From contig NZ_JACCCC010000001.1 in NCBI RefSeq assembly GCF_013408795.1, forward strand, positions 1,178,001-1,242,000: a stretch of 64,000 nucleotides of DNA. The letters run 5' to 3'. The notes below the pieces were generated by a model that was given only the letters and a program-made list of their open reading frames with translations, was not told where the DNA came from and ran no database searches. Origin of the DNA: Spinactinospora alkalitolerans. Lineage in GTDB: Bacteria; Actinomycetota; Actinomycetes; Streptosporangiales; Streptosporangiaceae. The position numbers and the translations under genes were made by a program. Positions 1-64,000 of this stretch are shown here, in pieces; position 1 is the stretch's first letter, and each line of letters begins with the position of its first letter.

Positions 1-131
1 CGCCGGTCTGCTCTGAAGGGGACCGGGACGGGTATGGCACCGTGCAATGGGAACCCGGCGGAGCGGGCAGGCTGTCAGGAGCCGGCCGATTTCTCGGCAC
101 CCGTCCCCGAAAGAAAGGCAGGGGTGCAGCC

Positions 132-1118
132 GTGGCCGACACGAAGGAGTTCAAGCGGTCGCCGAGCCGCTTCACCGACCGGATCACCGCCGACGGCGCG
201 CAGGGCCGGCCGGTCGAGGCCGGGCGCTACCGGCTGGTGGTCAGCCGCGCCTGCCCGTGGGCGAACCGGTCGCTGATCGCGCGCCGCCTGCTGGGGCTGG
301 AGTCCGCGGTCTCCCTGGCCGTGACCGACCCGATCCAGGACGAGCGGAGCTGGCGCTTCACCCTCGACCCCGACGGCCGCGACCCCGTGCTGGGCATCCG
401 GTACCTGTCAGAGGCCTACCTGGCGCGCGAGCCCGGCTACACCGGCGGGGTGAGCGTGCCCGCGATCGTGGACGAGCCCAGCGGGGTGCTCGTCAGCAAC
501 GACTACCGCAACATCCCGGCCGACCTGGCCACCGAATGGACCGCGCTGCACCGCGACGGCGCGCCCGACCTCTACCCCCGGGCGCTGCGCGAGGAGATCG
601 ACGCCGTCGCCGAAGACGTCTTCCGCGACGTCAACAACGGCGTGTACAAATGCGGCTTCGCCCGCGACCAGGGCGCCTACGACCGGGCGTTCACGGCGCT
701 GTTCGACCGCCTCGACGCGCTGAGCGAGCGCCTCGCCGCCCGCCGCTACCTGGTCGGCAGCGCCATCACCGTCGCCGACATCAACCTGTTCGTCACGCTG
801 GTGCGCTTCGACGCCGTCTACCACGGCCACTTCAAGTGCAACCGGAACAAGCTGACCGAAATGCCGGTGCTGTGGGCCTACGCCCGCGACCTGTTCCAGA
901 CCCCGGGGTTCGGCGACACCGTCGACTTCGACCACATCAAGCGGCACTACTACGAGGTCCACCGCGAGATCAACCCGTCGGGGATCGTCCCGGCCGGCCC
1001 CGACCTGTCGGGCTGGACCACCCCGCACGGCCGCGAGGCCCTGCCCGGGACCCCGTTCGGCGACGGCACCCCGCCGCCCCCGCCGCCCGAGGCCGAACGC
1101 GTCCCGCCGCTGCGCTGA
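132..1118 (+). CDS. Glutathionyl/mycothiolyl-hydroquinone reductase (Xi-class GST)
   Basis: 328 aa. The protein belongs to the YqjG/ECM4 family, cytosolic thiol transferases that reduce thiol-conjugated hydroquinones. A thioredoxin-like N-terminal domain carries the catalytic CPWA motif with Cys41. The C-terminal helical domain has the family signature around TVADINLF and RFDAVYHGHFKCN. Length matches the family (about 320-350). I chose GTG 132 because AAAGGCAGGG lies just upstream and homologues begin shortly before the SPSRFTDRI segment; an in-frame ATG at 42 would add an unlikely basic leader. Actinobacteria normally use mycothiol rather than glutathione, so the thiol partner is inferred to be mycothiol. 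The gene precedes a flavin oxidoreductase on the same strand, which suggests a redox or xenobiotic role. Confidence 0.9.
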   Translation: MADTKEFKRSPSRFTDRITADGAQGRPVEAGRYRLVVSRACPWANRSLIARRLLGLESAVSLAVTDPIQDERSWRFTLDPDGRDPVLGIRYLSEAYLAREPGYTGGVSVPAIVDEPSGVLVSNDYRNIPADLATEWTALHRDGAPDLYPRALREEIDAVAEDVFRDVNNGVYKCGFARDQGAYDRAFTALFDRLDALSERLAARRYLVGSAITVADINLFVTLVRFDAVYHGHFKCNRNKLTEMPVLWAYARDLFQTPGFGDTVDFDHIKRHYYEVHREINPSGIVPAGPDLSGWTTPHGREALPGTPFGDGTPPPPPPEAERVPPLR

Positions 1119-1178
1119 CCGCCGCCCCCCCGCGGCCACCGGCCACCGGCCGCCGCCACGACCGAGAGAGAGCACGCG

Positions 1179-2240
1179 ATGCCCTTCGAACTGGGGATCT
1201 ACCACTTCGGGGAGATCACCGAGGACCCGCACACCGGGGAGCCGCCCACGCACCGCGGGCGGCTGCGCGACCTGGTGGAGCAGGCGCGCCTGGCCGACCA
1301 GGTGGGCCTCGACCTGTTCGCGGCGGGCGAGCACCACCGCACCGACTTCGTGATCTCGGCGCCGGCCGTGGTGCTGGCCGCGATGGCCGAGCGCACCGAG
1401 AACATCCGGCTGTCCTCGGCGGTCACCGTGCTGTCCTCCGACGACCCGGTGCGGGTGTTCCAGCAGTTCGCCACCCTCGACCTGCTCTCCGGCGGGCGCG
1501 CGGAGATCATCGCCGGGCGCGGCTCCTACATCGAGTCGTTCCCGCTGTTCGGCTACGACCTGGACCAGTACTCGGAGCTGTTCGCCGAAAAGCTCGACCT
1601 GCTGCTCCGCCTGCGCGAGGAGAACCCGATCACCTGGTCGGGCCGGCTGCGCCCGCCGCTGCGCGACGCCGACGTCACCCCGCGCCCCGAACGCGTCATC
1701 CCGGTGTGGGTCGCCGTCGGCGGCACCCCCGCCTCGGTGGTGCGCGCCGCCCAGCGCGGGCTCCCGCTGGCGCTGGGCATCATCGGCGGCGGATACGCGC
1801 GCTTCGCCCCGTTCGTCGAGCTGTACCGGGAACGGGCCGCGGCCGCGGGCTACGACCCCTCGGCGCTGCCGGTCTCCATCAACTCGCCCGGGTTCCTGGC
1901 CCCCACCAGCCAGCAGGCGCTGGACATCTCCTACCCCTACTTCGACGCCGGGATGACGCAGAACTTCCACCGGCGCGGGCACGGCTTCCACACCCCGCCC
2001 GAGGCCTACGCGGCGCAGTCGTCCCTGGACGGGGCCTACCTCAACGGCAGCCCGCAGCAGGTCGTCGACAAGATCCTCGCCGAGCACGAGGTGTTCGGAC
2101 ACCGGCGCCAGGTGATCCAGATGGGCTTCGGCGACGTTCCGCAGAAGGAGATGCTGCGCTCCATCGAACTCCTGGGCACCGAGGTCGCCCCGGTGGTCCG
2201 GAAGGAGATCGCGGCCCGCACCGGAGAGCAGACCGCGTGA
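1179..2240 (+). CDS. LLM-class flavin-dependent oxidoreductase
   Basis: 353 aa, a typical length for bacterial luciferase-like monooxygenases (TIM barrel, FMN or F420 dependent). Supporting segments are the N-terminal ELGIYHFGE strand, AAGEHHRTDFVISAP, ENIRLSSAVTVLSSDDP and LDLLSGGRAEIIAGRGSY, which are the usual flavin-binding and barrel-strand motifs. The ATG at 1179 follows a GAGAGAGAG ribosome-binding region. It lies 60 nt downstream of the hydroquinone reductase and overlaps the next gene by GTGA, so the three probably form one transcript. The substrate cannot be told from sequence. Confidence 0.9.
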   Translation: MPFELGIYHFGEITEDPHTGEPPTHRGRLRDLVEQARLADQVGLDLFAAGEHHRTDFVISAPAVVLAAMAERTENIRLSSAVTVLSSDDPVRVFQQFATLDLLSGGRAEIIAGRGSYIESFPLFGYDLDQYSELFAEKLDLLLRLREENPITWSGRLRPPLRDADVTPRPERVIPVWVAVGGTPASVVRAAQRGLPLALGIIGGGYARFAPFVELYRERAAAAGYDPSALPVSINSPGFLAPTSQQALDISYPYFDAGMTQNFHRRGHGFHTPPEAYAAQSSLDGAYLNGSPQQVVDKILAEHEVFGHRRQVIQMGFGDVPQKEMLRSIELLGTEVAPVVRKEIAARTGEQTA

Positions 2241-2911
2241 ACGCGCCGCTGAGACCACCCGGCGTCGCGTCGCGGCGCACCGCAGCCGATTCACCCCCTG
2301 AGGTGGCCGCGGACGCGGACTTTCCCGAGGAGCGCCGACGGGTGGTGCGGGAACTATGGGATTCCGGCAGTCCCGATGCCGCGCGCCTCGTCGCGTCGCC
2401 GACGTCGACGAGGGCCACGGTGGTCGAGGACGAGGTGCTGCCGCGGGACTGGCGTCTCCTGCTGTTCCAGGACAACGCCCCGCACGGTCTCGCCCTCTAT
2501 GCGGTGGCCGGCCCGGAGGGATCGGCCATGGTCCTCTCCCGCCGCCCCGAAGGCTACGCGAAGTTCGCCGACGAGGCGGGGATCGGCGTCGACTCGACGG
2601 ACGAGGCCCTCACCACCGCCGAGTTCTTCCTGGACAGGACGCGCGCCCTCCACGTCCACCAGTCGGTGCTGCACACTCCCTCCGATGCCGTGCTCTCCCG
2701 GTTCGCGGACGTGTCAAAGGCCGAGGAGCAGCTGGAGAGGGCCGTAAAGGCGCCGAGCGTCAAGCAGACCCGGAACGGGTACCGGATCATCCTGTACGTC
2801 CAGCGCGGCGACAGGGTCGACCGGTGGAAGGGCGCCGTCACCCGATCCGGCCGGATCGAGGGCGCGTTCACCACCGTCATCGAGGGGCTCCCGGTGGATC
2901 TCCCCCGCTGA
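2237..2911 (+). CDS. Hypothetical protein, 224 aa
   Basis: The GTG start at 2237 overlaps the stop of the flavin oxidoreductase (GTGA), which indicates translational coupling. I do not recognise a family. The first 35 residues are Pro/Ala/Arg-rich and probably disordered; the rest is a charged soluble alpha/beta protein with no signal peptide, membrane segment or cysteine cluster. Codon bias fits the neighbours. A start further downstream is possible, because the N-terminus looks weakly constrained. Confidence 0.6.
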   Translation: MNAPLRPPGVASRRTAADSPPEVAADADFPEERRRVVRELWDSGSPDAARLVASPTSTRATVVEDEVLPRDWRLLLFQDNAPHGLALYAVAGPEGSAMVLSRRPEGYAKFADEAGIGVDSTDEALTTAEFFLDRTRALHVHQSVLHTPSDAVLSRFADVSKAEEQLERAVKAPSVKQTRNGYRIILYVQRGDRVDRWKGAVTRSGRIEGAFTTVIEGLPVDLPR

Positions 2912-2976
2912 GCTTTCCACGGTCCGCCCAGTGCGGACCCGGGAGAAACCAGGCGACGCGTGCCCGTGCGGGCTGC

Positions 2977-2982
2977 TAGTTT
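2977..2982 (+). promoter_or_regulatory. Candidate -10 box for a leaderless transcript
   Basis: TAGTTT lies 8 nt before the GTG at 2991 and fits the actinobacterial -10 pattern TANNNT. No Shine-Dalgarno sequence precedes that GTG. This arrangement is typical of leaderless actinobacterial genes whose transcript begins at the start codon. No good -35 is visible. Confidence 0.4.
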
Positions 2983-2990
2983 CGCGCACC

Positions 2991-3515
2991 GTGATTGCCA
3001 TCAGCGAAGACGAGATCCGGAAGTCCTTCGTCAACTGCTCCAAGGGCGAGGCGCGCAGGCTGAACCTGCCCAAGGGGCTCGCCGAGCTGCCCTGGGCGGA
3101 CCTGGACTTCCTGGGCTGGCGCGACCCGGGCGCACCGGACCGCGGCTACCTCGTCGCGGAGCGGGGCGGTGAGCTCGTCGGGGTCGTGCTGCGCGTCCCG
3201 CAGGGTGGCCGCAGGAGCTTCACCAAGACCACCGTCTGCTCGCTCTGCCTGACCGGCCACCCCGGCTCCGGGGTCTGCCTGCTCGCCGCCCGCAAGGCCG
3301 GTCCGGCCGGCCGCCAGGGCAACACGGTCGGCACCTACATCTGCGCCGACCTCGCCTGCCCCCTCTACGTCCGCGGAGTGAAGAAGCCCGCGATGGGCGG
3401 CCGCTTCGAGGAGTCCCTCACCCAGGACGAGCAGATCGCCCGCACCCTGGCCAACCTGGACCTCTTCCTCACCAAGGTCCTCGACGACACCGAGGCCGCC
3501 GCGACCCCGCGGTGA
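2991..3515 (+). CDS. FBP-type treble-clef zinc-finger protein (EF-G-binding-like C-terminal domain)
   Basis: 174 aa from GTG 2991. The C-terminal half has a four-cysteine arrangement, C83xxC86 then C118xxxxC123, with TVCSLCLTGHPGSGVCLL and YICADLACPLYVRG. This is the pattern of the FBP C-terminal treble-clef finger known from FusB-like elongation-factor-G-binding proteins. Many actinobacteria carry this short version, and its role there (ribosome or EF-G interaction) is inferred only from the domain. An upstream in-frame GTG (2931) would add 20 residues of low-quality sequence; the leaderless-type -10 supports 2991. The stop codon lies inside the terminator hairpin at 3511-3552. Confidence 0.75.
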   Translation: MIAISEDEIRKSFVNCSKGEARRLNLPKGLAELPWADLDFLGWRDPGAPDRGYLVAERGGELVGVVLRVPQGGRRSFTKTTVCSLCLTGHPGSGVCLLAARKAGPAGRQGNTVGTYICADLACPLYVRGVKKPAMGGRFEESLTQDEQIARTLANLDLFLTKVLDDTEAAATPR

Positions 3516-3552
3516 CGGCAGGCACCGTGCGAGCACGGCGCCGGCCGTCACC
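3511..3552. terminator. Long imperfect hairpin, bidirectional terminator
   Basis: The 9-nt arms GGTGACGGC (3511-3519) and GCCGTCACC (3544-3552) are perfect complements. The inner segments GGC/GCC and CCGTGC/GCACGG also pair, giving 18 of 20 base pairs around a 2-nt loop. It sits between convergent genes (FBP-like plus, hyuB minus) and even covers the plus-strand stop codon. There is no T-tract, as is common in high-GC actinobacteria. Confidence 0.7.
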
Positions 3553-3582
3553 GCCGCCCGCCGCGGGCGCGGTGCGGCCCGG

Positions 3583-5565
3583 TCAGCTCCAGTGCCGGGC
3601 GGCGCGTCGCTCCATCAGCTCCCGGAAGTGGCGGGTGGTCTCGGGGAGCAGCTCCCCGGTCCCCCAGTCGACGATGACGCCGTACTGTCGGATGAGGTCG
3701 AGCATGCTCAGCTCGCCCTCCCGGTAGCGCCGTGCGACCTCGGCCGGTTCCGTCTCCAGCCACGTCCGACGAACCAGGCGGATCTCCGATCGGGCGCGCT
3801 CGGTGGCCGCATGGTCGATCTCGTAGGCGTCGATCTCCGGATCCACGGGATCGACCACCACGCCGTAGTCCTTGCGGGCGCGCTCCACGGAGACGTAGCC
3901 GTCGATGACGTCCTCGAGCACGGCCTCGGCGTCGCGGTCCAGCGGGTCGCCGTAGCCGCCCCCGCCGGCCGAGGGGCGGGTGAAGGTATCGCCCGACTCG
4001 ATCGCGACGTTGGAGAACATCGAACCGAGGAAGCGCTCCTGTGCGGTGCCCCTGTTCAGCCACACCCCGTGCGGGATCGACGGCAGGCCGCCCTCGATGC
4101 CCCACGTGACCGACCGGGCCCGGTCGCAGCAGTAGGAGATGACGCTCTTCTCACTGTCGGTGAGCGTCCCGCCCTTCTCCACGCCGCAGCCGCCGCGGTT
4201 GCGCCCCGGGCCGCCGGAGTCGGTGATGATCGCGTGCGTCGTGGTCAGCACCGGGTTGAGCCGCTCCTGGCCTTCGAGCGGCTGGACGGCCAGTCCGACT
4301 CCGAACACCGGCGAGGTGGCGTTGGAGCCGTCCTTGGTGCGCCGACCGCCCCAGCCGCCGGCCATCCAGTCGTACCACATGAAGTAGGAGCGGTCCCGGC
4401 TTCGGCCGTCGTAGCCGCCCAGCAGCAGGTACTCGAGGTTGAACGAGCAGGCGATCGCGCGCTCGGGGACGATGCCGGACCACAGCTCGAAGATCGCGTT
4501 CATGATCTTCTCGTACGGGCCCGAGCAGAAGCCGGTGACGGCGACGGGCCACCCCGCGTTGACGACCGTGCCCTCCGGCCCCAACTCGGTGCGCACGGCC
4601 CGGTAGAACCCGGAGTTCAGCGGGACGTCGGGGAAGAACGTCTTGGTCCCGGCGACGATCCCGGAGAACGCCGTGCCGTACCCGCCGTTGAGGAAGCTCG
4701 CCACGGCCGGCGCCGAACCGGTGAGGTCGTAGCTGACCTGGTCGCCCTCGATGGTCATGGTCACCCGCACCGGGACGAGCCCTTCGCCGCGGGCGGGGTC
4801 GAAGTCGATGTGGTCCTCGGTGGTCCACATGCCGTCCGGCAGCCGGGCCACCCGGCTGCGGACCAGGCGCTCCACGTAGTCCTGCACCTCGCGCAGCGCC
4901 TCGACCACGGTCTCGCGGCCGTACTTGTCGACGAGCCGCAGCACCTCGCGTTCGCACACGCTGGTCGCCTCGGCCTGGGCGTACAGGTCCCCGAGACTGA
5001 TGTCGGGAGAGCGGGTGTTGGCGACGAGCATCTTGGCGAGGTCCTCGCGCAGTTCGCCGCGGTGCCACAACCGGATCGGCGTGATGCGCAGCCCCTCGCT
5101 GAAGTGGGTGGTGGCGTTGACGTCGAAGGAGCCGGGGACGTTGCCGCCGATGTCGGCCCAGTGCCCCTTGTTCTGAGCGAAGGCGATGAGCCGGGAGCCG
5201 GCGAAGATCGGCCGGATGAAGCTGACGTCGTTGAGGTGGGTGCCCCCCATGTAGGGGTCGTTGACCGCGAAGACGTCCCCGGGGTGGATGTCGTCGCCGA
5301 ACTCGGCGATGACCGCCCGGCACTGGAAGTGCAGCGTGCCGACGTGCACCGCGATGTCCTGGCTGCCCTGCATGACCGTGTTGCCCTCGGCGTCGCACAG
5401 CGCCGAGGAGAAGTCCCGCGAGTAGATCACGAAGGAGTAGCAGGTGCGCAGGATCTGCTCGGACATGAGGTCGACGGCGGTCGCGAAGGCGTTCTTCAGG
5501 ACCTCGAGGGTGACCGGGTCGAGACCTCGCTCCGGTGCCGTTCCCGTTGCGGTGGTGCCGCTCAT
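3583..5565 (-). CDS. hyuB: Hydantoinase B/oxoprolinase-type subunit
   Basis: 660 aa. HyuB-family subunits (N-methylhydantoinase B, 5-oxoprolinase C-half, acetone-carboxylase-like) act with HyuA in ATP-dependent hydrolysis of cyclic amides or carboxylation of ketones. Recognisable segments are DPVTLEVLKNAF at the N-terminus, SRDFSSALCDAEGN, and the hallmark NDPYMGGTHLNDV. Length is normal for stand-alone HyuB. The ATG at 5565 overlaps the stop of hyuA by ATGA, so the subunits are translationally coupled. The exact substrate is not predictable; the PucR-type regulator next door suggests nitrogen-ring catabolism. Confidence 0.92.
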   Translation of the reverse strand: MSGTTATGTAPERGLDPVTLEVLKNAFATAVDLMSEQILRTCYSFVIYSRDFSSALCDAEGNTVMQGSQDIAVHVGTLHFQCRAVIAEFGDDIHPGDVFAVNDPYMGGTHLNDVSFIRPIFAGSRLIAFAQNKGHWADIGGNVPGSFDVNATTHFSEGLRITPIRLWHRGELREDLAKMLVANTRSPDISLGDLYAQAEATSVCEREVLRLVDKYGRETVVEALREVQDYVERLVRSRVARLPDGMWTTEDHIDFDPARGEGLVPVRVTMTIEGDQVSYDLTGSAPAVASFLNGGYGTAFSGIVAGTKTFFPDVPLNSGFYRAVRTELGPEGTVVNAGWPVAVTGFCSGPYEKIMNAIFELWSGIVPERAIACSFNLEYLLLGGYDGRSRDRSYFMWYDWMAGGWGGRRTKDGSNATSPVFGVGLAVQPLEGQERLNPVLTTTHAIITDSGGPGRNRGGCGVEKGGTLTDSEKSVISYCCDRARSVTWGIEGGLPSIPHGVWLNRGTAQERFLGSMFSNVAIESGDTFTRPSAGGGGYGDPLDRDAEAVLEDVIDGYVSVERARKDYGVVVDPVDPEIDAYEIDHAATERARSEIRLVRRTWLETEPAEVARRYREGELSMLDLIRQYGVIVDWGTGELLPETTRHFRELMERRAARHWS

Positions 5566-7607
5566 CAGGCCTCCTCGCGGACGTGGATGCGGATGTTGAG
5601 CCACTCGTCGACGACCGCCCGGGCGCCGGGCGGCACCACGGTCGTGGAGTCGAGCTGCTCGATGATCGCCGGACCGGCCAGTTCGGTGCCGGCCTCGAGG
5701 GCGTCGCGTTCGTGGACGGGGGTCCGGACCCTGCCGCCGGCCTCCTCGAAGTACACGTCCCGTTCGGCGGCGGGCTCCGGCCGCGCGCCGGGAACCGGAT
5801 CGTGTCTGGGAAACCGGGGCTTGGGCGTGGTCCCGACGGCCTTCAGGCCGAGCTGGTAGACCTCCACGGGGACCTCGTCGCGGCGGAAGGAGTACTCGCG
5901 CTCGTGCTCCTCGTGGAAGCGCTGGACGGCGGCGTCCAGGCCGCCCGGACCGCCGTGCGCGATGACGGCGAGGGAGCGCCACTGGCCCTCGTAGCGCATG
6001 CTGATGGTGCGCTCCAGGACGATGTGGTCATCGGACACACCCTCGTGGCGCAGCCGCTCGGTCGCCTCGCTCTCAAGGGCGGCGAATTCGCGCTCCAGCC
6101 GTTCCCGGTCGGCTTCCTGCGCGGTCGACTGGAACATGACCGAGAGGTCGTGGCGAACGTCCACCATCAGACACCCCTGCGCCGACGTGACACCGGGGTG
6201 CGGCGGGATCAGCACGACCGGGATCGACAGCTCCTTCGCCAGCGACGCGCCGTGCAGCCCGCCCGCGCCGCCGAACACCACGAGGACGAAGTCGCGCGGG
6301 TCGTAGCCGCGCCGGATGGAGATGAGGCGCACCGCGTCGGCCATGTTGGCGTTGGCCACCTGGATGACGTCGGCGGCGGCCTGGTCGAGCTCCCGGCCCA
6401 GCGGGGAGGCGACGCGCTCCTTGACGGCGCGTTCGGCCGCCTCCCGGTCGAGCCGCATCGCGCCCGCGACGAGCCGGGAGCCCAACCGTCCCAGCACGAG
6501 GTTGGCGTCGGTGTTGGTGGGCTCCGTTCCCCCTGCGGAATAGCAGGCCGGACCCGGTTCGGCCCCGGACGACTGCGGGCCGTTGCGCAGCGACCCCGCC
6601 TCGTCGATCCATGCGAGCGATCCTCCGCCGGCCCCGATGGTGCGCACCTCGATGCTGGGGAAGGAGATCGGATAGCCGTACTGGACGTGCCAGTCCTTGG
6701 TGACGCGGATCTCCCCGCCGTGCACGAGCGAGATGTCGGTGCTGGTGCCGCCCATGTCCAGGCCGATCGCGTTGTGGTACCCGGCGCGCCGGGCGATCTC
6801 GCGCACCGCGATGGCCCCGGCCGCGATCCCCGACGCGGCCAGCCGCACCGGGTAGCGCTGCACCATGCGCGGGGTCATGGAACCGCCGCCGGAGTGCAGG
6901 AGCAGCAGGTCGCCCCGGTAGCCCCCCGCGGCGAGCTCGTTCTCCAACCGGTCGACGTACCCGCTGACCAGCGGGGCCAGCAGCGCGTTGGCCACGGTTG
7001 TGGAGAAGCGGTGGTGCTCGAAGATCTCCGGGAGGACCTCGCTGGAGGTCGAGACGGCGACACCGGGGAGCTCCTCCTCCAGGATCTCCCGCATCCGGAG
7101 CTCGTTCTCCGGATTGGCGTAGGAGTTGATGAAGCAGACGGCGACGGTGTTGACGCCCTTGCGGGCCAGGACGCGGGCCACCCGGCGCGCCTCGTCCTCA
7201 TCGAGGCGGGTCACGATCTCGCCGGCGTAGTCGATCCGCTCGGTGACCTCGTAGCGGTCCCGGCGCCGGACGTAGGGCCGGGCGACGTCGCTGTAGGCGT
7301 CCCAGAGGTCGTCCTTGGTACCGTCCCTGATCTCGATGACGTCGCGGAACCCGCGGGTGGTCACCATCGCCGCGGGCGGGAAGCGGCGGGTGATGAGCGC
7401 GTTGGTCGCGACGGTCGTGCCGTGCGAGAACAGGCTGACGTCGCTCAGGTCGACGCCCGCCTCGGCCACCCCGTTGAGGACGGCGCGCATCGGGTCGGAC
7501 GGCGTGGACGGGACCTTCGCCACGGTCGTATGCTCGGTCGATTCGTCGAAAACACAAACGTCGGTGAACGTGCCGCCGACGTCGACCGCCACGCGGAGCT
7601 TCGGCAA
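5565..7607 (-). CDS. hyuA: Hydantoinase A/oxoprolinase-type subunit
   Basis: 680 aa. This is the ATP-binding partner of HyuB, with an actin/Hsp70-like ATPase fold: the first phosphate motif is VDVGGTFTDVCVFD (residues 8-21) and the second is GLDMGGTSTDIS near residue 279. The typical GGAGGLHGASLAKEL and PPHPGVTSAQGCLM segments follow. The TTG start at 7607 is supported by GGAGGAGGT immediately upstream and by the family's usual N-terminus starting just before the VDVGGTFTD motif. It is transcribed with hyuB and divergently from the PucR-type regulator. Confidence 0.93.
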   Translation of the reverse strand: MPKLRVAVDVGGTFTDVCVFDESTEHTTVAKVPSTPSDPMRAVLNGVAEAGVDLSDVSLFSHGTTVATNALITRRFPPAAMVTTRGFRDVIEIRDGTKDDLWDAYSDVARPYVRRRDRYEVTERIDYAGEIVTRLDEDEARRVARVLARKGVNTVAVCFINSYANPENELRMREILEEELPGVAVSTSSEVLPEIFEHHRFSTTVANALLAPLVSGYVDRLENELAAGGYRGDLLLLHSGGGSMTPRMVQRYPVRLAASGIAAGAIAVREIARRAGYHNAIGLDMGGTSTDISLVHGGEIRVTKDWHVQYGYPISFPSIEVRTIGAGGGSLAWIDEAGSLRNGPQSSGAEPGPACYSAGGTEPTNTDANLVLGRLGSRLVAGAMRLDREAAERAVKERVASPLGRELDQAAADVIQVANANMADAVRLISIRRGYDPRDFVLVVFGGAGGLHGASLAKELSIPVVLIPPHPGVTSAQGCLMVDVRHDLSVMFQSTAQEADRERLEREFAALESEATERLRHEGVSDDHIVLERTISMRYEGQWRSLAVIAHGGPGGLDAAVQRFHEEHEREYSFRRDEVPVEVYQLGLKAVGTTPKPRFPRHDPVPGARPEPAAERDVYFEEAGGRVRTPVHERDALEAGTELAGPAIIEQLDSTTVVPPGARAVVDEWLNIRIHVREEA

Positions 7608-7640
7608 CGTGACCTCCTCCGGGTCTTTGGATTGTGTTCA

Positions 7641-7669
7641 ACTATGCGAAGGAGGCCACCCTCGGACAA
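7641..7669 (-). promoter_or_regulatory. Promoter of hyuAB
   Basis: On the minus strand, TTGTCC (complement of 7664-7669) and CATAGT (complement of 7641-7646) are separated by exactly 17 nt, a good sigma-70-type promoter about 35 nt upstream of the hyuA start. Repeats of TTGTGY on the plus strand at 7632, 7670 and 7701 overlap or flank it and may be operator half-sites for the divergent PucR-like regulator. Confidence 0.55.
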
Positions 7670-7748
7670 TTGTGTGCGCCGAGAACGTGCCCCGGTGGCC
7701 TTGTGCATAGTGAGAACCGAAGCGGACAACGGTGACGGGAACGGGGAC

Positions 7749-9290
7749 ATGGTCGAGGATCGCTTCTGGCTGCGCCTCTCGGACGTCCTCGCCGAGCCGT
7801 CGCTGCGGCTGCGGCCGATCGTCGGGACGGAAGACGACCCCGTCGTGCGCGGCGCCCACCCGGTGGAGGCCCCCGATCCCACCCGCTGGCTCGAGCCGGG
7901 GTGGCTCATGCTCACTACCGGAACCGGGCTCGCCGACGGGCCTGACCCGACCGCGCGGCAGCGCCGGCTGGTCGGCGAGCTGCAGGACTTCGGTGCGGCG
8001 GCCCTCGGGTTCGCGACGGGGGTGGTGTGGGAGGAGGTCCCCGAGCCGCTGCTGGAGGAGGCGGCCTCCCGCGGCTTCCCCGTGTTCGGCGTTCCCGCGG
8101 AGGTCCCGTTCCTGCACGTCGTCGACTACGTCAACCGGCGTACCCTCGCGGCCGACCTCTACCGGTTGAAGAGCGTCGTCGGCATCCAGAACGACCTGCT
8201 GGAGGCCCTGACCGCGCGGGCGCCCGAGAAGGCGCTGATCCACCGGCTCGCCGCGCTGCTGCACGGAGCCGTCGTCCTCTACGGCCAGGACGGCGGGATC
8301 ATCGCCTCGGAGGGCGGCGGTCCGACCAGGCTGATCGAGGCCGAGCTGCGCGTCGGCGCCACCGGTCGGCGCCGGTTCTCCGTGGGGCGCTGGTCGGTGG
8401 TCGCCGAACCGATCGTCGTGGGCGCCGTCACGCACTGGCTGGCGATCGCCTCCCGCGACCACGGGCGGGGCGACGAGCTCAACGAGACCGCGATCGAGGC
8501 GGCCCGCCGGATCCTGCACATGATGATCCGCTCCCAGGAGAGCCTCACGACCGAGGACCGGCTGCGCAGAGCGGAACTGCTGCGCGTGATGCTGTCGCGC
8601 GGGCCGCTCGACGACGCCTACGCGTGGGACCGGCTGGAGCGCTACCGCTTCGAGCGCCGCGAACCGCTGCGCATGGTCGCGCTGGCCAGCACCGAGTGGC
8701 CGGTCGGGCAGCGGGGCCGGTTCAGCGAGGCCCAGCGGCTGGAGCGGGTGGCCGACCTGGAGCGGGCCGCGGCCGACCTCGGGCTCCCGGTGCTGTTCGC
8801 CGGGCACGGGCAGCGGATCGCTGCGGTGGCGGCCGCACGGGAGAACCTGCTGGACGAGTGGTTCGCCCAGGCCCGCCCGGCCTACCGGTTCGGGCTCAGC
8901 GAGGTTTTCCACCGGCCCGACGACGCGCCCAACCGGATCCGGGAGGCCGACCTCGCCGCGACCTCCGCCGAGCACACCGGCACCGCCGTCCGGCGCTTCG
9001 AGGACGTCGACCTCGGCGAGTGGCTGATGGCGGGCCGGCCGGGCGACGAGATGCGCGCGAAGGCCCACCGGCTCCTGGCCCCCGTCGCCGACAACCCCCT
9101 CCTTATCGACGCGCTGACCGCTTACTTCGCGTGCTCGCTGGACGTCCAGCGCACCGCCCGGCGGCTCCGGTTGCACCCCAACTCGGTCCGCTACCGCCTG
9201 CGCCGGGTCGAACGGATCCTCGGCCGCGACCTGGCCGACCCCGCCACCATCACCGATCTCCACCTGGCCCTGCACCCCTCGATCAGGTGA
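7749..9290 (+). CDS. PucR-family transcriptional regulator
   Basis: 513 aa. The N-terminal PucR sensor-type domain (residues about 10-130) is followed by a GAF-like/variable middle and a C-terminal PucR helix-turn-helix with SLDVQRTARRLRLHPNSVRYRL near residues 465-490. This architecture is typical of activators of purine, hydantoin or amino-acid catabolism. It is divergent from hyuAB, and control of that operon is the natural inference. ATG 7749 is chosen with a weak G-rich ribosome-binding region; GTG 7695 in frame is an alternative that would add 18 residues. Confidence 0.88.
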   Translation: MVEDRFWLRLSDVLAEPSLRLRPIVGTEDDPVVRGAHPVEAPDPTRWLEPGWLMLTTGTGLADGPDPTARQRRLVGELQDFGAAALGFATGVVWEEVPEPLLEEAASRGFPVFGVPAEVPFLHVVDYVNRRTLAADLYRLKSVVGIQNDLLEALTARAPEKALIHRLAALLHGAVVLYGQDGGIIASEGGGPTRLIEAELRVGATGRRRFSVGRWSVVAEPIVVGAVTHWLAIASRDHGRGDELNETAIEAARRILHMMIRSQESLTTEDRLRRAELLRVMLSRGPLDDAYAWDRLERYRFERREPLRMVALASTEWPVGQRGRFSEAQRLERVADLERAAADLGLPVLFAGHGQRIAAVAAARENLLDEWFAQARPAYRFGLSEVFHRPDDAPNRIREADLAATSAEHTGTAVRRFEDVDLGEWLMAGRPGDEMRAKAHRLLAPVADNPLLIDALTAYFACSLDVQRTARRLRLHPNSVRYRLRRVERILGRDLADPATITDLHLALHPSIR

Positions 9291-9379
9291 GGCGGCGGTA
9301 CCCGTCGCCCGCGAGACGGGAGGGCGCGGCCGGACACCTCACAAGGGCGTCCCGCTCTCCACGCCGATCCCGCTCCCAC

Positions 9380-9405
9380 GGTCATGTCCGGGCCCGGACA
9401 TGACC
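9380..9405. terminator. Perfect 26-bp palindrome between convergent genes
   Basis: GGTCATGTCCGGG (9380-9392) is followed directly by its exact reverse complement (9393-9405). It lies between the convergent ends of the PucR regulator (plus) and the 255-aa gene (minus), so a bidirectional terminator is the simplest reading. A perfect dyad could also be a protein-binding site. Confidence 0.5.
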
Positions 9406-9469
9406 ACAGGTACAGGACCGCCGAGAAGGGAACGGGCCGCCGACCGCGACGCGGCCGATCCGGCGGCCC

Positions 9470-10237
9470 TCAGGAGGTACCGGCGATGCCCTCCAGCTTC
9501 TCGCTCAGCCCGGGGCGCTCGCACGCCTGGAAGATCCGGTGCAGTTCTTCGACCACGCGGTGCCCCAGATGGGCCCGTTCGTCGGCGTTCAGCCCCTGCA
9601 GGAGTTCCATGCAGAGCCCGATCACCTGCCCGACTCCGTCATCAGCCTCTTGGGTAGAGGCCGTTGTGGAGTCGACCACCTCGTCCAGAGCGACGCCGAT
9701 CTGCGGGATTCGCTCGACCTGGTCGGGGAAGCGAGCCAGCCACCAGAGTCTGGCCAGCCCCCCGTCCTGGAAGACCTCGGTGCGCAGCAGGCTGGCCTGC
9801 TCCATCGTCGTCCGGTGCCGCAGCGCCAGGACCTCGGAGTCGTGTTGCGCGAGCTCTCTGTCACGCGCCCTTTGGACGTCCTCGGCCGGGACCTCCAGTT
9901 CGCAGCGGGACCAGGCGATGCCCTGGGACGAAAGCTCCGGATCGGCGAGCAGCGCCCGGTTGACGTCCAGTTCCGTGCCTTCCGGGTCGGCCGGTGAGCA
10001 CTTCCTCGCGACCTCGGCCGCGCAGGCGCGTACCGCACTCTGAGCAGCCAGCGACCGGGCGGCACGCTCCGACGGCTCGGACGTGCCGGGACGGATCGCC
10101 GCGGTGAACCGGGCGTTGAAATACAGCTCATCGAACTTACTGGGCAACCTGCCGGCGAAGTCGCTTTCGACGAGCGCGGGCTCCTCGCCCGAACGGGCGA
10201 GGAGGAACGAGCCGAGGGAGCGCCTGTAACCGAGCAT
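9470..10237 (-). CDS. Hypothetical protein, last gene of the cyclase operon
   Basis: 255 aa, no family recognised. Sequence is soluble and mostly helical, with a long charged stretch (residues about 110-160, EVPAEDVQRARDRELAQHD) that could form a coiled coil. There is no signal peptide or membrane segment. The ATG at 10237 shares one base with the stop of the upstream 706-aa gene (TGATG), so the two are coupled. Its place behind a cyclase and a P-loop-like protein that share an amyloid-type motif suggests a component of the same signalling module. The motif itself is not visible here. Confidence 0.7.
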   Translation of the reverse strand: MLGYRRSLGSFLLARSGEEPALVESDFAGRLPSKFDELYFNARFTAAIRPGTSEPSERAARSLAAQSAVRACAAEVARKCSPADPEGTELDVNRALLADPELSSQGIAWSRCELEVPAEDVQRARDRELAQHDSEVLALRHRTTMEQASLLRTEVFQDGGLARLWWLARFPDQVERIPQIGVALDEVVDSTTASTQEADDGVGQVIGLCMELLQGLNADERAHLGHRVVEELHRIFQACERPGLSEKLEGIAGTS

Positions 10238-12357
10238 CAGAGACCTTCTCTCCGTGCTTCTCCGGTCTTCGGGGCGAGGCTGACGGCATCATGGACGCGG
10301 TTTTTCAACTCCAGGATCATCGGAGTACCGCCGGAGTCCTGCTCGGCGTGCCAGTGGTCGATGAGTTTGCTCGCCGCTGCGACGCGCGGAATGCTGTCCT
10401 CGGCGGCGCCGGACAGGATGTCGGCGATCACCGCGAAGTCCCCCCGTTCCTTGACCAGTGAATTCAGCCAGGCCGTGATCGGTGGGCCCGCCAACGGTTG
10501 GTACTCGGTCTCCAGGAGCGGATGCCATGCCCGAGCGATGGCTCTGTTCAGCGGCCGCTGTTCCGCGGCCATGGCATCGGCGAGCAGGACGGGCAGACCG
10601 GTGTCATCCACCGTTGCGAGAAGGGCGGCGATCGCCTCCCTCGCGACCTGATGGCGCCCGCGTCGCCGCGGATCATTGGCCCATTCGGTCAGCTCCCGTA
10701 GGACCTGCGGCCTGATCTCCGGAGAGGCCGCGAAATGGCTCAGCGTCCGATGGACCTCGTGGCGAACCTTGTCGTCGGGAAGATCGGCCAGCCACTTGAG
10801 CCGGGTCAAGGCCGTCCCCGGATCGAGCGTTCCGTACGTGGAGCAGACCCGGACCGCCGCGATCGCGAGCGCGCGGTCGGAGGGGTTCTTGGCGATCTCG
10901 TAGAGCGTACGGCGCATGGCACGCCCTTCGCGGGGCCGTGCCGCGACGTTACCCGCCATGGCGACCGCGACGTCGACGGTCCTGGCCGACCGGGCCCACG
11001 CGATGAACAGCCCGGTCACCCAGGCGAAGTCATCGTGGCGTTCGGCGAGCCCCAGCCAGCGTTCGGCTATACGGGCCGGCCACGTCGGCGGGTGACCGCC
11101 GTCGGGAATCCGCGTACTCCAGTCCAGTAGCGGTTTTCGGACCCGGGGATGCTGCCACCACAGGTAGTCGAGTACAGCGGGGGAGTAGGCCAGATCGGTG
11201 AACCGGACCGTGCGGTCGGGGCCCACTTCGGCGCCCACCCGACGCACGGTCGCCTCCAGGCCGGCCCCTGATATGCCGGTGGCGTCCGAAGGGGCCACCT
11301 CGAGTTCGCCGGCGAGCCGCGCGGCCGCGATCAGCACCTGGTCGGCCGGTTCGTGCTCCAGCATCGCCACGGTGGCCAAGAGCACCCGGTCGTAGATCCC
11401 GGCCTCGCTCTGACGCCGCTCGAACCACTTCTTCAGCTCTTCTTCCCAGTTTCCGTAGGCGGAGAGCGCCAACGTGATCCAGTCGTCCTGCCCCACCTGC
11501 GGGTCGGCCAGGAAAGCCTCATGGGCCAGACGCGCCATCCGCGCGGCCGAAGCGGGTCTGGCCTCGTCGAGGGCCGCGGTGACCCGCTCGTCTTTCAACC
11601 ACGCGTCCGCGTCGGCGGCGGGAAGGAGGTGGTGGAGATGCCGGAGGAAGACGTCCCTGCCCCGAGGTGCGGTGACCGGCAGCCTGCGGGCTCCTCCGAT
11701 ACCGCCGTCCGGACTCTGGCCGTCGCGCATGACGATGACAACGGCCGACCCGCGCTCCCTGGCCTTGGCCGCGTAGCTGTGCAGGGACTGGGCCCGCGTC
11801 TCGGTGAGCGGGCCCGTCCCGGACAGGTCGATCAGATACCCCTGACCGGAGTCGCAGACCAGTTTGGCCGCACTCCACGCCTCGTCCTCCTCCACCTGGA
11901 CCGGGCGGATCGGAAGCCCCAGCTCCGCGAGCGCGGCGATCGCGGCCCAGCGGCGTCCGGTCCCCGGCTCCCCGACCACGGCACCGGAACCGGTGGCCTT
12001 CAGGTCGGAGACGAACCGCCGATGGCGCTCCGGGACCGCGGAAACGAACGTCTCCCTGACGAACTCCACGTAGTCGGACTTGAAGTGTCCGGCCTCGAAC
12101 AGGTCGACCGCGAAGTAGTTGTGCTGCTGCCCGATGGTCTGCCGGTTGTCCTCGTATCGGTGATGGCTGTGCACACCGCCGTACACCGTTCCCGCCTGGA
12201 TGATGTTCTCGGCGTCGCCCTGGTTGGTGTAGCTGTTTCGAACCGGCGCCTCCGGGACGCGGCCTTCCGGCTCACCGCCGCCGTACCCGGGGCCGTCCGC
12301 CGGCGGCTCGGCGCCCGGACCTCGGTGCTCGTCCCATGGGTACTGGGGCTCGCTCAC
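10237..12357 (-). CDS. Large protein with N-terminal RHIM/amyloid-like motif and degenerate P-loop
   Basis: 706 aa, GTG start overlapping the cyclase stop (GTGA). Residues 1-40 are Pro/Gly-rich. Residues 41-65 contain a motif whose core is IIQAG (52-56) and YGGV (59-62), resembling the RHIM-like motif family of actinobacterial NLR-type proteins. At 129-136 a P-loop-like GEPGTGRR occurs with Arg in place of the catalytic Lys. The remaining approximately 550 residues are Ala/Leu/Arg-rich and helical, with possible HEAT/TPR-like repeats. No signal peptide or membrane segment is visible. I infer a STAND-like scaffold or receptor whose NTPase may be inactive; family assignment is uncertain. Confidence 0.75.
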   Translation of the reverse strand: MSEPQYPWDEHRGPGAEPPADGPGYGGGEPEGRVPEAPVRNSYTNQGDAENIIQAGTVYGGVHSHHRYEDNRQTIGQQHNYFAVDLFEAGHFKSDYVEFVRETFVSAVPERHRRFVSDLKATGSGAVVGEPGTGRRWAAIAALAELGLPIRPVQVEEDEAWSAAKLVCDSGQGYLIDLSGTGPLTETRAQSLHSYAAKARERGSAVVIVMRDGQSPDGGIGGARRLPVTAPRGRDVFLRHLHHLLPAADADAWLKDERVTAALDEARPASAARMARLAHEAFLADPQVGQDDWITLALSAYGNWEEELKKWFERRQSEAGIYDRVLLATVAMLEHEPADQVLIAAARLAGELEVAPSDATGISGAGLEATVRRVGAEVGPDRTVRFTDLAYSPAVLDYLWWQHPRVRKPLLDWSTRIPDGGHPPTWPARIAERWLGLAERHDDFAWVTGLFIAWARSARTVDVAVAMAGNVAARPREGRAMRRTLYEIAKNPSDRALAIAAVRVCSTYGTLDPGTALTRLKWLADLPDDKVRHEVHRTLSHFAASPEIRPQVLRELTEWANDPRRRGRHQVAREAIAALLATVDDTGLPVLLADAMAAEQRPLNRAIARAWHPLLETEYQPLAGPPITAWLNSLVKERGDFAVIADILSGAAEDSIPRVAAASKLIDHWHAEQDSGGTPMILELKNRVHDAVSLAPKTGEARREGL

Positions 12358-13211
12358 CGGTTTCCCCTCCCGGAGGAGTTGATGCCGCCGTGGAACGTCT
12401 CCGTCTGGACGATGTTCTCCGCGCTGCCCGTGTTGCTGAATTTGTTCACCGTCGGCGCGGGCGCCGGGCGTTCCGCCGTCGGCGGTTGAGCGGTGGGGAC
12501 GGCGGAGTCCGGTTCGGCGGCTTTCCGTTCCGCGGCTTCGACGCTCCGGGAGGCCTCCGCCGCCATCGAGGGAGTCGGAACGTAGAGGTATCCCTCGGAG
12601 GTGTAGGCCTTAGTGGGCAGGCTGACGTGTACCGGCCGGAACCTGCTCGACTGCACTCCGCCGAAGCCGCCGAGCACGGCGTCCTCGTAGACGCGGCGGG
12701 AGACGATCACGGCGAGCAGCGTGGTGTTCGGGTCGGTCCCGGCGAGCTCCGCCTTGACCGGCTCGGCATCCAGCAGCCGGTGCACCTGGATCATCGCCTC
12801 GCCCATGGCGTCGACCGGGCTCTGCCCCCGGGTGTCGGGCAGCGGTCCCACATCGATGCCGGCGCGCAGCCGCAGCCGCAGTTCCCGGTCGTGGAACGCG
12901 AGCCGCGGCTGCAGCAGGCGGAGTTCATCCTCCAGCCGGTCGAGGAACGGGTGGATCAGGTAGGGCAGGTACTCGGGTTCCATCCCGATGACGTAGCCGT
13001 CGCCGCTGTGCCGGGAGAAGCGTGCCTCGCTCCAGACCTGCTCCATTCCACTGCGGTGGAACGCCCTGGCCAGGACTTCGGGGATCGCCTGCCCGATGAT
13101 CTGCTGGCTCCGGTCGGTGTTGCGGCTGAACTTCTCCGCGTCCACCGCGAGTACCGCGCGGTACGGGGGCAGGGGAACGCTGCCGGTGCCGTTTCGCTTT
13201 TCGAGTTCCAT
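12354..13211 (-). CDS. Class III nucleotidyl cyclase homologue with C-terminal RHIM-like motif
   Basis: 285 aa. The cyclase signs are the first metal site in LAVDAEKFSR (Asp24), the second in HSGDGYVIGM (Asp71), and RAGIDVGPLPD (116-126), which matches the RxGIHxGPV-like strand of class III cyclases. Both metal aspartates are kept, so activity is plausible; base specificity cannot be judged. After a Pro/Ala-rich linker (about 215-255), the tail (256-278) carries SAENIVQTETFHGGIN, a partner of the motif in the next protein. ATG 13211 has GGAG upstream. A Crp/Fnr protein, a possible cNMP sensor, lies directly upstream on the same strand. Confidence 0.82.
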   Translation of the reverse strand: MELEKRNGTGSVPLPPYRAVLAVDAEKFSRNTDRSQQIIGQAIPEVLARAFHRSGMEQVWSEARFSRHSGDGYVIGMEPEYLPYLIHPFLDRLEDELRLLQPRLAFHDRELRLRLRAGIDVGPLPDTRGQSPVDAMGEAMIQVHRLLDAEPVKAELAGTDPNTTLLAVIVSRRVYEDAVLGGFGGVQSSRFRPVHVSLPTKAYTSEGYLYVPTPSMAAEASRSVEAAERKAAEPDSAVPTAQPPTAERPAPAPTVNKFSNTGSAENIVQTETFHGGINSSGRGNR

Positions 13212-13292
13212 GGAGGCTCCGAGAATCGCATGAGGTCGGGCCCGGACGCTCCGGCCCGTCGATTCCCCAGCCTCCGGGGTGAAGACCCGCCT

Positions 13293-13314
13293 CTGTGTTC
13301 AGAACCGGACACAG
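13293..13314. promoter_or_regulatory. Inverted repeat upstream of the cyclase, possible Crp-family operator
   Basis: CTGTGT (13293-13298) and ACACAG (13309-13314) are perfect inverted arms with a 10-nt spacer. They sit in the 122-nt gap between crp and the cyclase. The half-site resembles Crp boxes (TGTG/CACA), but the spacing is 4 nt longer than the classical TGTGA-N6-TCACA. The site could be an operator of the neighbouring regulator or a weak terminator stem. Confidence 0.35.
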
Positions 13315-13333
13315 CCGGACCCAGTGGCTCAGA

Positions 13334-14035
13334 TCACGCGTCGCCGCGCGCGAGTGAGGTCAGCAGCGCGTGGTCGTGGATGGCCACGTGGTTCCGTCCC
13401 GTGCGGATCACGCCGAGCTCTTTCAGGCGGGCGTACTCCAGCGCCACCGAGGTCCGGGAGAGCCCGATGTAGTCGGCGATCTCCTGCTGCGGCAGGGCGA
13501 TGTCGAGCAGTGTTCCGCGTCCCCGAGAGGAGCCGGCGTCACCGATCCCGGGTTCGATGGGCTCTCCCAGCGTGTCGGCGAGCCGCAGGAGTGCGGTGGC
13601 GAGCCGTCGTCCGGCCGAAAGCATCGACTGCTCGGCGCGCAGCTCGTCGCTTTCACGCTGGCGGGTGAGGATGCTCTGCCAGACGGCGGACTCCAGCCCG
13701 GCTTTCTGAACGGACCGGCGGAACCTGTCGCTGAGGAACACCCGTGTCTCACAAGGGGCCGTGGCGACGACCGTCGCCCCGCGCGCCTGACCCGACCACA
13801 GCGAAGGCTCACCGAGCAGTTCGCCGACTCCGCGGAACGCCAGCGGGACCTCGGTCCCCTCCGGCCGGAGCATGGAGACCCTGGCCACGCCGCTCATCAC
13901 CAGATGCACGGTCGTACCGGGCTCGCCCTGGCGCATGATCGGCTCACCCCGGACATACCGCCGCAGACTCCCGCTGCCCGCCATCCGCCGCCACTGCTCA
14001 TCCGTCACCAGACTCCCGAACCCCTGACGCGCCAA
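13334..14035 (-). CDS. Crp/Fnr-family transcriptional regulator
   Basis: 233 aa. The N-terminal cyclic-nucleotide-binding fold (about 20-110) contains GEPIMRQGEPGTTVHLVMSG and a phosphate-binding-cassette-like GEPSLWSGQARGATVV with Gly75-Glu76 and Arg85, the residues expected for cNMP binding. The C-terminal winged HTH includes LPQQEIADYIGLSRTSVA (about 178-195). The TTG start at 14035 has GAGG just upstream. It precedes the class III cyclase on the same strand, so a cyclase/cNMP-sensor pair is plausible. Ligand and targets are unknown. Confidence 0.9.
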   Translation of the reverse strand: MARQGFGSLVTDEQWRRMAGSGSLRRYVRGEPIMRQGEPGTTVHLVMSGVARVSMLRPEGTEVPLAFRGVGELLGEPSLWSGQARGATVVATAPCETRVFLSDRFRRSVQKAGLESAVWQSILTRQRESDELRAEQSMLSAGRRLATALLRLADTLGEPIEPGIGDAGSSRGRGTLLDIALPQQEIADYIGLSRTSVALEYARLKELGVIRTGRNHVAIHDHALLTSLARGDA

Positions 14036-14183
14036 CTGGCCCTCACTCCCATCGCGTTTTGCTCCAATGGCAATACCTGGATCCAGGCCGTGGAAGCGCT
14101 TCTCGGGAACTGGCCGCTTCCGGTCGTGAAAGCGGAGCCGTGGGCGGACGGCTCATGACGGTCGGCCGCTCATCGAGCCCTGG

Positions 14184-15641
14184 TCACATGGGCCATGACA
14201 GCGGGAGTCTGACGGCTCTTGTCAGTTCCTCATTGAAGAGCGATATCTGTTCATCGGTCTTGAATTCGTCGGCCGGCAGGTGCGCAAGGCTCGGCGCGCC
14301 GAGCCCGTGGACCGCATCATCATAGGCAGACGAAATGGCAGAGCCGATAAGGAGTGTTGTGGCTTCGTCGATGTCGATGTCTTCTGCAGGCCAGCCATAT
14401 CTGCCTTCGGTGACCCTCAATGGCGGGAAAATACTCCAGACGTCTTGTTCGGGATCCACAAGACGTAGTGCTCCAGGGCCGACGAAGTTCATGCCGTAGT
14501 GAGAGATCAGGCTTGGATCCTTGCTGCGCTCGTGCATGAGGTCGGCCGAGTAGAACAGCGTCACCTCCGGAACCCGTTGTGCATAATGCAGGACACGTGT
14601 GGCGCACTCGCGTATTGAAGAAGCGGATGACAGAGTCGGGACCACCTTGCCCATGCGTAGTCCGGTGCGGTGTACTATCTCCTGGTGGAGCGCATTGACA
14701 GACTGCGCTGAAGGCCATGATGTAAACGACCTGATGTCCAAAGACGAAGCCGCTCTTGCGGCGCTTATGAACCGGGACGGTGGATGGAACTCCTGCCATT
14801 CGACCTCCGGTTCCCTGGAGTGGAGACCCGGTACAACCGGATTGAGGGCGAAATCGATCATGGCCATAACGGTGATCGGATCCAGTTCACGCCCAGCAAG
14901 GTATTCAGCAAATCTGTACGGTATCCCGTATTCGCTATCGAAGACCTTGCCGAGCATTCGCAGTAATGCTGGATCGGCGTACCTGTTGAAGGTGCCCGTC
15001 TGCTGGGTGACCTCATCGAGTACAGCTGCACACTCAAGTAGTAGCCGGGTGCTCAGCAGCCCCTCGTTTCCTGCCACCAGACTCATCTGTCCAAGGATCC
15101 TCGGACCGCCCCTCTCAGATGGGAGACGCGGAAGCATTTCTTTTTCTTCACTCTGGACCCAGATGATGTGCAATGCTGACTGAACGGATTCCCTCGTTGC
15201 CCATGAATGGGCCGGTACGCTCAAGAACCTCGGCTCCAAAAGGATCTGGTAGGCCATGTGCAGGTCCAGCCAGTCCTGTTGGTGAAGACTCAGCTGAGTG
15301 CCGAGGCGGTTCTCGGGGTCCGTGTCGGAGTAGTCGAAAATCGGAACTCCGGTTGACCACCCACGAGAGAAGCGCACAATATCCTGGGTATCGAGGTTCT
15401 GGAGTGTGTGAGCTGCCAGGACATCCCGGGTCCGACGCAGTAGCGTAAGGAGGACTCCGATCGTCGAGCCGTGGAAACGTGCCCAGTGACTGCTCTCATG
15501 GATATAACGCATATTCCATGATGCAACGGCGGTCACTATGTCATTTGCGTCTATATTGGTGGGGTCCAGGAAGAGCATCTGGCTTCGCAGATTCAGTTCT
15601 GCTCCGGACGGACTGGACAAACGGGGCGTGCAGACGCTCAT
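14184..15641 (-). CDS. Hypothetical protein with HESSH (zinc-metalloprotease-like) motif
   Basis: 485 aa, family not recognised. HESSH at residues 48-52, within RYIHESSHWARFHG, matches the HExxH zinc-protease pattern; a third ligand cannot be assigned by eye. The rest is soluble, with no signal peptide. Codon use is clearly more AT-tolerant than in flanking genes, suggesting recent transfer. The ATG at 15641 overlaps the stop of the 106-aa gene (ATGA), so they are coupled. It lies 148 nt upstream of crp on the same strand. A protease effector is possible, but the motif alone can occur by chance. Confidence 0.7.
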   Translation of the reverse strand: MSVCTPRLSSPSGAELNLRSQMLFLDPTNIDANDIVTAVASWNMRYIHESSHWARFHGSTIGVLLTLLRRTRDVLAAHTLQNLDTQDIVRFSRGWSTGVPIFDYSDTDPENRLGTQLSLHQQDWLDLHMAYQILLEPRFLSVPAHSWATRESVQSALHIIWVQSEEKEMLPRLPSERGGPRILGQMSLVAGNEGLLSTRLLLECAAVLDEVTQQTGTFNRYADPALLRMLGKVFDSEYGIPYRFAEYLAGRELDPITVMAMIDFALNPVVPGLHSREPEVEWQEFHPPSRFISAARAASSLDIRSFTSWPSAQSVNALHQEIVHRTGLRMGKVVPTLSSASSIRECATRVLHYAQRVPEVTLFYSADLMHERSKDPSLISHYGMNFVGPGALRLVDPEQDVWSIFPPLRVTEGRYGWPAEDIDIDEATTLLIGSAISSAYDDAVHGLGAPSLAHLPADEFKTDEQISLFNEELTRAVRLPLSWPM

Positions 15642-15958
15642 CGAGTACTTTCCGAACCGCTTTCCGAGGCTGGGCGGTCGTCACTTTCAGAGGCGGGTTT
15701 CACCTCGCTCACCTTCCCACGGTCCCGTGCACGACTCACGAGGAGACGGAGCGAGTCGTAGATCGCACTCGTCGCGATGCCCGTCGCGATGGCGATCGCT
15801 ATCTCGGCCCACGCGTCATGGCGGAGGGACCCTTGGTCGGCCGGGCCGGCGGCCTCGAATCGGACCGTGCAGTGCCGTCCGAGGACGGGATCGGCGGCGA
15901 TCTCCTCGGCCAGGACTTCGAGATTGGCTCTCTCACCGCGGTACACCAAAGTCTCCAT
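15638..15958 (-). CDS. Small putative membrane-associated protein
   Basis: 106 aa. An N-terminal alpha/beta-like part (1-45) is followed by an Ala/Ile-rich hydrophobic stretch, AEIAIAIATGIATSAIYD (about 51-68), then a basic segment and a Ser/Glu-rich tail. The layout resembles small effector-associated proteins of actinobacterial conflict systems, and the hydrophobic stretch could insert in a membrane; both are inference. It is coupled to the HESSH protein by ATGA. The ribosome-binding site is weak. It starts 182 nt from the divergent HEPN-like gene. Confidence 0.6.
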   Translation of the reverse strand: METLVYRGERANLEVLAEEIAADPVLGRHCTVRFEAAGPADQGSLRHDAWAEIAIAIATGIATSAIYDSLRLLVSRARDRGKVSEVKPASESDDRPASESGSESTR

Positions 15959-16140
15959 GCCGATCAGACTGATCAGGGCATTCGGAAGTTCCCGGGGTTC
16001 CGAAAGAATCCGAGGATCAGCGGCTCGCCTCTCCTCCGGAGTGCCTGGGCGCAGTAGACGCAGAGCCGGCGCAGCGCACGGCCGAGATCAGGGAGGTGGA
16101 AAGCGGCCTACCGGTCGTAAGCGACCAATACGCTTGCGGC

Positions 16141-16554
16141 ATGGCGATCGAGGTCAGCATCCCCAGTCTCAAGGCCGCCTACGCCACGCATCGCGACACC
16201 GCCGACAGTCTCGGTTCGGGAGTGTCGGCGTGCTTACTGCGCTTCTACGCGGTGGAATGTGCGCTCAAGGCCGCCCTGCTCCGGAGAGAGAACAAGCGGA
16301 GCACGGCGGATCTGGAGAAGCGCGACCGGTCCCATGACCTGCGAGCACTGGCCATACGGCTCAGGCTGCCACGACACGAGATCGAATCGCTGATCGACTG
16401 TACGCTCAAGTCCGACAGTGGTCGCCGGGTCGCTCCAGAGGAACTCCATGAGGTGTGGCGCTACGGCGCCGCATTGCGGGATGAGGACCAGAAGCGGATG
16501 GAGGCCACGCTCTTGGCCTTGCTCACCTGGGTACGACGGGAACCGGGACTGTGA
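16141..16554 (+). CDS. HEPN-like protein
   Basis: 137 aa from ATG 16141, an all-helical protein. RFYAVECALKAALLR (35-49) followed by RSHDLRALAIRL (63-74) is the pattern of HEPN-fold proteins of the MAE_28990/nucleotidyltransferase-partner type, and WRYG (106-109) fits the last helix. The ribonuclease motif Rx4-6H is not visible, so it may be non-catalytic. No Shine-Dalgarno is seen; TACGCT at 16129-16134 could be a -10 for a leaderless transcript. The stop overlaps the GTG of the next gene (GTGA), which implies a functional pair with that ATPase. An in-frame earlier start at 16096 is less likely. Confidence 0.65.
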   Translation: MAIEVSIPSLKAAYATHRDTADSLGSGVSACLLRFYAVECALKAALLRRENKRSTADLEKRDRSHDLRALAIRLRLPRHEIESLIDCTLKSDSGRRVAPEELHEVWRYGAALRDEDQKRMEATLLALLTWVRREPGL

Positions 16555-19280
16555 CGGACACCTTCTCCATCAATCCGCCGGACCGTCTGTTCACCTGGGT
16601 CGACGTCGACGAGCATTTCCGGTCGCTGGCGATGCGCAGGCGGTGGCCCGGCTGGCTTCGAGAGGTGAGCGCCTACTGGGACGGCGTCGAGTTCACCGTC
16701 CTTGCGGGAACGGACCAGGGGGAGATCTGGGCCTGGCTGCGCTCTGTTCTCGGGCGCTTGAGCATCGACACTGAACGCGCCGTCATCCTCCTGGAGTCCC
16801 CGGACCAGGAACGTGTGCTGCCGGTCGTGTTCGTCTGCGTGGACGCGGACGATCCGACTTCGGCCAGGCGGCGTCCGGAATGGAACGAAACCCTCCTCAC
16901 CTCCGATCTGGGCCGGCCGCTCCCGTCGCCGACAGCACGTCGATTCGCTGATGAAATAACGGTCGGCGCCTTTCACTCCTTCAAGGGCGGTGTCGGACGC
17001 ACCCTGCACTGCGTGGCTCTCGCGCATCTCGTCGCCACCCGAAGCCGCGAGCGGGTCCTGCTCATCGACGCCGACATGGAGGCTCCCGGCGTCAGCTGGA
17101 TGATGCGCTCCCAGGGATTCCGGGGCGAGTTCTCCTTCGCGGACTTCCTCGCCCTGGTGCACGGCTCGATCGAGGGCGACAGCGCAGAGGCGGTCAAGAT
17201 CGCTCGACCCTACCTGGTGAACCAGGAGATGGACGGCGTCTTCGTTCTTCCGGCGCAGCGCGACCCGGAGAAGTTCGGGCCGCCGCGCATCGAGCCCCGG
17301 CACCTGCTCTCACCGGGCCGCTCTCCGTACTTCCTCACCGAGTCGCTGGCCGATTTGGCGCACGAGCTGGGAGCCAGGACGGTACTGATCGATCTGAGGG
17401 CCGGCATGAGCGAGACCAGCGCTCCGGTCCTTCTGGACCCGAGGGTCAAGCGGGTGTTCGTCACCACTGTCAGCGATCAGTCGGTCCGAGGCACGGTCCG
17501 CCTCTTGAACGAGTTGGCGCTGCGGGCGCCCAGCCTGCGTGAGTCCGACCCCGTTCCGACCGCGCTGATCACCCAGTTCGACGATCGCGACCACGAGGAG
17601 CTCGTCGAATCCGTATCCAACGACTTGGGCGATGCCATCGCGGGGATCATCTCTCCCGGCGCAGGAGGGGAGGACTCGGCCGACCGCGGAACCGGAGAGC
17701 TGAGCCGCCTGTTGATCAGCGCGCCGCTGCGCAGTCCTTTCAATTCCGCCCTCCTGGCGCTGCCCGCCGCATGGGGAGCGGTCCGGACCGCTCTCGACCG
17801 CGCCGAGACCCTCGACGTCCTCGAGGAACTCGCCGACGAGCTCACGCCGCCGCATGAGGACTCGGCCGAGGGGCGGCTTTCGGCCTACGAAGCCGAAAAA
17901 TGGCAACGGGATCGGGGCCGCCTGGCGGAGTTCGCCGACCGGATGCGCTCTCCGGAGAGCGGGGACGTAGGCGGCGATCTCCTGCGTACGGACGCACTGG
18001 TCCATCTGGCCACCGCGCACCGGACCGACCTGCCGATCGAGATCATCACCGGCGCCAAAGGCTCAGGAAAGACGTTCACGTACCTCATGCTGTGCCGGAA
18101 CAGGCGCTGGCAGGACTTCGTGAAGGAGGTCAGGGGGGCCGGAGCGGAACTGGACGCGCCGATCGTTCCCGTCCTCGCTCCACGTGATCTTGCCGGGAAA
18201 GCGAAAGAGACGGTCGACACGGCCGGATCCGCAGCCGCCAGAGAACTCGGAGGCGCCCGCCCCGACACGACTCCGCACGACCTCATCACCGAAGCGCTCA
18301 GTCGGCAGCACACGGATATGGAGTGGCGGCAGATCTGGCTCACCTGCTTCGCGCGTGCAGCCGGACGGACTTCCTACCCGCACATGGCCGAAGAGGTGCT
18401 GGCCGGTCTCGCCGCCAAGAGCCGTGCGGTGTTCGTGTTGGACGGGCTGGAAGACCTCTTCCCCGAACCGCACCAGGACACACGCCAACAGCAGGCGCTG
18501 CGCGTGCTGCTGACGGATTGCCAGGAATGGCTGCGCGCGCTGCGCGGCCGCCCGCTGGGACTGATCGTTTACATCCGTCGGGACCTGGCTCAACGCGCTC
18601 TGCCGGGCGACTCCGGTCGCATCCTCGCCGAGTACCGCAACCATGCGTTGCGGTGGGAGCGGACCGAGGCGCTGCGGCTCGTGGCCTGGGCGGCGGACAG
18701 GGCCAAGGCACTGCCCTTCCCGAGAGACAAGAAGGTGCTCTCGGCAACAGAGAACGAATTGTCCGAGCATCTGACCTCGATGTGGGGCGAGCAGATGGGG
18801 GCCCGAGGGGCGAAGGAGGCGCGTTCCCAGGAGTGGTTTCTGACGGCCCTTTCCGACTTCACCAATCAGATCCAGCCCAGAGATGTTTTCCGGTTTCTCG
18901 CCGAGGCGGCCCGCCTCTCGGCGGCCGAGCCAGGGGAGTGGAAGCGACTGCTCGCTCCTTCGGCGATGCATGAGGCGCTGCTCGCCTGCAGCCGGGCCAA
19001 GACCGAGGCGATGGCCCGGGAGATTCCGGCCGTCGGTGCGGTCTTCGAGCGCTTCGCGGGGGTGGACGAGGACCGCCGAACGGTTCCCTTCGACTCCGAG
19101 GCGATCCCCCTGAACCTGGATGAGTTCGAAATCCTCACGGCCAATGGGATCATTGCCCAGGTCAAGGGGGAGTACTGGATGCCGGAGATCTACCGTCGAG
19201 CGCTCGGCTTCACGGCGAAGCGGAGGCCACCGCTGCTGTCCATCGCCAAGGAGGCCCGGCGGCGCTCGGCCGGCCTGTGA
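16551..19280 (+). CDS. KGGVGR-motif variant AAA ATPase with a second P-loop domain
   Basis: 909 aa. Residues 1-135 are an unrecognised N-terminal domain. At 140-180 the ParA/MinD-like deviant Walker A variant KGGVGRT (145-151) is followed by VLLIDADMEAPG. A second, canonical P-loop, GAKGSGKT (501-508), and Walker B VFVLDGLEDLF (around Asp631) mark an independent STAND/AAA-type NTPase. The C-terminal third is helical. Such KGGVGR proteins are known mainly from actinobacterial conflict-type loci. It is coupled by GTGA to the HEPN-like gene. The role is inferred to be NTP-dependent sensing or signalling; no DNA-partition context (parB, parS) is present. Confidence 0.8.
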   Translation: MTDTFSINPPDRLFTWVDVDEHFRSLAMRRRWPGWLREVSAYWDGVEFTVLAGTDQGEIWAWLRSVLGRLSIDTERAVILLESPDQERVLPVVFVCVDADDPTSARRRPEWNETLLTSDLGRPLPSPTARRFADEITVGAFHSFKGGVGRTLHCVALAHLVATRSRERVLLIDADMEAPGVSWMMRSQGFRGEFSFADFLALVHGSIEGDSAEAVKIARPYLVNQEMDGVFVLPAQRDPEKFGPPRIEPRHLLSPGRSPYFLTESLADLAHELGARTVLIDLRAGMSETSAPVLLDPRVKRVFVTTVSDQSVRGTVRLLNELALRAPSLRESDPVPTALITQFDDRDHEELVESVSNDLGDAIAGIISPGAGGEDSADRGTGELSRLLISAPLRSPFNSALLALPAAWGAVRTALDRAETLDVLEELADELTPPHEDSAEGRLSAYEAEKWQRDRGRLAEFADRMRSPESGDVGGDLLRTDALVHLATAHRTDLPIEIITGAKGSGKTFTYLMLCRNRRWQDFVKEVRGAGAELDAPIVPVLAPRDLAGKAKETVDTAGSAAARELGGARPDTTPHDLITEALSRQHTDMEWRQIWLTCFARAAGRTSYPHMAEEVLAGLAAKSRAVFVLDGLEDLFPEPHQDTRQQQALRVLLTDCQEWLRALRGRPLGLIVYIRRDLAQRALPGDSGRILAEYRNHALRWERTEALRLVAWAADRAKALPFPRDKKVLSATENELSEHLTSMWGEQMGARGAKEARSQEWFLTALSDFTNQIQPRDVFRFLAEAARLSAAEPGEWKRLLAPSAMHEALLACSRAKTEAMAREIPAVGAVFERFAGVDEDRRTVPFDSEAIPLNLDEFEILTANGIIAQVKGEYWMPEIYRRALGFTAKRRPPLLSIAKEARRRSAGL

Positions 19281-19398
19281 CCGGTCGGCGCGGATCAGCC
19301 GGAGACTGCTGCTCGGCCTTGGCGGTACGGGGAGGAGGTGTCTCCGCCGACCTCTATCCTTGGCCGGAGCGGTTCGTAGTTGAAGAGAGGGCGTTTCG

Positions 19399-22300
19399 AT
19401 GGCCGACCGGTGGTGGGGACAGCGCTCCGAATACGTGTGGGAGCAGGAGGCGCTCGAGCACGTCAAGGCCCAGATGCCCGACCGCGACCCCTACCGCGCG
19501 TGGCAATGCTTCTCCTTCACCGCCAACACGGGCCAGATCCGCGAGTGCGACCTGTTCGTCGTCACGCCGGTCGGTGCCTTCCTGGTCGAGATCAAGAGCC
19601 ATCCCGGACGCGCCACGAACCTCGGCGGCACGTGGGTGTTCCAAGGTGAGCGCCGACGCACCATCGACAACCCGTTGCACCTGGTCAATCAGAAGGCCAA
19701 AGAACTCAAGAGTCAGCTGGAGTGGGCCGCCAGGAAGCTCAAGATCCACGACTACAGTTCCCCGTTCTTCCAGGCCGCGGTCTTCCTCTCCGCCCCGGAC
19801 CTGCGCTGCGCGTTCGACGACAATCAGAAGCAGCATGTCTACGGCCGCGACGGACTGGAGAAACAGACCGGCCTCGACGGCATCTGGAACGGCCTGCTCA
19901 ACAGGCCGACGGGGAGGAGCAGGCCCGATCCGGTCTTCTTCCGCAACGTCGCCCGACTGCTGCAGGCGATCGGGGCGCAGCCCAACGATCGCGACCTTGA
20001 GTTCGGCTCCTACGTGTTGGACAGGCGGGCGTTCGACAGCGGCCCGACCTGGACCGACTACCTCGGCGAGCACACGATGCTCAAGAGCAAGCAGAGCCGC
20101 ACGCGCATCTACCACCACGGCGAGGCCGGTAGCGACGCCGCCAAGGAGTCCATCAAGCGGGCCGCCGACCGGGAGTTCCGCTCTCTTGACGGTATCGCCC
20201 ACGAAGGCATCGTCAAGGCCGAGCACTACGGCGTGATCGACGGCCGCGGGCCGGCGATCGTGTTCGCGCATCGGAAGAACTGGCAGCGCCTCGACCACTA
20301 CATGCAGGAGAACGGAGAGGATCTCGACGCTTTCACCAGGGTCGAGATGGTGCGCCAGCTCGCCGAGGCGGTCAACCACGCCCATCGCAACCGACTCTTC
20401 CACCGCGCCCTGGCCGCGCGCAGCGTCTGGGTCGAGCTCGACGGGCGCTACCCCCGGCTGCGCATCGCCGACTGGCAGGTCGCCGCACGCCAGGGCACCG
20501 CGTTCAGCAGCGGAGGACACACCACACGCCAGGGGGACACCCGGCATCTGGAGGATGCCATGGGGGCCCGTGTCCTGGCCGATCACGTCGAGGCCGCGGC
20601 ACAGGCCTACCTCGCCCCGGAGTTCCCCGCCTTCAACGGCGATCCGCGTGCGCTCGACATGTTCGGTCTTGGCGCACTCACCTATCTGATCTTCAGCGGC
20701 CGGGCACCGGGCAGGGACCGCTACGAGGTCAGCGAGCAGATCAGGGAGCACGGCGAGCTTACCCCCGCCGCGGTCAGCGACGACGTCACCCCGGTCATGG
20801 ACACGCTCGTTCGCGAGGCCACGCGGCGGGCCCCGGGAGAACGTACCCGATCCCCCCGCGACTTCCTGCGCCGGATCGACGAGGTCGAGGAGTACCTGAC
20901 CCGCCCCGACGCCGTCACCGACCCGCTCACAGCGGTCAAGGGCCAGGAGGTCATCGACGGCTGGACGGTCAAGAGCGTCCTCGGCAAGGGCGCGACCTCG
21001 CGGGCTCTGCTGGTGGAGCGCGACGGAGCCGAGCGGGTCTTCAAGATCGCCATCGACAAGACGGCCGCGAGCAAGCTCGCCCACGAAGCCGAGCAGCTCA
21101 AAATCCTTCGCAACCACCGCATCGTCGCGATGATCGGCGACGACCTGCTGACCATCGGCGAGCACACCGCGCTGCAGCTGGAACTCGCCGGGGAATTCAC
21201 CCTCGCCGAGTACCTGCACCTGGCGGGCAGTCTCGGTATCGAGGAGCTGCACCGGTTCGGGGTCCACCTGTTCGAGGTGGTCGACTACCTGGAGGACCGC
21301 CAGGTCTTCCACCGCGACATCAAACCGGCCAACCTGGGGGTCCGCGAGCGCAGGAAGAAGGGCAGGGAACTGGTCCTGTTCGACTTCTCCCTGGCCGGGG
21401 CCAGAGTCGAGGACGCCAAGGCGGGCACCACCGGCTACCTTGATCCGTTCCTGGATCTGGACGAGCCCAAGCGGTCCTACGATGCCGCCGCCGAGCGCTA
21501 TGCCCTCGCTGTCACCCTGCATGAGATGGCGTCGGGAGAACTCCCGGTCTGGCACGAGGACGGGGTCGACCCCAGCTTCCTGCCCGCCGACGTCGAACTT
21601 CCGCGGCTGCGTGAAGAGGGCTTCCCCGATCAGCTGCGCAAGCCGCTGACCGCGTTCTTCCGGCGCGCCCTGCACCGCAGGCCCGAGCGTCGATTCGACT
21701 CGCTGGACGAGATGCGCGCCGCCTGGGAGCGGGCCTTCCAGGCCCCGGCGGAGCGGCCGGTCACCACTCCGGACAGCCTCGCCGCGGGTCCCCTGGACGA
21801 CGAGGCGACCCGGCGACGCAACGCCGAGACCGCCACCGCCGAGACCCCGCTCTACCTTGCGGGCCTCAGCCCGCGCGCGCTCGACGCGGCCACCCGCGTA
21901 CTGCGCTGCGAGACCGTGGGTGACCTGCTCGCCAAGGCAACGGCCGATCTGCGCCGCGTGCGCGGGGTCACCCTGCATACCCGCAATGAGCTGGTCGCCC
22001 AGGTCAACCAGTGGCGCAAGCGGCTGGACAAGGCCGAGCCGGTCGCCTCGGTGACCGCCAAACTGCCCGCAGGCGGTGACGAGGAGGCCAAGCGGCAGGC
22101 CAAGGAGCAGGCGAGCCTCGACAAGATCATTCGCCAGTTCATCCCCAAGACCACGGAGGAGAACAAGGCGTGGGTCCGGGTCACGCGTGAGCTGCTGGGT
22201 CTGCCCGAGGACGCTCCGGCCGCACCTGTCTGGCCCACTCAGAAGGAGGTCGCCCAGCGGCTCCGCCTGAACCAGGTCTATGTGTCCCAGCAGCTCACCA

Positions 22301-23667
22301 GGGCGCGCAGGCAGTGGCAGAAGAGCAACCTCCGCGCGGCGGTGCGGGCCGACGTCATTACGATCCTGGAGCGGCACGGCCGTCTCCGTGAAGTCCGCCA
22401 GATCGCCGAAGAGCTGCTCAGCATGCGCGGCTCCGCACTTGAGGATGCGCAGGCCCGCCAGGCGCACGCCCTGGCGGCGGTGCGTGTGGTCGCCGAGTAC
22501 GAGGAGCGCGTCGAGGAGCCGGCGTTCGTGCTGCGGCGCAGCCGTTCGAACAGCAGCGTGCTCGTCGCCCAGGTCATCGACGACGATCCCAGTGTCCCGG
22601 TCGAGGCCGACATGCTCGACTATGCGGTGGCGCTGGGCAAGGCCGCCGACCGGTTGGTGAAGTTCGACGACGACACTCCACTGCCGTCTCCGAGCGACGT
22701 ACGCGCGGCGCTGCGTGCCGTCCCTTGCGAGGAGGGCATGACGCCGCTTTCCGACGTCGACCTGGTACTACTGGCCGCGGCGGCCTCCGAGCACGCCAGG
22801 GCGACCGCCCGCCTGGAGCTGTATCCGGAGACCTTGAACTTCGCCCGGGCGCTGGATCTGACCCAGGCGGTCAGTTATCTGGGCGAGCCGGGGATCACTC
22901 CGCAGCAGATCCGCGACCGGGTCCGGGCCCGCTTCCCGCGGTTGGCGATGCCCGACGACTTCGAGCTTGAGAAGCTGCTGAAGAGCCGGCACCCCGAACT
23001 CAGCAGTCATAGGGTCGACGGCGTTGTGCACTGGTACCTGCCGGCCGTGGTCAGCTACGCCTCGACGGGCACGATGACCGGGCTCGGCGGCGGCCCGATG
23101 GCGGCGCCCTCCGAGCAGCAGCGCGCCGAGCGCCGACTCGACCAGGCCGCGGCCAAGGGCGGCTACCTCGCCGTCAAGACCTGGCTGCAGGATGCCGAGC
23201 GCGCCGCCGCGCGGGTGAGCTCACGTCCGGACGTCGCCGCCATCGACGTCTCAGCGGAGTTCGTGTCGATCCTGACCCGGATGATCGACGAGTTCGGCGG
23301 CCCACCCTGGAGCATCGTCGTCGGCGCCGACCGCCCGGGAGGACCGCCAGAGTTCGGCAACATGGCAGCCGAAGCCTGCACGAAGCTGGGGGAACGCATT
23401 CGCGCGGCGGCCACCGACCGCCCGGTGTTCCTGCACGGGGCCACCCCGCTGGCCCGCTACCCCGCCGGCCGGAAGCTGCTGCGTGCCCTGTCCCAGGACG
23501 CCCGCGACAACGGGACCGCTCCATACGGCTTGTGGCTGCTGTGCCCCATGCGCAACCCCCAGCGCCCGGCTGCCCTGGACGACGAACCGGCCGGCACCAT
23601 CACCGAAGCCGAGCAACTGGAACTCCCCAGAGGCTTCGGCGCCGAGGCAGTGGCCCTGGCGGGGTGA
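19399..23667 (+). CDS. pglW: BREX-2 (Pgl) NERD/kinase protein PglW
   Basis: 1422 aa. An N-terminal NERD nuclease-related domain contains IRECDLFVV and AFLVEIKS (Asp51, Glu64, Lys66). A first kinase-like domain (about 240-480) has lost its motifs (HRALAARS instead of HRD, IADW instead of DFG). A second kinase domain (about 510-780) is intact, with HRDIKPAN near 637 and FDFSLAG near 660. The C-terminal 600 residues are unassigned. This matches PglW, the Ser/Thr kinase of type 2 BREX phage defence. ATG 19399 follows GAGAGG. The other five BREX-2 genes begin 8.7 kb downstream. Confidence 0.92.
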   Translation: MADRWWGQRSEYVWEQEALEHVKAQMPDRDPYRAWQCFSFTANTGQIRECDLFVVTPVGAFLVEIKSHPGRATNLGGTWVFQGERRRTIDNPLHLVNQKAKELKSQLEWAARKLKIHDYSSPFFQAAVFLSAPDLRCAFDDNQKQHVYGRDGLEKQTGLDGIWNGLLNRPTGRSRPDPVFFRNVARLLQAIGAQPNDRDLEFGSYVLDRRAFDSGPTWTDYLGEHTMLKSKQSRTRIYHHGEAGSDAAKESIKRAADREFRSLDGIAHEGIVKAEHYGVIDGRGPAIVFAHRKNWQRLDHYMQENGEDLDAFTRVEMVRQLAEAVNHAHRNRLFHRALAARSVWVELDGRYPRLRIADWQVAARQGTAFSSGGHTTRQGDTRHLEDAMGARVLADHVEAAAQAYLAPEFPAFNGDPRALDMFGLGALTYLIFSGRAPGRDRYEVSEQIREHGELTPAAVSDDVTPVMDTLVREATRRAPGERTRSPRDFLRRIDEVEEYLTRPDAVTDPLTAVKGQEVIDGWTVKSVLGKGATSRALLVERDGAERVFKIAIDKTAASKLAHEAEQLKILRNHRIVAMIGDDLLTIGEHTALQLELAGEFTLAEYLHLAGSLGIEELHRFGVHLFEVVDYLEDRQVFHRDIKPANLGVRERRKKGRELVLFDFSLAGARVEDAKAGTTGYLDPFLDLDEPKRSYDAAAERYALAVTLHEMASGELPVWHEDGVDPSFLPADVELPRLREEGFPDQLRKPLTAFFRRALHRRPERRFDSLDEMRAAWERAFQAPAERPVTTPDSLAAGPLDDEATRRRNAETATAETPLYLAGLSPRALDAATRVLRCETVGDLLAKATADLRRVRGVTLHTRNELVAQVNQWRKRLDKAEPVASVTAKLPAGGDEEAKRQAKEQASLDKIIRQFIPKTTEENKAWVRVTRELLGLPEDAPAAPVWPTQKEVAQRLRLNQVYVSQQLTRARRQWQKSNLRAAVRADVITILERHGRLREVRQIAEELLSMRGSALEDAQARQAHALAAVRVVAEYEERVEEPAFVLRRSRSNSSVLVAQVIDDDPSVPVEADMLDYAVALGKAADRLVKFDDDTPLPSPSDVRAALRAVPCEEGMTPLSDVDLVLLAAAASEHARATARLELYPETLNFARALDLTQAVSYLGEPGITPQQIRDRVRARFPRLAMPDDFELEKLLKSRHPELSSHRVDGVVHWYLPAVVSYASTGTMTGLGGGPMAAPSEQQRAERRLDQAAAKGGYLAVKTWLQDAERAAARVSSRPDVAAIDVSAEFVSILTRMIDEFGGPPWSIVVGADRPGGPPEFGNMAAEACTKLGERIRAAATDRPVFLHGATPLARYPAGRKLLRALSQDARDNGTAPYGLWLLCPMRNPQRPAALDDEPAGTITEAEQLELPRGFGAEAVALAG

Positions 23668-23691
23668 AGTGCGGCCGCCTGCCACGAGCAG

Positions 23692-23740
23692 CGTGAAGTT
23701 CCGGCTTGTTTCCGGCCACTGTGCGTATCGGAACTTCACG
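23692..23740. terminator. Inverted repeat after pglW
   Basis: The 12-nt arms CGTGAAGTTCCG (23692-23703) and CGGAACTTCACG (23729-23740) are perfect complements with a 25-nt loop. They lie between the convergent ends of pglW and the AbiEi-like gene, so bidirectional termination is likely. A closely similar pair of arms follows pglX at 36111-36161. Confidence 0.5.
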
Positions 23741-23762
23741 GTCGGCGCGTTCGATCCGGCTT

Positions 23763-24698
23763 CTACCGAACCGGGACCCCGCGGACGGTGGTCAGGATGT
23801 AGCTCGGAAACCTGAGGTCGGCCCAGGTGAACCGGATGATGCGGAGATCAGGACAGGCGAGTTCAAGGGCGTTCTGCCTGCGCCGATCGTAAAGAAGCGC
23901 CTCGGGCAGCTCGTGCGGGCCGCGCCCATCGGCTTCGACGAGCAGTCGGCGGCCCTGCCACCACAGATCGCCGACACCGATCAGTCGGCCCTGCGCGTCA
24001 TAGAAGGGATGCTGCAGGTCATCGGGCGGGATACCACCGTCGGCGCAGATGAGTCGAATCCTCGTCTCCAGCGGGCTCTGTGCGCGGCCGTCGGCCAGCC
24101 GCCACCACGGCAGTGAACGGGCGCATCCCGGCCGACCGGCGTTGGCGGCGGCGAGCCGGGAAAGCTCGGCGGTATCGAGAAGCCCGCGGTTGAGAGCCGA
24201 GTCGAGCAGACACACCGCCGCGGTACGGTCCACCCGCAGCAGCACGTCGCGCAGCGTGCGGCCCGGGACGGTCAACCGCAACCCGCCCCGGGTGGTGGTC
24301 TCAGAGCGTTCGGTGGCCCAGGTGTGCAGCGAGATCCCGGCGACCTTGCGCTGCGTGCCCGCGGCCGGGATGGTCATGTGCACCGCCCCGTCCCAGAGCG
24401 GCAGGCCCTGCATGTCCCACAGGCGGGCGGCGGTCTCGGCACTGGCGAAGGCCGCGGCCCCCAGCGCCAGCTGGGCGGCCATCACCGCCGACAGCAGCCG
24501 GTGCCTGAGGCCAGGGAATTCATGGTCCCGAACCCGGTAGACCCCTTGGTGCACGCACCTCCACGTGTCTCGGCGCAGCAGGCCCCGCACCTCGCGCCGA
24601 CCGAGTCCGCATCGGCGCACCTGCGCACTGCTGAGCACTCCGTACTGCCCGGACGCGATGTCGTGCGCCCTTTGAATCGGATCCATACGCCCGAGCAT
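23763..24698 (-). CDS. AbiEi-type antitoxin-domain protein with C-terminal DUF559/Vsr-like fold
   Basis: 311 aa from ATG 24698. The N-terminus (DIASGQYGVLSSAQVRRCGL) is the winged-HTH of AbiEi-like type IV antitoxins. The C-terminus, with SPLETRIRLICADGG, LIGVGDLWWQGRRLLVEADG and YDRRRQNALELA, has the E...D...ExD layout of DUF559/Vsr-like endonuclease-fold proteins. Such solo proteins are very common in actinobacteria and usually lack an AbiEii toxin; none is adjacent here. ATG 24686 is an equally possible start. It is convergent with pglW. Confidence 0.7.
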   Translation of the reverse strand: MLGRMDPIQRAHDIASGQYGVLSSAQVRRCGLGRREVRGLLRRDTWRCVHQGVYRVRDHEFPGLRHRLLSAVMAAQLALGAAAFASAETAARLWDMQGLPLWDGAVHMTIPAAGTQRKVAGISLHTWATERSETTTRGGLRLTVPGRTLRDVLLRVDRTAAVCLLDSALNRGLLDTAELSRLAAANAGRPGCARSLPWWRLADGRAQSPLETRIRLICADGGIPPDDLQHPFYDAQGRLIGVGDLWWQGRRLLVEADGRGPHELPEALLYDRRRQNALELACPDLRIIRFTWADLRFPSYILTTVRGVPVR

Positions 24699-24777
24699 GG
24701 CCGCACGGACGCCGCCCGGCGATCCGGATTTCCCACCTGTGGACACACGGCCGTGGCCAGGCGCCTACGCCCGACAC

Positions 24778-24783
24778 ATTATC
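24778..24783 (-). promoter_or_regulatory. Candidate -10 for the AbiEi-like gene
   Basis: GATAAT on the minus strand (complement of 24778-24783) is a near-consensus -10 about 80 nt upstream of the ATG at 24698. No convincing -35 is present at 16-18 nt, so this is a weak call. Confidence 0.3.
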
Positions 24784-24914
24784 TGGCAAGTGGACATGGC
24801 ACACCAGCCCGGGACACCCAGGGAGACCGCTTCCCGGGCGCTCCGGTTACCGGTAGCCGCCAACCCGATATGGCTTCTCCGGGGCTCTGCTTCATCAAGG
24901 CGGGGAGCGCGGGC

Positions 24915-25832
24915 TTAGCTGGAGACCAGGTCCAGGGGTGACTTCGCCGCGATCGTGGCGGGACCGCTGTCCTCGGCGGAGACCGTGAACTCGCGGTCGG
25001 GGAACATGGTGATCAGTTCCAGCCAGTCGCGTACCGTCATTCCCCTGTCCAGCTCCGAGGTGTTCTGCTTGTCGCCGGAGCCGGGGGTCATGACCAGCGC
25101 GTGGATATCCGTCGTAACGGTGGCGAGCACGACGGGATGCGTGAACGATTCGAGCCGGCGGAAGACCTCAACAGCCTCGTCCTTCGGAGAGCACACCAGG
25201 ATCGTGTATCTCCCGTCCGATTCGCGCACCTGCGGATTCCGAGCCAGGTAATCGGTGAACCGCGGGTTCGTGCGGGCGTGCTCGGCCAGTTGCTCGGCCA
25301 CCCGGTGCACGTCAGCGCGGTCGGAACCCTCTATCAGATTCAACCGGACCGCTTTCAACGTCTGCAAGCGCCAATCGATCTCTGTCGTCTCCGCGCGTGT
25401 GGGGCGCTGCTCGCCGTCGTCCAGCCCGATCCCGCGCAGCCAGTCGTTGACTTCGGACCACAGCCAGACCAGGGAGTGGCCGACGGTGCCTTCCGGCGCA
25501 GGAAAGGGGACGCCGTCCTGCCGTTGCCGCTGTCCACGGACCCACTGGGTGACGTTCTGGCGTGTCCGTTCGGTCCGCTCGGCGATGTCGGAGACCCCGA
25601 CGAGGTCCCGGTCAAGGCGGACGATCCGCATCGTCGGGACCAGACCCAAAGCACGGGTGACGACGGACTTCGCGGCGGTGACCGCGTCCGGCCCTTCACC
25701 GACCACGGTCATCCTGTGCACGCCGTGCGAGCAGGAGACCAAGGCGTCAAGCTCTTCGGTGAGCAGCTGAACGGCGTCGTGGTCGTCGATACTGATCCCG
25801 TCCAGAACGAAGATGAACTCGTACTCGGACAT
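24915..25832 (-). CDS. Helix-turn-helix protein of unknown family
   Basis: 305 aa. An HTH of the DNA-invertase/MerR-like kind is visible in LVGVSDIAERTERTRQNVTQWVRG (about 97-120, quoted here in part as VSDIAERTERTRQNVTQW). Regions before and after show alternating strand/helix patterns (FIFVLDGISIDDHDAV at the N-terminus; YTILVCSPKDEAVEVF near 215) but no family I can name. The ATG at 25832 has GAGAGG upstream. It lies between the AbiEi-like and HicA-like genes on the same strand. It might be a regulator of the HicA-like gene, but the 183-nt gap with its own promoter argues for separate transcription. Confidence 0.65.
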   Translation of the reverse strand: MSEYEFIFVLDGISIDDHDAVQLLTEELDALVSCSHGVHRMTVVGEGPDAVTAAKSVVTRALGLVPTMRIVRLDRDLVGVSDIAERTERTRQNVTQWVRGQRQRQDGVPFPAPEGTVGHSLVWLWSEVNDWLRGIGLDDGEQRPTRAETTEIDWRLQTLKAVRLNLIEGSDRADVHRVAEQLAEHARTNPRFTDYLARNPQVRESDGRYTILVCSPKDEAVEVFRRLESFTHPVVLATVTTDIHALVMTPGSGDKQNTSELDRGMTVRDWLELITMFPDREFTVSAEDSGPATIAAKSPLDLVSS

Positions 25833-25903
25833 CGATCGCTACCTCTCCGGGGTGTTGCGCGGTACGGCGTAGAGGGAGTGCCGTAGATACTCCGTGCATC
25901 TTC

Positions 25904-25932
25904 AGTGTTGCACCGCTGTTGACAAACGTCAA
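25904..25932 (-). promoter_or_regulatory. Promoter of the HTH gene
   Basis: On the minus strand TTGACG (complement of 25927-25932) and AACACT (complement of 25904-25909) are 17 nt apart. The -35 lies inside the palindrome GTTGAC-AAAC-GTCAAC (25918-25933), which would suit autoregulation. Two direct copies of AGAGTACTG (25940-25948, 25959-25967) lie just upstream. Confidence 0.45.
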
Positions 25933-25939
25933 CGTGGTT

Positions 25940-25967
25940 AGAGTACTGGTGTGGCGTGAGAGTACTG
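25940..25967. repeat. Direct repeat AGAGTACTG x2
   Basis: Two identical 9-nt copies, 19 nt apart start to start, each containing the self-complementary AGTACT. They are placed immediately upstream of the HTH gene promoter and 3' of the HicA-like gene. They are likely operator half-sites. Confidence 0.5.
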
Positions 25968-26015
25968 CGCTGAGCAGCGAAAACGTGAAAAACCGCCTCT
26001 GGTCGCGGCTGTTGC

Positions 26016-26300
26016 CTACTCCTGCGAAGGAGCGTGCTCGTCGCGTGATCCGGCGAGGCTGCGTCGCGGATCGTCTTCGGGAAGCGGGCAGCGGCCGGCT
26101 TCCTGCTTGATGCGGCGGGCGGCTCGGTCGGCGTTCTTGGGAGTCCCGGGCACTTGGACGCATGAGCACCCGCAATCGCAGTACAGCCGCCCCCAGTGCC
26201 CCTCCTTGTGAAGGGTCCATCCCTGCTCGACCAGCTTCTTGAGGACCTTGCGGACCTCTTTGTCCTGGTGGTCGGAAGGGCTGATATCCCTGCCCGTCAT
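26016..26300 (-). CDS. HicA-like small protein with a cysteine cluster
   Basis: 94 aa from ATG 26300, chosen because GGAGG lies 7 nt upstream; an earlier in-frame start at 26330 lacks this. The layout VRKVLKKLVEQGWTLHKEGHWG resembles the dsRBD-like HicA mRNA-interferase fold (helix, then strand with GxxH; His35 would be the catalytic position), followed by VQVPGTPKNADRAARRI. Unusually, CDCGCSC (41-47) replaces the beta turn and could bind metal. No HicB antitoxin is adjacent. It may be a diverged toxin or a solo RNA-binding protein. Confidence 0.55.
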   Translation of the reverse strand: MTGRDISPSDHQDKEVRKVLKKLVEQGWTLHKEGHWGRLYCDCGCSCVQVPGTPKNADRAARRIKQEAGRCPLPEDDPRRSLAGSRDEHAPSQE

Positions 26301-26462
26301 GCGTCGACCTCCGCGGAAGCCGGAGCGCAAGCGCAGGGCCAGGGCATGACTGATTCAGGGTGGTTCTTCATATGCTCCGACAGAGGGGGATCGCTACCGC
26401 AAAACCTGTGCCAAAGGCCAGTATTCCAGGATTCGGCGGCTCACGCTGGGGCTACTGCCGGA

Positions 26463-26479
26463 GTCCGCCTGTGGCGGAC
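26463..26479. terminator. Short perfect hairpin
   Basis: GTCCGCC-TGT-GGCGGAC forms a 7-bp GC-rich stem with a 3-nt loop about 75 nt past the stop of the ATP-binding gene (minus strand). It is the only evident hairpin in that 254-nt gap and is probably a terminator. Confidence 0.4.
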
Positions 26480-26554
26480 GAGCGGAGTGACGGCCGCGTC
26501 TGGCTGCGCGGCGTGGGGAGGCTCGCCCGGGGTGAGGGTGGTGGGACGGCCGCC

Positions 26555-27028
26555 TCAGCGGAGGAGGTTGGCCGGGGTGAAGGCGGGGGACTCGAACAGT
26601 GCCCAGACGGTCAGACCGCCCTCGTCGGTGGGGGTGTGGCCCCAGTCGTCGGTGACCTCGGCGACCAGGTGCAGGCCGCGCCAGCCGAGCGCGTCGGGGT
26701 CCATCGGCTTGACTTCGGGAAGTGGGTGGCGTCCGGCCGCGAGGTCGGCACTCCTGGGCCCCTGGTCGGTCACCGAGACCACGGCCAGCCCGGTGACGAG
26801 CGCGCTGACGCTGACCGCGAGCGTACCGCCGGGCTCACCGCTGCGGGTGTGCCGGCAGGCGTTGCCGAACAGTTCGGAGACCGCCAGTTCGGCGTCGTCC
26901 ACGATCCGCCTGTGCTCGCGCAGCGCGGTGCGGACCATCTCCCGGACGGTCGGGCAGCAGCCGATCTCACCGGGGAACTCCTTGAACTCGGTTACGGCGT
27001 TGAGGCGGCCGAACTCGTAGCCGGGCAT
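26555..27028 (-). CDS. RsbW-like ATP-binding protein (anti-sigma-type histidine kinase fold)
   Basis: 157 aa. GHKL ATPase motifs are present: N box in AVSELFGNACRHT, G1-like VTDQGPRSADL, and GWRGLHLVAEVTDDWG. Small RsbW-type kinases of this kind are numerous in streptomycetes and relatives, and act as anti-sigma or developmental regulators. The ATG at 27028 shares one base with the upstream stop (TGATG), so it is coupled to the 151-aa gene. A much longer open frame upstream is only GC-rich overlap with that gene. Confidence 0.85.
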   Translation of the reverse strand: MPGYEFGRLNAVTEFKEFPGEIGCCPTVREMVRTALREHRRIVDDAELAVSELFGNACRHTRSGEPGGTLAVSVSALVTGLAVVSVTDQGPRSADLAAGRHPLPEVKPMDPDALGWRGLHLVAEVTDDWGHTPTDEGGLTVWALFESPAFTPANLLR

Positions 27029-27483
27029 CAGACCGCCACCGCCTTCCAGCCCGTGGCCCTCAGGGAACCCGCAGGCTTCAGGGATGCGGCCTTCAGCCCG
27101 GTGCGCCGCTCGGTGACCAGGTTGGCCCGGCGGGCCTGGGGGACGGCGGGCCGGTACCACGGCCGCCCGGTCTCGGTCTCGGGCTCCACGGGAGAAGGCG
27201 GCGGATCGGCGAGCCGCTCGGCCGCCGCCTCGACCTGCGAGACGTCGGCATAGGCCGTCCGCCCCCAGATGAACCACCGGCCGCCGGTGACGGCCTGGAC
27301 GACCACGACGGGGACCGTGCGGCCGTGGTGCCGGACGTAGAGCACGGGGTGAGAGGTGGACGCGAGCGCGAGGAGCGCGGTGCCGCCCCGGGCGCGGATG
27401 GCGGTGAGCAGGTGGGTGAGGAGTGTCCTCCTGGGGTCGCCGTGGGTGGGTGGGTGGTCGCCATGAGGAGTGTTAACGGGCAT
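27028..27483 (-). CDS. Hypothetical protein coupled to the RsbW-like gene
   Basis: 151 aa from ATG 27483, chosen because GGAGG (TGGAGGTTTCCGC) precedes it. A globular core (about 25-90) with PVLYVRHHGRTVPVVVVQAV and GGRWFIWGRTAYAD looks like a small beta-rich domain; the C-terminal 50 residues are basic and probably disordered. I recognise it only as a recurrent neighbour of RsbW-like and XRE/DUF397 genes in actinobacteria. It is divergent from the XRE gene. Confidence 0.65.
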   Translation of the reverse strand: MPVNTPHGDHPPTHGDPRRTLLTHLLTAIRARGGTALLALASTSHPVLYVRHHGRTVPVVVVQAVTGGRWFIWGRTAYADVSQVEAAAERLADPPPSPVEPETETGRPWYRPAVPQARRANLVTERRTGLKAASLKPAGSLRATGWKAVAV

Positions 27484-27545
27484 GCGGAAACCTCCAGAAA
27501 ACCCGCCGCCTATCTGCGACGATGTGGGTGTCACTGACAAACATG

Positions 27546-27574
27546 ACTCTATGTCGGGTCACCCTCGACATCAA
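27546..27574 (-). promoter_or_regulatory. Promoter of the 151-aa/RsbW-like unit
   Basis: On the minus strand TTGATG (complement of 27569-27574) and TAGAGT (complement of 27546-27551) are exactly 17 nt apart, about 60 nt before the ATG at 27483. Confidence 0.5.
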
Positions 27575-27627
27575 TACGCTTCCTAGTGTTACCCGGATTC
27601 TTTCTCTGGAGGTCTACACTGCGACGC

Positions 27628-28482
27628 ATGCAAAGGAGCTACAGCCCGAGTGTCCGGCGCCGCCGGATCTCCTCCCAGCTACGCCGATACCGTGAACAGG
27701 CTGGGATGACAGCTACCGCGGCAGGTAAGAAGCTGGGCTGGCCCCAACAGAAGATTTCCAAGATCGAGAGCGGCGAGCAGAAGCGGATACCGACCGTTGA
27801 ACTGGACGCGTTGCTCGACGCCTACAAGGTCAAAGACCCAGAGGTGCGTGCTGCTCTCCACGATTGCGCCAGGCTCGCCAAAGAACGCGGGTGGTGGTCG
27901 AAGTACAAGGATGCGTTCCCCGGCGGGCTGCCGGACTTCGAGGCTGAGGCTTCAGTCATCCGAGCCTATGAGGCGCAGGTGATCCCGGGGCTCCTACAGG
28001 TCCCCGGCTACGCCGAAGCGGTCTTCCGTGCCTACAAGCTGCGGTCCGACGAGGAGACCGAACGGCTCGTGAAGGCGCGCATGGAACGCCAGCACATCCT
28101 GAACCAGGTGGATCCGCCAGACTACCTCGCTGTTATCGACGAGGCTGCTCTGCGGCGGGTAGTGGGTTCCGTGGAGATCATGCGAACCCAACTACGCCAC
28201 CTCACGCACATGGCCGCACGGCACAACATCGACATCTACGTGCTGCCGTTCGCTGCCGGCGCCCATGCCGCAACGCTCGGAAGTTTCGCCATCATGGACT
28301 TTCCCGACTTGTTGGATGGGAGCATCGTTTATGTGGACACGGCGACCTCTACGCTGTACCTCGAAGAGGAGCATGAGCTGAGGGAGTACAACTCCATGTT
28401 GAGCCGGGCGCAGGCTTCCGCGCTGGATCCGGCTAAGTCCTTGCAGCTCATCAACGACATCATCCAGTCTCTAGAAGAGTGA
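27628..28482 (+). CDS. XRE-family regulator with DUF5753
   Basis: 284 aa. The N-terminal HTH_31/XRE domain contains SSQLRRYREQAGMTATAAGK and GWPQQKISKIESGEQ; the C-terminal DUF5753 has SVIRAYEAQVIPGLLQVPGYA and NIDIYVLPFAAGAHAATLGS. This family pairs with DUF397 proteins and regulates development and secondary metabolism in streptomycetes. TACACT at 27615-27620, 7 nt before ATG 27628, fits a leaderless -10; alternatively GGAGG at 27608 is too far for a normal ribosome-binding site. Its stop overlaps the DUF397 start (GTGA). Confidence 0.92.
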   Translation: MQRSYSPSVRRRRISSQLRRYREQAGMTATAAGKKLGWPQQKISKIESGEQKRIPTVELDALLDAYKVKDPEVRAALHDCARLAKERGWWSKYKDAFPGGLPDFEAEASVIRAYEAQVIPGLLQVPGYAEAVFRAYKLRSDEETERLVKARMERQHILNQVDPPDYLAVIDEAALRRVVGSVEIMRTQLRHLTHMAARHNIDIYVLPFAAGAHAATLGSFAIMDFPDLLDGSIVYVDTATSTLYLEEEHELREYNSMLSRAQASALDPAKSLQLINDIIQSLEE

Positions 28483-28673
28483 GCCGAGTGCCTGACCAGC
28501 GAGTTTGGCGGAAGAGCAGCTACAGCGGCGGCCGCGAAAACTGCATCGAGGTCGCCGATCTCCCTGACGCCTCCGCGATCCGCGACTCCAAGCGCCCTGA
28601 TGCTGCAGTCCTCGTCTTCTCCACCGCTGAGTGGTCGGCATTCCTGCTCGCCATGCGTGAGACGCGGCTGTAG
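28479..28673 (+). CDS. DUF397 protein
   Basis: 64 aa. VWRKSSYSGGRENCIEVADL and VFSTAEWSAFL are the DUF397 hallmarks. These small proteins pair with the preceding XRE-DUF5753 regulator, and the GTGA overlap supports this. GTG 28488 in frame is an alternative start. Confidence 0.92.
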   Translation: MSRVPDQRVWRKSSYSGGRENCIEVADLPDASAIRDSKRPDAAVLVFSTAEWSAFLLAMRETRL

Positions 28674-28699
28674 GGCAGTGACTGTAGCCTCCGATCCCG

Positions 28700-29632
28700 C
28701 TACTCGATGGGGCGGTCGAGCTTGGGGCCGATGTAGGCGATCCTCGCTTCGGACGACTCCGGGACCAGGCGGAAGTGCAGGCGGCCCTTGCCAGGCGTGA
28801 AACGCGAGTGGAGTTCGAACAGCCGCTTCTCGCCGTCGAGGTCGACGCACCAGCAGAGGTTGCGGCGGGTGGCCGACTCCGGGGTGGTCCTGGTCTTGTA
28901 GGCGGGCGTGCGAGTTTCTGTGGGACCCCATGCCGCCACGGCTTCCTGTAGCTCGGTCAGCCGTTCCCGGACCGGCTGCACCCACGCGTGTTCGAGAGAG
29001 CCGAGGTCCTTCTCGACCCGGGGCAGGAACGAGAGGTTCGGGAAGAGATCGCCCCGAGCCTCCCAGAGATCCACCCCCGTATGTACGGAGTCGGTGCCGG
29101 CGCGTGTCAGCCACTCGGAGTGCGTCTCCACATGGGTGGTATCGGACGCGTGCTCGACCTCGACGGTGTCCGTGAGGGGCACGCCCTCCCCGTCTTCTGC
29201 CTCGACCAGCATCTCCCGCTCGACGGCTACGTGCGCCGTCTGCCAGTCGTCGCACAGGGGAAGGCTGACGGAGAGCCCGCCGCGGATGTGGGCCGCGCCG
29301 ATGCCTAGCGCGGCTACTCCTTTGTGGCGGTAGTCGACCAGGGCCATCGCATCCGGCGGCAGTACCGAAACGTGCGGGGACTTCTTGTTCCGCAGAAGCT
29401 TCAGGTAGCGGAACTCTTCCCTGGCGCGTCCGCGGTTGCCCCACTGGCGTACGGACAGTCCCTGAGCGAGTTCGAGATCCCCGAACTGCTCGTCGGTGAC
29501 CAGGGCGGTTCCCGGACGGGCCTTGTAGACCGAGCGGAGCATGCGGACGAACTCCGTCATACCGGTGTTGACGTCATCATGGGTCGCTGTGCTTCGGCAG
29601 GAGAGCTCGTTGAGGAAGAGGTGGAGGGTCAA
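28700..29632 (-). CDS. Hypothetical protein near DUF262/DUF3696 genes
   Basis: 310 aa, TTG start. Not recognised. It begins with LHLFLNELSC, contains FRYLKLLRNKKSPHVSV, a WEARGDLFPNLSFLP segment in the middle and FELHSRFTPGKGRLHFRLVP near the C-terminus. The sequence is soluble and highly charged with no signal peptide. It follows the DUF262/DUF3696 pair on the same strand after 199 nt, inside the BREX interval, so a third component of that pair is plausible. The ribosome-binding site is weak. Confidence 0.65.
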   Translation of the reverse strand: MTLHLFLNELSCRSTATHDDVNTGMTEFVRMLRSVYKARPGTALVTDEQFGDLELAQGLSVRQWGNRGRAREEFRYLKLLRNKKSPHVSVLPPDAMALVDYRHKGVAALGIGAAHIRGGLSVSLPLCDDWQTAHVAVEREMLVEAEDGEGVPLTDTVEVEHASDTTHVETHSEWLTRAGTDSVHTGVDLWEARGDLFPNLSFLPRVEKDLGSLEHAWVQPVRERLTELQEAVAAWGPTETRTPAYKTRTTPESATRRNLCWCVDLDGEKRLFELHSRFTPGKGRLHFRLVPESSEARIAYIGPKLDRPIE

Positions 29633-29831
29633 CCGAGGGTCCCTATCTGACTCGGGGGGCGGAGATAGAGGAGGACAGCAGCGGTGTTCTTATTGAATTC
29701 TGGCCGCTGCGTTCGCGGGGCGAGGTAGGGCTTTCACGGCTCGGTCCTGCTGTGCCGCCGGCGCTACGCGCACTGCGACAGCCAACCCCCTGTGCGAACG
29801 GCGATCGTCAAACATCAGTCGGTCCGGGTTC

Positions 29832-30968
29832 TCAATCCAGCAGGCGGTCCAGCGTGGTGTCCCACTCGTCGAAGAACCCTTCGGGCCAGTCGCTGAGCAT
29901 GCCGTCGCTCGCGATCACAGGACTCAGGATCTCGACGCCGCCCGGCTGCGTCTGACGGAAGTAGTGCAACTGGACGTCGTCCGCAGAGATGGGATGGGTC
30001 TGCTCCTTCACGGCCAGTCGCACGCCGTTGAGGATGTGGTCGCTGTGCGTCTCGACGATGACCTGCGCACCGGCGGCCACGGCCCTGGCGAGGAGGAAGG
30101 CGATCTGCGTCTGCCCTCGGGGATGCAGATGCGCCTCGGGGTTCTCCAGCAGAAGCAGGGTCCCCGGACGCGCGCTCAGGCAGGCGACCACGATGGGCAG
30201 CGTGTAGGTCAGGCCGAACCCGACGTTGGTGGGGCGGCGCCGGTTCGACGACGACAGGCCGGCCGTGCCGCCGAATCCGTAGCTGAGCCGGACATGGTCG
30301 GTGCCGTCGATACCGACGGCTTCCAGGTTCACGCCGGGGCTGATCTCGCCAAGCCACGCCTCGGCCTGGCTGAGCAGGGTCGCCGAGCGGGCCGCCGGGT
30401 GCTGGAGCGGCTCCGTGACGTCGGTGTCGTCCTGGTGGTGGCGCAGGTAGTTGACGGTGTGCTCCCCGTGCGCCCCGAGGAAGCCTTGCCGGATGGCGAC
30501 TTCGTGCGACCGCTCGTAGATGGCGGCGGGGGAGACCCGGTCGGCGCGCAGGTACTGGAACCCGCCCGGCTGGGCGGAGAGCAGGCTGTGCTCGGCCGCT
30601 CCGGAAATGTCGGCCGACAACATGTCGAGCTTGTCGGTCGTGGCCTCATAGGCCAGCGTCCAGCGGTACGGGACGCCGTCGACGTCCACACCGACGCGGA
30701 TGTACTCCCCATCGATCTCGTCGTCTTCGACCCAGTCGGCGTGCAGGACGTCGCGCCCGGCCCCCAGCTCGATCAGTGAACCGTTGAGTAGCAGTCCGCC
30801 CCCGGGGCCGAGCATCGCGGCCAAGGACGACTGCTTGATGAGGGCGAGGGACTGCATCACGGTGCTCTTACCGGAGGAGTTCAACCCGGTGAGCAAGGTG
30901 AGGGGCCGGAGTGGGATCTCGGCCTGCCGGAACGCCTTGAAGTTGGTCAGCTGAATCCGGTCAAGCAT
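29832..30968 (-). CDS. DUF3696/AAA ATPase (OLD/ABC-like)
   Basis: 378 aa. IQLTNFKAF and Walker A GLNSSGKS (28-35) start an ABC/OLD-type ATPase; a long insertion follows. Walker B LLLLENPEAHLHP lies near residue 275 and the H-loop ETHSDHILNGVR near 305. The C-terminal part matches DUF3696 proteins. No TOPRIM nuclease domain is present. It overlaps the DUF262 gene by 8 nt. Such ATPase-DUF262 pairs occur in defence islands, and the ATPase presumably powers or gates the partner. Confidence 0.88.
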   Translation of the reverse strand: MLDRIQLTNFKAFRQAEIPLRPLTLLTGLNSSGKSTVMQSLALIKQSSLAAMLGPGGGLLLNGSLIELGAGRDVLHADWVEDDEIDGEYIRVGVDVDGVPYRWTLAYEATTDKLDMLSADISGAAEHSLLSAQPGGFQYLRADRVSPAAIYERSHEVAIRQGFLGAHGEHTVNYLRHHQDDTDVTEPLQHPAARSATLLSQAEAWLGEISPGVNLEAVGIDGTDHVRLSYGFGGTAGLSSSNRRRPTNVGFGLTYTLPIVVACLSARPGTLLLLENPEAHLHPRGQTQIAFLLARAVAAGAQVIVETHSDHILNGVRLAVKEQTHPISADDVQLHYFRQTQPGGVEILSPVIASDGMLSDWPEGFFDEWDTTLDRLLD

Positions 30969-32175
30969 CCACGTCTCCCTGGTGCTGTTCGAACAAGGCG
31001 TCGACGAGCGCGAAGCGCAGCCGTACCTTGGCGTTGTCGCCGGTGCTCATGGAGATCGCACGGTCGAACTCGACGTTCTCCAGCAGGCTGATCAACCCGT
31101 CGTTCACCTGTTGCGAGTTCCTGCGCAGCATTGCGATCTGCGGTGCCGAACGGGTCGCAAGGTTTACGGCGACCGTCTCGAACAGGGCCTTGTTGATCGG
31201 GGAGAGTCGGTCCTTGCCGCGGACCTGCTTGCGGAAAGCGTTGTCGCCGAAGATCGCTCGCGACGCGTCCATCGCATGGTCGAACTCTTGGCGAAGCGCG
31301 TCGATCTGGTCATCAGGCAGATGGTTGATGTCCGACATGGCCTCTCGGAGGAACTCATCCAGGTCGGCGGCTCGGTAGTCGCTCGGATTCGACAACCGGA
31401 AGGCGAGGAACCGCAGGACCATTTCACGGTCCGACATCCGCTTGTCGGAGACCCGGCCCAGGGTGGCGAGCTGGAAGGACTCCGCAGCCGCAAGCTCGCC
31501 CAGCAGCTCCCGGGCCTTACCGGGGTTCAACGCATGCCGGAGTTCCTGCAAGGTCAGAGGCATGCCGCCGGTGTTGATCCTGGCGAAGATGTTGAACTTC
31601 ACCTCCTCGGGGGTGCCCAGACCGATCACATGGACCACGAACTCGGTCTCGTGCAGCCGCGTCTTCAACCCGCCGGGGAGCTGGTCATAGGTGAGGCCGT
31701 TCAACTTCCGAAGATATTGAAGCCCTTTGAGGACTAACGGCGGCTCGCCGACCAGCTCAGGCTCGATGAAGCGGGAGATCGTGGTCAGACGCTGGACGCC
31801 GTCGACCATCTCCCAGGACTCTTGGGCGTTGGTCTCGGCCGCATAGAAGGTCGGCAGCGGAATCCGCAACAGGAGCGACTCGATCAGCTGGCTCTGCTTG
31901 GCCTGGTTCCAGATACCTGCGTTGCGCTGGAAGTCAGGGTTGAGGAACAGGACCTTCCGCCGCAGCCTGGACAGCATGAGATCGACCGTCATGGTCTTGG
32001 TCTTGACGTTGATCTGCTCCGGGTCGAACGGGTCGCTGATCTCGGTCGTCGGCGCCTCCGGCTCGAAGCCGTCGAACGCCATCTGCTCCATCTCGATGTC
32101 TGAGCTGTATCCCGCCTGATCCAGCGGAACCGAGGCCTCGTCAGGCGCATCAGCGCCGGGGGCGGACTGGCTCAC
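30961..32175 (-). CDS. DUF262 (GmrS-like/ParB-fold) protein
   Basis: 404 aa. DUF262 has a ParB-like fold and is the NTPase/nuclease-related domain of GmrSD-type modification-dependent restriction enzymes. Visible motifs are LNPDFQRNAGIW (about 78-89) and the catalytic-type DGVQRLT (125-131), followed by FNIFARINTGGMPLTLQELR. No DUF1607 half is fused. I chose GTG 32175 since AGGAGGAG lies 8 nt upstream, instead of a more distant ATG in frame. It overlaps the ATPase gene by 8 nt and is divergent from pglX. Confidence 0.88.
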   Translation of the reverse strand: MSQSAPGADAPDEASVPLDQAGYSSDIEMEQMAFDGFEPEAPTTEISDPFDPEQINVKTKTMTVDLMLSRLRRKVLFLNPDFQRNAGIWNQAKQSQLIESLLLRIPLPTFYAAETNAQESWEMVDGVQRLTTISRFIEPELVGEPPLVLKGLQYLRKLNGLTYDQLPGGLKTRLHETEFVVHVIGLGTPEEVKFNIFARINTGGMPLTLQELRHALNPGKARELLGELAAAESFQLATLGRVSDKRMSDREMVLRFLAFRLSNPSDYRAADLDEFLREAMSDINHLPDDQIDALRQEFDHAMDASRAIFGDNAFRKQVRGKDRLSPINKALFETVAVNLATRSAPQIAMLRRNSQQVNDGLISLLENVEFDRAISMSTGDNAKVRLRFALVDALFEQHQGDVDA

Positions 32176-32390
32176 GGCTGAGACTCCTCCTGGCTGTCGA
32201 CGGCTCGATGCTGTGCATGCCATGCACACATCTTGTCGGACTGGGGGCCGACTCGCTCTGTGGGCTTGCCATGGGCCCTGTCCGTGCATGCCGCCTCAGC
32301 GGAGAGTAATCGGAGCCCAACGGCCTCGAAGCGTCGGTGGGATCGGCGAGAATGGTTGGATCGGTTCCCCCTTCATCGCCGGGAGTGTCA

Positions 32391-35300
32391 GTGGTCGATC
32401 ACGCATCGTTGCTCAAGGACCTCAAGAAGCAGGTCGGTGCTCTTGAGGAGGATCTGCGGGAGCGGAGCGAGGATCCCACCGCGGTCAACGAGCACACGGG
32501 TAAGACCTTCGAGGAGGAGCTGAAGGTCGAGTACCACCGCGCGTTCCAGGCGGAGCGTACGGCGGCGACCTACGGGGAGTGGCGCGAAGGGCGCATCACG
32601 CAGGCCGCGGTGGCGTGGGTGCTGGCGACGGTGTTCGTGCGGTTCTGCGAGGACAACGGTCTGTTGGAGCAGCCCTTCATCGCCGGCCCCCGGGACGAGT
32701 CCAACCGCTACGACATCGCCCAGGAGCTCAAGGACGCCTGGATCCTGGAAGAACGGCGCAAGAACCCGGAGGCCTCCGAGCGCACCGACCGGGACTGGCT
32801 GGTGCACACGTTCGAGCAGATGAGCGTTTCGGCAGTCATGGAGGGGCTGTTCGACCGGGCGCACAACCCGATGTGGACCATCACCCCGTCCCACCAGGCG
32901 GCCAAGAACCTCATCGGCTTCTGGCGCACGGTGGGCGATGACGGGCACCTGGTCCACGACTTCACCGATCCCGTCTGGAACACCCGCTTCCTCGGGGACC
33001 TCTACCAGGACCTCTCCGACGCGGCGAAGAAGACCTACGCCCTACTGCAGACCCCGGAGTTCGTCGAGGAGTTCATCCTCGACTACACCCTCGAACCCGC
33101 CATCAAGGAATTCGGGCTCGATGGCAATCGGATCTTCCAGGCCGAGAGCAAGGGCTTCCGGCTGATCGACCCCACCTGCGGCTCGGGACACTTCCTGCTG
33201 GGCGCGTTCCACCGACTCCTGGAAAAGTGGCGCGACGCCGAGCCGGGCGTGTCGGACTGGGACCTCATCGCCCGCACCCTGCGCAGCGTCCACGGTGTTG
33301 ACAAGAACCCATTTGCGGTGGCCATTGCCAGGTTCCGGCTGCTGATCGCGGCGATGAAGGAGGGCGGAATTACCAGGCTGTCAGCGGGCAACCCTGATTG
33401 GCCGATCGTGGTGGCAACGGGGGATTCGCTGATTCATGGACGTGGCGCACCGGGTCGCAAGACCAGCCTGTTCGATACCGAAGAGGTCCACCGGTACATC
33501 ACCGAAGACATCTACGATTACACCGCCGAGTATGACTTGCTTGGTTCCGGTAGCTATCATGTAGTGGTGGGAAACCCGCCTTACATTACAGTCAAGGATA
33601 AACAGGAAAATCAGAACTATCGGGATGCGTATCCCGAGGTCTGCTCCGGAAAATATGCGCTTTCCGTTCCATTTTCCCAGCGGTTCTTCGACCTGGCCGT
33701 GAGTCGGGGAGACCGAAGCATGCAGGGGTCTGGCTTCATAGGGCAGATTACCGCAAACTCCTTCATGAAGCGCGAGTTTGGTAAGAAGCTGATCCAGAAT
33801 TACTTTCATTCTGAGGTTAATCTCACCCACGTTATTGATACTTCTGGTGCCTACATGCCTGGCCACGGGACTCCAACGATCATCCTCTTCGGGCGCAATA
33901 GCGTCTGGAGTCCTGGAAGTAAGGTTCGTGCAATTCTCGGGATTAGAGGAGAACCCTCCCAACCGGACGCCCCCGCTGATGGCTTGGTTTGGCGGTCAAT
34001 TGTCGACCAGATTGATTTCCCGGGAAGTGAGAGTGGGTGGGTTAACTCTGTCGACCTTAATCGGAATGACCTTGCGAGCTTTCCTTGGAGTCTTACGGGT
34101 GGTGGCGCAATTGATCTATTTGGTCGGCTGGATACCGGAAATAAGCTCGACTCCCGGATTGATGGAGGGGTCGGATTCTATGACATCACAGGCGATGACG
34201 AAGTCTTCGTTCGCAAGGAGTGGCGGCCTGTAAGTTGGGGGATAGAAGGGCGGTATCGGCGTTTTGCAACCGGAGACGATGTCAGAGATTGGGTATCGAC
34301 ATCAAGTTACGTATTGTGGCCTTATTGTGGGCAGCGTCCAGATATGTCTCTGCAGAACAGTCTGCTGTTCTGGCCGTACCGCACCCTAATGAAGTCTGGC
34401 CTGACCTTCGGTAAGAACCGCGAAGAGCGAGGGATGGCCTGGCATGAGCACACGATGCTTAACTGGAGTCGTGTTGCTGCTCCGCAGTTAATCGCGTTTG
34501 CCTGTGTTGCTACGCATGCTCATTTTGTGCTCGACCGAGGTGATACGGTCTTTAACCGGCATGCGCCGGTGATCAAGCTGCCTAAGGAGGCCACGAAGGA
34601 GCAGCATCTGGAGCTTCTTGGGGTGCTGAACTCCTCGACGGCGTGCTTCTGGCTGAAGCAGGTCAGTCAAAGCAAGGGTAATGGCGGTATTGGGGGTGGG
34701 ATTTCAGACGAGCTGTGGGAGCACCGATTCGAATTTACCGGTACCAAACTCCAGGAATTCCCACTCCCCGCAAGCCTCCCTCTCGACCGTGCACAGGAAC
34801 TCGACCAGCTAGCCCAGCATCTCTCCTCCCTCGAGCCCTCCGCTGTCGTGGCCGCCAGCACCCCCACTCGCGTCCGCCTCAACGACGCCCAGACAGAGCA
34901 CACCGCCACCCGCGCCCGGATGATCGCTCTTCAGGAAGAACTCGACTGGGACGTCTACCACCGCTATGGACTCATCTCCGATGAGGAGCACGCAGCCCTT
35001 GTCCTTCCTGACACCGCCGACGTCCCCGACATCAACCTCGGCGAACGGGCCTTCGAGATCGTTCTTGCCCGCAAGATGAAGATGGGCGAGGCCGACACCG
35101 AGTGGTTCAAGCGGCACGGCTCTACTCCCATCACTGATACCGAGATCCCGTCCCACTGGCCCGACGCCTACAAGAAGGTCGTCGAAAGGCGTATCGAGCT
35201 GATCTCCTCCCGCAAGGACCTCGCCCTCATCGAGCGTCCCGAGTGCAAGCGGCGCTGGCAGTCGGAGCCGTGGGAGAAGAAGGAAAGGGCCGCTCTCAAG

Positions 35301-36095
35301 TCCTGGCTGCTGGACAAGTGCGAGGACCGGGACATCTGGTTCCGGGAAGAGGACTTCGGTGAGCAGCGTCCGTACACGCTCTCTGTCCTCGCGCTCGCGA
35401 ACCGGCTGCGCGACCTGCACCCCGAGGCGGTCGAAGTCGCCGCGCTCTATGACAGCGACAAGGACTTCTCCGACGTCATCACGGAGATCGTCGAGACCGA
35501 GCACGTCCCCTACCTCGCCGCATTCCGCTACAAGGACAGCGGCCTGCGCAAGCGCAGGGAGTGGGAGCGCGTCTGGGACCTCCAGCGTGAGGAGGACGCG
35601 CTCAATGCCGACCGAGCTGAAGGGGAGCCCGAGCAGCGGCTCTCCCCGCCCATCCCGGTCCCGCCCAAGTACACCTCCGCCGACTTCCGCAAGACCACCT
35701 ACTGGGCCAACCGCAGCAAGCTCGACCTCCCCAAGGAGCGCTTCATCTCCTACCCCGGCGCGGAGACCGAGCAGGATTCCTCGCTCGTGCTCGGTTGGGC
35801 CGGGTGGAACCACGCGGAGCAGGCCGACGCCCTGGCGACGCTCGCGCACAACCGGGTGGAGGAGCACAACTGGGATCAGGACAAGGAGAGGATGACTCCG
35901 CTGATCGCGGGCATCGCGGAGCTGCTGCCATGGGTGAGGCAGTGGCATTCCGAGGCGAACGAGTACGGGCTGGTTATGGCCGACCAGGCGGAGACCGACC
36001 TGACCGGCCTCACCAACGCCACGGGTATCACGCCCTCGGAGATGGCGGCGTGGCGGCCCGCGGCACCGACGCGGGGCCGCAGGAAGAAGGGGTAA
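32391..36095 (+). CDS. pglX: BREX-2 adenine-specific DNA methyltransferase PglX
   Basis: 1234 aa. SAM motif I DPTCGSGHF is at about 260-268 and catalytic NPPY at 395-398, giving an N6-adenine methyltransferase of the PglX family, which marks host DNA in BREX and is needed for exclusion. Codon use changes sharply between about 33535 and 34715 (residues about 382-775), where AT-rich third positions dominate; this covers the region after NPPY expected to contain target recognition. Flanks are ordinary high-GC. GTG 32391 has GGGAG upstream; GTG 32385 is also possible. No long homopolymer G-tract that would give phase variation is seen. Confidence 0.95.
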   Translation: MVDHASLLKDLKKQVGALEEDLRERSEDPTAVNEHTGKTFEEELKVEYHRAFQAERTAATYGEWREGRITQAAVAWVLATVFVRFCEDNGLLEQPFIAGPRDESNRYDIAQELKDAWILEERRKNPEASERTDRDWLVHTFEQMSVSAVMEGLFDRAHNPMWTITPSHQAAKNLIGFWRTVGDDGHLVHDFTDPVWNTRFLGDLYQDLSDAAKKTYALLQTPEFVEEFILDYTLEPAIKEFGLDGNRIFQAESKGFRLIDPTCGSGHFLLGAFHRLLEKWRDAEPGVSDWDLIARTLRSVHGVDKNPFAVAIARFRLLIAAMKEGGITRLSAGNPDWPIVVATGDSLIHGRGAPGRKTSLFDTEEVHRYITEDIYDYTAEYDLLGSGSYHVVVGNPPYITVKDKQENQNYRDAYPEVCSGKYALSVPFSQRFFDLAVSRGDRSMQGSGFIGQITANSFMKREFGKKLIQNYFHSEVNLTHVIDTSGAYMPGHGTPTIILFGRNSVWSPGSKVRAILGIRGEPSQPDAPADGLVWRSIVDQIDFPGSESGWVNSVDLNRNDLASFPWSLTGGGAIDLFGRLDTGNKLDSRIDGGVGFYDITGDDEVFVRKEWRPVSWGIEGRYRRFATGDDVRDWVSTSSYVLWPYCGQRPDMSLQNSLLFWPYRTLMKSGLTFGKNREERGMAWHEHTMLNWSRVAAPQLIAFACVATHAHFVLDRGDTVFNRHAPVIKLPKEATKEQHLELLGVLNSSTACFWLKQVSQSKGNGGIGGGISDELWEHRFEFTGTKLQEFPLPASLPLDRAQELDQLAQHLSSLEPSAVVAASTPTRVRLNDAQTEHTATRARMIALQEELDWDVYHRYGLISDEEHAALVLPDTADVPDINLGERAFEIVLARKMKMGEADTEWFKRHGSTPITDTEIPSHWPDAYKKVVERRIELISSRKDLALIERPECKRRWQSEPWEKKERAALKSWLLDKCEDRDIWFREEDFGEQRPYTLSVLALANRLRDLHPEAVEVAALYDSDKDFSDVITEIVETEHVPYLAAFRYKDSGLRKRREWERVWDLQREEDALNADRAEGEPEQRLSPPIPVPPKYTSADFRKTTYWANRSKLDLPKERFISYPGAETEQDSSLVLGWAGWNHAEQADALATLAHNRVEEHNWDQDKERMTPLIAGIAELLPWVRQWHSEANEYGLVMADQAETDLTGLTNATGITPSEMAAWRPAAPTRGRRKKG
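33536..34715 (+). other. AT-rich segment inside pglX
   Basis: From about 33536 to 34715 third codon positions are far less GC-rich than in the rest of the gene, with codons such as AAA, AAT, GTT, TTT and ATT frequent, while the reading frame stays open. The borders are approximate. The segment corresponds to the part of PglX following NPPY, the probable target-recognition region. This suggests horizontal replacement. Confidence 0.6.
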
Positions 36096-36110
36096 GGGGA
36101 GCGGCGGCCG

Positions 36111-36161
36111 CCGTGGAGTTCCGGCCGTCGAATCCCCGGATCATTGGTACGAACTTCACGG
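36111..36161. terminator. Inverted repeat after pglX
   Basis: The arms CCGTGGAGTTC (36111-36121) and GAACTTCACGG (36151-36161) pair with one G-U, with a 29-nt loop. They closely resemble the arms after pglW (23692-23740). It lies in the 253-nt gap between pglX and pglY and could terminate or attenuate transcription. Confidence 0.4.
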
Positions 36162-36348
36162 CCGGTCCCGCTCGGCCCCGCCCGGCGCGGGGCGATCTTG
36201 GACCAGACTGCCCCGCACCGGGGAGAGGGAAGCTCCCGTGCCGGGGCTCCCACTCCGGCAATACCCTTGACGATGTACCTGGTTCACGCTGGAAAATCCA
36301 CGGTATGCACCACACTTCCACCCAGCAGTAGAAGGGTCTCCCTCGGCG

Positions 36349-39300
36349 ATGGCGACTTCCTCCTCGTCCCCCTCCGGTGCCGGCTCCGGCGGCAAGCGGT
36401 TCATCGGGGACCTCATCGAGATCCCCGAGGCGGTCCACGACGGCGACCTCGTGTTCAAGGTCGCCGAAGGCGTGGAGGAGCAGCAAGCCCAGGCGGTTCG
36501 CGACTACGTCGTCACGCCGCAGCTGGAGGCGTGCTTCGACGAGGCGCTCGACGCCATCAAGGGCGGGATCGCCAAGGGGCAGTCGCGGGCCACCTACCTC
36601 AACGGGTCGTTCGGGTCCGGTAAGAGCCACTTCATGGCCGTGCTGCACGCCGTCCTGCGCCACGACCCGGCCGTGAGGGACCTGGAGCGGATGCCGACCA
36701 TCCTCGCCAAGCACGACGACTGGCTGGAGGGCAAGAGGTTCCTGCTCGTCACCAGCCACCTCGTGGACGCCGAGTCCATCGAGTCCGCCGTCCTCGGCGG
36801 GTACGTGCGCTACGTCCACAAGCACCACCCCGAGGCGCCCGTCCCGCCGGTCTACCGGACCGAAGGACTGCTCGCCGACGCCCGCGACCTGCGGTCGGCG
36901 CTCGGCGACGAGGCGTTCATCGCCGGCCTGCCCGGCTCCGGCGGCTCGGGGGCGAGCGGCGGAAGCACCTGGGGCAGGTGGTCCACCTCGCTGGCGTGGA
37001 CGTCGGAGCAGCTCGACGAGGCGTTCGCGGTCTCGCCCGGCAGCACCGACGAGGAGGAGCTCAAGCTCCGCCGCAAACTCATCAGCGCCCTGCTGAAGGG
37101 CCACTTCAAGCGCTACGCCGACACAATGCACGGCGAGGAGGAGGCCTTCGTCACCCTGGACGACGGGCTGTCCGTCATCAGCCGGCACGCCAAGGAGGAG
37201 CTCGGCTGCGACGCGGTCATCCTGCTGCTGGACGAGCTGATCCTGCGCTTCACCAAGTTCATCGGCAACGAGTCGAAGATCAGCGAGGAGGTGCAGAAGG
37301 TCGCCAAGCTGGTGGAGTCCTCCGAAAGCCACCGGCCCGCGCCCATCATCAGCTTCGTGCCGCGCCAGCGCGACCTGCGCGACCTCGTCGGGATCTCCGG
37401 CGGCACCGAAGGCGTCAGCCAGACCCTGAAGTACTGGGACGGGCGATTCGGCCACATCGGGCTGGAGGACAAGAACCTCACCGAAGTGGTGCGGCACCGG
37501 CTGCTGCGCGCCAAGACCCCCGAGGCCGAAGCCGAGATCAGCGCGGCCTTCAAACGCATGGTCAACGCCCGGCCCGAGGTGCGCGACACGCTCCTGGACA
37601 CCGAGGGCGGCGACGCCGACACCTGGGACGACTTCCGGGCGCTCTACCCCTTCAGTCCCGCGCTGCTGCACGTCATGGTGGACCTGTCCGGTGCGCTGCA
37701 GCGCCAGCGCAGCGCGCTCAAGCTGATGCGCCAGCTGATGATCAACCACCGCTCCACCCTGCCGGTGGGCCAGCTCGTGCCCATGGGCGCGGTCCTGGAC
37801 GTCCTGGTCGAAGGCGAGGACAAGCCGTTCCGCGACCGGCTCAGCGCCGAGTACGAGAAGATCCGCAACTTCTACCGCGACAAGGTCCGGCCCTGGCTGC
37901 TGCGCCGGCACAGCCTCACCGACGACGAGGCAGCGGTCGACCTGGAGGTGCGCCACCCGTTCCGGGCCGAGGACCTGCTGGTCAAAACGCTGCTGCTGTC
38001 GGCGCTGGTGCCCAACGTGCCCGCGGTCAAGGAGCTCACCGCGAGCCGGCTGATCGCCCTCAACCACGGCATCATCCCCGCCCGGCGCACCGGACAGGAC
38101 ATCGCCAGGGTCACCCAGTTCTTCAAGGAACTCAACACCCAGTTCGGCGAGGTCCGGGTCGGGCCCGAAGCCGGCAATCCCACCATCACGCTCAACCTGC
38201 TGCGGGTGGACACCGAGTCGCTGATGCGCCAGGTCTACACCGCCGCCAACGACCAGGCGCTGCGGCAGCTGTTCAAGCGGCTGCTGTGGGAGGAGCTCGG
38301 CCTCGAACCCGACGCCGCGCGCACCTGGATCGTCTGGCGCGGCACCCGCCGCCTGGTGGAGTTGGACTTCGGCAACATCCGCTCCGAGGACTCCCTGATG
38401 CGCCAGCGGTTCAAGCCCGAGGCCCCGGGGGCGCTGCGCATCGTCATCGACTACCCCTTCGACGAAGGCGACCACAACCCCGCCGAGGACCGCCAGCGGG
38501 TCCAGGATCTGCGCGAGGAGTTCGGCGAGCCCCCGGCCACGCTCGCCTGGATCCCGCACTTCCTCTCCGACAACCGCCAGCAGGACGCCCGGCGGCTGCT
38601 GATGATGCAGCATCTGGTGCAGCCCGGCGTCATCGAGGACAAGGCCCCGAACTGGAGCTCGGAGGACCGCCGGGAGGCCCGTGCCCAGCTCGACAACCAG
38701 CGCTCCCAGATCGAGGGCCAGCTGCGCGGGTTGATGCGCGGAGCCTACGGTGCCGTCGCCCGCAACGACACCGACTTCGGGTACCCCATCGACGAGCACA
38801 TCGAGGCGCTGCCGCCCAACGTGCGGATCCGGATCGAGGCCGGCAGCCAGCTCCCCGACGCGCTGCAGCGCATCGCCGGGCAGCTGCTGGACCACCTCTA
38901 CCCCGAGCATCCCAGATTCGCGTCCCAGACGGGGGCCATGCCCGAGGTCCGCCGCACCGACCTCACCGCCGTGCTGCAGGCGGTGGAGGCGGCCAAGGCC
39001 GACAAGCTGCAGCGCTACGAGCCGGCCAAGGGCGAGACCGCCGCGCTGTACCGGGTCGCCCACAACCTGCAGATCGCCCAGGTCACCGAGGTCTTCCTGC
39101 TACAAGACACCTGGCTGGGCATCCTGGACGACGCCGCCCGCTCCGCGCAGGCCGACACCACCGAGATTCGGGTGCGCGACCTCAAGAAGTGGATCCTCGA
39201 CCGGGAAGAGGGCAAAGGACTGCCCCCCGAGATCGTTGACCTGCTGGTGCTCGTGTACGCGGTGCAGTCGGACCGGGCCTGGATGCGGGCGGGCAAGCGC

Positions 39301-40161
39301 TACACCGACGTCGGTATCGGCCGGCTCGACGGCGACATCGTCCTGCGCCGCCAGCCGCTGCCCTCCGAAGAGGACTTCGACCTCGCCAACCGCCGCGCCG
39401 AGCAGCTCTTCAAGCTCTCCAGGCAGCCGGTGCTCAACGCCCGCGCCGTGCAGCGGCTCGCCGAGCAGCTCAAGGAGCAGGGCGGCGTTTGGCTGGCCGG
39501 CACCGAAGGGCTGCTGACCCAGTTGGAGAGGCACGCCGAACTGCTGGGCCTGGACGAGGAGGCGCCGCGCATGCAGACCGCGCGGGCCGCCTACGAACTG
39601 CTGGGACGGCTGCGCGGGCTCACCGACGACACTGCGCTGGTCACCGCGCTGGCCCAGGCCGACCTGCCGCGCGAACCCGAGATCTACCGGATCAGCATGG
39701 CGGCGGCGTCTGCTGTCGCCGCGGCGCTGGAGGCCACCCGGTGGGAGACCTTCGAACTGCTGGCCCAGCTGTCCGGTGACGGGAGCGAGTACGCGGGCGA
39801 GGCCGCCGAGCTGCTGGAGCGGTTGGGGCGCACCGCCCGGTTCAACGAGCAGCAGAAGAAGCTCGCCACCGAACTGGAAGCGGTGTCCCGCGAGGCGTTC
39901 GCCCTCATCAAAAAGGCGACGGCACGGCCGGCCGCGCCGCAGCCGCCGGTCGTAGGCCCGGCCGGAGCCGATGGGCAGCCGACCGATGCAGGCCCGACAT
40001 CGGTGAGCGGGAGCATCGAGCGCGTCACGTCGTCCGGTGCCGTGGCCGTCGGGCAGATCACGGCGGCGGACGACCCGGGCGCGGTCGTCGCGAAACTGAG
40101 AGAACAGCTCGGTATCCCCGCCGACGCCACCATCGAGATCACGGTACGGGCGGTCGAGTGA
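36349..40161 (+). CDS. pglY: BREX-2 ATPase PglY
   Basis: 1270 aa. Walker A GSFGSGKSH begins at residue 86, in the YLNGSFGSGKSHFMAVLHA setting typical of PglY/BrxC ATPases. A Walker B-like VILLLDELILRF follows near 290. The long helical C-terminus matches the family. PglY is the large AAA ATPase core subunit of type 2 BREX. ATG 36349 fits the family N-terminus (KRFIGDLIEIPEAVHDGDLV), although the ribosome-binding site is weak. Confidence 0.94.
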   Translation: MATSSSSPSGAGSGGKRFIGDLIEIPEAVHDGDLVFKVAEGVEEQQAQAVRDYVVTPQLEACFDEALDAIKGGIAKGQSRATYLNGSFGSGKSHFMAVLHAVLRHDPAVRDLERMPTILAKHDDWLEGKRFLLVTSHLVDAESIESAVLGGYVRYVHKHHPEAPVPPVYRTEGLLADARDLRSALGDEAFIAGLPGSGGSGASGGSTWGRWSTSLAWTSEQLDEAFAVSPGSTDEEELKLRRKLISALLKGHFKRYADTMHGEEEAFVTLDDGLSVISRHAKEELGCDAVILLLDELILRFTKFIGNESKISEEVQKVAKLVESSESHRPAPIISFVPRQRDLRDLVGISGGTEGVSQTLKYWDGRFGHIGLEDKNLTEVVRHRLLRAKTPEAEAEISAAFKRMVNARPEVRDTLLDTEGGDADTWDDFRALYPFSPALLHVMVDLSGALQRQRSALKLMRQLMINHRSTLPVGQLVPMGAVLDVLVEGEDKPFRDRLSAEYEKIRNFYRDKVRPWLLRRHSLTDDEAAVDLEVRHPFRAEDLLVKTLLLSALVPNVPAVKELTASRLIALNHGIIPARRTGQDIARVTQFFKELNTQFGEVRVGPEAGNPTITLNLLRVDTESLMRQVYTAANDQALRQLFKRLLWEELGLEPDAARTWIVWRGTRRLVELDFGNIRSEDSLMRQRFKPEAPGALRIVIDYPFDEGDHNPAEDRQRVQDLREEFGEPPATLAWIPHFLSDNRQQDARRLLMMQHLVQPGVIEDKAPNWSSEDRREARAQLDNQRSQIEGQLRGLMRGAYGAVARNDTDFGYPIDEHIEALPPNVRIRIEAGSQLPDALQRIAGQLLDHLYPEHPRFASQTGAMPEVRRTDLTAVLQAVEAAKADKLQRYEPAKGETAALYRVAHNLQIAQVTEVFLLQDTWLGILDDAARSAQADTTEIRVRDLKKWILDREEGKGLPPEIVDLLVLVYAVQSDRAWMRAGKRYTDVGIGRLDGDIVLRRQPLPSEEDFDLANRRAEQLFKLSRQPVLNARAVQRLAEQLKEQGGVWLAGTEGLLTQLERHAELLGLDEEAPRMQTARAAYELLGRLRGLTDDTALVTALAQADLPREPEIYRISMAAASAVAAALEATRWETFELLAQLSGDGSEYAGEAAELLERLGRTARFNEQQKKLATELEAVSREAFALIKKATARPAAPQPPVVGPAGADGQPTDAGPTSVSGSIERVTSSGAVAVGQITAADDPGAVVAKLREQLGIPADATIEITVRAVE

Positions 40162-40350
40162 GCACGGTCGCCGCGCCGCCCGATACTCCGGGCGCGCGAG
40201 CCGCGCAGAGGGAGCACAAGGGATTCGTCCGCCGCCGCGCCGTCGTCAGCCGGGTATAGCGTCGAACGCTCGAGACCACCCGGTGATCCGGGCGGTCGAC
40301 TCGGCGGAACATGATCCGCATCGGTGAACCAGCACAGGAGGAGCAGCACC

Positions 40351-43107
40351 ATGACGGCCACCGGAACCGCTTCGGCCCAGCAGGTGACGGTCGAGGCGGT
40401 CAAGGGCGGGCTGCGGCGGGCGCTGGAAAAGGACGAGCACCGGGTCAGCAGGGGACGGCCGGCGTCGGTGGCACGCGCGATCGCGCTGAAGGCCGCCCCG
40501 GTGTGGAGCGGACCGGAGCAGATCGCCGTCGAGCACCGGGGCAAGGAGGTGCGCGCGCGAGTCGCGGTGGCACCCACGGTGCTGGCGGTGCTCACCGAAC
40601 TGAGCCGCCCTCTCACTGAAGCCGACTACCTCGTGCTGCTCACCCCCTGCAGAGAGGACACCGACCTCGGCCCCTCGTTGCTGGGGCGGCTGCTCGGCCA
40701 CGAGGTCTTCACCGTGAACAGCTGGGAGCTGCTCGCCGATGAGCTCGGCATCCGGATGCTCGACCCGCGGCTGCACTCCCGCAAGTGGGCCTGGCTGGCT
40801 CGCGGACTGCGCGAGGTCGGTGTCGGCAGTGAGTGGCACAAGAGGACATCGGTCCTCAAGCTCGAGGACGCGCTGCGGCGGCTCGCGGCGATCCGGTTCG
40901 GCCGGGAGGCCGGCGACCGGCTCGACGCCGCCGCACTGCTCGACTGGACCAGGAAGCCGGAGCTGGTCACCCGGTTCGGTGAGCTGGACGAGGACGAGCG
41001 CCACGGACTGCGTGCCGAACTCGAACACGGCATCGGCCCGGTCGCCCAGGTGGTGTTCCAGATGCTGGACAAGCAGCAGGTCTACGACGCACTTCCAGCA
41101 GGTCTGGTGTTCCGGGAACTGCTGGACCCCGACAACGCCGGCATCCCCGGTGTGCGCGACGCCCGGGTCCGGGCCGAAGAGCGGTTCGTCGGCACCCCCG
41201 CACCCAAAACGGAGGCGCTGTCGCGGTTCGCCGACAGCAGTGAAGCGGCCCTGCTGCGCATGATGGACGGCCATGAGCACGACGCCGCGGTCCACGCGAG
41301 CGATCGGGCCGAGGAGATCCTCACCGCGCTGGGTGCCGACGGAGTCGCGGCGACCAGCCGAGTGCTCAGCACCGGGCTGCAGGCCCGCCTTGCTGCCCTA
41401 GGCGCCGAGATCAGCACCGCGATCCAGCCGCAGATGCCCGCTCCCGAAGCCCGGGACACGGTGCAGGCCGAGGAGGCGCTCACCCGGTTGTGGGAGCACC
41501 GGCGGTTCGACTCCGACTCGCGTGAGGGCGCGGACGCGATCGCCGCAGTACGGCTCGTGCGCTGGCTCGCCTCCGGACCGCCTACCCCCCGTACCGCCGC
41601 CGAGGGGGTGGCCGATCACATGGCCGGCACCGCCTGGGTGGACCGGGCGGCGAGCCGGTTGTGGGCGTCGCACACCGAGATCACGGCATTGCACGACGCC
41701 TACCAGGACCTCTACGCGCGGGTGCGCGACCGGCGCGCGGAGATCGACAAGGCGTTCGCCGAACGCGTCGCCGCGTGGACCGAGGTGTCGTCGCACACCG
41801 ACGAGCTGCTGCTCGCGGAGAACCTCCTGCAGCGGGTCGCCCGGCCGCTCTCGGCCGAGCGTGCGCCGCTGATCGTGCTGCTCGACGGGATGAGTGCGGA
41901 GATCGCCGTCCAGATCGGCGCCGAGATCGCCGGCGGCGGACGGTTCAAGGAGATCGCCCGCACCGAGCAGGGGCGAGAGGGGGCCCTGGCCACTTTCCCC
42001 TCGATCACCGGCTGCTCACGCGCCTCGCTCTTCTCCGGGCGGCTCACCACCGGCGGGCAGAGCCAGGAGCGCGCCGGGTTCACCGCACTGTGGAAGCAGC
42101 CGTCGTGGGGACCACGGGACAGCACTCTGCTGTATGAGGCCGACCTGCAGACGGGAGCGGGCGACCGGCTGCCCGAGAGCGTCCAGAAAGCCGTCGACGA
42201 CACGGGCCGGGTCGTCGCCGCCGTGATCAACACCGTGGACGACGCACTGGCCGACGGCCGTGAAGCCGACGACGTGAGCTGGCGGGTCGACCAGCTCGGC
42301 AAGCTCGGACCGCTCCTGGACGCGGCCGCACGCGCCGGGCGCCCGGTGGTCCTCACCTCCGACCACGGCCACGTGTGGGACCGGCGGGAGAACAGGAAGA
42401 CCGAGAAGGGCGAGTCGGCCCGCTACCGCACGGGGGAGCCCGGCGAGCGGGAACTGCTCGTCACCGGGGACCGGGTGCTCGCCGGAGGCGGCGAGATCGT
42501 GGTGCCGTGGGACGAGCGGATTCGCTACACCGCCCGCCAGGAGGGCTACCACGGCGGTATCTCAACAGCCGAGATGGTCATTCCGGTCCTGGTGTTCGTT
42601 CCCGACACCGCGCTCGTCCCCGCCGGATGGGCGGCACTGCGTCCGGCGGACCATGAGCCGTCCTGGTGGGCCCGACCGCTGACCGTCGAACCGGGAACGG
42701 CCGCCGCTCCGGAACCGGCCAAGCCCGCGAGGAAGCCGAAGAAGAGCCGTCCGGCGCAGGACACCGTTCTCTTCAAGGACGACTCTCTCGGCACCCTCGT
42801 GACCGACACCGAGATCTTCGAGCTCAGCCGCTCCCAGATCTCACGCGCCCCCGACGCGTCGAAGGTCGCAGCGGTCATCGACACCCTGGCCGGTGCGGGC
42901 GGCGCCACTCCCCGGCTGCCCGTCGCGCACGTCGCGCGGGCCGCGGGGGAGTCGACCACCTCCCACCGGGCGGTGCGCTTCCTGAAAATGGTGAAGAAGG
43001 TCCTCAACATCGAAGGGTTCCCGGTGCTGGATCTGCCCGAGGGCGAACGGGCCGTGGAACTCAACGTCGAACTGCTCAGGCGGCAGTTCCTGTCCGGAAA
43101 CGAGTGA
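40351..43107 (+). CDS. pglZ: BREX-2 phosphatase-superfamily protein PglZ
   Basis: 918 aa from ATG 40351, chosen for AGGAGGAG upstream; an upstream in-frame start at 40324 lacks it. The C-terminal half has the alkaline-phosphatase-superfamily metal motifs LIVLLDGMSAEIA (Asp512) and TSDHGHVWD (Asp671-His674). PglZ is the signature gene of BREX systems and acts with PglX, PglY and PglW. The next gene, brxD, begins 1 nt after the stop, so translation is probably coupled. Confidence 0.94.
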   Translation: MTATGTASAQQVTVEAVKGGLRRALEKDEHRVSRGRPASVARAIALKAAPVWSGPEQIAVEHRGKEVRARVAVAPTVLAVLTELSRPLTEADYLVLLTPCREDTDLGPSLLGRLLGHEVFTVNSWELLADELGIRMLDPRLHSRKWAWLARGLREVGVGSEWHKRTSVLKLEDALRRLAAIRFGREAGDRLDAAALLDWTRKPELVTRFGELDEDERHGLRAELEHGIGPVAQVVFQMLDKQQVYDALPAGLVFRELLDPDNAGIPGVRDARVRAEERFVGTPAPKTEALSRFADSSEAALLRMMDGHEHDAAVHASDRAEEILTALGADGVAATSRVLSTGLQARLAALGAEISTAIQPQMPAPEARDTVQAEEALTRLWEHRRFDSDSREGADAIAAVRLVRWLASGPPTPRTAAEGVADHMAGTAWVDRAASRLWASHTEITALHDAYQDLYARVRDRRAEIDKAFAERVAAWTEVSSHTDELLLAENLLQRVARPLSAERAPLIVLLDGMSAEIAVQIGAEIAGGGRFKEIARTEQGREGALATFPSITGCSRASLFSGRLTTGGQSQERAGFTALWKQPSWGPRDSTLLYEADLQTGAGDRLPESVQKAVDDTGRVVAAVINTVDDALADGREADDVSWRVDQLGKLGPLLDAAARAGRPVVLTSDHGHVWDRRENRKTEKGESARYRTGEPGERELLVTGDRVLAGGGEIVVPWDERIRYTARQEGYHGGISTAEMVIPVLVFVPDTALVPAGWAALRPADHEPSWWARPLTVEPGTAAAPEPAKPARKPKKSRPAQDTVLFKDDSLGTLVTDTEIFELSRSQISRAPDASKVAAVIDTLAGAGGATPRLPVAHVARAAGESTTSHRAVRFLKMVKKVLNIEGFPVLDLPEGERAVELNVELLRRQFLSGNE

Positions 43108-43108
43108 G

Positions 43109-44446
43109 TTGAGCAACGTCAGCGCCGCTCGCCGCGGCGAAGTCATCGACGCGCTGCGGCGCGGGACCGTGCCACAGTCGGGGCTGGACCTGTTCGCGGT
43201 CGGCCTGGAACGGTTCGGGAACGTCCTCGACAAGGAGTTGGCGACCGCGGCCGCGGGCGGCGCAGGGTTCAAGGCTGTGCGCGGCGAGTACGGGTCCGGC
43301 AAGACGTTCTTCTCTCGCTGGCTGGGGGAGCGCGCCAAGCGGGCGAACTTCGCGGTGACCGAGATCCAGGTCTCGGAGACCGAGACTCCGCTGCACAAGC
43401 TGGAGACCGTCTACCGACGGCTCACGGAGCGGCTGGCCACGGCCACCCAACCGCCCAGCGCGCTGCGCGAGATCGTCGACAACTGGGTCTACACCCTGGA
43501 GGAGGACGTCCTCGACGAAGGCGGCATCCCCGAGGGGCCGGACGGCCCGGACGAGCAGCGGCTCGCCGCGGCGGTCGGCGAGCTCCTGGAACGCCGCCTG
43601 GCCGAGGTCGCGCGCAGCAACCCCGGGTTCGCCGCGGCCCTGCGCGGCTACCACCGGGCGCAGACGGAGGGCGAACCGGCGATCGCCGAAGCCCTCATCG
43701 CCTGGCTGGGCGGGCAGCCCAACGTCTCGGCCGCGGCCAAGCGCTACGCCGGGATCAAGGGCGACCTGGACCACTTCGGCGCCCTCTCCGCGCTCCAGGG
43801 CCTGCTCACCCTCCTGCAGGGGTGCGGCCACCCCGGCCTGCTGGTGGTGCTGGACGAGCTGGAGACCCTGCAACGGGCGCGTACCGACACCAGGGAGAAG
43901 GCGCTCAACGCGCTGCGCCAGCTGCTGGACGAGATCGCGGCCGGCCGCTTCCCAGGGCTCTATCTGGTGATCACCGGCACGCCCGCCTTCTACGACGGGC
44001 AGCAGGGCGTCCAGCGCCTCGCGCCGCTGGCGCAGCGGCTGGCCACCGACTTCATGCCGGACCCGCGCCACGACAACCTGCGGGCGGCCCAGATCCGGCT
44101 CGGCGGGTTCGACCTGGAGAGGCTGCACCGGCTCGGCATCGCCATCAGGGAGCTCTACGTCGACGGCGCCGAGGAGCCAGAGCGGATCCGGGCGCGGGTC
44201 GGCGACGCCTACCTGATGGAGCTCGCCGAGGCGATCGCCGGAGAGCTCGGCGGGCAGGTCGGGGTCGCGCCGCGGATGTTCCTGCGCAAGCTCGTCGACG
44301 TCATCGACCGGGTCAACGACATCGACGACTTCGACCCCCGGCTGCACTACCGACTCACCGTGAAGGCCGCCGACCTCAACGACGTCGAGCGCAACGCCTG
44401 GACCCAGCGCGCCGGATCCGCCGACGAGGTGGAACTCGACCTGTGA
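43109..44446 (+). CDS. brxD: BREX-2 ATP-binding protein BrxD
   Basis: 445 aa. Walker A GEYGSGKT (59-66) precedes a DUF2791-type P-loop domain with LLVVLDELETLQ near 245. BrxD is the second ATPase specific to BREX types 2. TTG 43109 is one base after the pglZ stop; GAAACGAG is a modest ribosome-binding site. The C-terminus overlaps the helicase start by GTGA. Confidence 0.92.
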   Translation: MSNVSAARRGEVIDALRRGTVPQSGLDLFAVGLERFGNVLDKELATAAAGGAGFKAVRGEYGSGKTFFSRWLGERAKRANFAVTEIQVSETETPLHKLETVYRRLTERLATATQPPSALREIVDNWVYTLEEDVLDEGGIPEGPDGPDEQRLAAAVGELLERRLAEVARSNPGFAAALRGYHRAQTEGEPAIAEALIAWLGGQPNVSAAAKRYAGIKGDLDHFGALSALQGLLTLLQGCGHPGLLVVLDELETLQRARTDTREKALNALRQLLDEIAAGRFPGLYLVITGTPAFYDGQQGVQRLAPLAQRLATDFMPDPRHDNLRAAQIRLGGFDLERLHRLGIAIRELYVDGAEEPERIRARVGDAYLMELAEAIAGELGGQVGVAPRMFLRKLVDVIDRVNDIDDFDPRLHYRLTVKAADLNDVERNAWTQRAGSADEVELDL

Positions 44447-46572
44447 CCGCCACCGGCAGCCTCGACCTGCTGCACCCCACGCTGGCCCACCACGTCGTCA
44501 ACACGCTGGGCTGGCCGGGGCTGCGGCCGCTGCAGCGCGAGGCGCTGGCGCCGCTGGTCGGGGGTGAGGACGCCGTCCTGCTCGCGCCGACCGCGGGCGG
44601 CAAGACCGAGGCCGCGGCCTTCCCGCTGCTGTCGGCGATGGCCGCGGGAGGGTGGACCGGAGTCTCGCTGCTGTATGTGTGCCCGATCAAGGCGCTGCTG
44701 AACAACCTGCTGCCGCGTCTGCAGAGCTACGCCGGATGGATGGGGCGCTCGGTCGGGCTGTGGCACGGCGACGTGGGCACCGCCGCGCGGCGGCGCCTCC
44801 TGCGCCGACGGCCCGACATCCTGCTGACCACGCCGGAGTCGCTGGAGGGGATGCTGGTCAGCACCAAGGTCGACCACCGGGACGTGTTCGCGGGAGTGCG
44901 GGCGATCGTGGTGGACGAGGTGCACGCCTTCGCAGGCGACGACCGGGGCTGGCACCTGCTGGCGGTGCTGGAGCGGCTCACCCGGATCTGCGGGCGCCCC
45001 GTCCAGCGGGTCGGGCTGTCGGCGACCGTCGGCAACCCCGACGACCTGCTCACCTGGCTGCAGGGCAGCGGTGCGGGGAAGCGGCCGGGCCGCGTCATCG
45101 CACCCGGGGTGAGCCTGCCCGGGGCGAATTCGCCCGCCGAACCGCCGCCGGGGGACGTGGAACTGGACTACGTCGGGTCGCTGGACAACGCCGCCAAGGT
45201 CGTCGCCGCGCTGCACGCCGGTGAGAAGCGGCTGGTGTTCTGCGACTCCCGCCAGGCCGTGGAGCATCTGGGCGCCGCGCTGCGCGTGCGGGGCGTCACC
45301 ACATTCCTGTCGCACGCCTCCCTGGCGGTGGACGAGCGCCGCCGCGCCGAGCAGGCCTTCGCCGAGGCGCGCGACTGCGTGATCGTCTCCACCAGCACGC
45401 TGGAGCTGGGCATCGACGTCGGCGACCTCGACCGGGTCGTCCAGGTCAACGCGCCCGGAACGGTGGCCTCCTTCCTGCAGCGCATCGGCCGCACCGGGCG
45501 GCGCTCCGGCACGCGGCGCAACTGCCTGTTCCTCGCGCTGGACGAACCGGGGCTGCTGCGTGCGGCGGCGCTGCTGCGGCTGTGGGGGCGGCACTGGGTC
45601 GAGCCGGTCGTCCCCACGCCCGAGCCCCGGCACATCATCGCCCAGCAGCTGCTGGCGCTGTGCCTGCAGGAGTCGCAGGTGGGCGAGCACCTGTGGCCGG
45701 AGTGGTGGGACGGGCTGGAGCCGTTCGAGCACGGCGAGCCGATCGTGGCGCACCTGCTGCGCGAGGGGTTCGTGGACCGCGACGGCGGCATGCTGATGAT
45801 CGGACCCGAGGCCGAGCGCAGGTTCGGGTGGCGGCACTTCATGGAGCTGACCACGGTCTTCACCGCGCCGCCGGAGTTCACGGTGCTGCACGGGCGCACC
45901 GAGATCGGGCGGGCCAACCCGGCGCTGCTGTCGTCCAGGGAACAGGGGGAGGGACCCCGGCGGCTGCTCCTCGCCGGCCGGAGCTGGGCGGTGACCTGGG
46001 TGGACTGGAAGCGGCAGAAGTGCTTCGTCGAACCGGCCGACGACGGCGGCGGCAAGGCGCGCTGGGACTCCACCGACCGGGCGGGCTCATCGTTCGCGCT
46101 GACCCGTGCCGTGCGCGAGGTGCTGCTGGGAGCGGACCCGCCGGTGCGCCTGACCCGGCGCGCGGTCAAGGCCCTGGGCAAGGCGCGCGAGCGCCACATC
46201 GAGCACGTGCACGCCGACGGCTCGGTCGTCACCCGCACCTCCGGTGACGTCCGCTGGTGGACCTGGGCCGGGACCAGGACCAACCTGACCCTGCGCGCCA
46301 CCCTCACCGGCCTCGTCGACCCCGCTCAGCAGGCGCACGACAGCTACCTCCGGCTCCGCGAGGACGTCGATCCCGCCAGGTGGGCGGCCGTCCGAGAGGG
46401 CGCCGCCGACCGCATCGCGCTGCCCGAGGTCAGCGAGAAGGCGTTGGAAGGCCTGAAGTTCACCGCGGCACTCCCGTCCCACCTGGCCGCCCGCACCCTG
46501 GCGGCCAGACTGGCCGACGTGGAGGGCGCACGACGGCTGCTGGGGGAGCCGACGAGGTTCGTCGTCGGGTAA
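44443..46572 (+). CDS. brxHI: BREX-2 DEAD/DEAH-box helicase BrxHI
   Basis: 709 aa from GTG 44443 (GTGA overlap with brxD). Helicase motifs are present: I PTAGGKTEA (Walker A 51-55 as AGGKT), Ia CPIKALLNN, II DEVHAF, III LSATVGN and VI QRIGRTGRR. The C-terminal part is specific for Lhr-like superfamily 2 helicases. It closes the pglX-pglY-pglZ-brxD-brxHI run and gives the standard six-gene type 2 BREX content together with pglW. Confidence 0.93.
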   Translation: MTATGSLDLLHPTLAHHVVNTLGWPGLRPLQREALAPLVGGEDAVLLAPTAGGKTEAAAFPLLSAMAAGGWTGVSLLYVCPIKALLNNLLPRLQSYAGWMGRSVGLWHGDVGTAARRRLLRRRPDILLTTPESLEGMLVSTKVDHRDVFAGVRAIVVDEVHAFAGDDRGWHLLAVLERLTRICGRPVQRVGLSATVGNPDDLLTWLQGSGAGKRPGRVIAPGVSLPGANSPAEPPPGDVELDYVGSLDNAAKVVAALHAGEKRLVFCDSRQAVEHLGAALRVRGVTTFLSHASLAVDERRRAEQAFAEARDCVIVSTSTLELGIDVGDLDRVVQVNAPGTVASFLQRIGRTGRRSGTRRNCLFLALDEPGLLRAAALLRLWGRHWVEPVVPTPEPRHIIAQQLLALCLQESQVGEHLWPEWWDGLEPFEHGEPIVAHLLREGFVDRDGGMLMIGPEAERRFGWRHFMELTTVFTAPPEFTVLHGRTEIGRANPALLSSREQGEGPRRLLLAGRSWAVTWVDWKRQKCFVEPADDGGGKARWDSTDRAGSSFALTRAVREVLLGADPPVRLTRRAVKALGKARERHIEHVHADGSVVTRTSGDVRWWTWAGTRTNLTLRATLTGLVDPAQQAHDSYLRLREDVDPARWAAVREGAADRIALPEVSEKALEGLKFTAALPSHLAARTLAARLADVEGARRLLGEPTRFVVG

Positions 46573-46869
46573 GCGACAGGCTCGGCAGCGCCACCGATTG
46601 ATGAGGCGCGAGGTGCGGTCGATCCCCGCGCAAGGAATCCAAGATCATCTGTGGCCTGTCGGAAGTGATCTTGATTTAGATCCGTAACCTTATCTTCCTA
46701 AAGTTCCCTTACGTATGTTTTTTGGGCTCTTGTCCTTGATTCGTGTCTCTCTGGTCGTAGGTAGCGGATCCCCTTTTTCGTTGGTTGCGCACAGTAATGC
46801 TGCATAGAGCGAAGAGCTGACTACACCCCGATCTACCTCTCTTTTTATCTATGAACTGGAGTTTCTCTG
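46573..46869. other. AT-rich intergenic region
   Basis: 297 nt without a gene between brxHI and the lipoprotein fragment. Base composition drops well below that of the neighbours from about 46640 onward. A loose promoter-like pair TTGATT...TAGGTA (16-nt spacing, about 46737-46764) may drive the downstream gene. No hairpin of note was seen. Confidence 0.4.
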
Positions 46870-47630
46870 TTGAGTATTAGAACCGGGTGCGTCGCTGTAG
46901 CGGTCGTCTTAGGACTGATCGTCTTCGGGTGCGGCGTCTCTGATGATGAAAAAGGAAGTAGCCAGGCGGCTCCGGAAACGAGTGAGTCGCCGACTGTAGA
47001 GGACGCCCCTTATTCATCGCCTTCAGTCGAGAGGGAGGATGATGGCGAGGAAGGAGGTAACGGAAGAATAGGGCCCAATCAGACCGAAAAAGAGAAGGAG
47101 TTCGATGAGAACATCAGGGCCAACTTCTATGACCCTGATTCCGAAGATGAGGAGCAGGTCAGAGAGGAGACGCCAACGTCTACTGGGGGACTGAGGCCTA
47201 CGCCGGAGTCCACGTCGATGAAGAGAGAGTCCTTGTCGGTATAGACGGCGAGCTGGATATACCGGACGACACGCTCAGAGGACTCGCCAAATGGTACGGG
47301 AATATGGCGGGAGATCCTCAGGGTATGCCTGAATACACCTGGGAACTGGTGGACTCCGAGACTGGTGAGAAGATTGATATACCCGAGCGGACGTCCATGA
47401 CGATGCCTGATCTCTCAGGTAAGCGTGGAGATCTGGCGGTGACCATGCTCCAGGACGCGGGGTATGCGGGGACTACATCTGAGCTTCGGTTTGCAAACAT
47501 CGACCCATCTGAAGACGGCAGTGTGTGGATGCGCGCAAATTGGGTGGTAGTAGAGCAGTCGGTTCCCGCCGGGGAGGAAATTGAGGTTGACGCAGATATC
47601 ACCCTAGGCGTCGTGCGTCCGCTATTGTAG
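46870..47630 (+). pseudogene. Frameshifted lipoprotein with C-terminal PASTA-like domain
   Basis: The first frame (46870-47244, TTG start) encodes a lipoprotein signal peptide with lipobox VFGC (Cys21) and a Glu/Ser/Pro-rich linker, then reads into low-quality sequence and stops. A second frame is coding-like from about 47163 through 47630, beginning GDANVYWGTEAYAGVHVDEE and continuing through KWYGNMAGD into a PASTA-like fold with SGKRGDLAVTMLQDAGY. That frame has a stop at 47148-47150 and no start until ATG 47304. Together they read as one secreted lipoprotein broken by a single indel near 47160-47185. It could be a real pseudogene, a sequencing error, or two cistrons. Low GC suggests foreign origin. 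Confidence 0.65.
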
Positions 47631-47801
47631 TGATACTTCCACTGAGGCTTGCAAAAGTCGTGTGATGCGCCTGATGGGGATCGATCCAACCGGCGAACAC
47701 GATCGGGCAGTGGCGGCGTGAGCGCAGATCAGTGAAGAGAGGAACCCGGCCCCGCTGAGGCAGCCGCAGCGATCGCCGAGTTCGCCATCGATCCTTGAGT
47801 T

Positions 47802-50800
47802 TCAGCCGCCGATCAGCGCCTCCAGTACCTCCAGTGCGGTCCCACGCTGGAGCCGGTCGTGCACTGTCTGGTTTCGGTAGTTGCGCAGGCAGCCATAACA
47901 CGAGGTCTCATAGCCGCAGTCGCAGTCGCGCATACGCCGCATTGCTTCTGCTGCCACCAGGTCGAACGACTCCGCGATGCGCCGGGAACCGCCCGCGCCT
48001 CCCGGGACGGTATCAAAGATGACCAGCGTCGTTTCGCCCTCCGCACGGCGATACAGCGATCCTCCGATATCGTCCCGGCTGATCTCCAGAGCCGACGACG
48101 CCCCTTCGAGAAGCGCGTACAGCAGGGAGGACCGTGCGGTCTCCGGCATCGCGCCGCGCTCCAGACGGCCGTCGAAGGAGACCTCCACCAGGTCGGTCTG
48201 GTAGCGGTGAGCCAACGAGTACGGTGCCAACCGCCCGGTGCAGGTCTGGTTGCGGAACAGGTGGTCGTGCTCCTTCGGCGGGTCCCGATGCGCTGAGCCA
48301 CTCAGACCCCGACCGCATCGGTCGCAGATCAGGTAGCCCGCTCTCCCCACACCTTCGGAGACGGCGACGAGTTCACCGCGGCTACCGGACCGGCAGCGTA
48401 TGGTGCCGCCGTCTCGCATCGGCCACGCGAACTCGGAGGGGTCCGCCGCCAGCCTCAGCACATGGGTCGCCCCGATCCAACTGCGCACGGGCGGAGTCTC
48501 ACCCGCCTCACCGACCGACGAATCGGCGACGAATCCGAACTCCGGCACACAGTAGTGCTTCTGCACACCACGACGCTGGGCCCCGCACGAGGCGCAGACC
48601 GGATCGATCTTCTGGCTGCTCTCCTGGTAGTAGCCGCAGCTGTCGCACACCGCGTAGTACCTGGACAGCAGTTCCCGCCCGGGGAGGCGGTAGACACCGC
48701 CCGAGGTCCACCGCTTTCCGCCCGCGATGACCGAACTCCCCGGAGCGTACTCATAGATCGCCGAGGTCAGGTCCCGGGCGAGCTCCAGGTCACGCCCCTC
48801 TTGGGCGAAGTATGTGCGCAGTTCGACCGTGTCCACGGGAAACCCGTACTTGGGCAGCACGTTCTTGGTCGCGAGGTAGTTCAGCAGCGGCCGGTTCTTG
48901 ATCGTGTTGACGGTGCGGAGGAAACGGGCGGCCAAACCGTCCCTGCGCGCTTCGAACGCCTCCACCCGCTGGCGTTCGAAGTCCTGGACGTCCTCGGTGA
49001 TCTCGCGCCGTACGTCTTCGAGTAGCGCGCACAGGTCCTTGGCCCATTGGCCCGAGGCCAGACCGATCTCTTCGGCCACACTCGGTTCCAGAACCCGCGA
49101 CAGTGCCTCGGTGAGCTCGTCGGGGACCGAATCGAGATAGGCGGCGACACGCTCCACCGGCGCGGAGGAGCCGTCCTCGCCCGGCAGGAAGAATGCTCCA
49201 GCGGTCGTCCACGTCTCCACCGGACTGTGGTACCGCAGGAACGCGGCGAGTGCGACCGAGTGCGCGTGCCGGCGGTCGATCCGCTCGTTGCCCAGAGGGA
49301 CGAAGGGCGCGCGCACCGCTCCGGCGATCATCTCCCGTGGATCCTGATAGCGGAAGAGGTCGTGGGCGCGTCGCCGGGCGTAGGTCACCGCCAACGCCGC
49401 CGAGGACGCCCGGCGTCCGGCGCGACCCGCCCGCTGCACGTAGTTGGCTGTGGTCGGCGGCATGTTGCGCAGCAGCACCGACTGCAGCTCACCGACGTCG
49501 ACACCCAACTCGAACGTCGTGGAGCAGGACAGGGCGTTGACGTCGCCCCTGATGAACTCCTGCTGGATCTCGGCCGCCCGTTGATTGGACCATTGGGCGG
49601 TGTGCTCCATCGCTCGCAGCCGCACGGGGGACAGGCCGCGATACAGCCGACGGTAGTGGTCCTCGTCCTGCTCGGGAGCCGGAGCCGTGTAGCGGACCAG
49701 GGCTCCTTCGCAGTTGATGGTCTGGCACACGCCGCGTACGGAGACCGGCGCGAACCTCTTGCACCGGTCGCACCGGTAGAGCCGTGTTTCGGCCGTCACC
49801 GGCTCCGGCACGAGGTAGGTGAAGTCCACTTGGTAGACGAGGCCACTGCGATGGTCGCGGCCACCCACCAGCCACCCGTCCCTGGTGTCGCGGAGGAACC
49901 GCCAGCACTGTTGGAGTACCGTCGTCGGTTCGACCGAAGCACCGAGGGTCTTCAGCAGGCGACGTATGTAGTTCAGTCGGCGGTTGTCCCCCTTCGTCGG
50001 CATCCAGCTCAGGACTTTGCGCGCACGGTCGGCACCCGACTCGCGCGCGTACACCGGGCCGAGCCGGGGAGCGAAGATCTCATCGCGCGGATCGACGTTC
50101 TCCGGCATGGTCAGGGCGCCCTGTTGCCGGAGGGTACGGACGAGTTCACTCAGCAGGTCCCAGGTCTCCATGGCATCGAGGCCGAGTTCGGCTCCGATAC
50201 CGCTCGCGGGCGGGGCCTCCTCCGGCCGATCCATACCGACCCTGAGCAGTCCGCGCCCTTCGAGGGACTGCCGCTCATCGGTGGCGACCAGCTCCCGCAT
50301 GACCCACCGGGCGGCTTGTTTGGCCCGGTCCTGTCGGGAGGTTCGCCTCCGGAAGAGTCCGGCCTTGGCCGCGGCGGTGGTGGTGTGCTCGATGAGATCG
50401 TCGGTCCAGAACTCGTTCCCCGGGGTGTGGCCGGCGTGCAGCCCGGCCAGGATGAGGCTGCGGTGCTGAACCTTCTGGTAGGTGGATTCCAGATAGGGGG
50501 CGAAGAACGCGGCGTCCTGCCGGCTGTCGCTGAACATCAGGAGCTTGCGCCCGCCTCCCGGACGGTCGGCCACCGTCGTGTCCGCGTCTTCGGGCAGAGC
50601 CTGGTACAGAGCCGTGGCGATGACCGCCGCGGCGGCATCATTGCCGCTCTCGAAGCGCCGGATGATGTTGGTCGATCGAGCACCGCATCCGCGGCAGCCG
50701 CTGACGCCTGCGTTCCCCGAGCGCATGGCCCATACCCGACGCAGGCGCTTCCCCGCGCACGAGGCGGCGCACCGTACGACCGGCGTCTTGCCCAGCGCGC

Positions 50801-52478
50801 CGCACGACACGCACAGGTGGTATTCCATGCTTCTCACGGCCTGCTGCGGCGGCTCCAGCGTGTCGTCATCGTCATCGACGATCTCCGCCTCACCGCCGAG
50901 ATTCAGCCACTGGGGGCGTTCCTGCAGTCCATTCTGCGGTCGGAAGAGGGATGCGCCCTCCTCTGGTCTGACCGTTCCCACCAGGTAAACGTCGCCGCAA
51001 CGTTGGCAGGACCCGAACTCGAACACCGCCGCGGAGCAATCAGGACAGATTTCATGGCGGGCCAGCGCCACATGCGGTCCAGACTCCGAGAGGCAGGTGA
51101 AGGCACCCTCCGATGCCCGCGCGAACAGGTGGTAACGCGCCGACAGCAGCGGTGTTCCCTCGTCATCGTGGATCCGGCTGCCCAATGCCACCAGTGCGGC
51201 TACGGTGCGTACCTGCTGGGTCTCGTCCAAGGCGGGATCGGCGTCGGGGACCTCGTAGAACAGCCGCTGCGCGACATCCTGGAGGGTTCGCGGGCCGTCA
51301 TTCTCCAGCAGCGTACGCATGGCCGCCATGCGGCGCTCCTGAGCGAGAACGGAGAAGGCCGACCGCGCCTGCCGACCGTGCCGGCCCGCGGCGACCAGCA
51401 ACTGCTCTTCCGGATTCCCGCTGTCAGCGATGCGAGCGTACTCTGCGGCGGCCAACGGCCCCCACGTGTGTTCAGGAGCGTCCTTGCGCCGGGCCGCACC
51501 GATCAGGTCCTGGCGGTCCGGATCGCCCTCCATCCATTCGAGAGGCTCGGTGAACAGCCGCTGCGCGAATGCGGTGGCCTTCTCCCCGTCGTCGCCGACC
51601 GTCGCGCTGGTGGCGATGCACTGCAGCGCTGTGCCGGGGGCGACCCTGTCGCGTAGCCGGCGCAGCAGCATCGCGACCTCCGCGGCCTTGGCGCCGTCGT
51701 AGACGTGCGCCTCGTCAAGCGCAATGAAGCGCCAGTGGCCCGCGTGCTCCCCCTCGAAGAGGTCGAGGTCAGCAGGGCGCAGCAGCAGGTACTCCAGCAT
51801 CGCGTAATTGGTGAGCAGCAGGTGAGGAGGGGTCTTGCGCATCTCCACCCGGCTGATGAGCTCGTTTTCCAACAGCGGTTGATCGGGATGGAGGGAGCGG
51901 AACTCCTCCCGGGCCCTGTCGGGACGTTCGTGCGTGTCACCCGTGTAGCGGCCGAAGGTGATGTGGGGTGTGTCCTTCAGCAGCAGACGCAGCCGCTTGA
52001 GCTGGTCGTTGGCCAGGGCGTTCATCGGGTACAGCAGGATCGCGCGGACGCCGGGACCCAGCTCGCCCGCATCGTGCTGGCGGGACAGCTCGTTGAGGAT
52101 GGGCAGCAGGAAGCTTTCCGTCTTGCCCGATCCGGTCCCGGTCGCCACGACGAGGTTGCGGCCCCTGGCGGCCTTGCGGATCGCGTGCTCCTGATGCAGG
52201 TACAGCGGTCGATCACCGGGAAGCTCCTCGCTGAAGAGCCGTGCGAAGCCGGGATGCAGAACTTCCTCATCGATGAGCTGACGCAGTGTGGCACCGGTCA
52301 GATAAGGCGGAGTGGCCTCCAGAAAGGGCCCCTTGCTCAGCAGCGCGCTCGTGGACACCTGGTGGTCCAGAGCCTGTGCGATGGCGGGATCGCGGACAGG
52401 CAGCAGGGAGCGCAGATAGCGGCGGTAGGTGGTGGTGATCAACTCGCTGGTCGCGAGGGTGTCCAAGGGAACGGTCAA
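47802..52478 (-). CDS. DEAD/DEAH-box helicase with zinc ribbons and C-terminal DUF1998
   Basis: 1558 aa. Helicase motifs: VVATGTGSGKTESF (about 113-126), LDEAHVYDG, TSATVGDD, SCSTTFELGVDVG, YVQRAGRAGRR. Several Cys pairs form zinc ribbons (CPDCSAAVF, CDRCKRF, CDSCGYYQ, CDRCGRG), and the C-terminus CDCGYETSCYGCLRNYRNQ is the DUF1998 signature. Proteins of this type act in defence (Druantia DruE-like, DISARM DrmA/DrmB-like) and DNA repair. TTG 52478 has AAGGAG upstream and overlaps the stop of the 1135-aa gene (TTGA), so the pair is coupled. I cannot match it to one named system. Confidence 0.9.
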   Translation of the reverse strand: MTVPLDTLATSELITTTYRRYLRSLLPVRDPAIAQALDHQVSTSALLSKGPFLEATPPYLTGATLRQLIDEEVLHPGFARLFSEELPGDRPLYLHQEHAIRKAARGRNLVVATGTGSGKTESFLLPILNELSRQHDAGELGPGVRAILLYPMNALANDQLKRLRLLLKDTPHITFGRYTGDTHERPDRAREEFRSLHPDQPLLENELISRVEMRKTPPHLLLTNYAMLEYLLLRPADLDLFEGEHAGHWRFIALDEAHVYDGAKAAEVAMLLRRLRDRVAPGTALQCIATSATVGDDGEKATAFAQRLFTEPLEWMEGDPDRQDLIGAARRKDAPEHTWGPLAAAEYARIADSGNPEEQLLVAAGRHGRQARSAFSVLAQERRMAAMRTLLENDGPRTLQDVAQRLFYEVPDADPALDETQQVRTVAALVALGSRIHDDEGTPLLSARYHLFARASEGAFTCLSESGPHVALARHEICPDCSAAVFEFGSCQRCGDVYLVGTVRPEEGASLFRPQNGLQERPQWLNLGGEAEIVDDDDDTLEPPQQAVRSMEYHLCVSCGALGKTPVVRCAASCAGKRLRRVWAMRSGNAGVSGCRGCGARSTNIIRRFESGNDAAAAVIATALYQALPEDADTTVADRPGGGRKLLMFSDSRQDAAFFAPYLESTYQKVQHRSLILAGLHAGHTPGNEFWTDDLIEHTTTAAAKAGLFRRRTSRQDRAKQAARWVMRELVATDERQSLEGRGLLRVGMDRPEEAPPASGIGAELGLDAMETWDLLSELVRTLRQQGALTMPENVDPRDEIFAPRLGPVYARESGADRARKVLSWMPTKGDNRRLNYIRRLLKTLGASVEPTTVLQQCWRFLRDTRDGWLVGGRDHRSGLVYQVDFTYLVPEPVTAETRLYRCDRCKRFAPVSVRGVCQTINCEGALVRYTAPAPEQDEDHYRRLYRGLSPVRLRAMEHTAQWSNQRAAEIQQEFIRGDVNALSCSTTFELGVDVGELQSVLLRNMPPTTANYVQRAGRAGRRASSAALAVTYARRRAHDLFRYQDPREMIAGAVRAPFVPLGNERIDRRHAHSVALAAFLRYHSPVETWTTAGAFFLPGEDGSSAPVERVAAYLDSVPDELTEALSRVLEPSVAEEIGLASGQWAKDLCALLEDVRREITEDVQDFERQRVEAFEARRDGLAARFLRTVNTIKNRPLLNYLATKNVLPKYGFPVDTVELRTYFAQEGRDLELARDLTSAIYEYAPGSSVIAGGKRWTSGGVYRLPGRELLSRYYAVCDSCGYYQESSQKIDPVCASCGAQRRGVQKHYCVPEFGFVADSSVGEAGETPPVRSWIGATHVLRLAADPSEFAWPMRDGGTIRCRSGSRGELVAVSEGVGRAGYLICDRCGRGLSGSAHRDPPKEHDHLFRNQTCTGRLAPYSLAHRYQTDLVEVSFDGRLERGAMPETARSSLLYALLEGASSALEISRDDIGGSLYRRAEGETTLVIFDTVPGGAGGSRRIAESFDLVAAEAMRRMRDCDCGYETSCYGCLRNYRNQTVHDRLQRGTALEVLEALIGG

Positions 52479-55400
52479 CGGCTCTCCTTGTGGATTTCGG
52501 TCCGCTCGGCTCCGGCGAGCGAGAGTTCGGCGAGCACCAGATCGGTGGCGACGAGTTCGGGAACGATTTCGGCGAGTTGCAGCCACCACTTTCCGGCCCT
52601 GTCCGCCACGTCCGCCGCTCCTGCCAGACAGCCGACCGGAAGGAAGTCGAAATCGGCGTCGCGCCGTGCGGCCAGTCGCGCGAGCAGTGCCAGCTCGATC
52701 GACAGGGCGGACAGCGCCTCAAGATCATCGGCGTGCGACGAAACTCCTCGACCATGTGTCAGAGCAAGTGCCGGTCCCCGGTAGACGGCGGGGAGCCGCG
52801 TGAACTCCCGGTCCAGCACCGTGACATTCGGCCTGGCCCAACGTCGTAGTCCGATGTAGGACTCGTCAGAGAAGACACGTTGAAGTCCTCGCGCGGCGCG
52901 CCGTCGGCTTGCGAGGGTGAGAAGAGGGCGCGGCAGGGCCGTCCCGTCGGCACGTGCTGAACGTGGCGGCGCAGAAGCGAGGGAAGAGACGGCATTCGTG
53001 TGCAGCACGGAGTCGCGAACGTGTGGATCTCCCTGTCCGCAGAGGATCGGCAGGGCAACCTCACCGCAGCACCGGACAACGCATTCGAGGAGCCGTTGTG
53101 CGTTCCCGGTGCACTCTGCCGGATCGACGGGCAGCCAGGGGAGCGTGCCACTGGTGACCACGGCCGCGATCGCGGGGGCTCTCCGCCACAGGAACACGGC
53201 GTCGTGGATGTCGACTTCGCCTCCTTGCGGGGCCGTTGCCAAGCCGCTGAGGACCAGCAGACGGGTGCTGTCGGCCGGATCGAGGTCGGCGTCGCAGTGT
53301 CCCAGCAGCGCGGTCTCCGGTTCCGCCCGCAGCGTTTGGATACATTCGTCGGCCAGACCACTGCGCATGCCCGGGTGTTGCAGCTTCGGGGTGTGAGCCT
53401 GCAGCGACCACAACCTGGCCGCGTCGGTCACCGTGAGACGGAGGTCCGCTGAGCCGAGCGCACCGCAGAGGAATTCGATCAGCCTTCTCTCCCCGGGATC
53501 GTGAGCCGTAGGAAGTCCCGGAGCCCGATAGGTCAGGCAGTGCGGCGATGACGGATCCGGCCACCGGGGCCAGTCCGGCTCACCCGCCCACGGATCGCTG
53601 ACGTTCAGCAGGAGACGTCCCGGCCCGGAATCGTGGAGTTCGGGCGGCAGGTCGATGACGCCATCGGCTCCGACCGCAGTGATCCACGGGACCCGCCATG
53701 GAGCATGGTCCAGGTAGCAGGCCGCGTCCACCTTCCCGGTGTTGACAAAGCCGCGCAGGTGTAGCCGGCCGTTCGCATAGGCCGCGCCGTGCGCCAGTCG
53801 CCGGGGGCGGACGTCGGCCACGGGGATGAGGTTCTCCCCGAACGGAAGCATCAGCCGGAGGGATCGATAGGTGCGTGCGGTGTCCACCAGTTGCGCCAGT
53901 GGATAACGTACCGGCGAATCGCCGCGCCGACGCGATGGGCGGATCTCCTGGACGGTCTCCCGCCCTGCGCGTGCCTCTAGGGGAGGAAGCGGATCCGCGC
54001 CGGGGAAATCGATCAGTAGATCCCCCTGGTCTGCGAGTGACTCGATCTCCAGCGGAAGGGGATGGGCGCTCCACTGCGATGTGCCGGCTGTTGTGCGCAG
54101 GCGTACATGCGGAGGTGTTACCACGATGTCTGCTTGAGCGCTGGTGCGGCTCCGCAACCGCAGAGAGCGAGACACCGTTTCGGGAGTGAACGTCAGTCGA
54201 CCAGGTTCGGCTCGGATACCCGCGGGGACGGAGAGTTCGGCTCGTCCCTCGGCGGGGCCCTCAGGTCGCGGCCTGCGGACCTCAGGGCTGTAGGTGATGT
54301 CCAGACCTTCGGCGACGGTGAACAAGGTCTGTGTTCCCCGGCTTCTCTGACCACGCACCGTGACATGGAAGGCTCCGAGGACAGGACGGGGCAGCTCGGC
54401 GAGAGGGCTCACGCTGCCGTCTCCATCGGCGGTGAAAGCGGTGAGGAGCTGATGCGTGTCGTTCCTGATCTCAATGGCCCAGGCAGCCTTTGACGAGGGA
54501 AGCCAGACCTCTGGCAGCGTGCTGAAGACCGGTCGCCCCGCATGGTCGGCGGCACCTGTGAGTGCCGGACCGTATTCCCAACGAGGGCGCGGACGCTGAG
54601 AGGTGAATCGGGAAGGTGAGCCTTCCAGCGCAATCCATCGCGCCTTGCCCAGGTCGATCTGGGTCAGACACCAGCCTTCCCAGCCGAACGGCGGGTCCGC
54701 CTCGGCCAGAGACCGAGGCGAAGCGGTGTCCGCCTTCAGACGCCTGCCGTCCGGATGCAGAATCCATACCAGGGCATTGGGAAGGGGGGTGCCAGAGGGG
54801 ATGAACGCCCCACTGTCAGCCTCAAAGACCAGGAGCGGGTTCGCGGAGTCGACCAGTGTCAACTCCTCCGGAGAGTGGAGACCGTCCAGGGGGGAGACCA
54901 TGATGACGCCCGCCGGGCCGGGAAGGGGGTGTGTGGTCTCGGGCCGCTCGTCGGACAGGTCCCATGGGTCCGCGCTTTCGACTGTGGCGCTGACGCCGTC
55001 GATCTCCACCTGCCATTGCGGAACGGCAACCAGTTCGTCCGGATCGATCGGAAGGACGAGATGGACTCCGAGGTCGTATGGGGAAAGCCGGATGTGGGGA
55101 TGGAGGAGTCGCGCTCTCGCCGGATCAGCCTCCTGGTTCTTGTGAGAGCGGTCGAGAACCTGGCGCGCAGGGGACAGGAAACGCTGAGGGAGTCCGACCT
55201 CCTCAGCGCTTGTCTGGTGGCCACTGCGCAGCCGGTCCAACAGCACGAGACAGCGATCGACGATTTCGAGGGCGTAGTCCGAATCCGATCTGATGAAATC
55301 CTGGGCGGGGAGAGCTAGAGCGTTGAGCCGGTGCTCTCCTGCGAGCGCCCAAGAGCGGAAGGACTCCGCGTCCATATTCACTTCCCGGGCGTCACGCTCG

Positions 55401-55882
55401 ATGAGTAGCGTAAAGAAGTCCTTCAAGCAGTGGCTCGGCATTCCCGCGTGTGCGAGAATTGGGCCGTAATAGCGGCCGCTGCGCTGTGCTCTTTGCTGCT
55501 TGCCGAGAGCTCTGAGTGAATCGAGGAAGGCATCTCCCCAGATCTCTCTGTCTTTCTGCCGATGTGATATTCCGGTCGCGCTCCAGAAGGCGCTCCAGTA
55601 TTCACCGTGGCCTTCGGCGCTGTAGTGTTCGGTCGCCAGCCCCGCCATAGTTCCGGCCACGCACGCCGGAAACCCGCTGAGAGTCCGGGAAGCGCTGCGC
55701 TCTCCTTCCCGGTCCAGTTTCCGATGGAACAGGCTCCCCAGAGAGCGTGCTGTCTCGGCCACCTCGTCGGGGGCCAGCTCGGCCTCGGCGATGATGGAGA
55801 CGGGAGCGATCCTGCCGCGCCAATCTTCCTCGCGTATGCGGAGTATTCCAAGGATGTCCGCCCACGGCTTCTCCTGGGGCAA
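52475..55882 (-). CDS. Large hypothetical protein coupled to the DUF1998 helicase
   Basis: 1135 aa, TTG start at 55882 with GGGGAG upstream. No family is recognised. Residues 1-280 are helical; about 280-760 look beta-rich, with repeated strand-turn patterns such as WQVEIDGVSATV, FHVTVRGQRSRGTQTLFTV and LTFTPETVSRSLRLRS, like sandwich domains; the C-terminal 370 residues are mixed. No catalytic motif, signal peptide or membrane segment is seen. The TTGA overlap with the helicase implies a partner, perhaps a substrate-recognition or scaffolding subunit. Confidence 0.8.
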   Translation of the reverse strand: MPQEKPWADILGILRIREEDWRGRIAPVSIIAEAELAPDEVAETARSLGSLFHRKLDREGERSASRTLSGFPACVAGTMAGLATEHYSAEGHGEYWSAFWSATGISHRQKDREIWGDAFLDSLRALGKQQRAQRSGRYYGPILAHAGMPSHCLKDFFTLLIERDAREVNMDAESFRSWALAGEHRLNALALPAQDFIRSDSDYALEIVDRCLVLLDRLRSGHQTSAEEVGLPQRFLSPARQVLDRSHKNQEADPARARLLHPHIRLSPYDLGVHLVLPIDPDELVAVPQWQVEIDGVSATVESADPWDLSDERPETTHPLPGPAGVIMVSPLDGLHSPEELTLVDSANPLLVFEADSGAFIPSGTPLPNALVWILHPDGRRLKADTASPRSLAEADPPFGWEGWCLTQIDLGKARWIALEGSPSRFTSQRPRPRWEYGPALTGAADHAGRPVFSTLPEVWLPSSKAAWAIEIRNDTHQLLTAFTADGDGSVSPLAELPRPVLGAFHVTVRGQRSRGTQTLFTVAEGLDITYSPEVRRPRPEGPAEGRAELSVPAGIRAEPGRLTFTPETVSRSLRLRSRTSAQADIVVTPPHVRLRTTAGTSQWSAHPLPLEIESLADQGDLLIDFPGADPLPPLEARAGRETVQEIRPSRRRGDSPVRYPLAQLVDTARTYRSLRLMLPFGENLIPVADVRPRRLAHGAAYANGRLHLRGFVNTGKVDAACYLDHAPWRVPWITAVGADGVIDLPPELHDSGPGRLLLNVSDPWAGEPDWPRWPDPSSPHCLTYRAPGLPTAHDPGERRLIEFLCGALGSADLRLTVTDAARLWSLQAHTPKLQHPGMRSGLADECIQTLRAEPETALLGHCDADLDPADSTRLLVLSGLATAPQGGEVDIHDAVFLWRRAPAIAAVVTSGTLPWLPVDPAECTGNAQRLLECVVRCCGEVALPILCGQGDPHVRDSVLHTNAVSSLASAPPRSARADGTALPRPLLTLASRRRAARGLQRVFSDESYIGLRRWARPNVTVLDREFTRLPAVYRGPALALTHGRGVSSHADDLEALSALSIELALLARLAARRDADFDFLPVGCLAGAADVADRAGKWWLQLAEIVPELVATDLVLAELSLAGAERTEIHKESR

Positions 55883-56445
55883 GCGCAGCTCCCCTCTCTA
55901 GAAGCGGCAACTTGGTAGTTTTGCATAGAAATGCAGGACCCACAATCCTTCACAGGCTATTTTGTCTTGCGCTCGGCATGTGAGTGGCAATAAGAGTGTC
56001 GGAGTGTGTGCGGATTGTGAGTGGGAAGGTGTCCAATTGCTACGGACCGCTGTCCGGTTACTACTTCCAGTGGCCTGGTAGGGCCCAACGGCTGTCTTCC
56101 TGACCGGAGTCGTCGGCTGGAGAACAGCCCTCCACGGCGACCGGGTGTTTTCGACGCAGGAGTGAATATAGCATGAAAACATCGTCAACGGCATGAAGTG
56201 TGGAAAGATGAGTTAACGATATGCATGCTGAGGCAAGCAGACATACCAGTGATCGAGGGGCGGCCGGACGCTGAGCGGCTCTCGTCCGGTCCCGTAGCGG
56301 TATGCCGTGCTCACCTCTGACGTTCTGCCTCGCCTCCGGCTGCGCGAGTGATCAGAGACTCTTCGTTGTTCACGAGTTCTAGAGTGCAAGCGAGCTGGGC
56401 GTTCAATCCCTATACGTATCGAGGCGCAAGGAACGCGAGTGTTCT
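55883..56445. other. 563-nt divergent intergenic/regulatory region
   Basis: No gene is supported here. The region is AT-richer than its flanks and separates the minus-strand helicase pair from the plus-strand chaperone operon, so it should hold both promoters. The palindrome TGCAT-AGAA-ATGCA (55922-55935) lies about 45 nt before the 1135-aa gene and overlaps a loose TTGTGG-17-AAAACT promoter on the minus strand. Near the plus-strand start, TATGGT (56445-56450) could be a -10 for a leaderless transcript beginning at GTG 56458. Confidence 0.45.
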
Positions 56446-58074
56446 ATGGTTGCCATCGTGCAGGAGCCCCATCCCCCAAAACCGAATGGTCCGCGTTCTC
56501 GCCACGAGGCGGCCGTGCTCGCGGAGCGACAGCGACGGGCTCGCCTCAAGGGGGAGCGAAGGCGGACCGAGGCCGCCCGGATCTGGGCGGAGTTCGGTGT
56601 CGCCGTGGAGCGGGTCGATGCCTTGCGTGACATCGTCGCCACTGTGGTCTCCGCGAGCGGCGAGCCAGATGAGGCAGTAGTGCTGCGACGCCTTCTCGAC
56701 GGTGCGCCCAGTGAGGGTGGGCCACGGGAACTGAGGCGGCTCCTTCGCGCGATGCCTCCCCTTGCCGCCATCCCGCATATCGCGGATCTTTATGCGATCG
56801 GACTCCCCATGGTGGCCGGAGTCGGAGCGCAGGCCGCTCTGCTGGCTGCCGCCGGCTCGGCGACTCCGGACGGTCTCGCGTCGGTCGATTCGGACTCTCC
56901 CGCGTGGCGGCTCTGGCGGGACGTCCTGCTCGTGCGGCACGGGTCGGTGCCGATGGACCCGGCCGGCTTCACACGAGCGGCGCCGCTCGCAGCCGTCGAT
57001 GACTACCTCGACAACGGCGGAGAATCCGTGGCACGGCATTGGTCGCAAAGGGAAGCCGCCGAGCGGGTCTACCTCCTGGCCCGTGTCGATCCACACGAGC
57101 TCACCGAGGCAGATCTACTGGACCTCGAGTGGGACGATGAGATCTGGCGCAGGCGGATGATCGACGCGGCCCCGCAGCCTCCACCCGAGGACGCACCCGA
57201 ACTCACGCGGCTCCTCTACGCGGTCGGCGCCGGAGACGCCGATGCTCTGGCGCAGGCCGCGCACATGCTCCCCGACGAGAAAGCGGAGATGATCGGGCGC
57301 GTGCTCGACTCCCCGGCGCACCTGGACACATGGCCTGAGGAACTCGTCCGCGACCCCGGGATGTGGCCGGCCCTGGGGCAGGTGTGGAAACCGGACGCTC
57401 AGGCGGTGCCGACAGACGACCACACCTCCGACTTCGTCTCCTGGTGCGGGTTGCGCGACGGCTACCACATGCTGCTCGACCTCGACGACGGAGCCGAAGA
57501 GGTGTTCGGCCTGTTCGAGCGGGCTCCGGACCCCAAAGTCAGGGAAGAGGCGGTGAATATGCAGGTCTACCTGCGGTTCCGGTTCTCCGCCCCGACCGAT
57601 TCCGGCGTGCTGTCGTGGGGTGAGTCCCGGTTGCGGAACCTGGGCAGAGGCAATCCGACGCTGGCCGCCAACCTTCGCTGGATCGCCGAGCGCAAGGCCG
57701 CTTCGGTCAATGACAGGGAACCGGTGCCCAACCCCTACCTCGAACTGGGGGTCCATCACGGCGCACCCGCTGCGGAATGGCAGTCCGCCTGGCGGGCACT
57801 GCGCCGGAAACTCCGCGGGAACACAGGAGACCTCTCCGACATCAACCTGGCACGTGACCGATTGAGGGACATGGAGACCGCCGGCGGTCTGGGGCAGCAC
57901 CGGTTCTTCCAGGTGCCGCTGGATCAGGGTTTCCTGCTTCCTCAACCGCGGATTCCCCGATGTCTTGTGCCGGAAGGCACGATCCTCACGCGCCGGACGC
58001 CTCCGCTGCGTGACGTGGATGTCGAGCGGTTGAGGGCGGTTGCTGCCGATGATCTTTTGACGAGGATGCAGTGA
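56446..58074 (+). CDS. Large protein with C-terminal J-like domain lacking HPD
   Basis: 542 aa. Residues 1-60 are basic and charged; about 60-420 are helical and unrecognised. Around 428-478, NPYLELGVHHGAPAAEWQSA then LRRKLRGNTGD and INLARDRL has the layout of a DnaJ J-domain (NPYxxLGV, helix II, helix III), but GNTGD stands where HPD should be. Its operon partners are a GrpE-like protein and an Hsp70-nuclease fusion, which supports a co-chaperone reading. Start ATG 56446; GTG 56458 is an alternative with a leaderless -10. The stop overlaps the next GTG (GTGA). Confidence 0.72.
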   Translation: MVAIVQEPHPPKPNGPRSRHEAAVLAERQRRARLKGERRRTEAARIWAEFGVAVERVDALRDIVATVVSASGEPDEAVVLRRLLDGAPSEGGPRELRRLLRAMPPLAAIPHIADLYAIGLPMVAGVGAQAALLAAAGSATPDGLASVDSDSPAWRLWRDVLLVRHGSVPMDPAGFTRAAPLAAVDDYLDNGGESVARHWSQREAAERVYLLARVDPHELTEADLLDLEWDDEIWRRRMIDAAPQPPPEDAPELTRLLYAVGAGDADALAQAAHMLPDEKAEMIGRVLDSPAHLDTWPEELVRDPGMWPALGQVWKPDAQAVPTDDHTSDFVSWCGLRDGYHMLLDLDDGAEEVFGLFERAPDPKVREEAVNMQVYLRFRFSAPTDSGVLSWGESRLRNLGRGNPTLAANLRWIAERKAASVNDREPVPNPYLELGVHHGAPAAEWQSAWRALRRKLRGNTGDLSDINLARDRLRDMETAGGLGQHRFFQVPLDQGFLLPQPRIPRCLVPEGTILTRRTPPLRDVDVERLRAVAADDLLTRMQ

Positions 58075-58715
58075 GCGAGGACCGACAAGTGCCCCAATCC
58101 GATCAAGAAATGCCGGAGCGCTCGGTCAGCGACCAAGACCTGACCGAGTTCCTGCTGGAGCTTCCTTCTTCCGAGCGCCGGAGGCTGATGACGCTCCTGG
58201 CCACCAGGGTCGAGCCACGCCGCATCGCCGAACCCCTCGCCGAACAGGTCCAGCAGCTCCTCGCCGACCTGGATGTGACCGCGCTGAGTAAGGCTGATGC
58301 CAAGGACACCGTGCGACGCGCGCTGGTGGAGACCATGAAGGCCCGTCAGACCCACCTGGCCCAGCTTGCCCAGCTCCGGCAACTATGTGATGAGTCGGAT
58401 CGCAGCGGGGCACTGGAGCGGAAGGTCCACGACTTCTGTCAGTCAGCAGGGCTGCTACAAGTCACGAATATGGACGATCCTTCCCTATTCCGAGTCGTCT
58501 CCGGAAGTGGAGAATACGCGGTGGTCGAGAGGCCAGCCTACGTTGACAGCGCTGATGGACGGCTGGTCATTGTCGGTGAGATCAGGTTGACCAGCATTCC
58601 TCCGGAGCGGAGTGGCGTGACGAAACGGCAGGGACAACGTCCATCAAATTTGCCGAAACGGGGCGGCGCGGGCAAGCGGCAGGGTGGCGGTAGGCAGCGG
58701 AAAGGACGCAAGTGA
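58071..58715 (+). CDS. GrpE-like protein with basic tail
   Basis: 214 aa. A long charged helix (about 20-115) with heptad-like spacing is followed by CQSAGLLQVTNMDDPSLFRV and YAVVERPAYVDSADGRLVIV (about 125-175). The latter resembles the beta domain of GrpE nucleotide-exchange factors (DP, RPA-V pattern). The last 30 residues are almost all Lys/Arg/Gly/Gln and could bind nucleic acid. Similarity is by pattern only. It overlaps both neighbours by GTGA, so the three genes are one translationally coupled unit with the Hsp70 gene. Confidence 0.65.
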   Translation: MSEDRQVPQSDQEMPERSVSDQDLTEFLLELPSSERRRLMTLLATRVEPRRIAEPLAEQVQQLLADLDVTALSKADAKDTVRRALVETMKARQTHLAQLAQLRQLCDESDRSGALERKVHDFCQSAGLLQVTNMDDPSLFRVVSGSGEYAVVERPAYVDSADGRLVIVGEIRLTSIPPERSGVTKRQGQRPSNLPKRGGAGKRQGGGRQRKGRK

Positions 58716-60895
58716 GCTTCGGAATCGACTTCGGGACCACCAACTCGGTGCTGGCGCACTGGGACGGAGAGGATGTCGAGGTCGTCTCTATGGAGGCGGG
58801 CAACCTCGATGACTGGAGCTATCCGGGATTCGACGAACTGTTCCCCTCTTATGTCGGGGCCAGCTCCACCCGGCCACGGCTGCTGTTCGGCTGGGAAGCC
58901 AAGCTTCGCTCGGAGCTCTCGGTTCCGGCGGCCAAACGGCTGCTCGGTGGAGACGCGATGATCCCCATCGCGAACCGGGAGTGGCCCGCCTCGACGGTCT
59001 CCGCCGGAATCCTGCACACCATCCGGGAGCGGGCGAGCACCGAACAGCTTCTCGACGTCGACAAGGCTGTGGTCACGGTCCCGGCGAATTCGGCCGGCGC
59101 GGCCCGCTACCGCACCCGCGCAGCCGCACGCGAAGCCGGTATCCGAGTGGACTCCCTGATCAACGAGCCGACGGCGGCCGCCGTCTACTACAAGTACCTG
59201 ATCCGGGAGGAAGGCCCTGAGCGCATCCTCACCTTCGACTGGGGCGGTGGCACCATCGACGTCACCGTTCTGGAGGCGGTGGACGGGGTCTTCGAGGAGC
59301 AGACGTCGCGCGGAGTCGCCAAGCTGGGCGGACTCGAGGTCGATGCCCGGCTGGCCAAGCTGGTTCTGGGACGGATCAAGCAAGGCCCGCAGACCCCGGC
59401 GGAAGAAGCGGCGTTCGCCCGCGACATCGAATTGGCCAAGATCAGGCTGTCGTCAGAGGACATCGTCACCATCCCGACCCCTGACCGAGGCTCAAACGCC
59501 AGGGTATCCCGAGGCGAGCTGGAGAACGCGATCGCCGATGTCGTCCAGTCGGCCATCGAGCCGCTGCGTGCCTGCCTCGACGATCTGCGGATCACCCCCG
59601 AAGACATCGACGCGGTGCTGATGATCGGCGGTAGCAGCCAGATTCCCCTGGTCAGGTCGATGGTCGGCGACATCATGGGTGATCGGCTCGTCTCCGACGA
59701 TGTGTGCGATTCGCTCACCTCCGTCGCGCGGGGTGCGGCGATCGCGGCCGCCGTCATCGACGGGGAGATCGACATCGACCTGGCGGTCACCACCACCCAC
59801 GCGCTGGGCACGGCCTCCACCCGAAAGACCAAGAGTGAGAGAGTGCGCACGTTCAGTGAGATCATTCCGCGCAACGCTTCGCTGCCGCGCATCGAACACA
59901 AGCACTACACGCCCAACAGCGAAAACCAGCGCCGGATCAACCTGGAGATCTGGGAGGGCAACCCTGATGATCCCGTCGCACGGGAGCCGGATGCTGACAA
60001 CGATGGGAATGTCTGTCTGACCGAACTCGCGATCGATCTGCCTCGAACAGCCGGCTCCCAGGACAGCGGGTTCACGCTGACCTACGAATATGACGTGAGT
60101 GGAATCCTGCGCGTCAAGGCGGTCGCTGATCACGGCGGTACGGTTCTCATCGACAAGGAGATCAACGCCTTCGGTCTTTCCAGCACCGGGGTGGGGGTCA
60201 GCCGGAAGAGTCTGCACGACTTTCTGGAATTCGCTCCTGACCTGGGAAGCCGGGCCTTTCGTACCACGGACGACGACGGCGTGGTCCTGAACCAGGAGCA
60301 CTCTCCGGGCGCTGCTCCTCCAATGCGGGTGCCGGCCGCCGATCCCGGACAGGACACAGCACCCTCTCCCGCGGAGGTCGCCGCGCGGACGCGGCCGAAA
60401 GCGGAAGCAGAGACTCCTGCCTCCCCGCATCAGGATTCCGATGTGGTCGTGCAACCGGCGAATTTCGTCATCGACGGGTCGAACATCGCGTGGGGCAATG
60501 GGAATCGCGCCATGGGAGGGCGTCCCAGCTACGCTCGCCTCAAGAGCGCGGTCGCGGCTCTGCGGAAGAAGTATCCGAACGCGGACGCCCACGTGGTCGT
60601 CGACGCCAACTTCCGGCACCTGGTACCGGAAGACGAGTACGCCGAGGTCGACCGCGCTATTGCCGAGGGGGAGATCCACCGTGTGCCCGCGGGAACCGTG
60701 GGGGGAGCGGACGTCTTTATCCTCGATGTCGCCCAAGCCAAAGGGGCCACGATCGTCAGCAACGGCGGTTTTCGCCAGCACGAGGAATACCATCAGTGGC
60801 TTTTGGGGGACTCACGGCTTTTCGGTGCGCAGGAGATCGCCGATGTCTGGGTGTTCAGGGAACGCCGCCCCGCCGCTGCCCGCTCAGAACAGTGA
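58712..60895 (+). CDS. Hsp70-family chaperone fused to a C-terminal NYN/PIN ribonuclease domain
   Basis: 727 aa. The N-terminal Hsp70 ATPase domain has IDFGTTNSV (5-13), INEPTAAAVYY and FDWGGGTIDVTVLE, with VLMIGGSSQIPLV near 308; a beta-type substrate-binding region follows to about 500. After a Pro/Ala linker (about 530-575), residues 582-715 contain FVIDGSNIAWG (Asp588, Asn591), VVVDANFRH (Asp631), GADVFILDVA (Asp667, Asp672) and TIVSNGGFR, the acidic-residue pattern of NYN/Zc3h12a-like PIN ribonucleases. I infer a chaperone-gated RNase. GTG 58712 overlaps the previous stop. Normal DnaK has about 610 residues, so the nuclease is an addition replacing the lid. Confidence 0.85.
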   Translation: MSFGIDFGTTNSVLAHWDGEDVEVVSMEAGNLDDWSYPGFDELFPSYVGASSTRPRLLFGWEAKLRSELSVPAAKRLLGGDAMIPIANREWPASTVSAGILHTIRERASTEQLLDVDKAVVTVPANSAGAARYRTRAAAREAGIRVDSLINEPTAAAVYYKYLIREEGPERILTFDWGGGTIDVTVLEAVDGVFEEQTSRGVAKLGGLEVDARLAKLVLGRIKQGPQTPAEEAAFARDIELAKIRLSSEDIVTIPTPDRGSNARVSRGELENAIADVVQSAIEPLRACLDDLRITPEDIDAVLMIGGSSQIPLVRSMVGDIMGDRLVSDDVCDSLTSVARGAAIAAAVIDGEIDIDLAVTTTHALGTASTRKTKSERVRTFSEIIPRNASLPRIEHKHYTPNSENQRRINLEIWEGNPDDPVAREPDADNDGNVCLTELAIDLPRTAGSQDSGFTLTYEYDVSGILRVKAVADHGGTVLIDKEINAFGLSSTGVGVSRKSLHDFLEFAPDLGSRAFRTTDDDGVVLNQEHSPGAAPPMRVPAADPGQDTAPSPAEVAARTRPKAEAETPASPHQDSDVVVQPANFVIDGSNIAWGNGNRAMGGRPSYARLKSAVAALRKKYPNADAHVVVDANFRHLVPEDEYAEVDRAIAEGEIHRVPAGTVGGADVFILDVAQAKGATIVSNGGFRQHEEYHQWLLGDSRLFGAQEIADVWVFRERRPAAARSEQ

Positions 60896-61074
60896 GCGGC
60901 CCTCTTCGCCGATAAGGCCCTTATTCATGAATATGGACGGTAAGTTCTGGTATTTGTCGTAACGGTGGTGAATTTTCCCGGTGTCTTCAGGGCAGCGGCT
61001 CATCGGTTGCGGGCATGTGCCAGGATTCCACAGGAACCAGAGCGTAGTATTCTCACAGCGGCCGCGGCTGAGGT

Positions 61075-64000
61075 CTAATCAAGGGGTAGTTCCGTCTGCC
61101 CGAGTCTGCGGGGCGGTTTACGCAACCCAGGCTTGATGGGCAGGACACCGGCTGTGGTGAGGCCGTCCACGGTGACCAGCGGGCCGGAGAGGATCTCGTC
61201 CAAAAACTCGGCCTGGCGCGGTTCCAGCTCCACCAGCCGGGTGAGCACGGTGAGGAGCTCCAGCAGTTCGTCGGTGAAGCGCGGGGTCCAGCGTTCGGGG
61301 CGGATGTCGTCCAGCGGTGATCCGCGGCGCTTGTTGCGCGGATTGCGCTGACGGGAGGAGAACCACTTCTTGACCACCCGCATGCCGCCGACGTCGTAGT
61401 CCCACACTTCGGGGAGCACCGGGGAGATGACCCCGCCGCCCACGTACAGTCGCCGACCGCGGTCGCCGCTGTCGCTGTCGTGCCGGATCACGTCAGGCAT
61501 CGCGGTGGGCGAGTCGGGGATCTCGACGATCACTTCGGGACGGCGGTCCTTCGGCAGACGGGGCGGTCCCGGTGGCCGTCCGGCCGATGTGTCGGCGAAC
61601 CGCTCCCCGTAGGTGTGCAGCCAGATGACCTCGCGGCCGAGTTCGACGGCGCTTGCCCACATGGCCGGATCGCGGGTCAGTGGGACCCGAATGCCGGGAA
61701 CGGTCAGGTGACCGCGAAAGGCAGCGGTGTAGCCGGGGTGGGCGACGGTGGCGGCGATGTAGGCGATGAGGTCATCAGGGGAGACGGCGAGCTCCAGGCT
61801 CTGGGAGAGGAAGGGGAGCAGACCGCGTGCGAGGTTGGGGGAGAGCCCTTCGGGATCGCGGTAGAGGGGGAGGACCCGGCCGCCTCGGCCGTTGAAGCAG
61901 TGCACGTTGGGCACCAGCGAGCTGAACACCAGCCCTGGACCCGTGGCGAACGGGTGTGCGTGCTGCTCCACCGTGTAGATCTGTCGATCACCGCTGGCGT
62001 TCCAGAGCGAAAGGCGGAGCCGGTCCACACAACGCTCGTCGTTGAAGAGATACTGGCGATCGAAGGAACGGAAGGAAACGGGGGCGATCGGAGGGGGAGT
62101 GAGCGCTTTCTCCAAGGAGCCCAGTCGGGGCGCGGGTCTTTCGATCCATCGGCTCTGCGTGGCTTTGAAAAGACGGTTCTTGTCCTCAGGGGCCGCGGAT
62201 GCGAGTCGATTCCACCGCCGCAGCAGGGTTTTCCGGTCCGGGGCGTATACCCAGGTCCGATTCGGGTTCACGCCGGTCTGCCGCCACGGCAGCAGATCGT
62301 CCATGGCGGGGTGGGAACGCCAGAGCGACTCCTCCGGGACGAACGGTGAGGTCCACTCCGCCTCGCACTTCTGCCAGCGTGCGCCGTCCAACCGCAGTTC
62401 CGGATCACCGTCCAACGCACCGAACTTGGCCGCGCGCTCACCTTCCAGTCGAGTGTGCCAGACGCGTGCGGGTTCTCCCGGGCGCGGACGTCCGTACCGC
62501 GCGAAGATGCCGATGCAGACGGGCTGCTGCACGCCTCCGAAGATCCGGGTGCGTCCCGGCGGACGGTGTCCCTCCGGCGACAGGTCGATCACCCAGCCCT
62601 CGTCGGCGGTCGTGCGCAGGTAGCGCCGCATACCGGCGAACGCGCTCTGGGTCAGGTACGCGGACGTGCTGACGAAGGCCACGATTCCGCTCGGCTGCTC
62701 GGGGTGGGCGTCGAACACCTTCCAGGTGGCCCAGCGCCAGAAGTACGTGCCCACCGCCGACAGCTTGTATTCGAGTCGGCCGTTGCCGGATTCGCGGAAC
62801 TCGTCCATGGACGGCCTGGCGGTGATCGGGTCGGCGACCGGATCCGACCGGCGTGCCTCAAGCCACGGTGCGGGGTCCTGCTGCCTCGCATCCTTGATGT
62901 AGGGCGGATTCCCGATGACCACCATCACCGGGGTCGCCTTCTTAATCCGGTTCGCCTCGTCCCTGAAGCGGACGATCTCCTCGTAGCGCAGCCCGAACCG
63001 TTCATAGGCGTGATGCGGATCGTCGAGCGTGTTGACCAGGAAGCGCCGGTGCTCCTCGGGAACCTCGGTGCCGTACTGCTCCTTCAACTGCTGGTGCAGA
63101 CGCAGCTCGGCGACCGCGAACGGGGCGGTGCTGCGTTCGAAGCCGACCAGGCGATCGCGGTACAGCTCCTTCAGGTGGGTTCGGGCGTGCACCTCGCCGA
63201 ACGTGTCGCTCAGGGTTCCCGCGACGGAGTTCATCACCGAGGCGAGGAAGGTTCCCGTGCCCATCGCCGGGTCGACCGTGGTCACGGACTCGTCGGCCAG
63301 ACCGCGGTGCCGCGCCATACGGCTCTTGAGAACGTCGTCGACGAAGTCGGCCATGAATCGGGTGACCGGTTCGGGGGTGTAGTAGGAGCCGGTCTCCTTG
63401 CGGAGTTCGGGATCGTAGCGCGACAGGAACGTCTCGTACAGGTCGACGTAGGCGGTCTGCTCCCCACGCATCATGCGCTGCCAGTCGATCGGCTCCAGAA
63501 CGCGGATGAGAGTGGGGAGTATGGTCGATTCCTGCGCGGTGCGTGAACCGGTCAGAATGCCGAACGCCTCTCCGAGGAAGGGGTGGCGCTTGCCGAGGAG
63601 TTCGCTGATCTCATGGACGCTGCGGCCGCTGAACTGGGCACCGGACTCCCGCGCCAGGATCAGGGCGAAGGTGATGGTCTGGGCGTAGGCGTCGGCGAAG
63701 TCCCGTCCAGAGGCGAGTTGGGGGAACAGCAGTTGCCGCCATTCCTCGGCCAGTCGGGTGAACGGTCTGTCGCCGCCGTTGGCCCGCTCTTCGGCGATGA
63801 TCTCGGCCACCTCGTCGCGTAACTGCCGGCAGAGGTCGGCTGTTCGGCTGATGAGCTGGTCGAGGGTGTAGTTAGGTTCGGGTTCCCAGGAAAGAAAATC
63901 CCAGATCAGCCGCTCGAACTCCGCTCCTACGGCATGCTTCGGCCGCCGCCTGCCGAAGAGGCCGGAGATCTCAACGGTCGGTCCCTGCTGTACGCCGTAG
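61075..64000 (-). CDS. Type ISP-like adenine DNA methyltransferase/specificity protein (5' end outside window)
   Basis: At least 974 aa; the frame stays open to base 64000, so the N-terminus lies beyond the window. (GTG 63810 is an internal Val, since coding-like sequence such as EFERLIWDFLSWEPEPNYTL precedes it.) TGSYYTPEPVTRFM, SAM motif VDPAMGTGTF and catalytic VIGNPPYIKD identify an N6-adenine methyltransferase. The C-terminal 450 residues resemble the specificity region of type ISP restriction-modification enzymes. No nuclease or helicase part is in view. It is convergent with the Hsp70-nuclease gene. Confidence 0.85.
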   Translation of the reverse strand, partial: YGVQQGPTVEISGLFGRRRPKHAVGAEFERLIWDFLSWEPEPNYTLDQLISRTADLCRQLRDEVAEIIAEERANGGDRPFTRLAEEWRQLLFPQLASGRDFADAYAQTITFALILARESGAQFSGRSVHEISELLGKRHPFLGEAFGILTGSRTAQESTILPTLIRVLEPIDWQRMMRGEQTAYVDLYETFLSRYDPELRKETGSYYTPEPVTRFMADFVDDVLKSRMARHRGLADESVTTVDPAMGTGTFLASVMNSVAGTLSDTFGEVHARTHLKELYRDRLVGFERSTAPFAVAELRLHQQLKEQYGTEVPEEHRRFLVNTLDDPHHAYERFGLRYEEIVRFRDEANRIKKATPVMVVIGNPPYIKDARQQDPAPWLEARRSDPVADPITARPSMDEFRESGNGRLEYKLSAVGTYFWRWATWKVFDAHPEQPSGIVAFVSTSAYLTQSAFAGMRRYLRTTADEGWVIDLSPEGHRPPGRTRIFGGVQQPVCIGIFARYGRPRPGEPARVWHTRLEGERAAKFGALDGDPELRLDGARWQKCEAEWTSPFVPEESLWRSHPAMDDLLPWRQTGVNPNRTWVYAPDRKTLLRRWNRLASAAPEDKNRLFKATQSRWIERPAPRLGSLEKALTPPPIAPVSFRSFDRQYLFNDERCVDRLRLSLWNASGDRQIYTVEQHAHPFATGPGLVFSSLVPNVHCFNGRGGRVLPLYRDPEGLSPNLARGLLPFLSQSLELAVSPDDLIAYIAATVAHPGYTAAFRGHLTVPGIRVPLTRDPAMWASAVELGREVIWLHTYGERFADTSAGRPPGPPRLPKDRRPEVIVEIPDSPTAMPDVIRHDSDSGDRGRRLYVGGGVISPVLPEVWDYDVGGMRVVKKWFSSRQRNPRNKRRGSPLDDIRPERWTPRFTDELLELLTVLTRLVELEPRQAEFLDEILSGPLVTVDGLTTAGVLPIKPGLRKPPRRLGQTELPLD

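Follow-up and report, generated by a model that had tools for sequence, protein, structure and literature searches.

What does an Hsp70 chaperone fused to a ribonuclease-type domain do among antiphage genes? The question is raised by one gene in the window, the whole 64,000-nucleotide stretch of Spinactinospora alkalitolerans DNA analysed here. The window also holds BREX genes, two Menshen genes, a DruE pair, the cassette to which the fusion belongs and a type IIG enzyme. No tRNA is present in the window, and a promoter and terminator scan of 55700–61300 gave no signal above shuffles. The fusion and its surroundings are as follows.

47802–52589, minus strand: DruE/YprA-type helicase, 1595 aa, with an MZB domain (PADLOC DruE3, E 1.8e-180; Pfam DEAD, Helicase_C, MZB)
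52475–55882, minus strand: 1135-aa helicase partner, called DRUH-like by position (no Pfam or PADLOC match)
56446–58074, plus strand: J-like helical protein, 542 aa (alignment of 14 homologues, AlphaFold2)
58071–58715, plus strand: GrpE-like protein, 214 aa (AlphaFold2 model, Foldseek, VIA)
58712–60895, plus strand: Hsp70-NYN fusion protein, 727 aa, with a GTG start
61075–63999, minus strand: type ISP / type IIG restriction-modification enzyme, direct neighbour of the fusion, open at the window edge (Pfam Type_ISP_C, E 2.8e-72; PADLOC REase_MTase_IIG, E 3e-250)

The GTG start of the fusion gene and the stop codon of the gene before it overlap in the sequence GTGA. The protein divides into three parts.

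58712–60181, plus strand: Hsp70 ATPase domain and beta part of the substrate-binding domain, about residues 1–490 (Pfam HSP70, DnaK-structure profile match, motif comparison)
60182–60460, plus strand: Pro/Ala-rich linker, residues 491–583 (dN/dS, identity to locus L104)
60461–60856, plus strand: NYN/PIN domain of the RNase_Zc3h12a type, residues 584–715 (Pfam, family profile, residue comparison)

The N-terminal part matches Pfam HSP70 (E 7e-58; best stretch residues 81–473) and the C-terminal part matches PF11977, RNase_Zc3h12a (residues 586–693, E 4.4e-7, 30.2 bits against a cut-off of 23). The fusion that a first-pass annotation of the gene had claimed is thereby confirmed. A profile of the cassette Hsp70s matches DnaK structures. 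Alignment with the DnaK of the genome shows that the ATPase motifs (which we take to be phosphate 1, the catalytic lysine, phosphate 2 and adenosine) are intact in the window protein and in 19 other cassette Hsp70s. The interdomain linker is degenerate (DIDLAV in the window against the canonical VLLLD), and all 20 cassette Hsp70s differ from DnaK here. The C-terminal helical lid is absent from the window protein: the Pfam HSP70 match stops at model position 486 of 599, and the place of the lid is taken by the linker of about 93 residues (36% identical between the window and L104), followed by the NYN domain. From these sequence features, we class the protein as a member of the Hsp70 superfamily and not as a canonical DnaK. 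The genome has a separate DnaK-GrpE-DnaJ operon, in which GrpE was recognised by position and by eye.

The first-pass annotation had called the C-terminal domain Regnase-like, and this was borne out at the level of the family. A profile of 12 NYN domains (the window, ten named loci and G016, with the degenerate L017 left out) matches the solved PIN domains of ZC3H12B, KHNYN, ZC3H12A and ZC3H12C with E values of 4.5e-6 to 1.3e-4. The window domain alone as query matched no solved PIN structure. Standard NYN (PF01936) was rejected as the family, as the single match of that model in the genome lies elsewhere. KHNYN reportedly has an antiviral role.

The catalytic residues of Regnase are given as D141, D225, D226 and D244 in passages of PMC8306088, and the inactive DDNN mutant described in part of PMC4772114 has D226 and D244 changed together. 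The D141 equivalent (Asp588) and the D226 equivalent (Asp667) are both present in the window. Ala or Gly stands at the D225 position of 14 NYN copies (Ala in the window), and L017 has a gap there. At the D244 position, 13 of 15 copies have Asp, L017 has Glu and the window has Gly685. Thus the window domain holds two of the four Regnase aspartates. Five residues had been listed in the first pass. Four of these hold, Asp588 in 15/15 copies and Asn591, Asp631 and Asp667 in 14/15 each, but Asp672 occurs in only 2/15 and was rejected as a catalytic residue. Most homologues do keep the acidic residues, since Asp588, Asp631, Asp667 and the D244-position Asp occur jointly in 13/15 copies. Judged by its residues, the window domain is a homologous domain that we do not class as a competent RNase. 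Because the Asp matching D244 is missing, this copy may be impaired, with weakened RNase activity. The L017 domain is decayed, with 19 of 34 otherwise invariant columns changed. Across the same five pairs of related loci, dN/dS is 0.05–0.23 for the NYN domain against 0.23–0.69 for the linker. The NYN domain is under purifying selection.

The two genes upstream encode putative partners of the Hsp70. The AlphaFold2 model of the J-like protein is all-helical (pLDDT 84) with no sure fold match. It contains one stretch of interest.

57718–57885, plus strand: J-domain-like stretch, NPYLELGV followed by two helices, about residues 425–480 (hhalign)

Against the two DnaJ proteins of the genome this stretch scores 12.9, compared with 6.4 for the best of 30 column shuffles, at a low hhalign probability of 1.4%. 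The HPD motif is absent in all 14 aligned J-like proteins, so we do not file them as J-domain proteins, and it is doubtful that they stimulate the Hsp70 ATPase in the canonical way. Pfam DnaJ matches neither the window protein nor three small stand-alone J-like proteins. A fold search with the whole model returned solenoids of the TPR and HEAT types and, weakly, the co-chaperone P58(IPK) (rank 4, E 0.39); no J-domain entry is among the matches listed.

The model of the GrpE-like protein (pLDDT 74) has GrpE (1dkg_A) as its top Foldseek match, with a probability of 0.98 and an E value of 6.5e-3; no match falls below 0.001. VIA gives Z 7.0–7.1 to GrpE and GrpEL1, but helical bundles tie; against 1dkg_B, Z is 7.0 with an rmsd of 3.3 over 107. 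By hhalign, the score against the GrpE of the genome is 11.1 versus 7.8 for the best of 30 shuffles, at a low probability of 0.8%. Pfam GrpE matched 0/15 members, hence the label 'GrpE-like' only. We hold the GrpE-like fold, as modelled, with moderate confidence. For both proteins, profile searches of solved structures gave chance-like matches only. Both assignments rest on weak profile or model evidence, and the names are kept as 'like'.

Together, the J-like protein without HPD, the GrpE-like protein and the Hsp70 form a cassette of three coupled genes, which in the window ends with the Hsp70. We counted at least 27 distinct cassettes, in Actinomycetota in every named case. This is a lower bound, as the scan of relatives covered 80 of 378 confirmed relatives. 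Among these 80, the cassette loci are L009–L026, L027–L030 showed only an Hsp70 (blastp), and the more distant Hsp70s L031–L088 were left out of the neighbourhood survey. L107 and L023 are one contig and were counted as a single locus. L001–L006, L089–L100, L108–L113 and L117–L120 (short stretches, mostly of loci already counted) were left out, as were L121–L123, which are NYN proteins without Hsp70. All three genes are on the same strand in 27/27 loci and the last two overlap by 4 nt in 24/27, where the Hsp70 start was set four residues before the GIDFGT motif and the loci that went into profiles A5, A6 and A8 necessarily match those profiles. In L023, the J match is a long separate helical protein, and a small J-like protein is encoded downstream in the same orientation. 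The NYN domain is present in 15 of the 27 cassettes and absent in 12. Three observations go beyond the first-pass annotation: the three-gene cassette in known defence operons, its forms without NYN and the lack of the D244-matching Asp in the window.

There is no sign of phage or plasmid carriage of the cassette in the collections searched. Plasmids gave no match to the L026 Hsp70-NYN (E up to 1e-50) or to the window J-like protein (E up to 1e-3, a divergent query of low reach). Phage records gave 25 matches, none over more than 80% of the query; the 20 listed cover only the Hsp70 part at 25–30% identity. Six viral contigs match within the Hsp70 part only.

Where, then, does the cassette sit? 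The defence context proposed in the first pass is supported by the defence genes in the window and by the 16 of 27 cassettes with a recognised defence gene as direct neighbour (none was recognised there in 11). Host operons contain DruE or DrmA helicases with DruF/DruL, DrmB/DrmD/DrmMI or a 1.1-kaa partner. LeoA/LeoBC-like GTPases adjoin L009 and L026. In the window, DruE of Druantia type III is identified by the DruE3 match; for DruH, the 1135-aa gene pairs with DruE, but has no PADLOC match. DruH is described as far more divergent than DruE in part of PMC13192584.

The DISARM locus L016, from Actinomadura logoneensis, has the order DrmD-DrmMI-[cassette]-DrmA-DrmB. In the cassette-free L173, DrmMI and DrmA are 24 bp apart, and its four Drm proteins are 63–67% identical to those of L016. 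DrmMI and DrmA abut in four of eight cassette-free DISARM loci (L171–L174). Of the others, the two genes are separated by about 6 kb of other sequence in L167 and L168, L169 shows no DrmMI, and L170 has a DrmMI fragment on the opposite strand at a contig end. Likewise, in G016 and Streptosporangium carneum the cassette separates the gene of a 1.1-kaa protein from DruE; all 7 of the cassette-free stretches fetched (L160–L166) have this gene pair side by side. Since related operons exist without the cassette, while cassettes split the same gene pairs elsewhere, the cassette is a portable accessory of defence operons and not a single odd gene. The Hsp70s of the DISARM locus L016 and of the DruE locus L013 are sisters (support 100/99), which implies movement between systems. 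System labels on the Hsp70 tree need 11 changes for 12 labels, the minimum possible, so the tree alone is no proof of repeated transfer, and L013/L016 is the informative case.

We propose that the fusion is the effector end of the J-like/GrpE-like/Hsp70-NYN cassette, an optional insert in antiphage operons that would act as an infection-gated RNase arm clustered on clients. We give this reading a probability of about 50%. A fast-diverging J-like adaptor would deliver to the Hsp70 a client that arises during infection, either a phage protein or a host-system component in its activated state, and the Hsp70 would clamp this client upon ATP hydrolysis. Several Hsp70-NYN molecules on one client would bring their NYN domains together, comparable to the PIN dimerisation that Regnase-1 requires for activity in vitro (PMC4772114, in part). 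The gathered domains would cut RNA and slow both cell and phage once DNA restriction has failed, and the GrpE-like exchange factor would reset the Hsp70. In Druantia IV cassettes, which lack the NYN domain, and in L017, where it is decayed, the chaperone part may serve the host system by itself. RNase activity would not be required everywhere, because 12/27 cassettes lack the domain and that of L017 is decayed. More tentatively, a dedicated Hsp70 machine, supplied with infection-made clients by a non-canonical J-like adaptor, may be both sensor and clamp of a Regnase/KHNYN-type RNase that its clustering activates, and serve as a swappable second line in several unrelated DNA-targeting operons; this would be a new principle of immunity. 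As a whole, the first-pass interpretation is partly supported, in its fusion, its Regnase-like domain, the acidic residues of most homologues and the defence context; its mechanism, in which binding of peptides or aggregates, for example during phage assembly, would unleash RNase activity and shut down growth, is hypothetical.

The main rival is an assembly chaperone. Here the cassette would assemble or remodel DruE, DrmA, DrmD and DRUH-like proteins, and the NYN domain would be an RNA-binding or regulatory tail, or a trimmer of the transcript of the host system, and not a cell-arresting effector. The intact ATPase motifs, the persistence of the chaperone trio without NYN in 12/27 loci, the decayed L017 domain, the missing catalytic-position Asp in the window and the very large multidomain proteins among some cassette neighbours are all consistent with it. 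However, host operons occur without the cassette, so the host systems do not need this chaperone. A DRUH-like match was found in 19 genomes (7 partial), of which 15 have no J-like match; for near-full-length DRUH-like proteins the count is 9 of 12 genomes. Both counts assume that the two draws of 394 are the same genomes. The acidic residues and purifying selection kept in most NYN copies also argue against this role, which we consider possible but less likely than the RNase arm.

It is less likely still that the cassette is a stand-alone chaperone-sensed RNase system that resides in defence islands or lands in other operons. At L104 the nearest gene is a divergent AIPR/AbiU, and the J-like gene shares its contig with a DRUH-DruE pair about 18 kb away; at L011, L014, L015 and L101, the scan of adjacent genes recognised no host system. 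Yet at the DISARM, DruE-pair, Druantia IV and L026-type loci, the cassette sits between genes of one operon, all in the same orientation and either overlapping or separated by short gaps. An ordinary stress chaperone that lies near defence genes by chance, with a NYN domain of no immune role, would fit the intact superfamily ATPase motifs but is very improbable given the rarity of the cassette (the J-like profile matches 10/394 genomes), its place inside defence operons that also exist without it and the separate DnaK-GrpE-DnaJ operon.

If the RNase-arm reading is true, phage infection could be sensed via client proteins by means of chaperone-gated RNA cleavage, one cassette could be swapped between defence systems, and bacterial defence would be linked to two RNases of animal immunity, Regnase and KHNYN. 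The role of Hsp70 in prokaryotic defence operons can now be tested directly, since operons of close similarity are available both with the cassette (L016, and G016 and L013) and without it (L173, and L160–L166, respectively).

In the openly licensed literature searched (with subscription journals, most preprints and supplements outside its scope), we found no description of an Hsp70-NYN fusion or of the cassette, in line with the first-pass statement that such a fusion was not known from any described system. The cassette NYN domains resemble Regnase/ZC3H12A and KHNYN in their detectable homology and in the D141, D226 and D244 equivalents of 13/15 copies. They differ in being fused to Hsp70 and in the non-acidic D225 position; the window also lacks the D244 equivalent.

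The GAP1-N2 GTPase-centric systems (Kaur et al. 2020, PMC7159879, in part), predicted conflict systems mostly of actinobacteria and firmicutes, share a gene set of HSP70, GrpE and DnaJ-FNIII. They are built on GAP1, GTPases and FNIII proteins, and the main text of that paper does not mention NYN; the cassette, in contrast, partners with DISARM, DruE helicases and others, and its Hsp70 bears an RNase-type domain. Pfam found no GTPase among the five window neighbours scanned, and we do not assign the window cassette to this group.

CoCoNuT/NxD McrBC systems (PMC11090510, in part) also place an Hsp70-like unit within restriction-type defence, as an NBD/SBD fused to McrB or McrC. They are co-encoded with Druantia III and BREX, and RNA targeting has been proposed. 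Their Walker A-like motifs are described as degenerate and their ATP hydrolysis as very weak, whereas the cassette ATPase motifs are intact; the main text of that source mentions none of NYN, DnaJ and GrpE. Pfam gave no McrB or McrC match in the fusion or five window neighbours, and the window cassette is not placed there.

The Druantia, DISARM and YprA-helicase systems (PMC12458937, PMC13192584, both in part) are the host operons. Hsp70, chaperone and NYN are not in the main text of PMC12458937, and the other operon copies examined lack the inserted cassette. Finally, in bNACHT25 (PMC12169576, in part) a chaperone component also links detection of phage proteins to a bacterial immune response, as DnaJ is required for phage sensing. 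That system relies on the host's own DnaJ, whereas the cassette encodes a dedicated Hsp70 machine to which a nuclease-type domain is fused.

The fusion gene lies downstream of its two cassette partners:

56446-58074, upstream of the fusion gene: J-like gene, named from a profile alignment of its C-terminal stretch
58071-58715, upstream of the fusion gene: GrpE-like gene, named from a fold match of its model
58712-60895, forward strand: Hsp70-NYN fusion, an open frame of 727 aa with a GTG start

The fusion ORF begins with a 4-nt overlap with the stop of the preceding gene. The first-pass annotation described it as an Hsp70 with complete ATPase motifs joined to an NYN/PIN-type domain, and both halves were confirmed by Pfam: HSP70 at E 7e-58, and RNase_Zc3h12a (PF11977) over residues 586-693 at E 4.4e-7, with 30.2 bits against a cut-off of 23. 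Alignment with the genome's own DnaK showed the classical ATPase motifs in the window Hsp70 and 19 further cassette Hsp70s. All 20 of these proteins have a degenerate hydrophobic interdomain linker. The HSP70 model match stops at position 486 of 599, and at the position of the helical lid the window protein has a Pro/Ala-rich linker and the NYN domain instead. A separate DnaK-GrpE-DnaJ operon is present elsewhere in the genome (its GrpE was identified by position and by eye).

Used alone as a query, the window NYN domain matched no solved structure. A family profile of 12 homologous NYN domains matched the solved PIN domains of ZC3H12B, KHNYN, ZC3H12C and ZC3H12A (E 4.5e-6 to 1.3e-4). The structural link thus rests on the family profile, and the Pfam match stands separately.

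Five residues had been singled out in this domain. Four are well kept among the 15 listed NYN copies (Asp588 in all, Asn591, Asp631 and Asp667 in 14 each); Asp672, found in only 2 of 15, was rejected as a conserved site. Asp588 and Asp667 are the equivalents of Regnase D141 and D226 in an alignment to ZC3H12B. At the D225 position 14 listed copies have Ala or Gly, and the L017 locus has a gap. At the D244 position 13/15 copies have Asp, L017 has Glu and the window copy has Gly685. As read from the sequence, the window NYN has no D244 equivalent, which, with Asp672, makes two corrections to the first-pass annotation. PMC8306088 reports D141, D225, D226 and D244 as necessary for Mg binding and activity, and PMC4772114 describes an inactive D226N/D244N double mutant. 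The window copy may be weakened, because this Asp is replaced by Gly685, if Gly685 is no sequencing error. The nearest relative of the window copy among the cassettes listed, L104 (59% identity), keeps the Asp. Against 34 columns invariant across 12 other intact copies, the window has four changes (one being the D244-position Asp), L104 four and L017 19:

L017 10001-12046: Hsp70 with a decayed NYN, 19/34 invariant columns changed

By this sequence measure, the window NYN is intact apart from the D244-position Asp. The NYN domain is maintained: its dN/dS, compared across five related locus pairs, is 0.05-0.23. The same pairs give 0.04-0.13 in the ATPase domain and 0.23-0.69 in the linker. Between the window and L104, NYN dN is 0.37 and dS is 2.3, which is close to saturation.

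The predicted model of the GrpE-like protein (pLDDT 74) gave GrpE (1dkg_A) as its best Foldseek match (probability 0.98, E 6.5e-3). A second fold comparison gave Z 7.0-7.1 to GrpE and GrpEL1, scores equalled by unrelated helical bundles. Pfam GrpE matched 0/15 members. An hhalign comparison with the genome's own GrpE gave a score of 11.1 at a reported probability of 0.8%; the highest score among 30 column shuffles was 7.8. The J-like protein is predicted to be all-helical (pLDDT 84); its C-terminal stretch aligned along a J-domain in hhalign with a score of 12.9 at a probability of 1.4%, where 30 shuffles reached at most 6.4, and the HPD motif was found in 0/14 aligned J-like proteins. Because HPD and Pfam GrpE matches are absent and the scores weak, we use the labels J-like and GrpE-like. 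Identity to the window is 24-28% for J-like, 18-27% for GrpE-like and 39-48% for Hsp70 proteins; such faster divergence of the two partners would be expected of adaptors.

Three cassette Hsp70s served as queries against 84,980 species genomes. Among the best 80 of 378 confirmed relatives, the cassette is present at 18 loci (L009-L026). Adding the window, sampled genomes G016 and G132, and six loci from a J-like profile search brings the total to at least 27 cassettes, and every Hsp70 sequence is different. The three genes lie on the same strand in 27/27 listed loci and the GrpE-like stop overlaps the Hsp70 start by 4 nt in 24/27, although many of these loci had themselves gone into the profiles used. 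NYN is present in 15/27, with the acidic residues kept in most of these copies. Of 394 genomes sampled from the same class, 10 matched the J-like profile and 5 the NYN profile (7 matches, 4 fused to Hsp70). Three loci (L121, L122, L123) hold stand-alone NYN relatives in which, judged by eye, the C-terminal half resembles a zinc ribbon plus FHA; two of these proteins share a contig with the G016 cassette.

A tree of the Hsp70 part (27 cassette and 6 outgroup rows; some long branches have doubtful joins) placed the window and L104 as sisters (100/100), and likewise L016, the Actinomadura logoneensis DISARM cassette, and L013, a DruE cassette (100/99). The NYN label changes twice. L017 groups with NYN-less Druantia IV cassettes (100/100); decay followed by loss of NYN would fit this group, and the tree counts are compatible with gain or loss. 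Cassettes with a split J-like protein (L018, L019, L023, L105, L106) fall outside the others and have no NYN.

A recognised defence gene is the direct neighbour in 16/27 listed cassettes (window, L007-L009, L012, L013, L016, L020-L022, L024-L026, L102-L104). Six of the 16 form a single Druantia IV group, and L012/L025 enter via a weak GajB-like match. In L016 the cassette sits within DISARM (DrmD, DrmMI, cassette, DrmA, DrmB). A DruE helicase and its 1.1-kaa partner (DRUH-like) adjoin it in the window, G016 and L013. Druantia IV adjoins it in L008 (PADLOC DruF, DruL) and, by similarity to L008, in L020-L022, L024, L102 and L103. The other neighbours are LeoBC/LeoA-like GTPases (L009 by PADLOC, L026 by similarity), a DrmMI-like protein (L026), a UvrD-type helicase (L012, and L025 by similarity) and an AIPR/AbiU gene (L104). 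Among the neighbours scanned, no recognised defence gene directly adjoins the other 11 (L010, L011, L014, L015, L017-L019, L023, L101, L105, L106). Near the L010 cassette, with one gene between, is a kinase-DruE fusion:

L010 382-6744, reverse strand: DruE-type helicase with an N-terminal protein kinase domain

In L017 a CHAT-NACHT-TPR gene lies 634 bp downstream of Hsp70, and the gap holds a small ORF on the opposite strand. In L014, L015 and L101 the J-like gene is preceded by a gene for a protein of about 570-660 aa, possibly an unknown partner. The L014 protein had a single Pfam hit, below the cut-off, and none in PADLOC; that of L015 had no hit in either; the L101 protein is 86% identical to the latter.

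Similar operons occur with and without the cassette. DRUH-like matches were found in 19/394 sampled genomes (12 near full length), and 15/19, or 9/12 of the near-full-length ones, have no J-like match if both 394-genome draws are the same. Both matches occur in G000, G016, G132 and G283, the G132 DRUH-like match being partial and far away. In 7/7 fetched cassette-free stretches the DRUH-like gene lies directly beside DruE or overlaps it. The cassette lies between the two genes in G016 and L013; the window has an undivided pair with the cassette next to it, divergent, and in G283 pair and cassette are about 18 kb apart. The DrmA model matched in 46/296 genomes; of these only G000 and G261 appear among the J-like matches too, and there DrmA is far from the cassette. 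Of eight cassette-free DISARM loci fetched, four (L171-L174) have DrmMI directly next to DrmA, L169 shows no DrmMI, and L170 has a DrmMI fragment on the opposite strand at the end of its contig. In L173 DrmMI and DrmA are 24 bp apart; its DrmD, DrmMI, DrmA and DrmB share 63-67% identity with the L016 proteins, and in L016 the cassette separates DrmMI from DrmA. In the remaining two loci (L167, L168) this junction is occupied by other sequence of about 6 kb, possibly an insertion hot spot.

The earlier interpretation, in which peptide or aggregate binding could unleash RNase activity and shut down growth, is partly supported. In the likeliest mechanism, every step after binding is inference. 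Proximity of NYN domains would lead to RNA cutting, an idea based on Regnase-1, whose PIN must dimerise (PMC4772114). DNA might be targeted first and RNA second, an order proposed for CoCoNuTs (PMC11090510) and transferred here by analogy only.

Two published cases come nearest: GAP1-N2 systems with their HSP70-GrpE-DnaJ theme (PMC7159879), and CoCoNuT-related systems, in which Hsp70 is fused to McrB or McrC (PMC11090510). The main text of neither paper mentions NYN, and the main text of a DISARM/Druantia YprA-helicase survey (PMC12458937) mentions neither Hsp70, chaperone nor NYN. No description of the fusion or cassette was found in the literature searched, mostly outside subscription journals. 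Chaperone components in defence operons are already known, and the fusion and cassette are a variant thereof.

The window also holds a BREX gene set, spanning 19399-46572:

19399-23667: PglW
29832-32289, reverse strand: NsnB and NsnA, between PglW and PglX
32337-36095: PglX
36349-40161: BrxC/PglY
40324-43107: PglZ
43109-44446: BrxD
43822-46572: BrxHI

This set looks like BREX type 2, and NsnB and NsnA are genes of the Menshen system.
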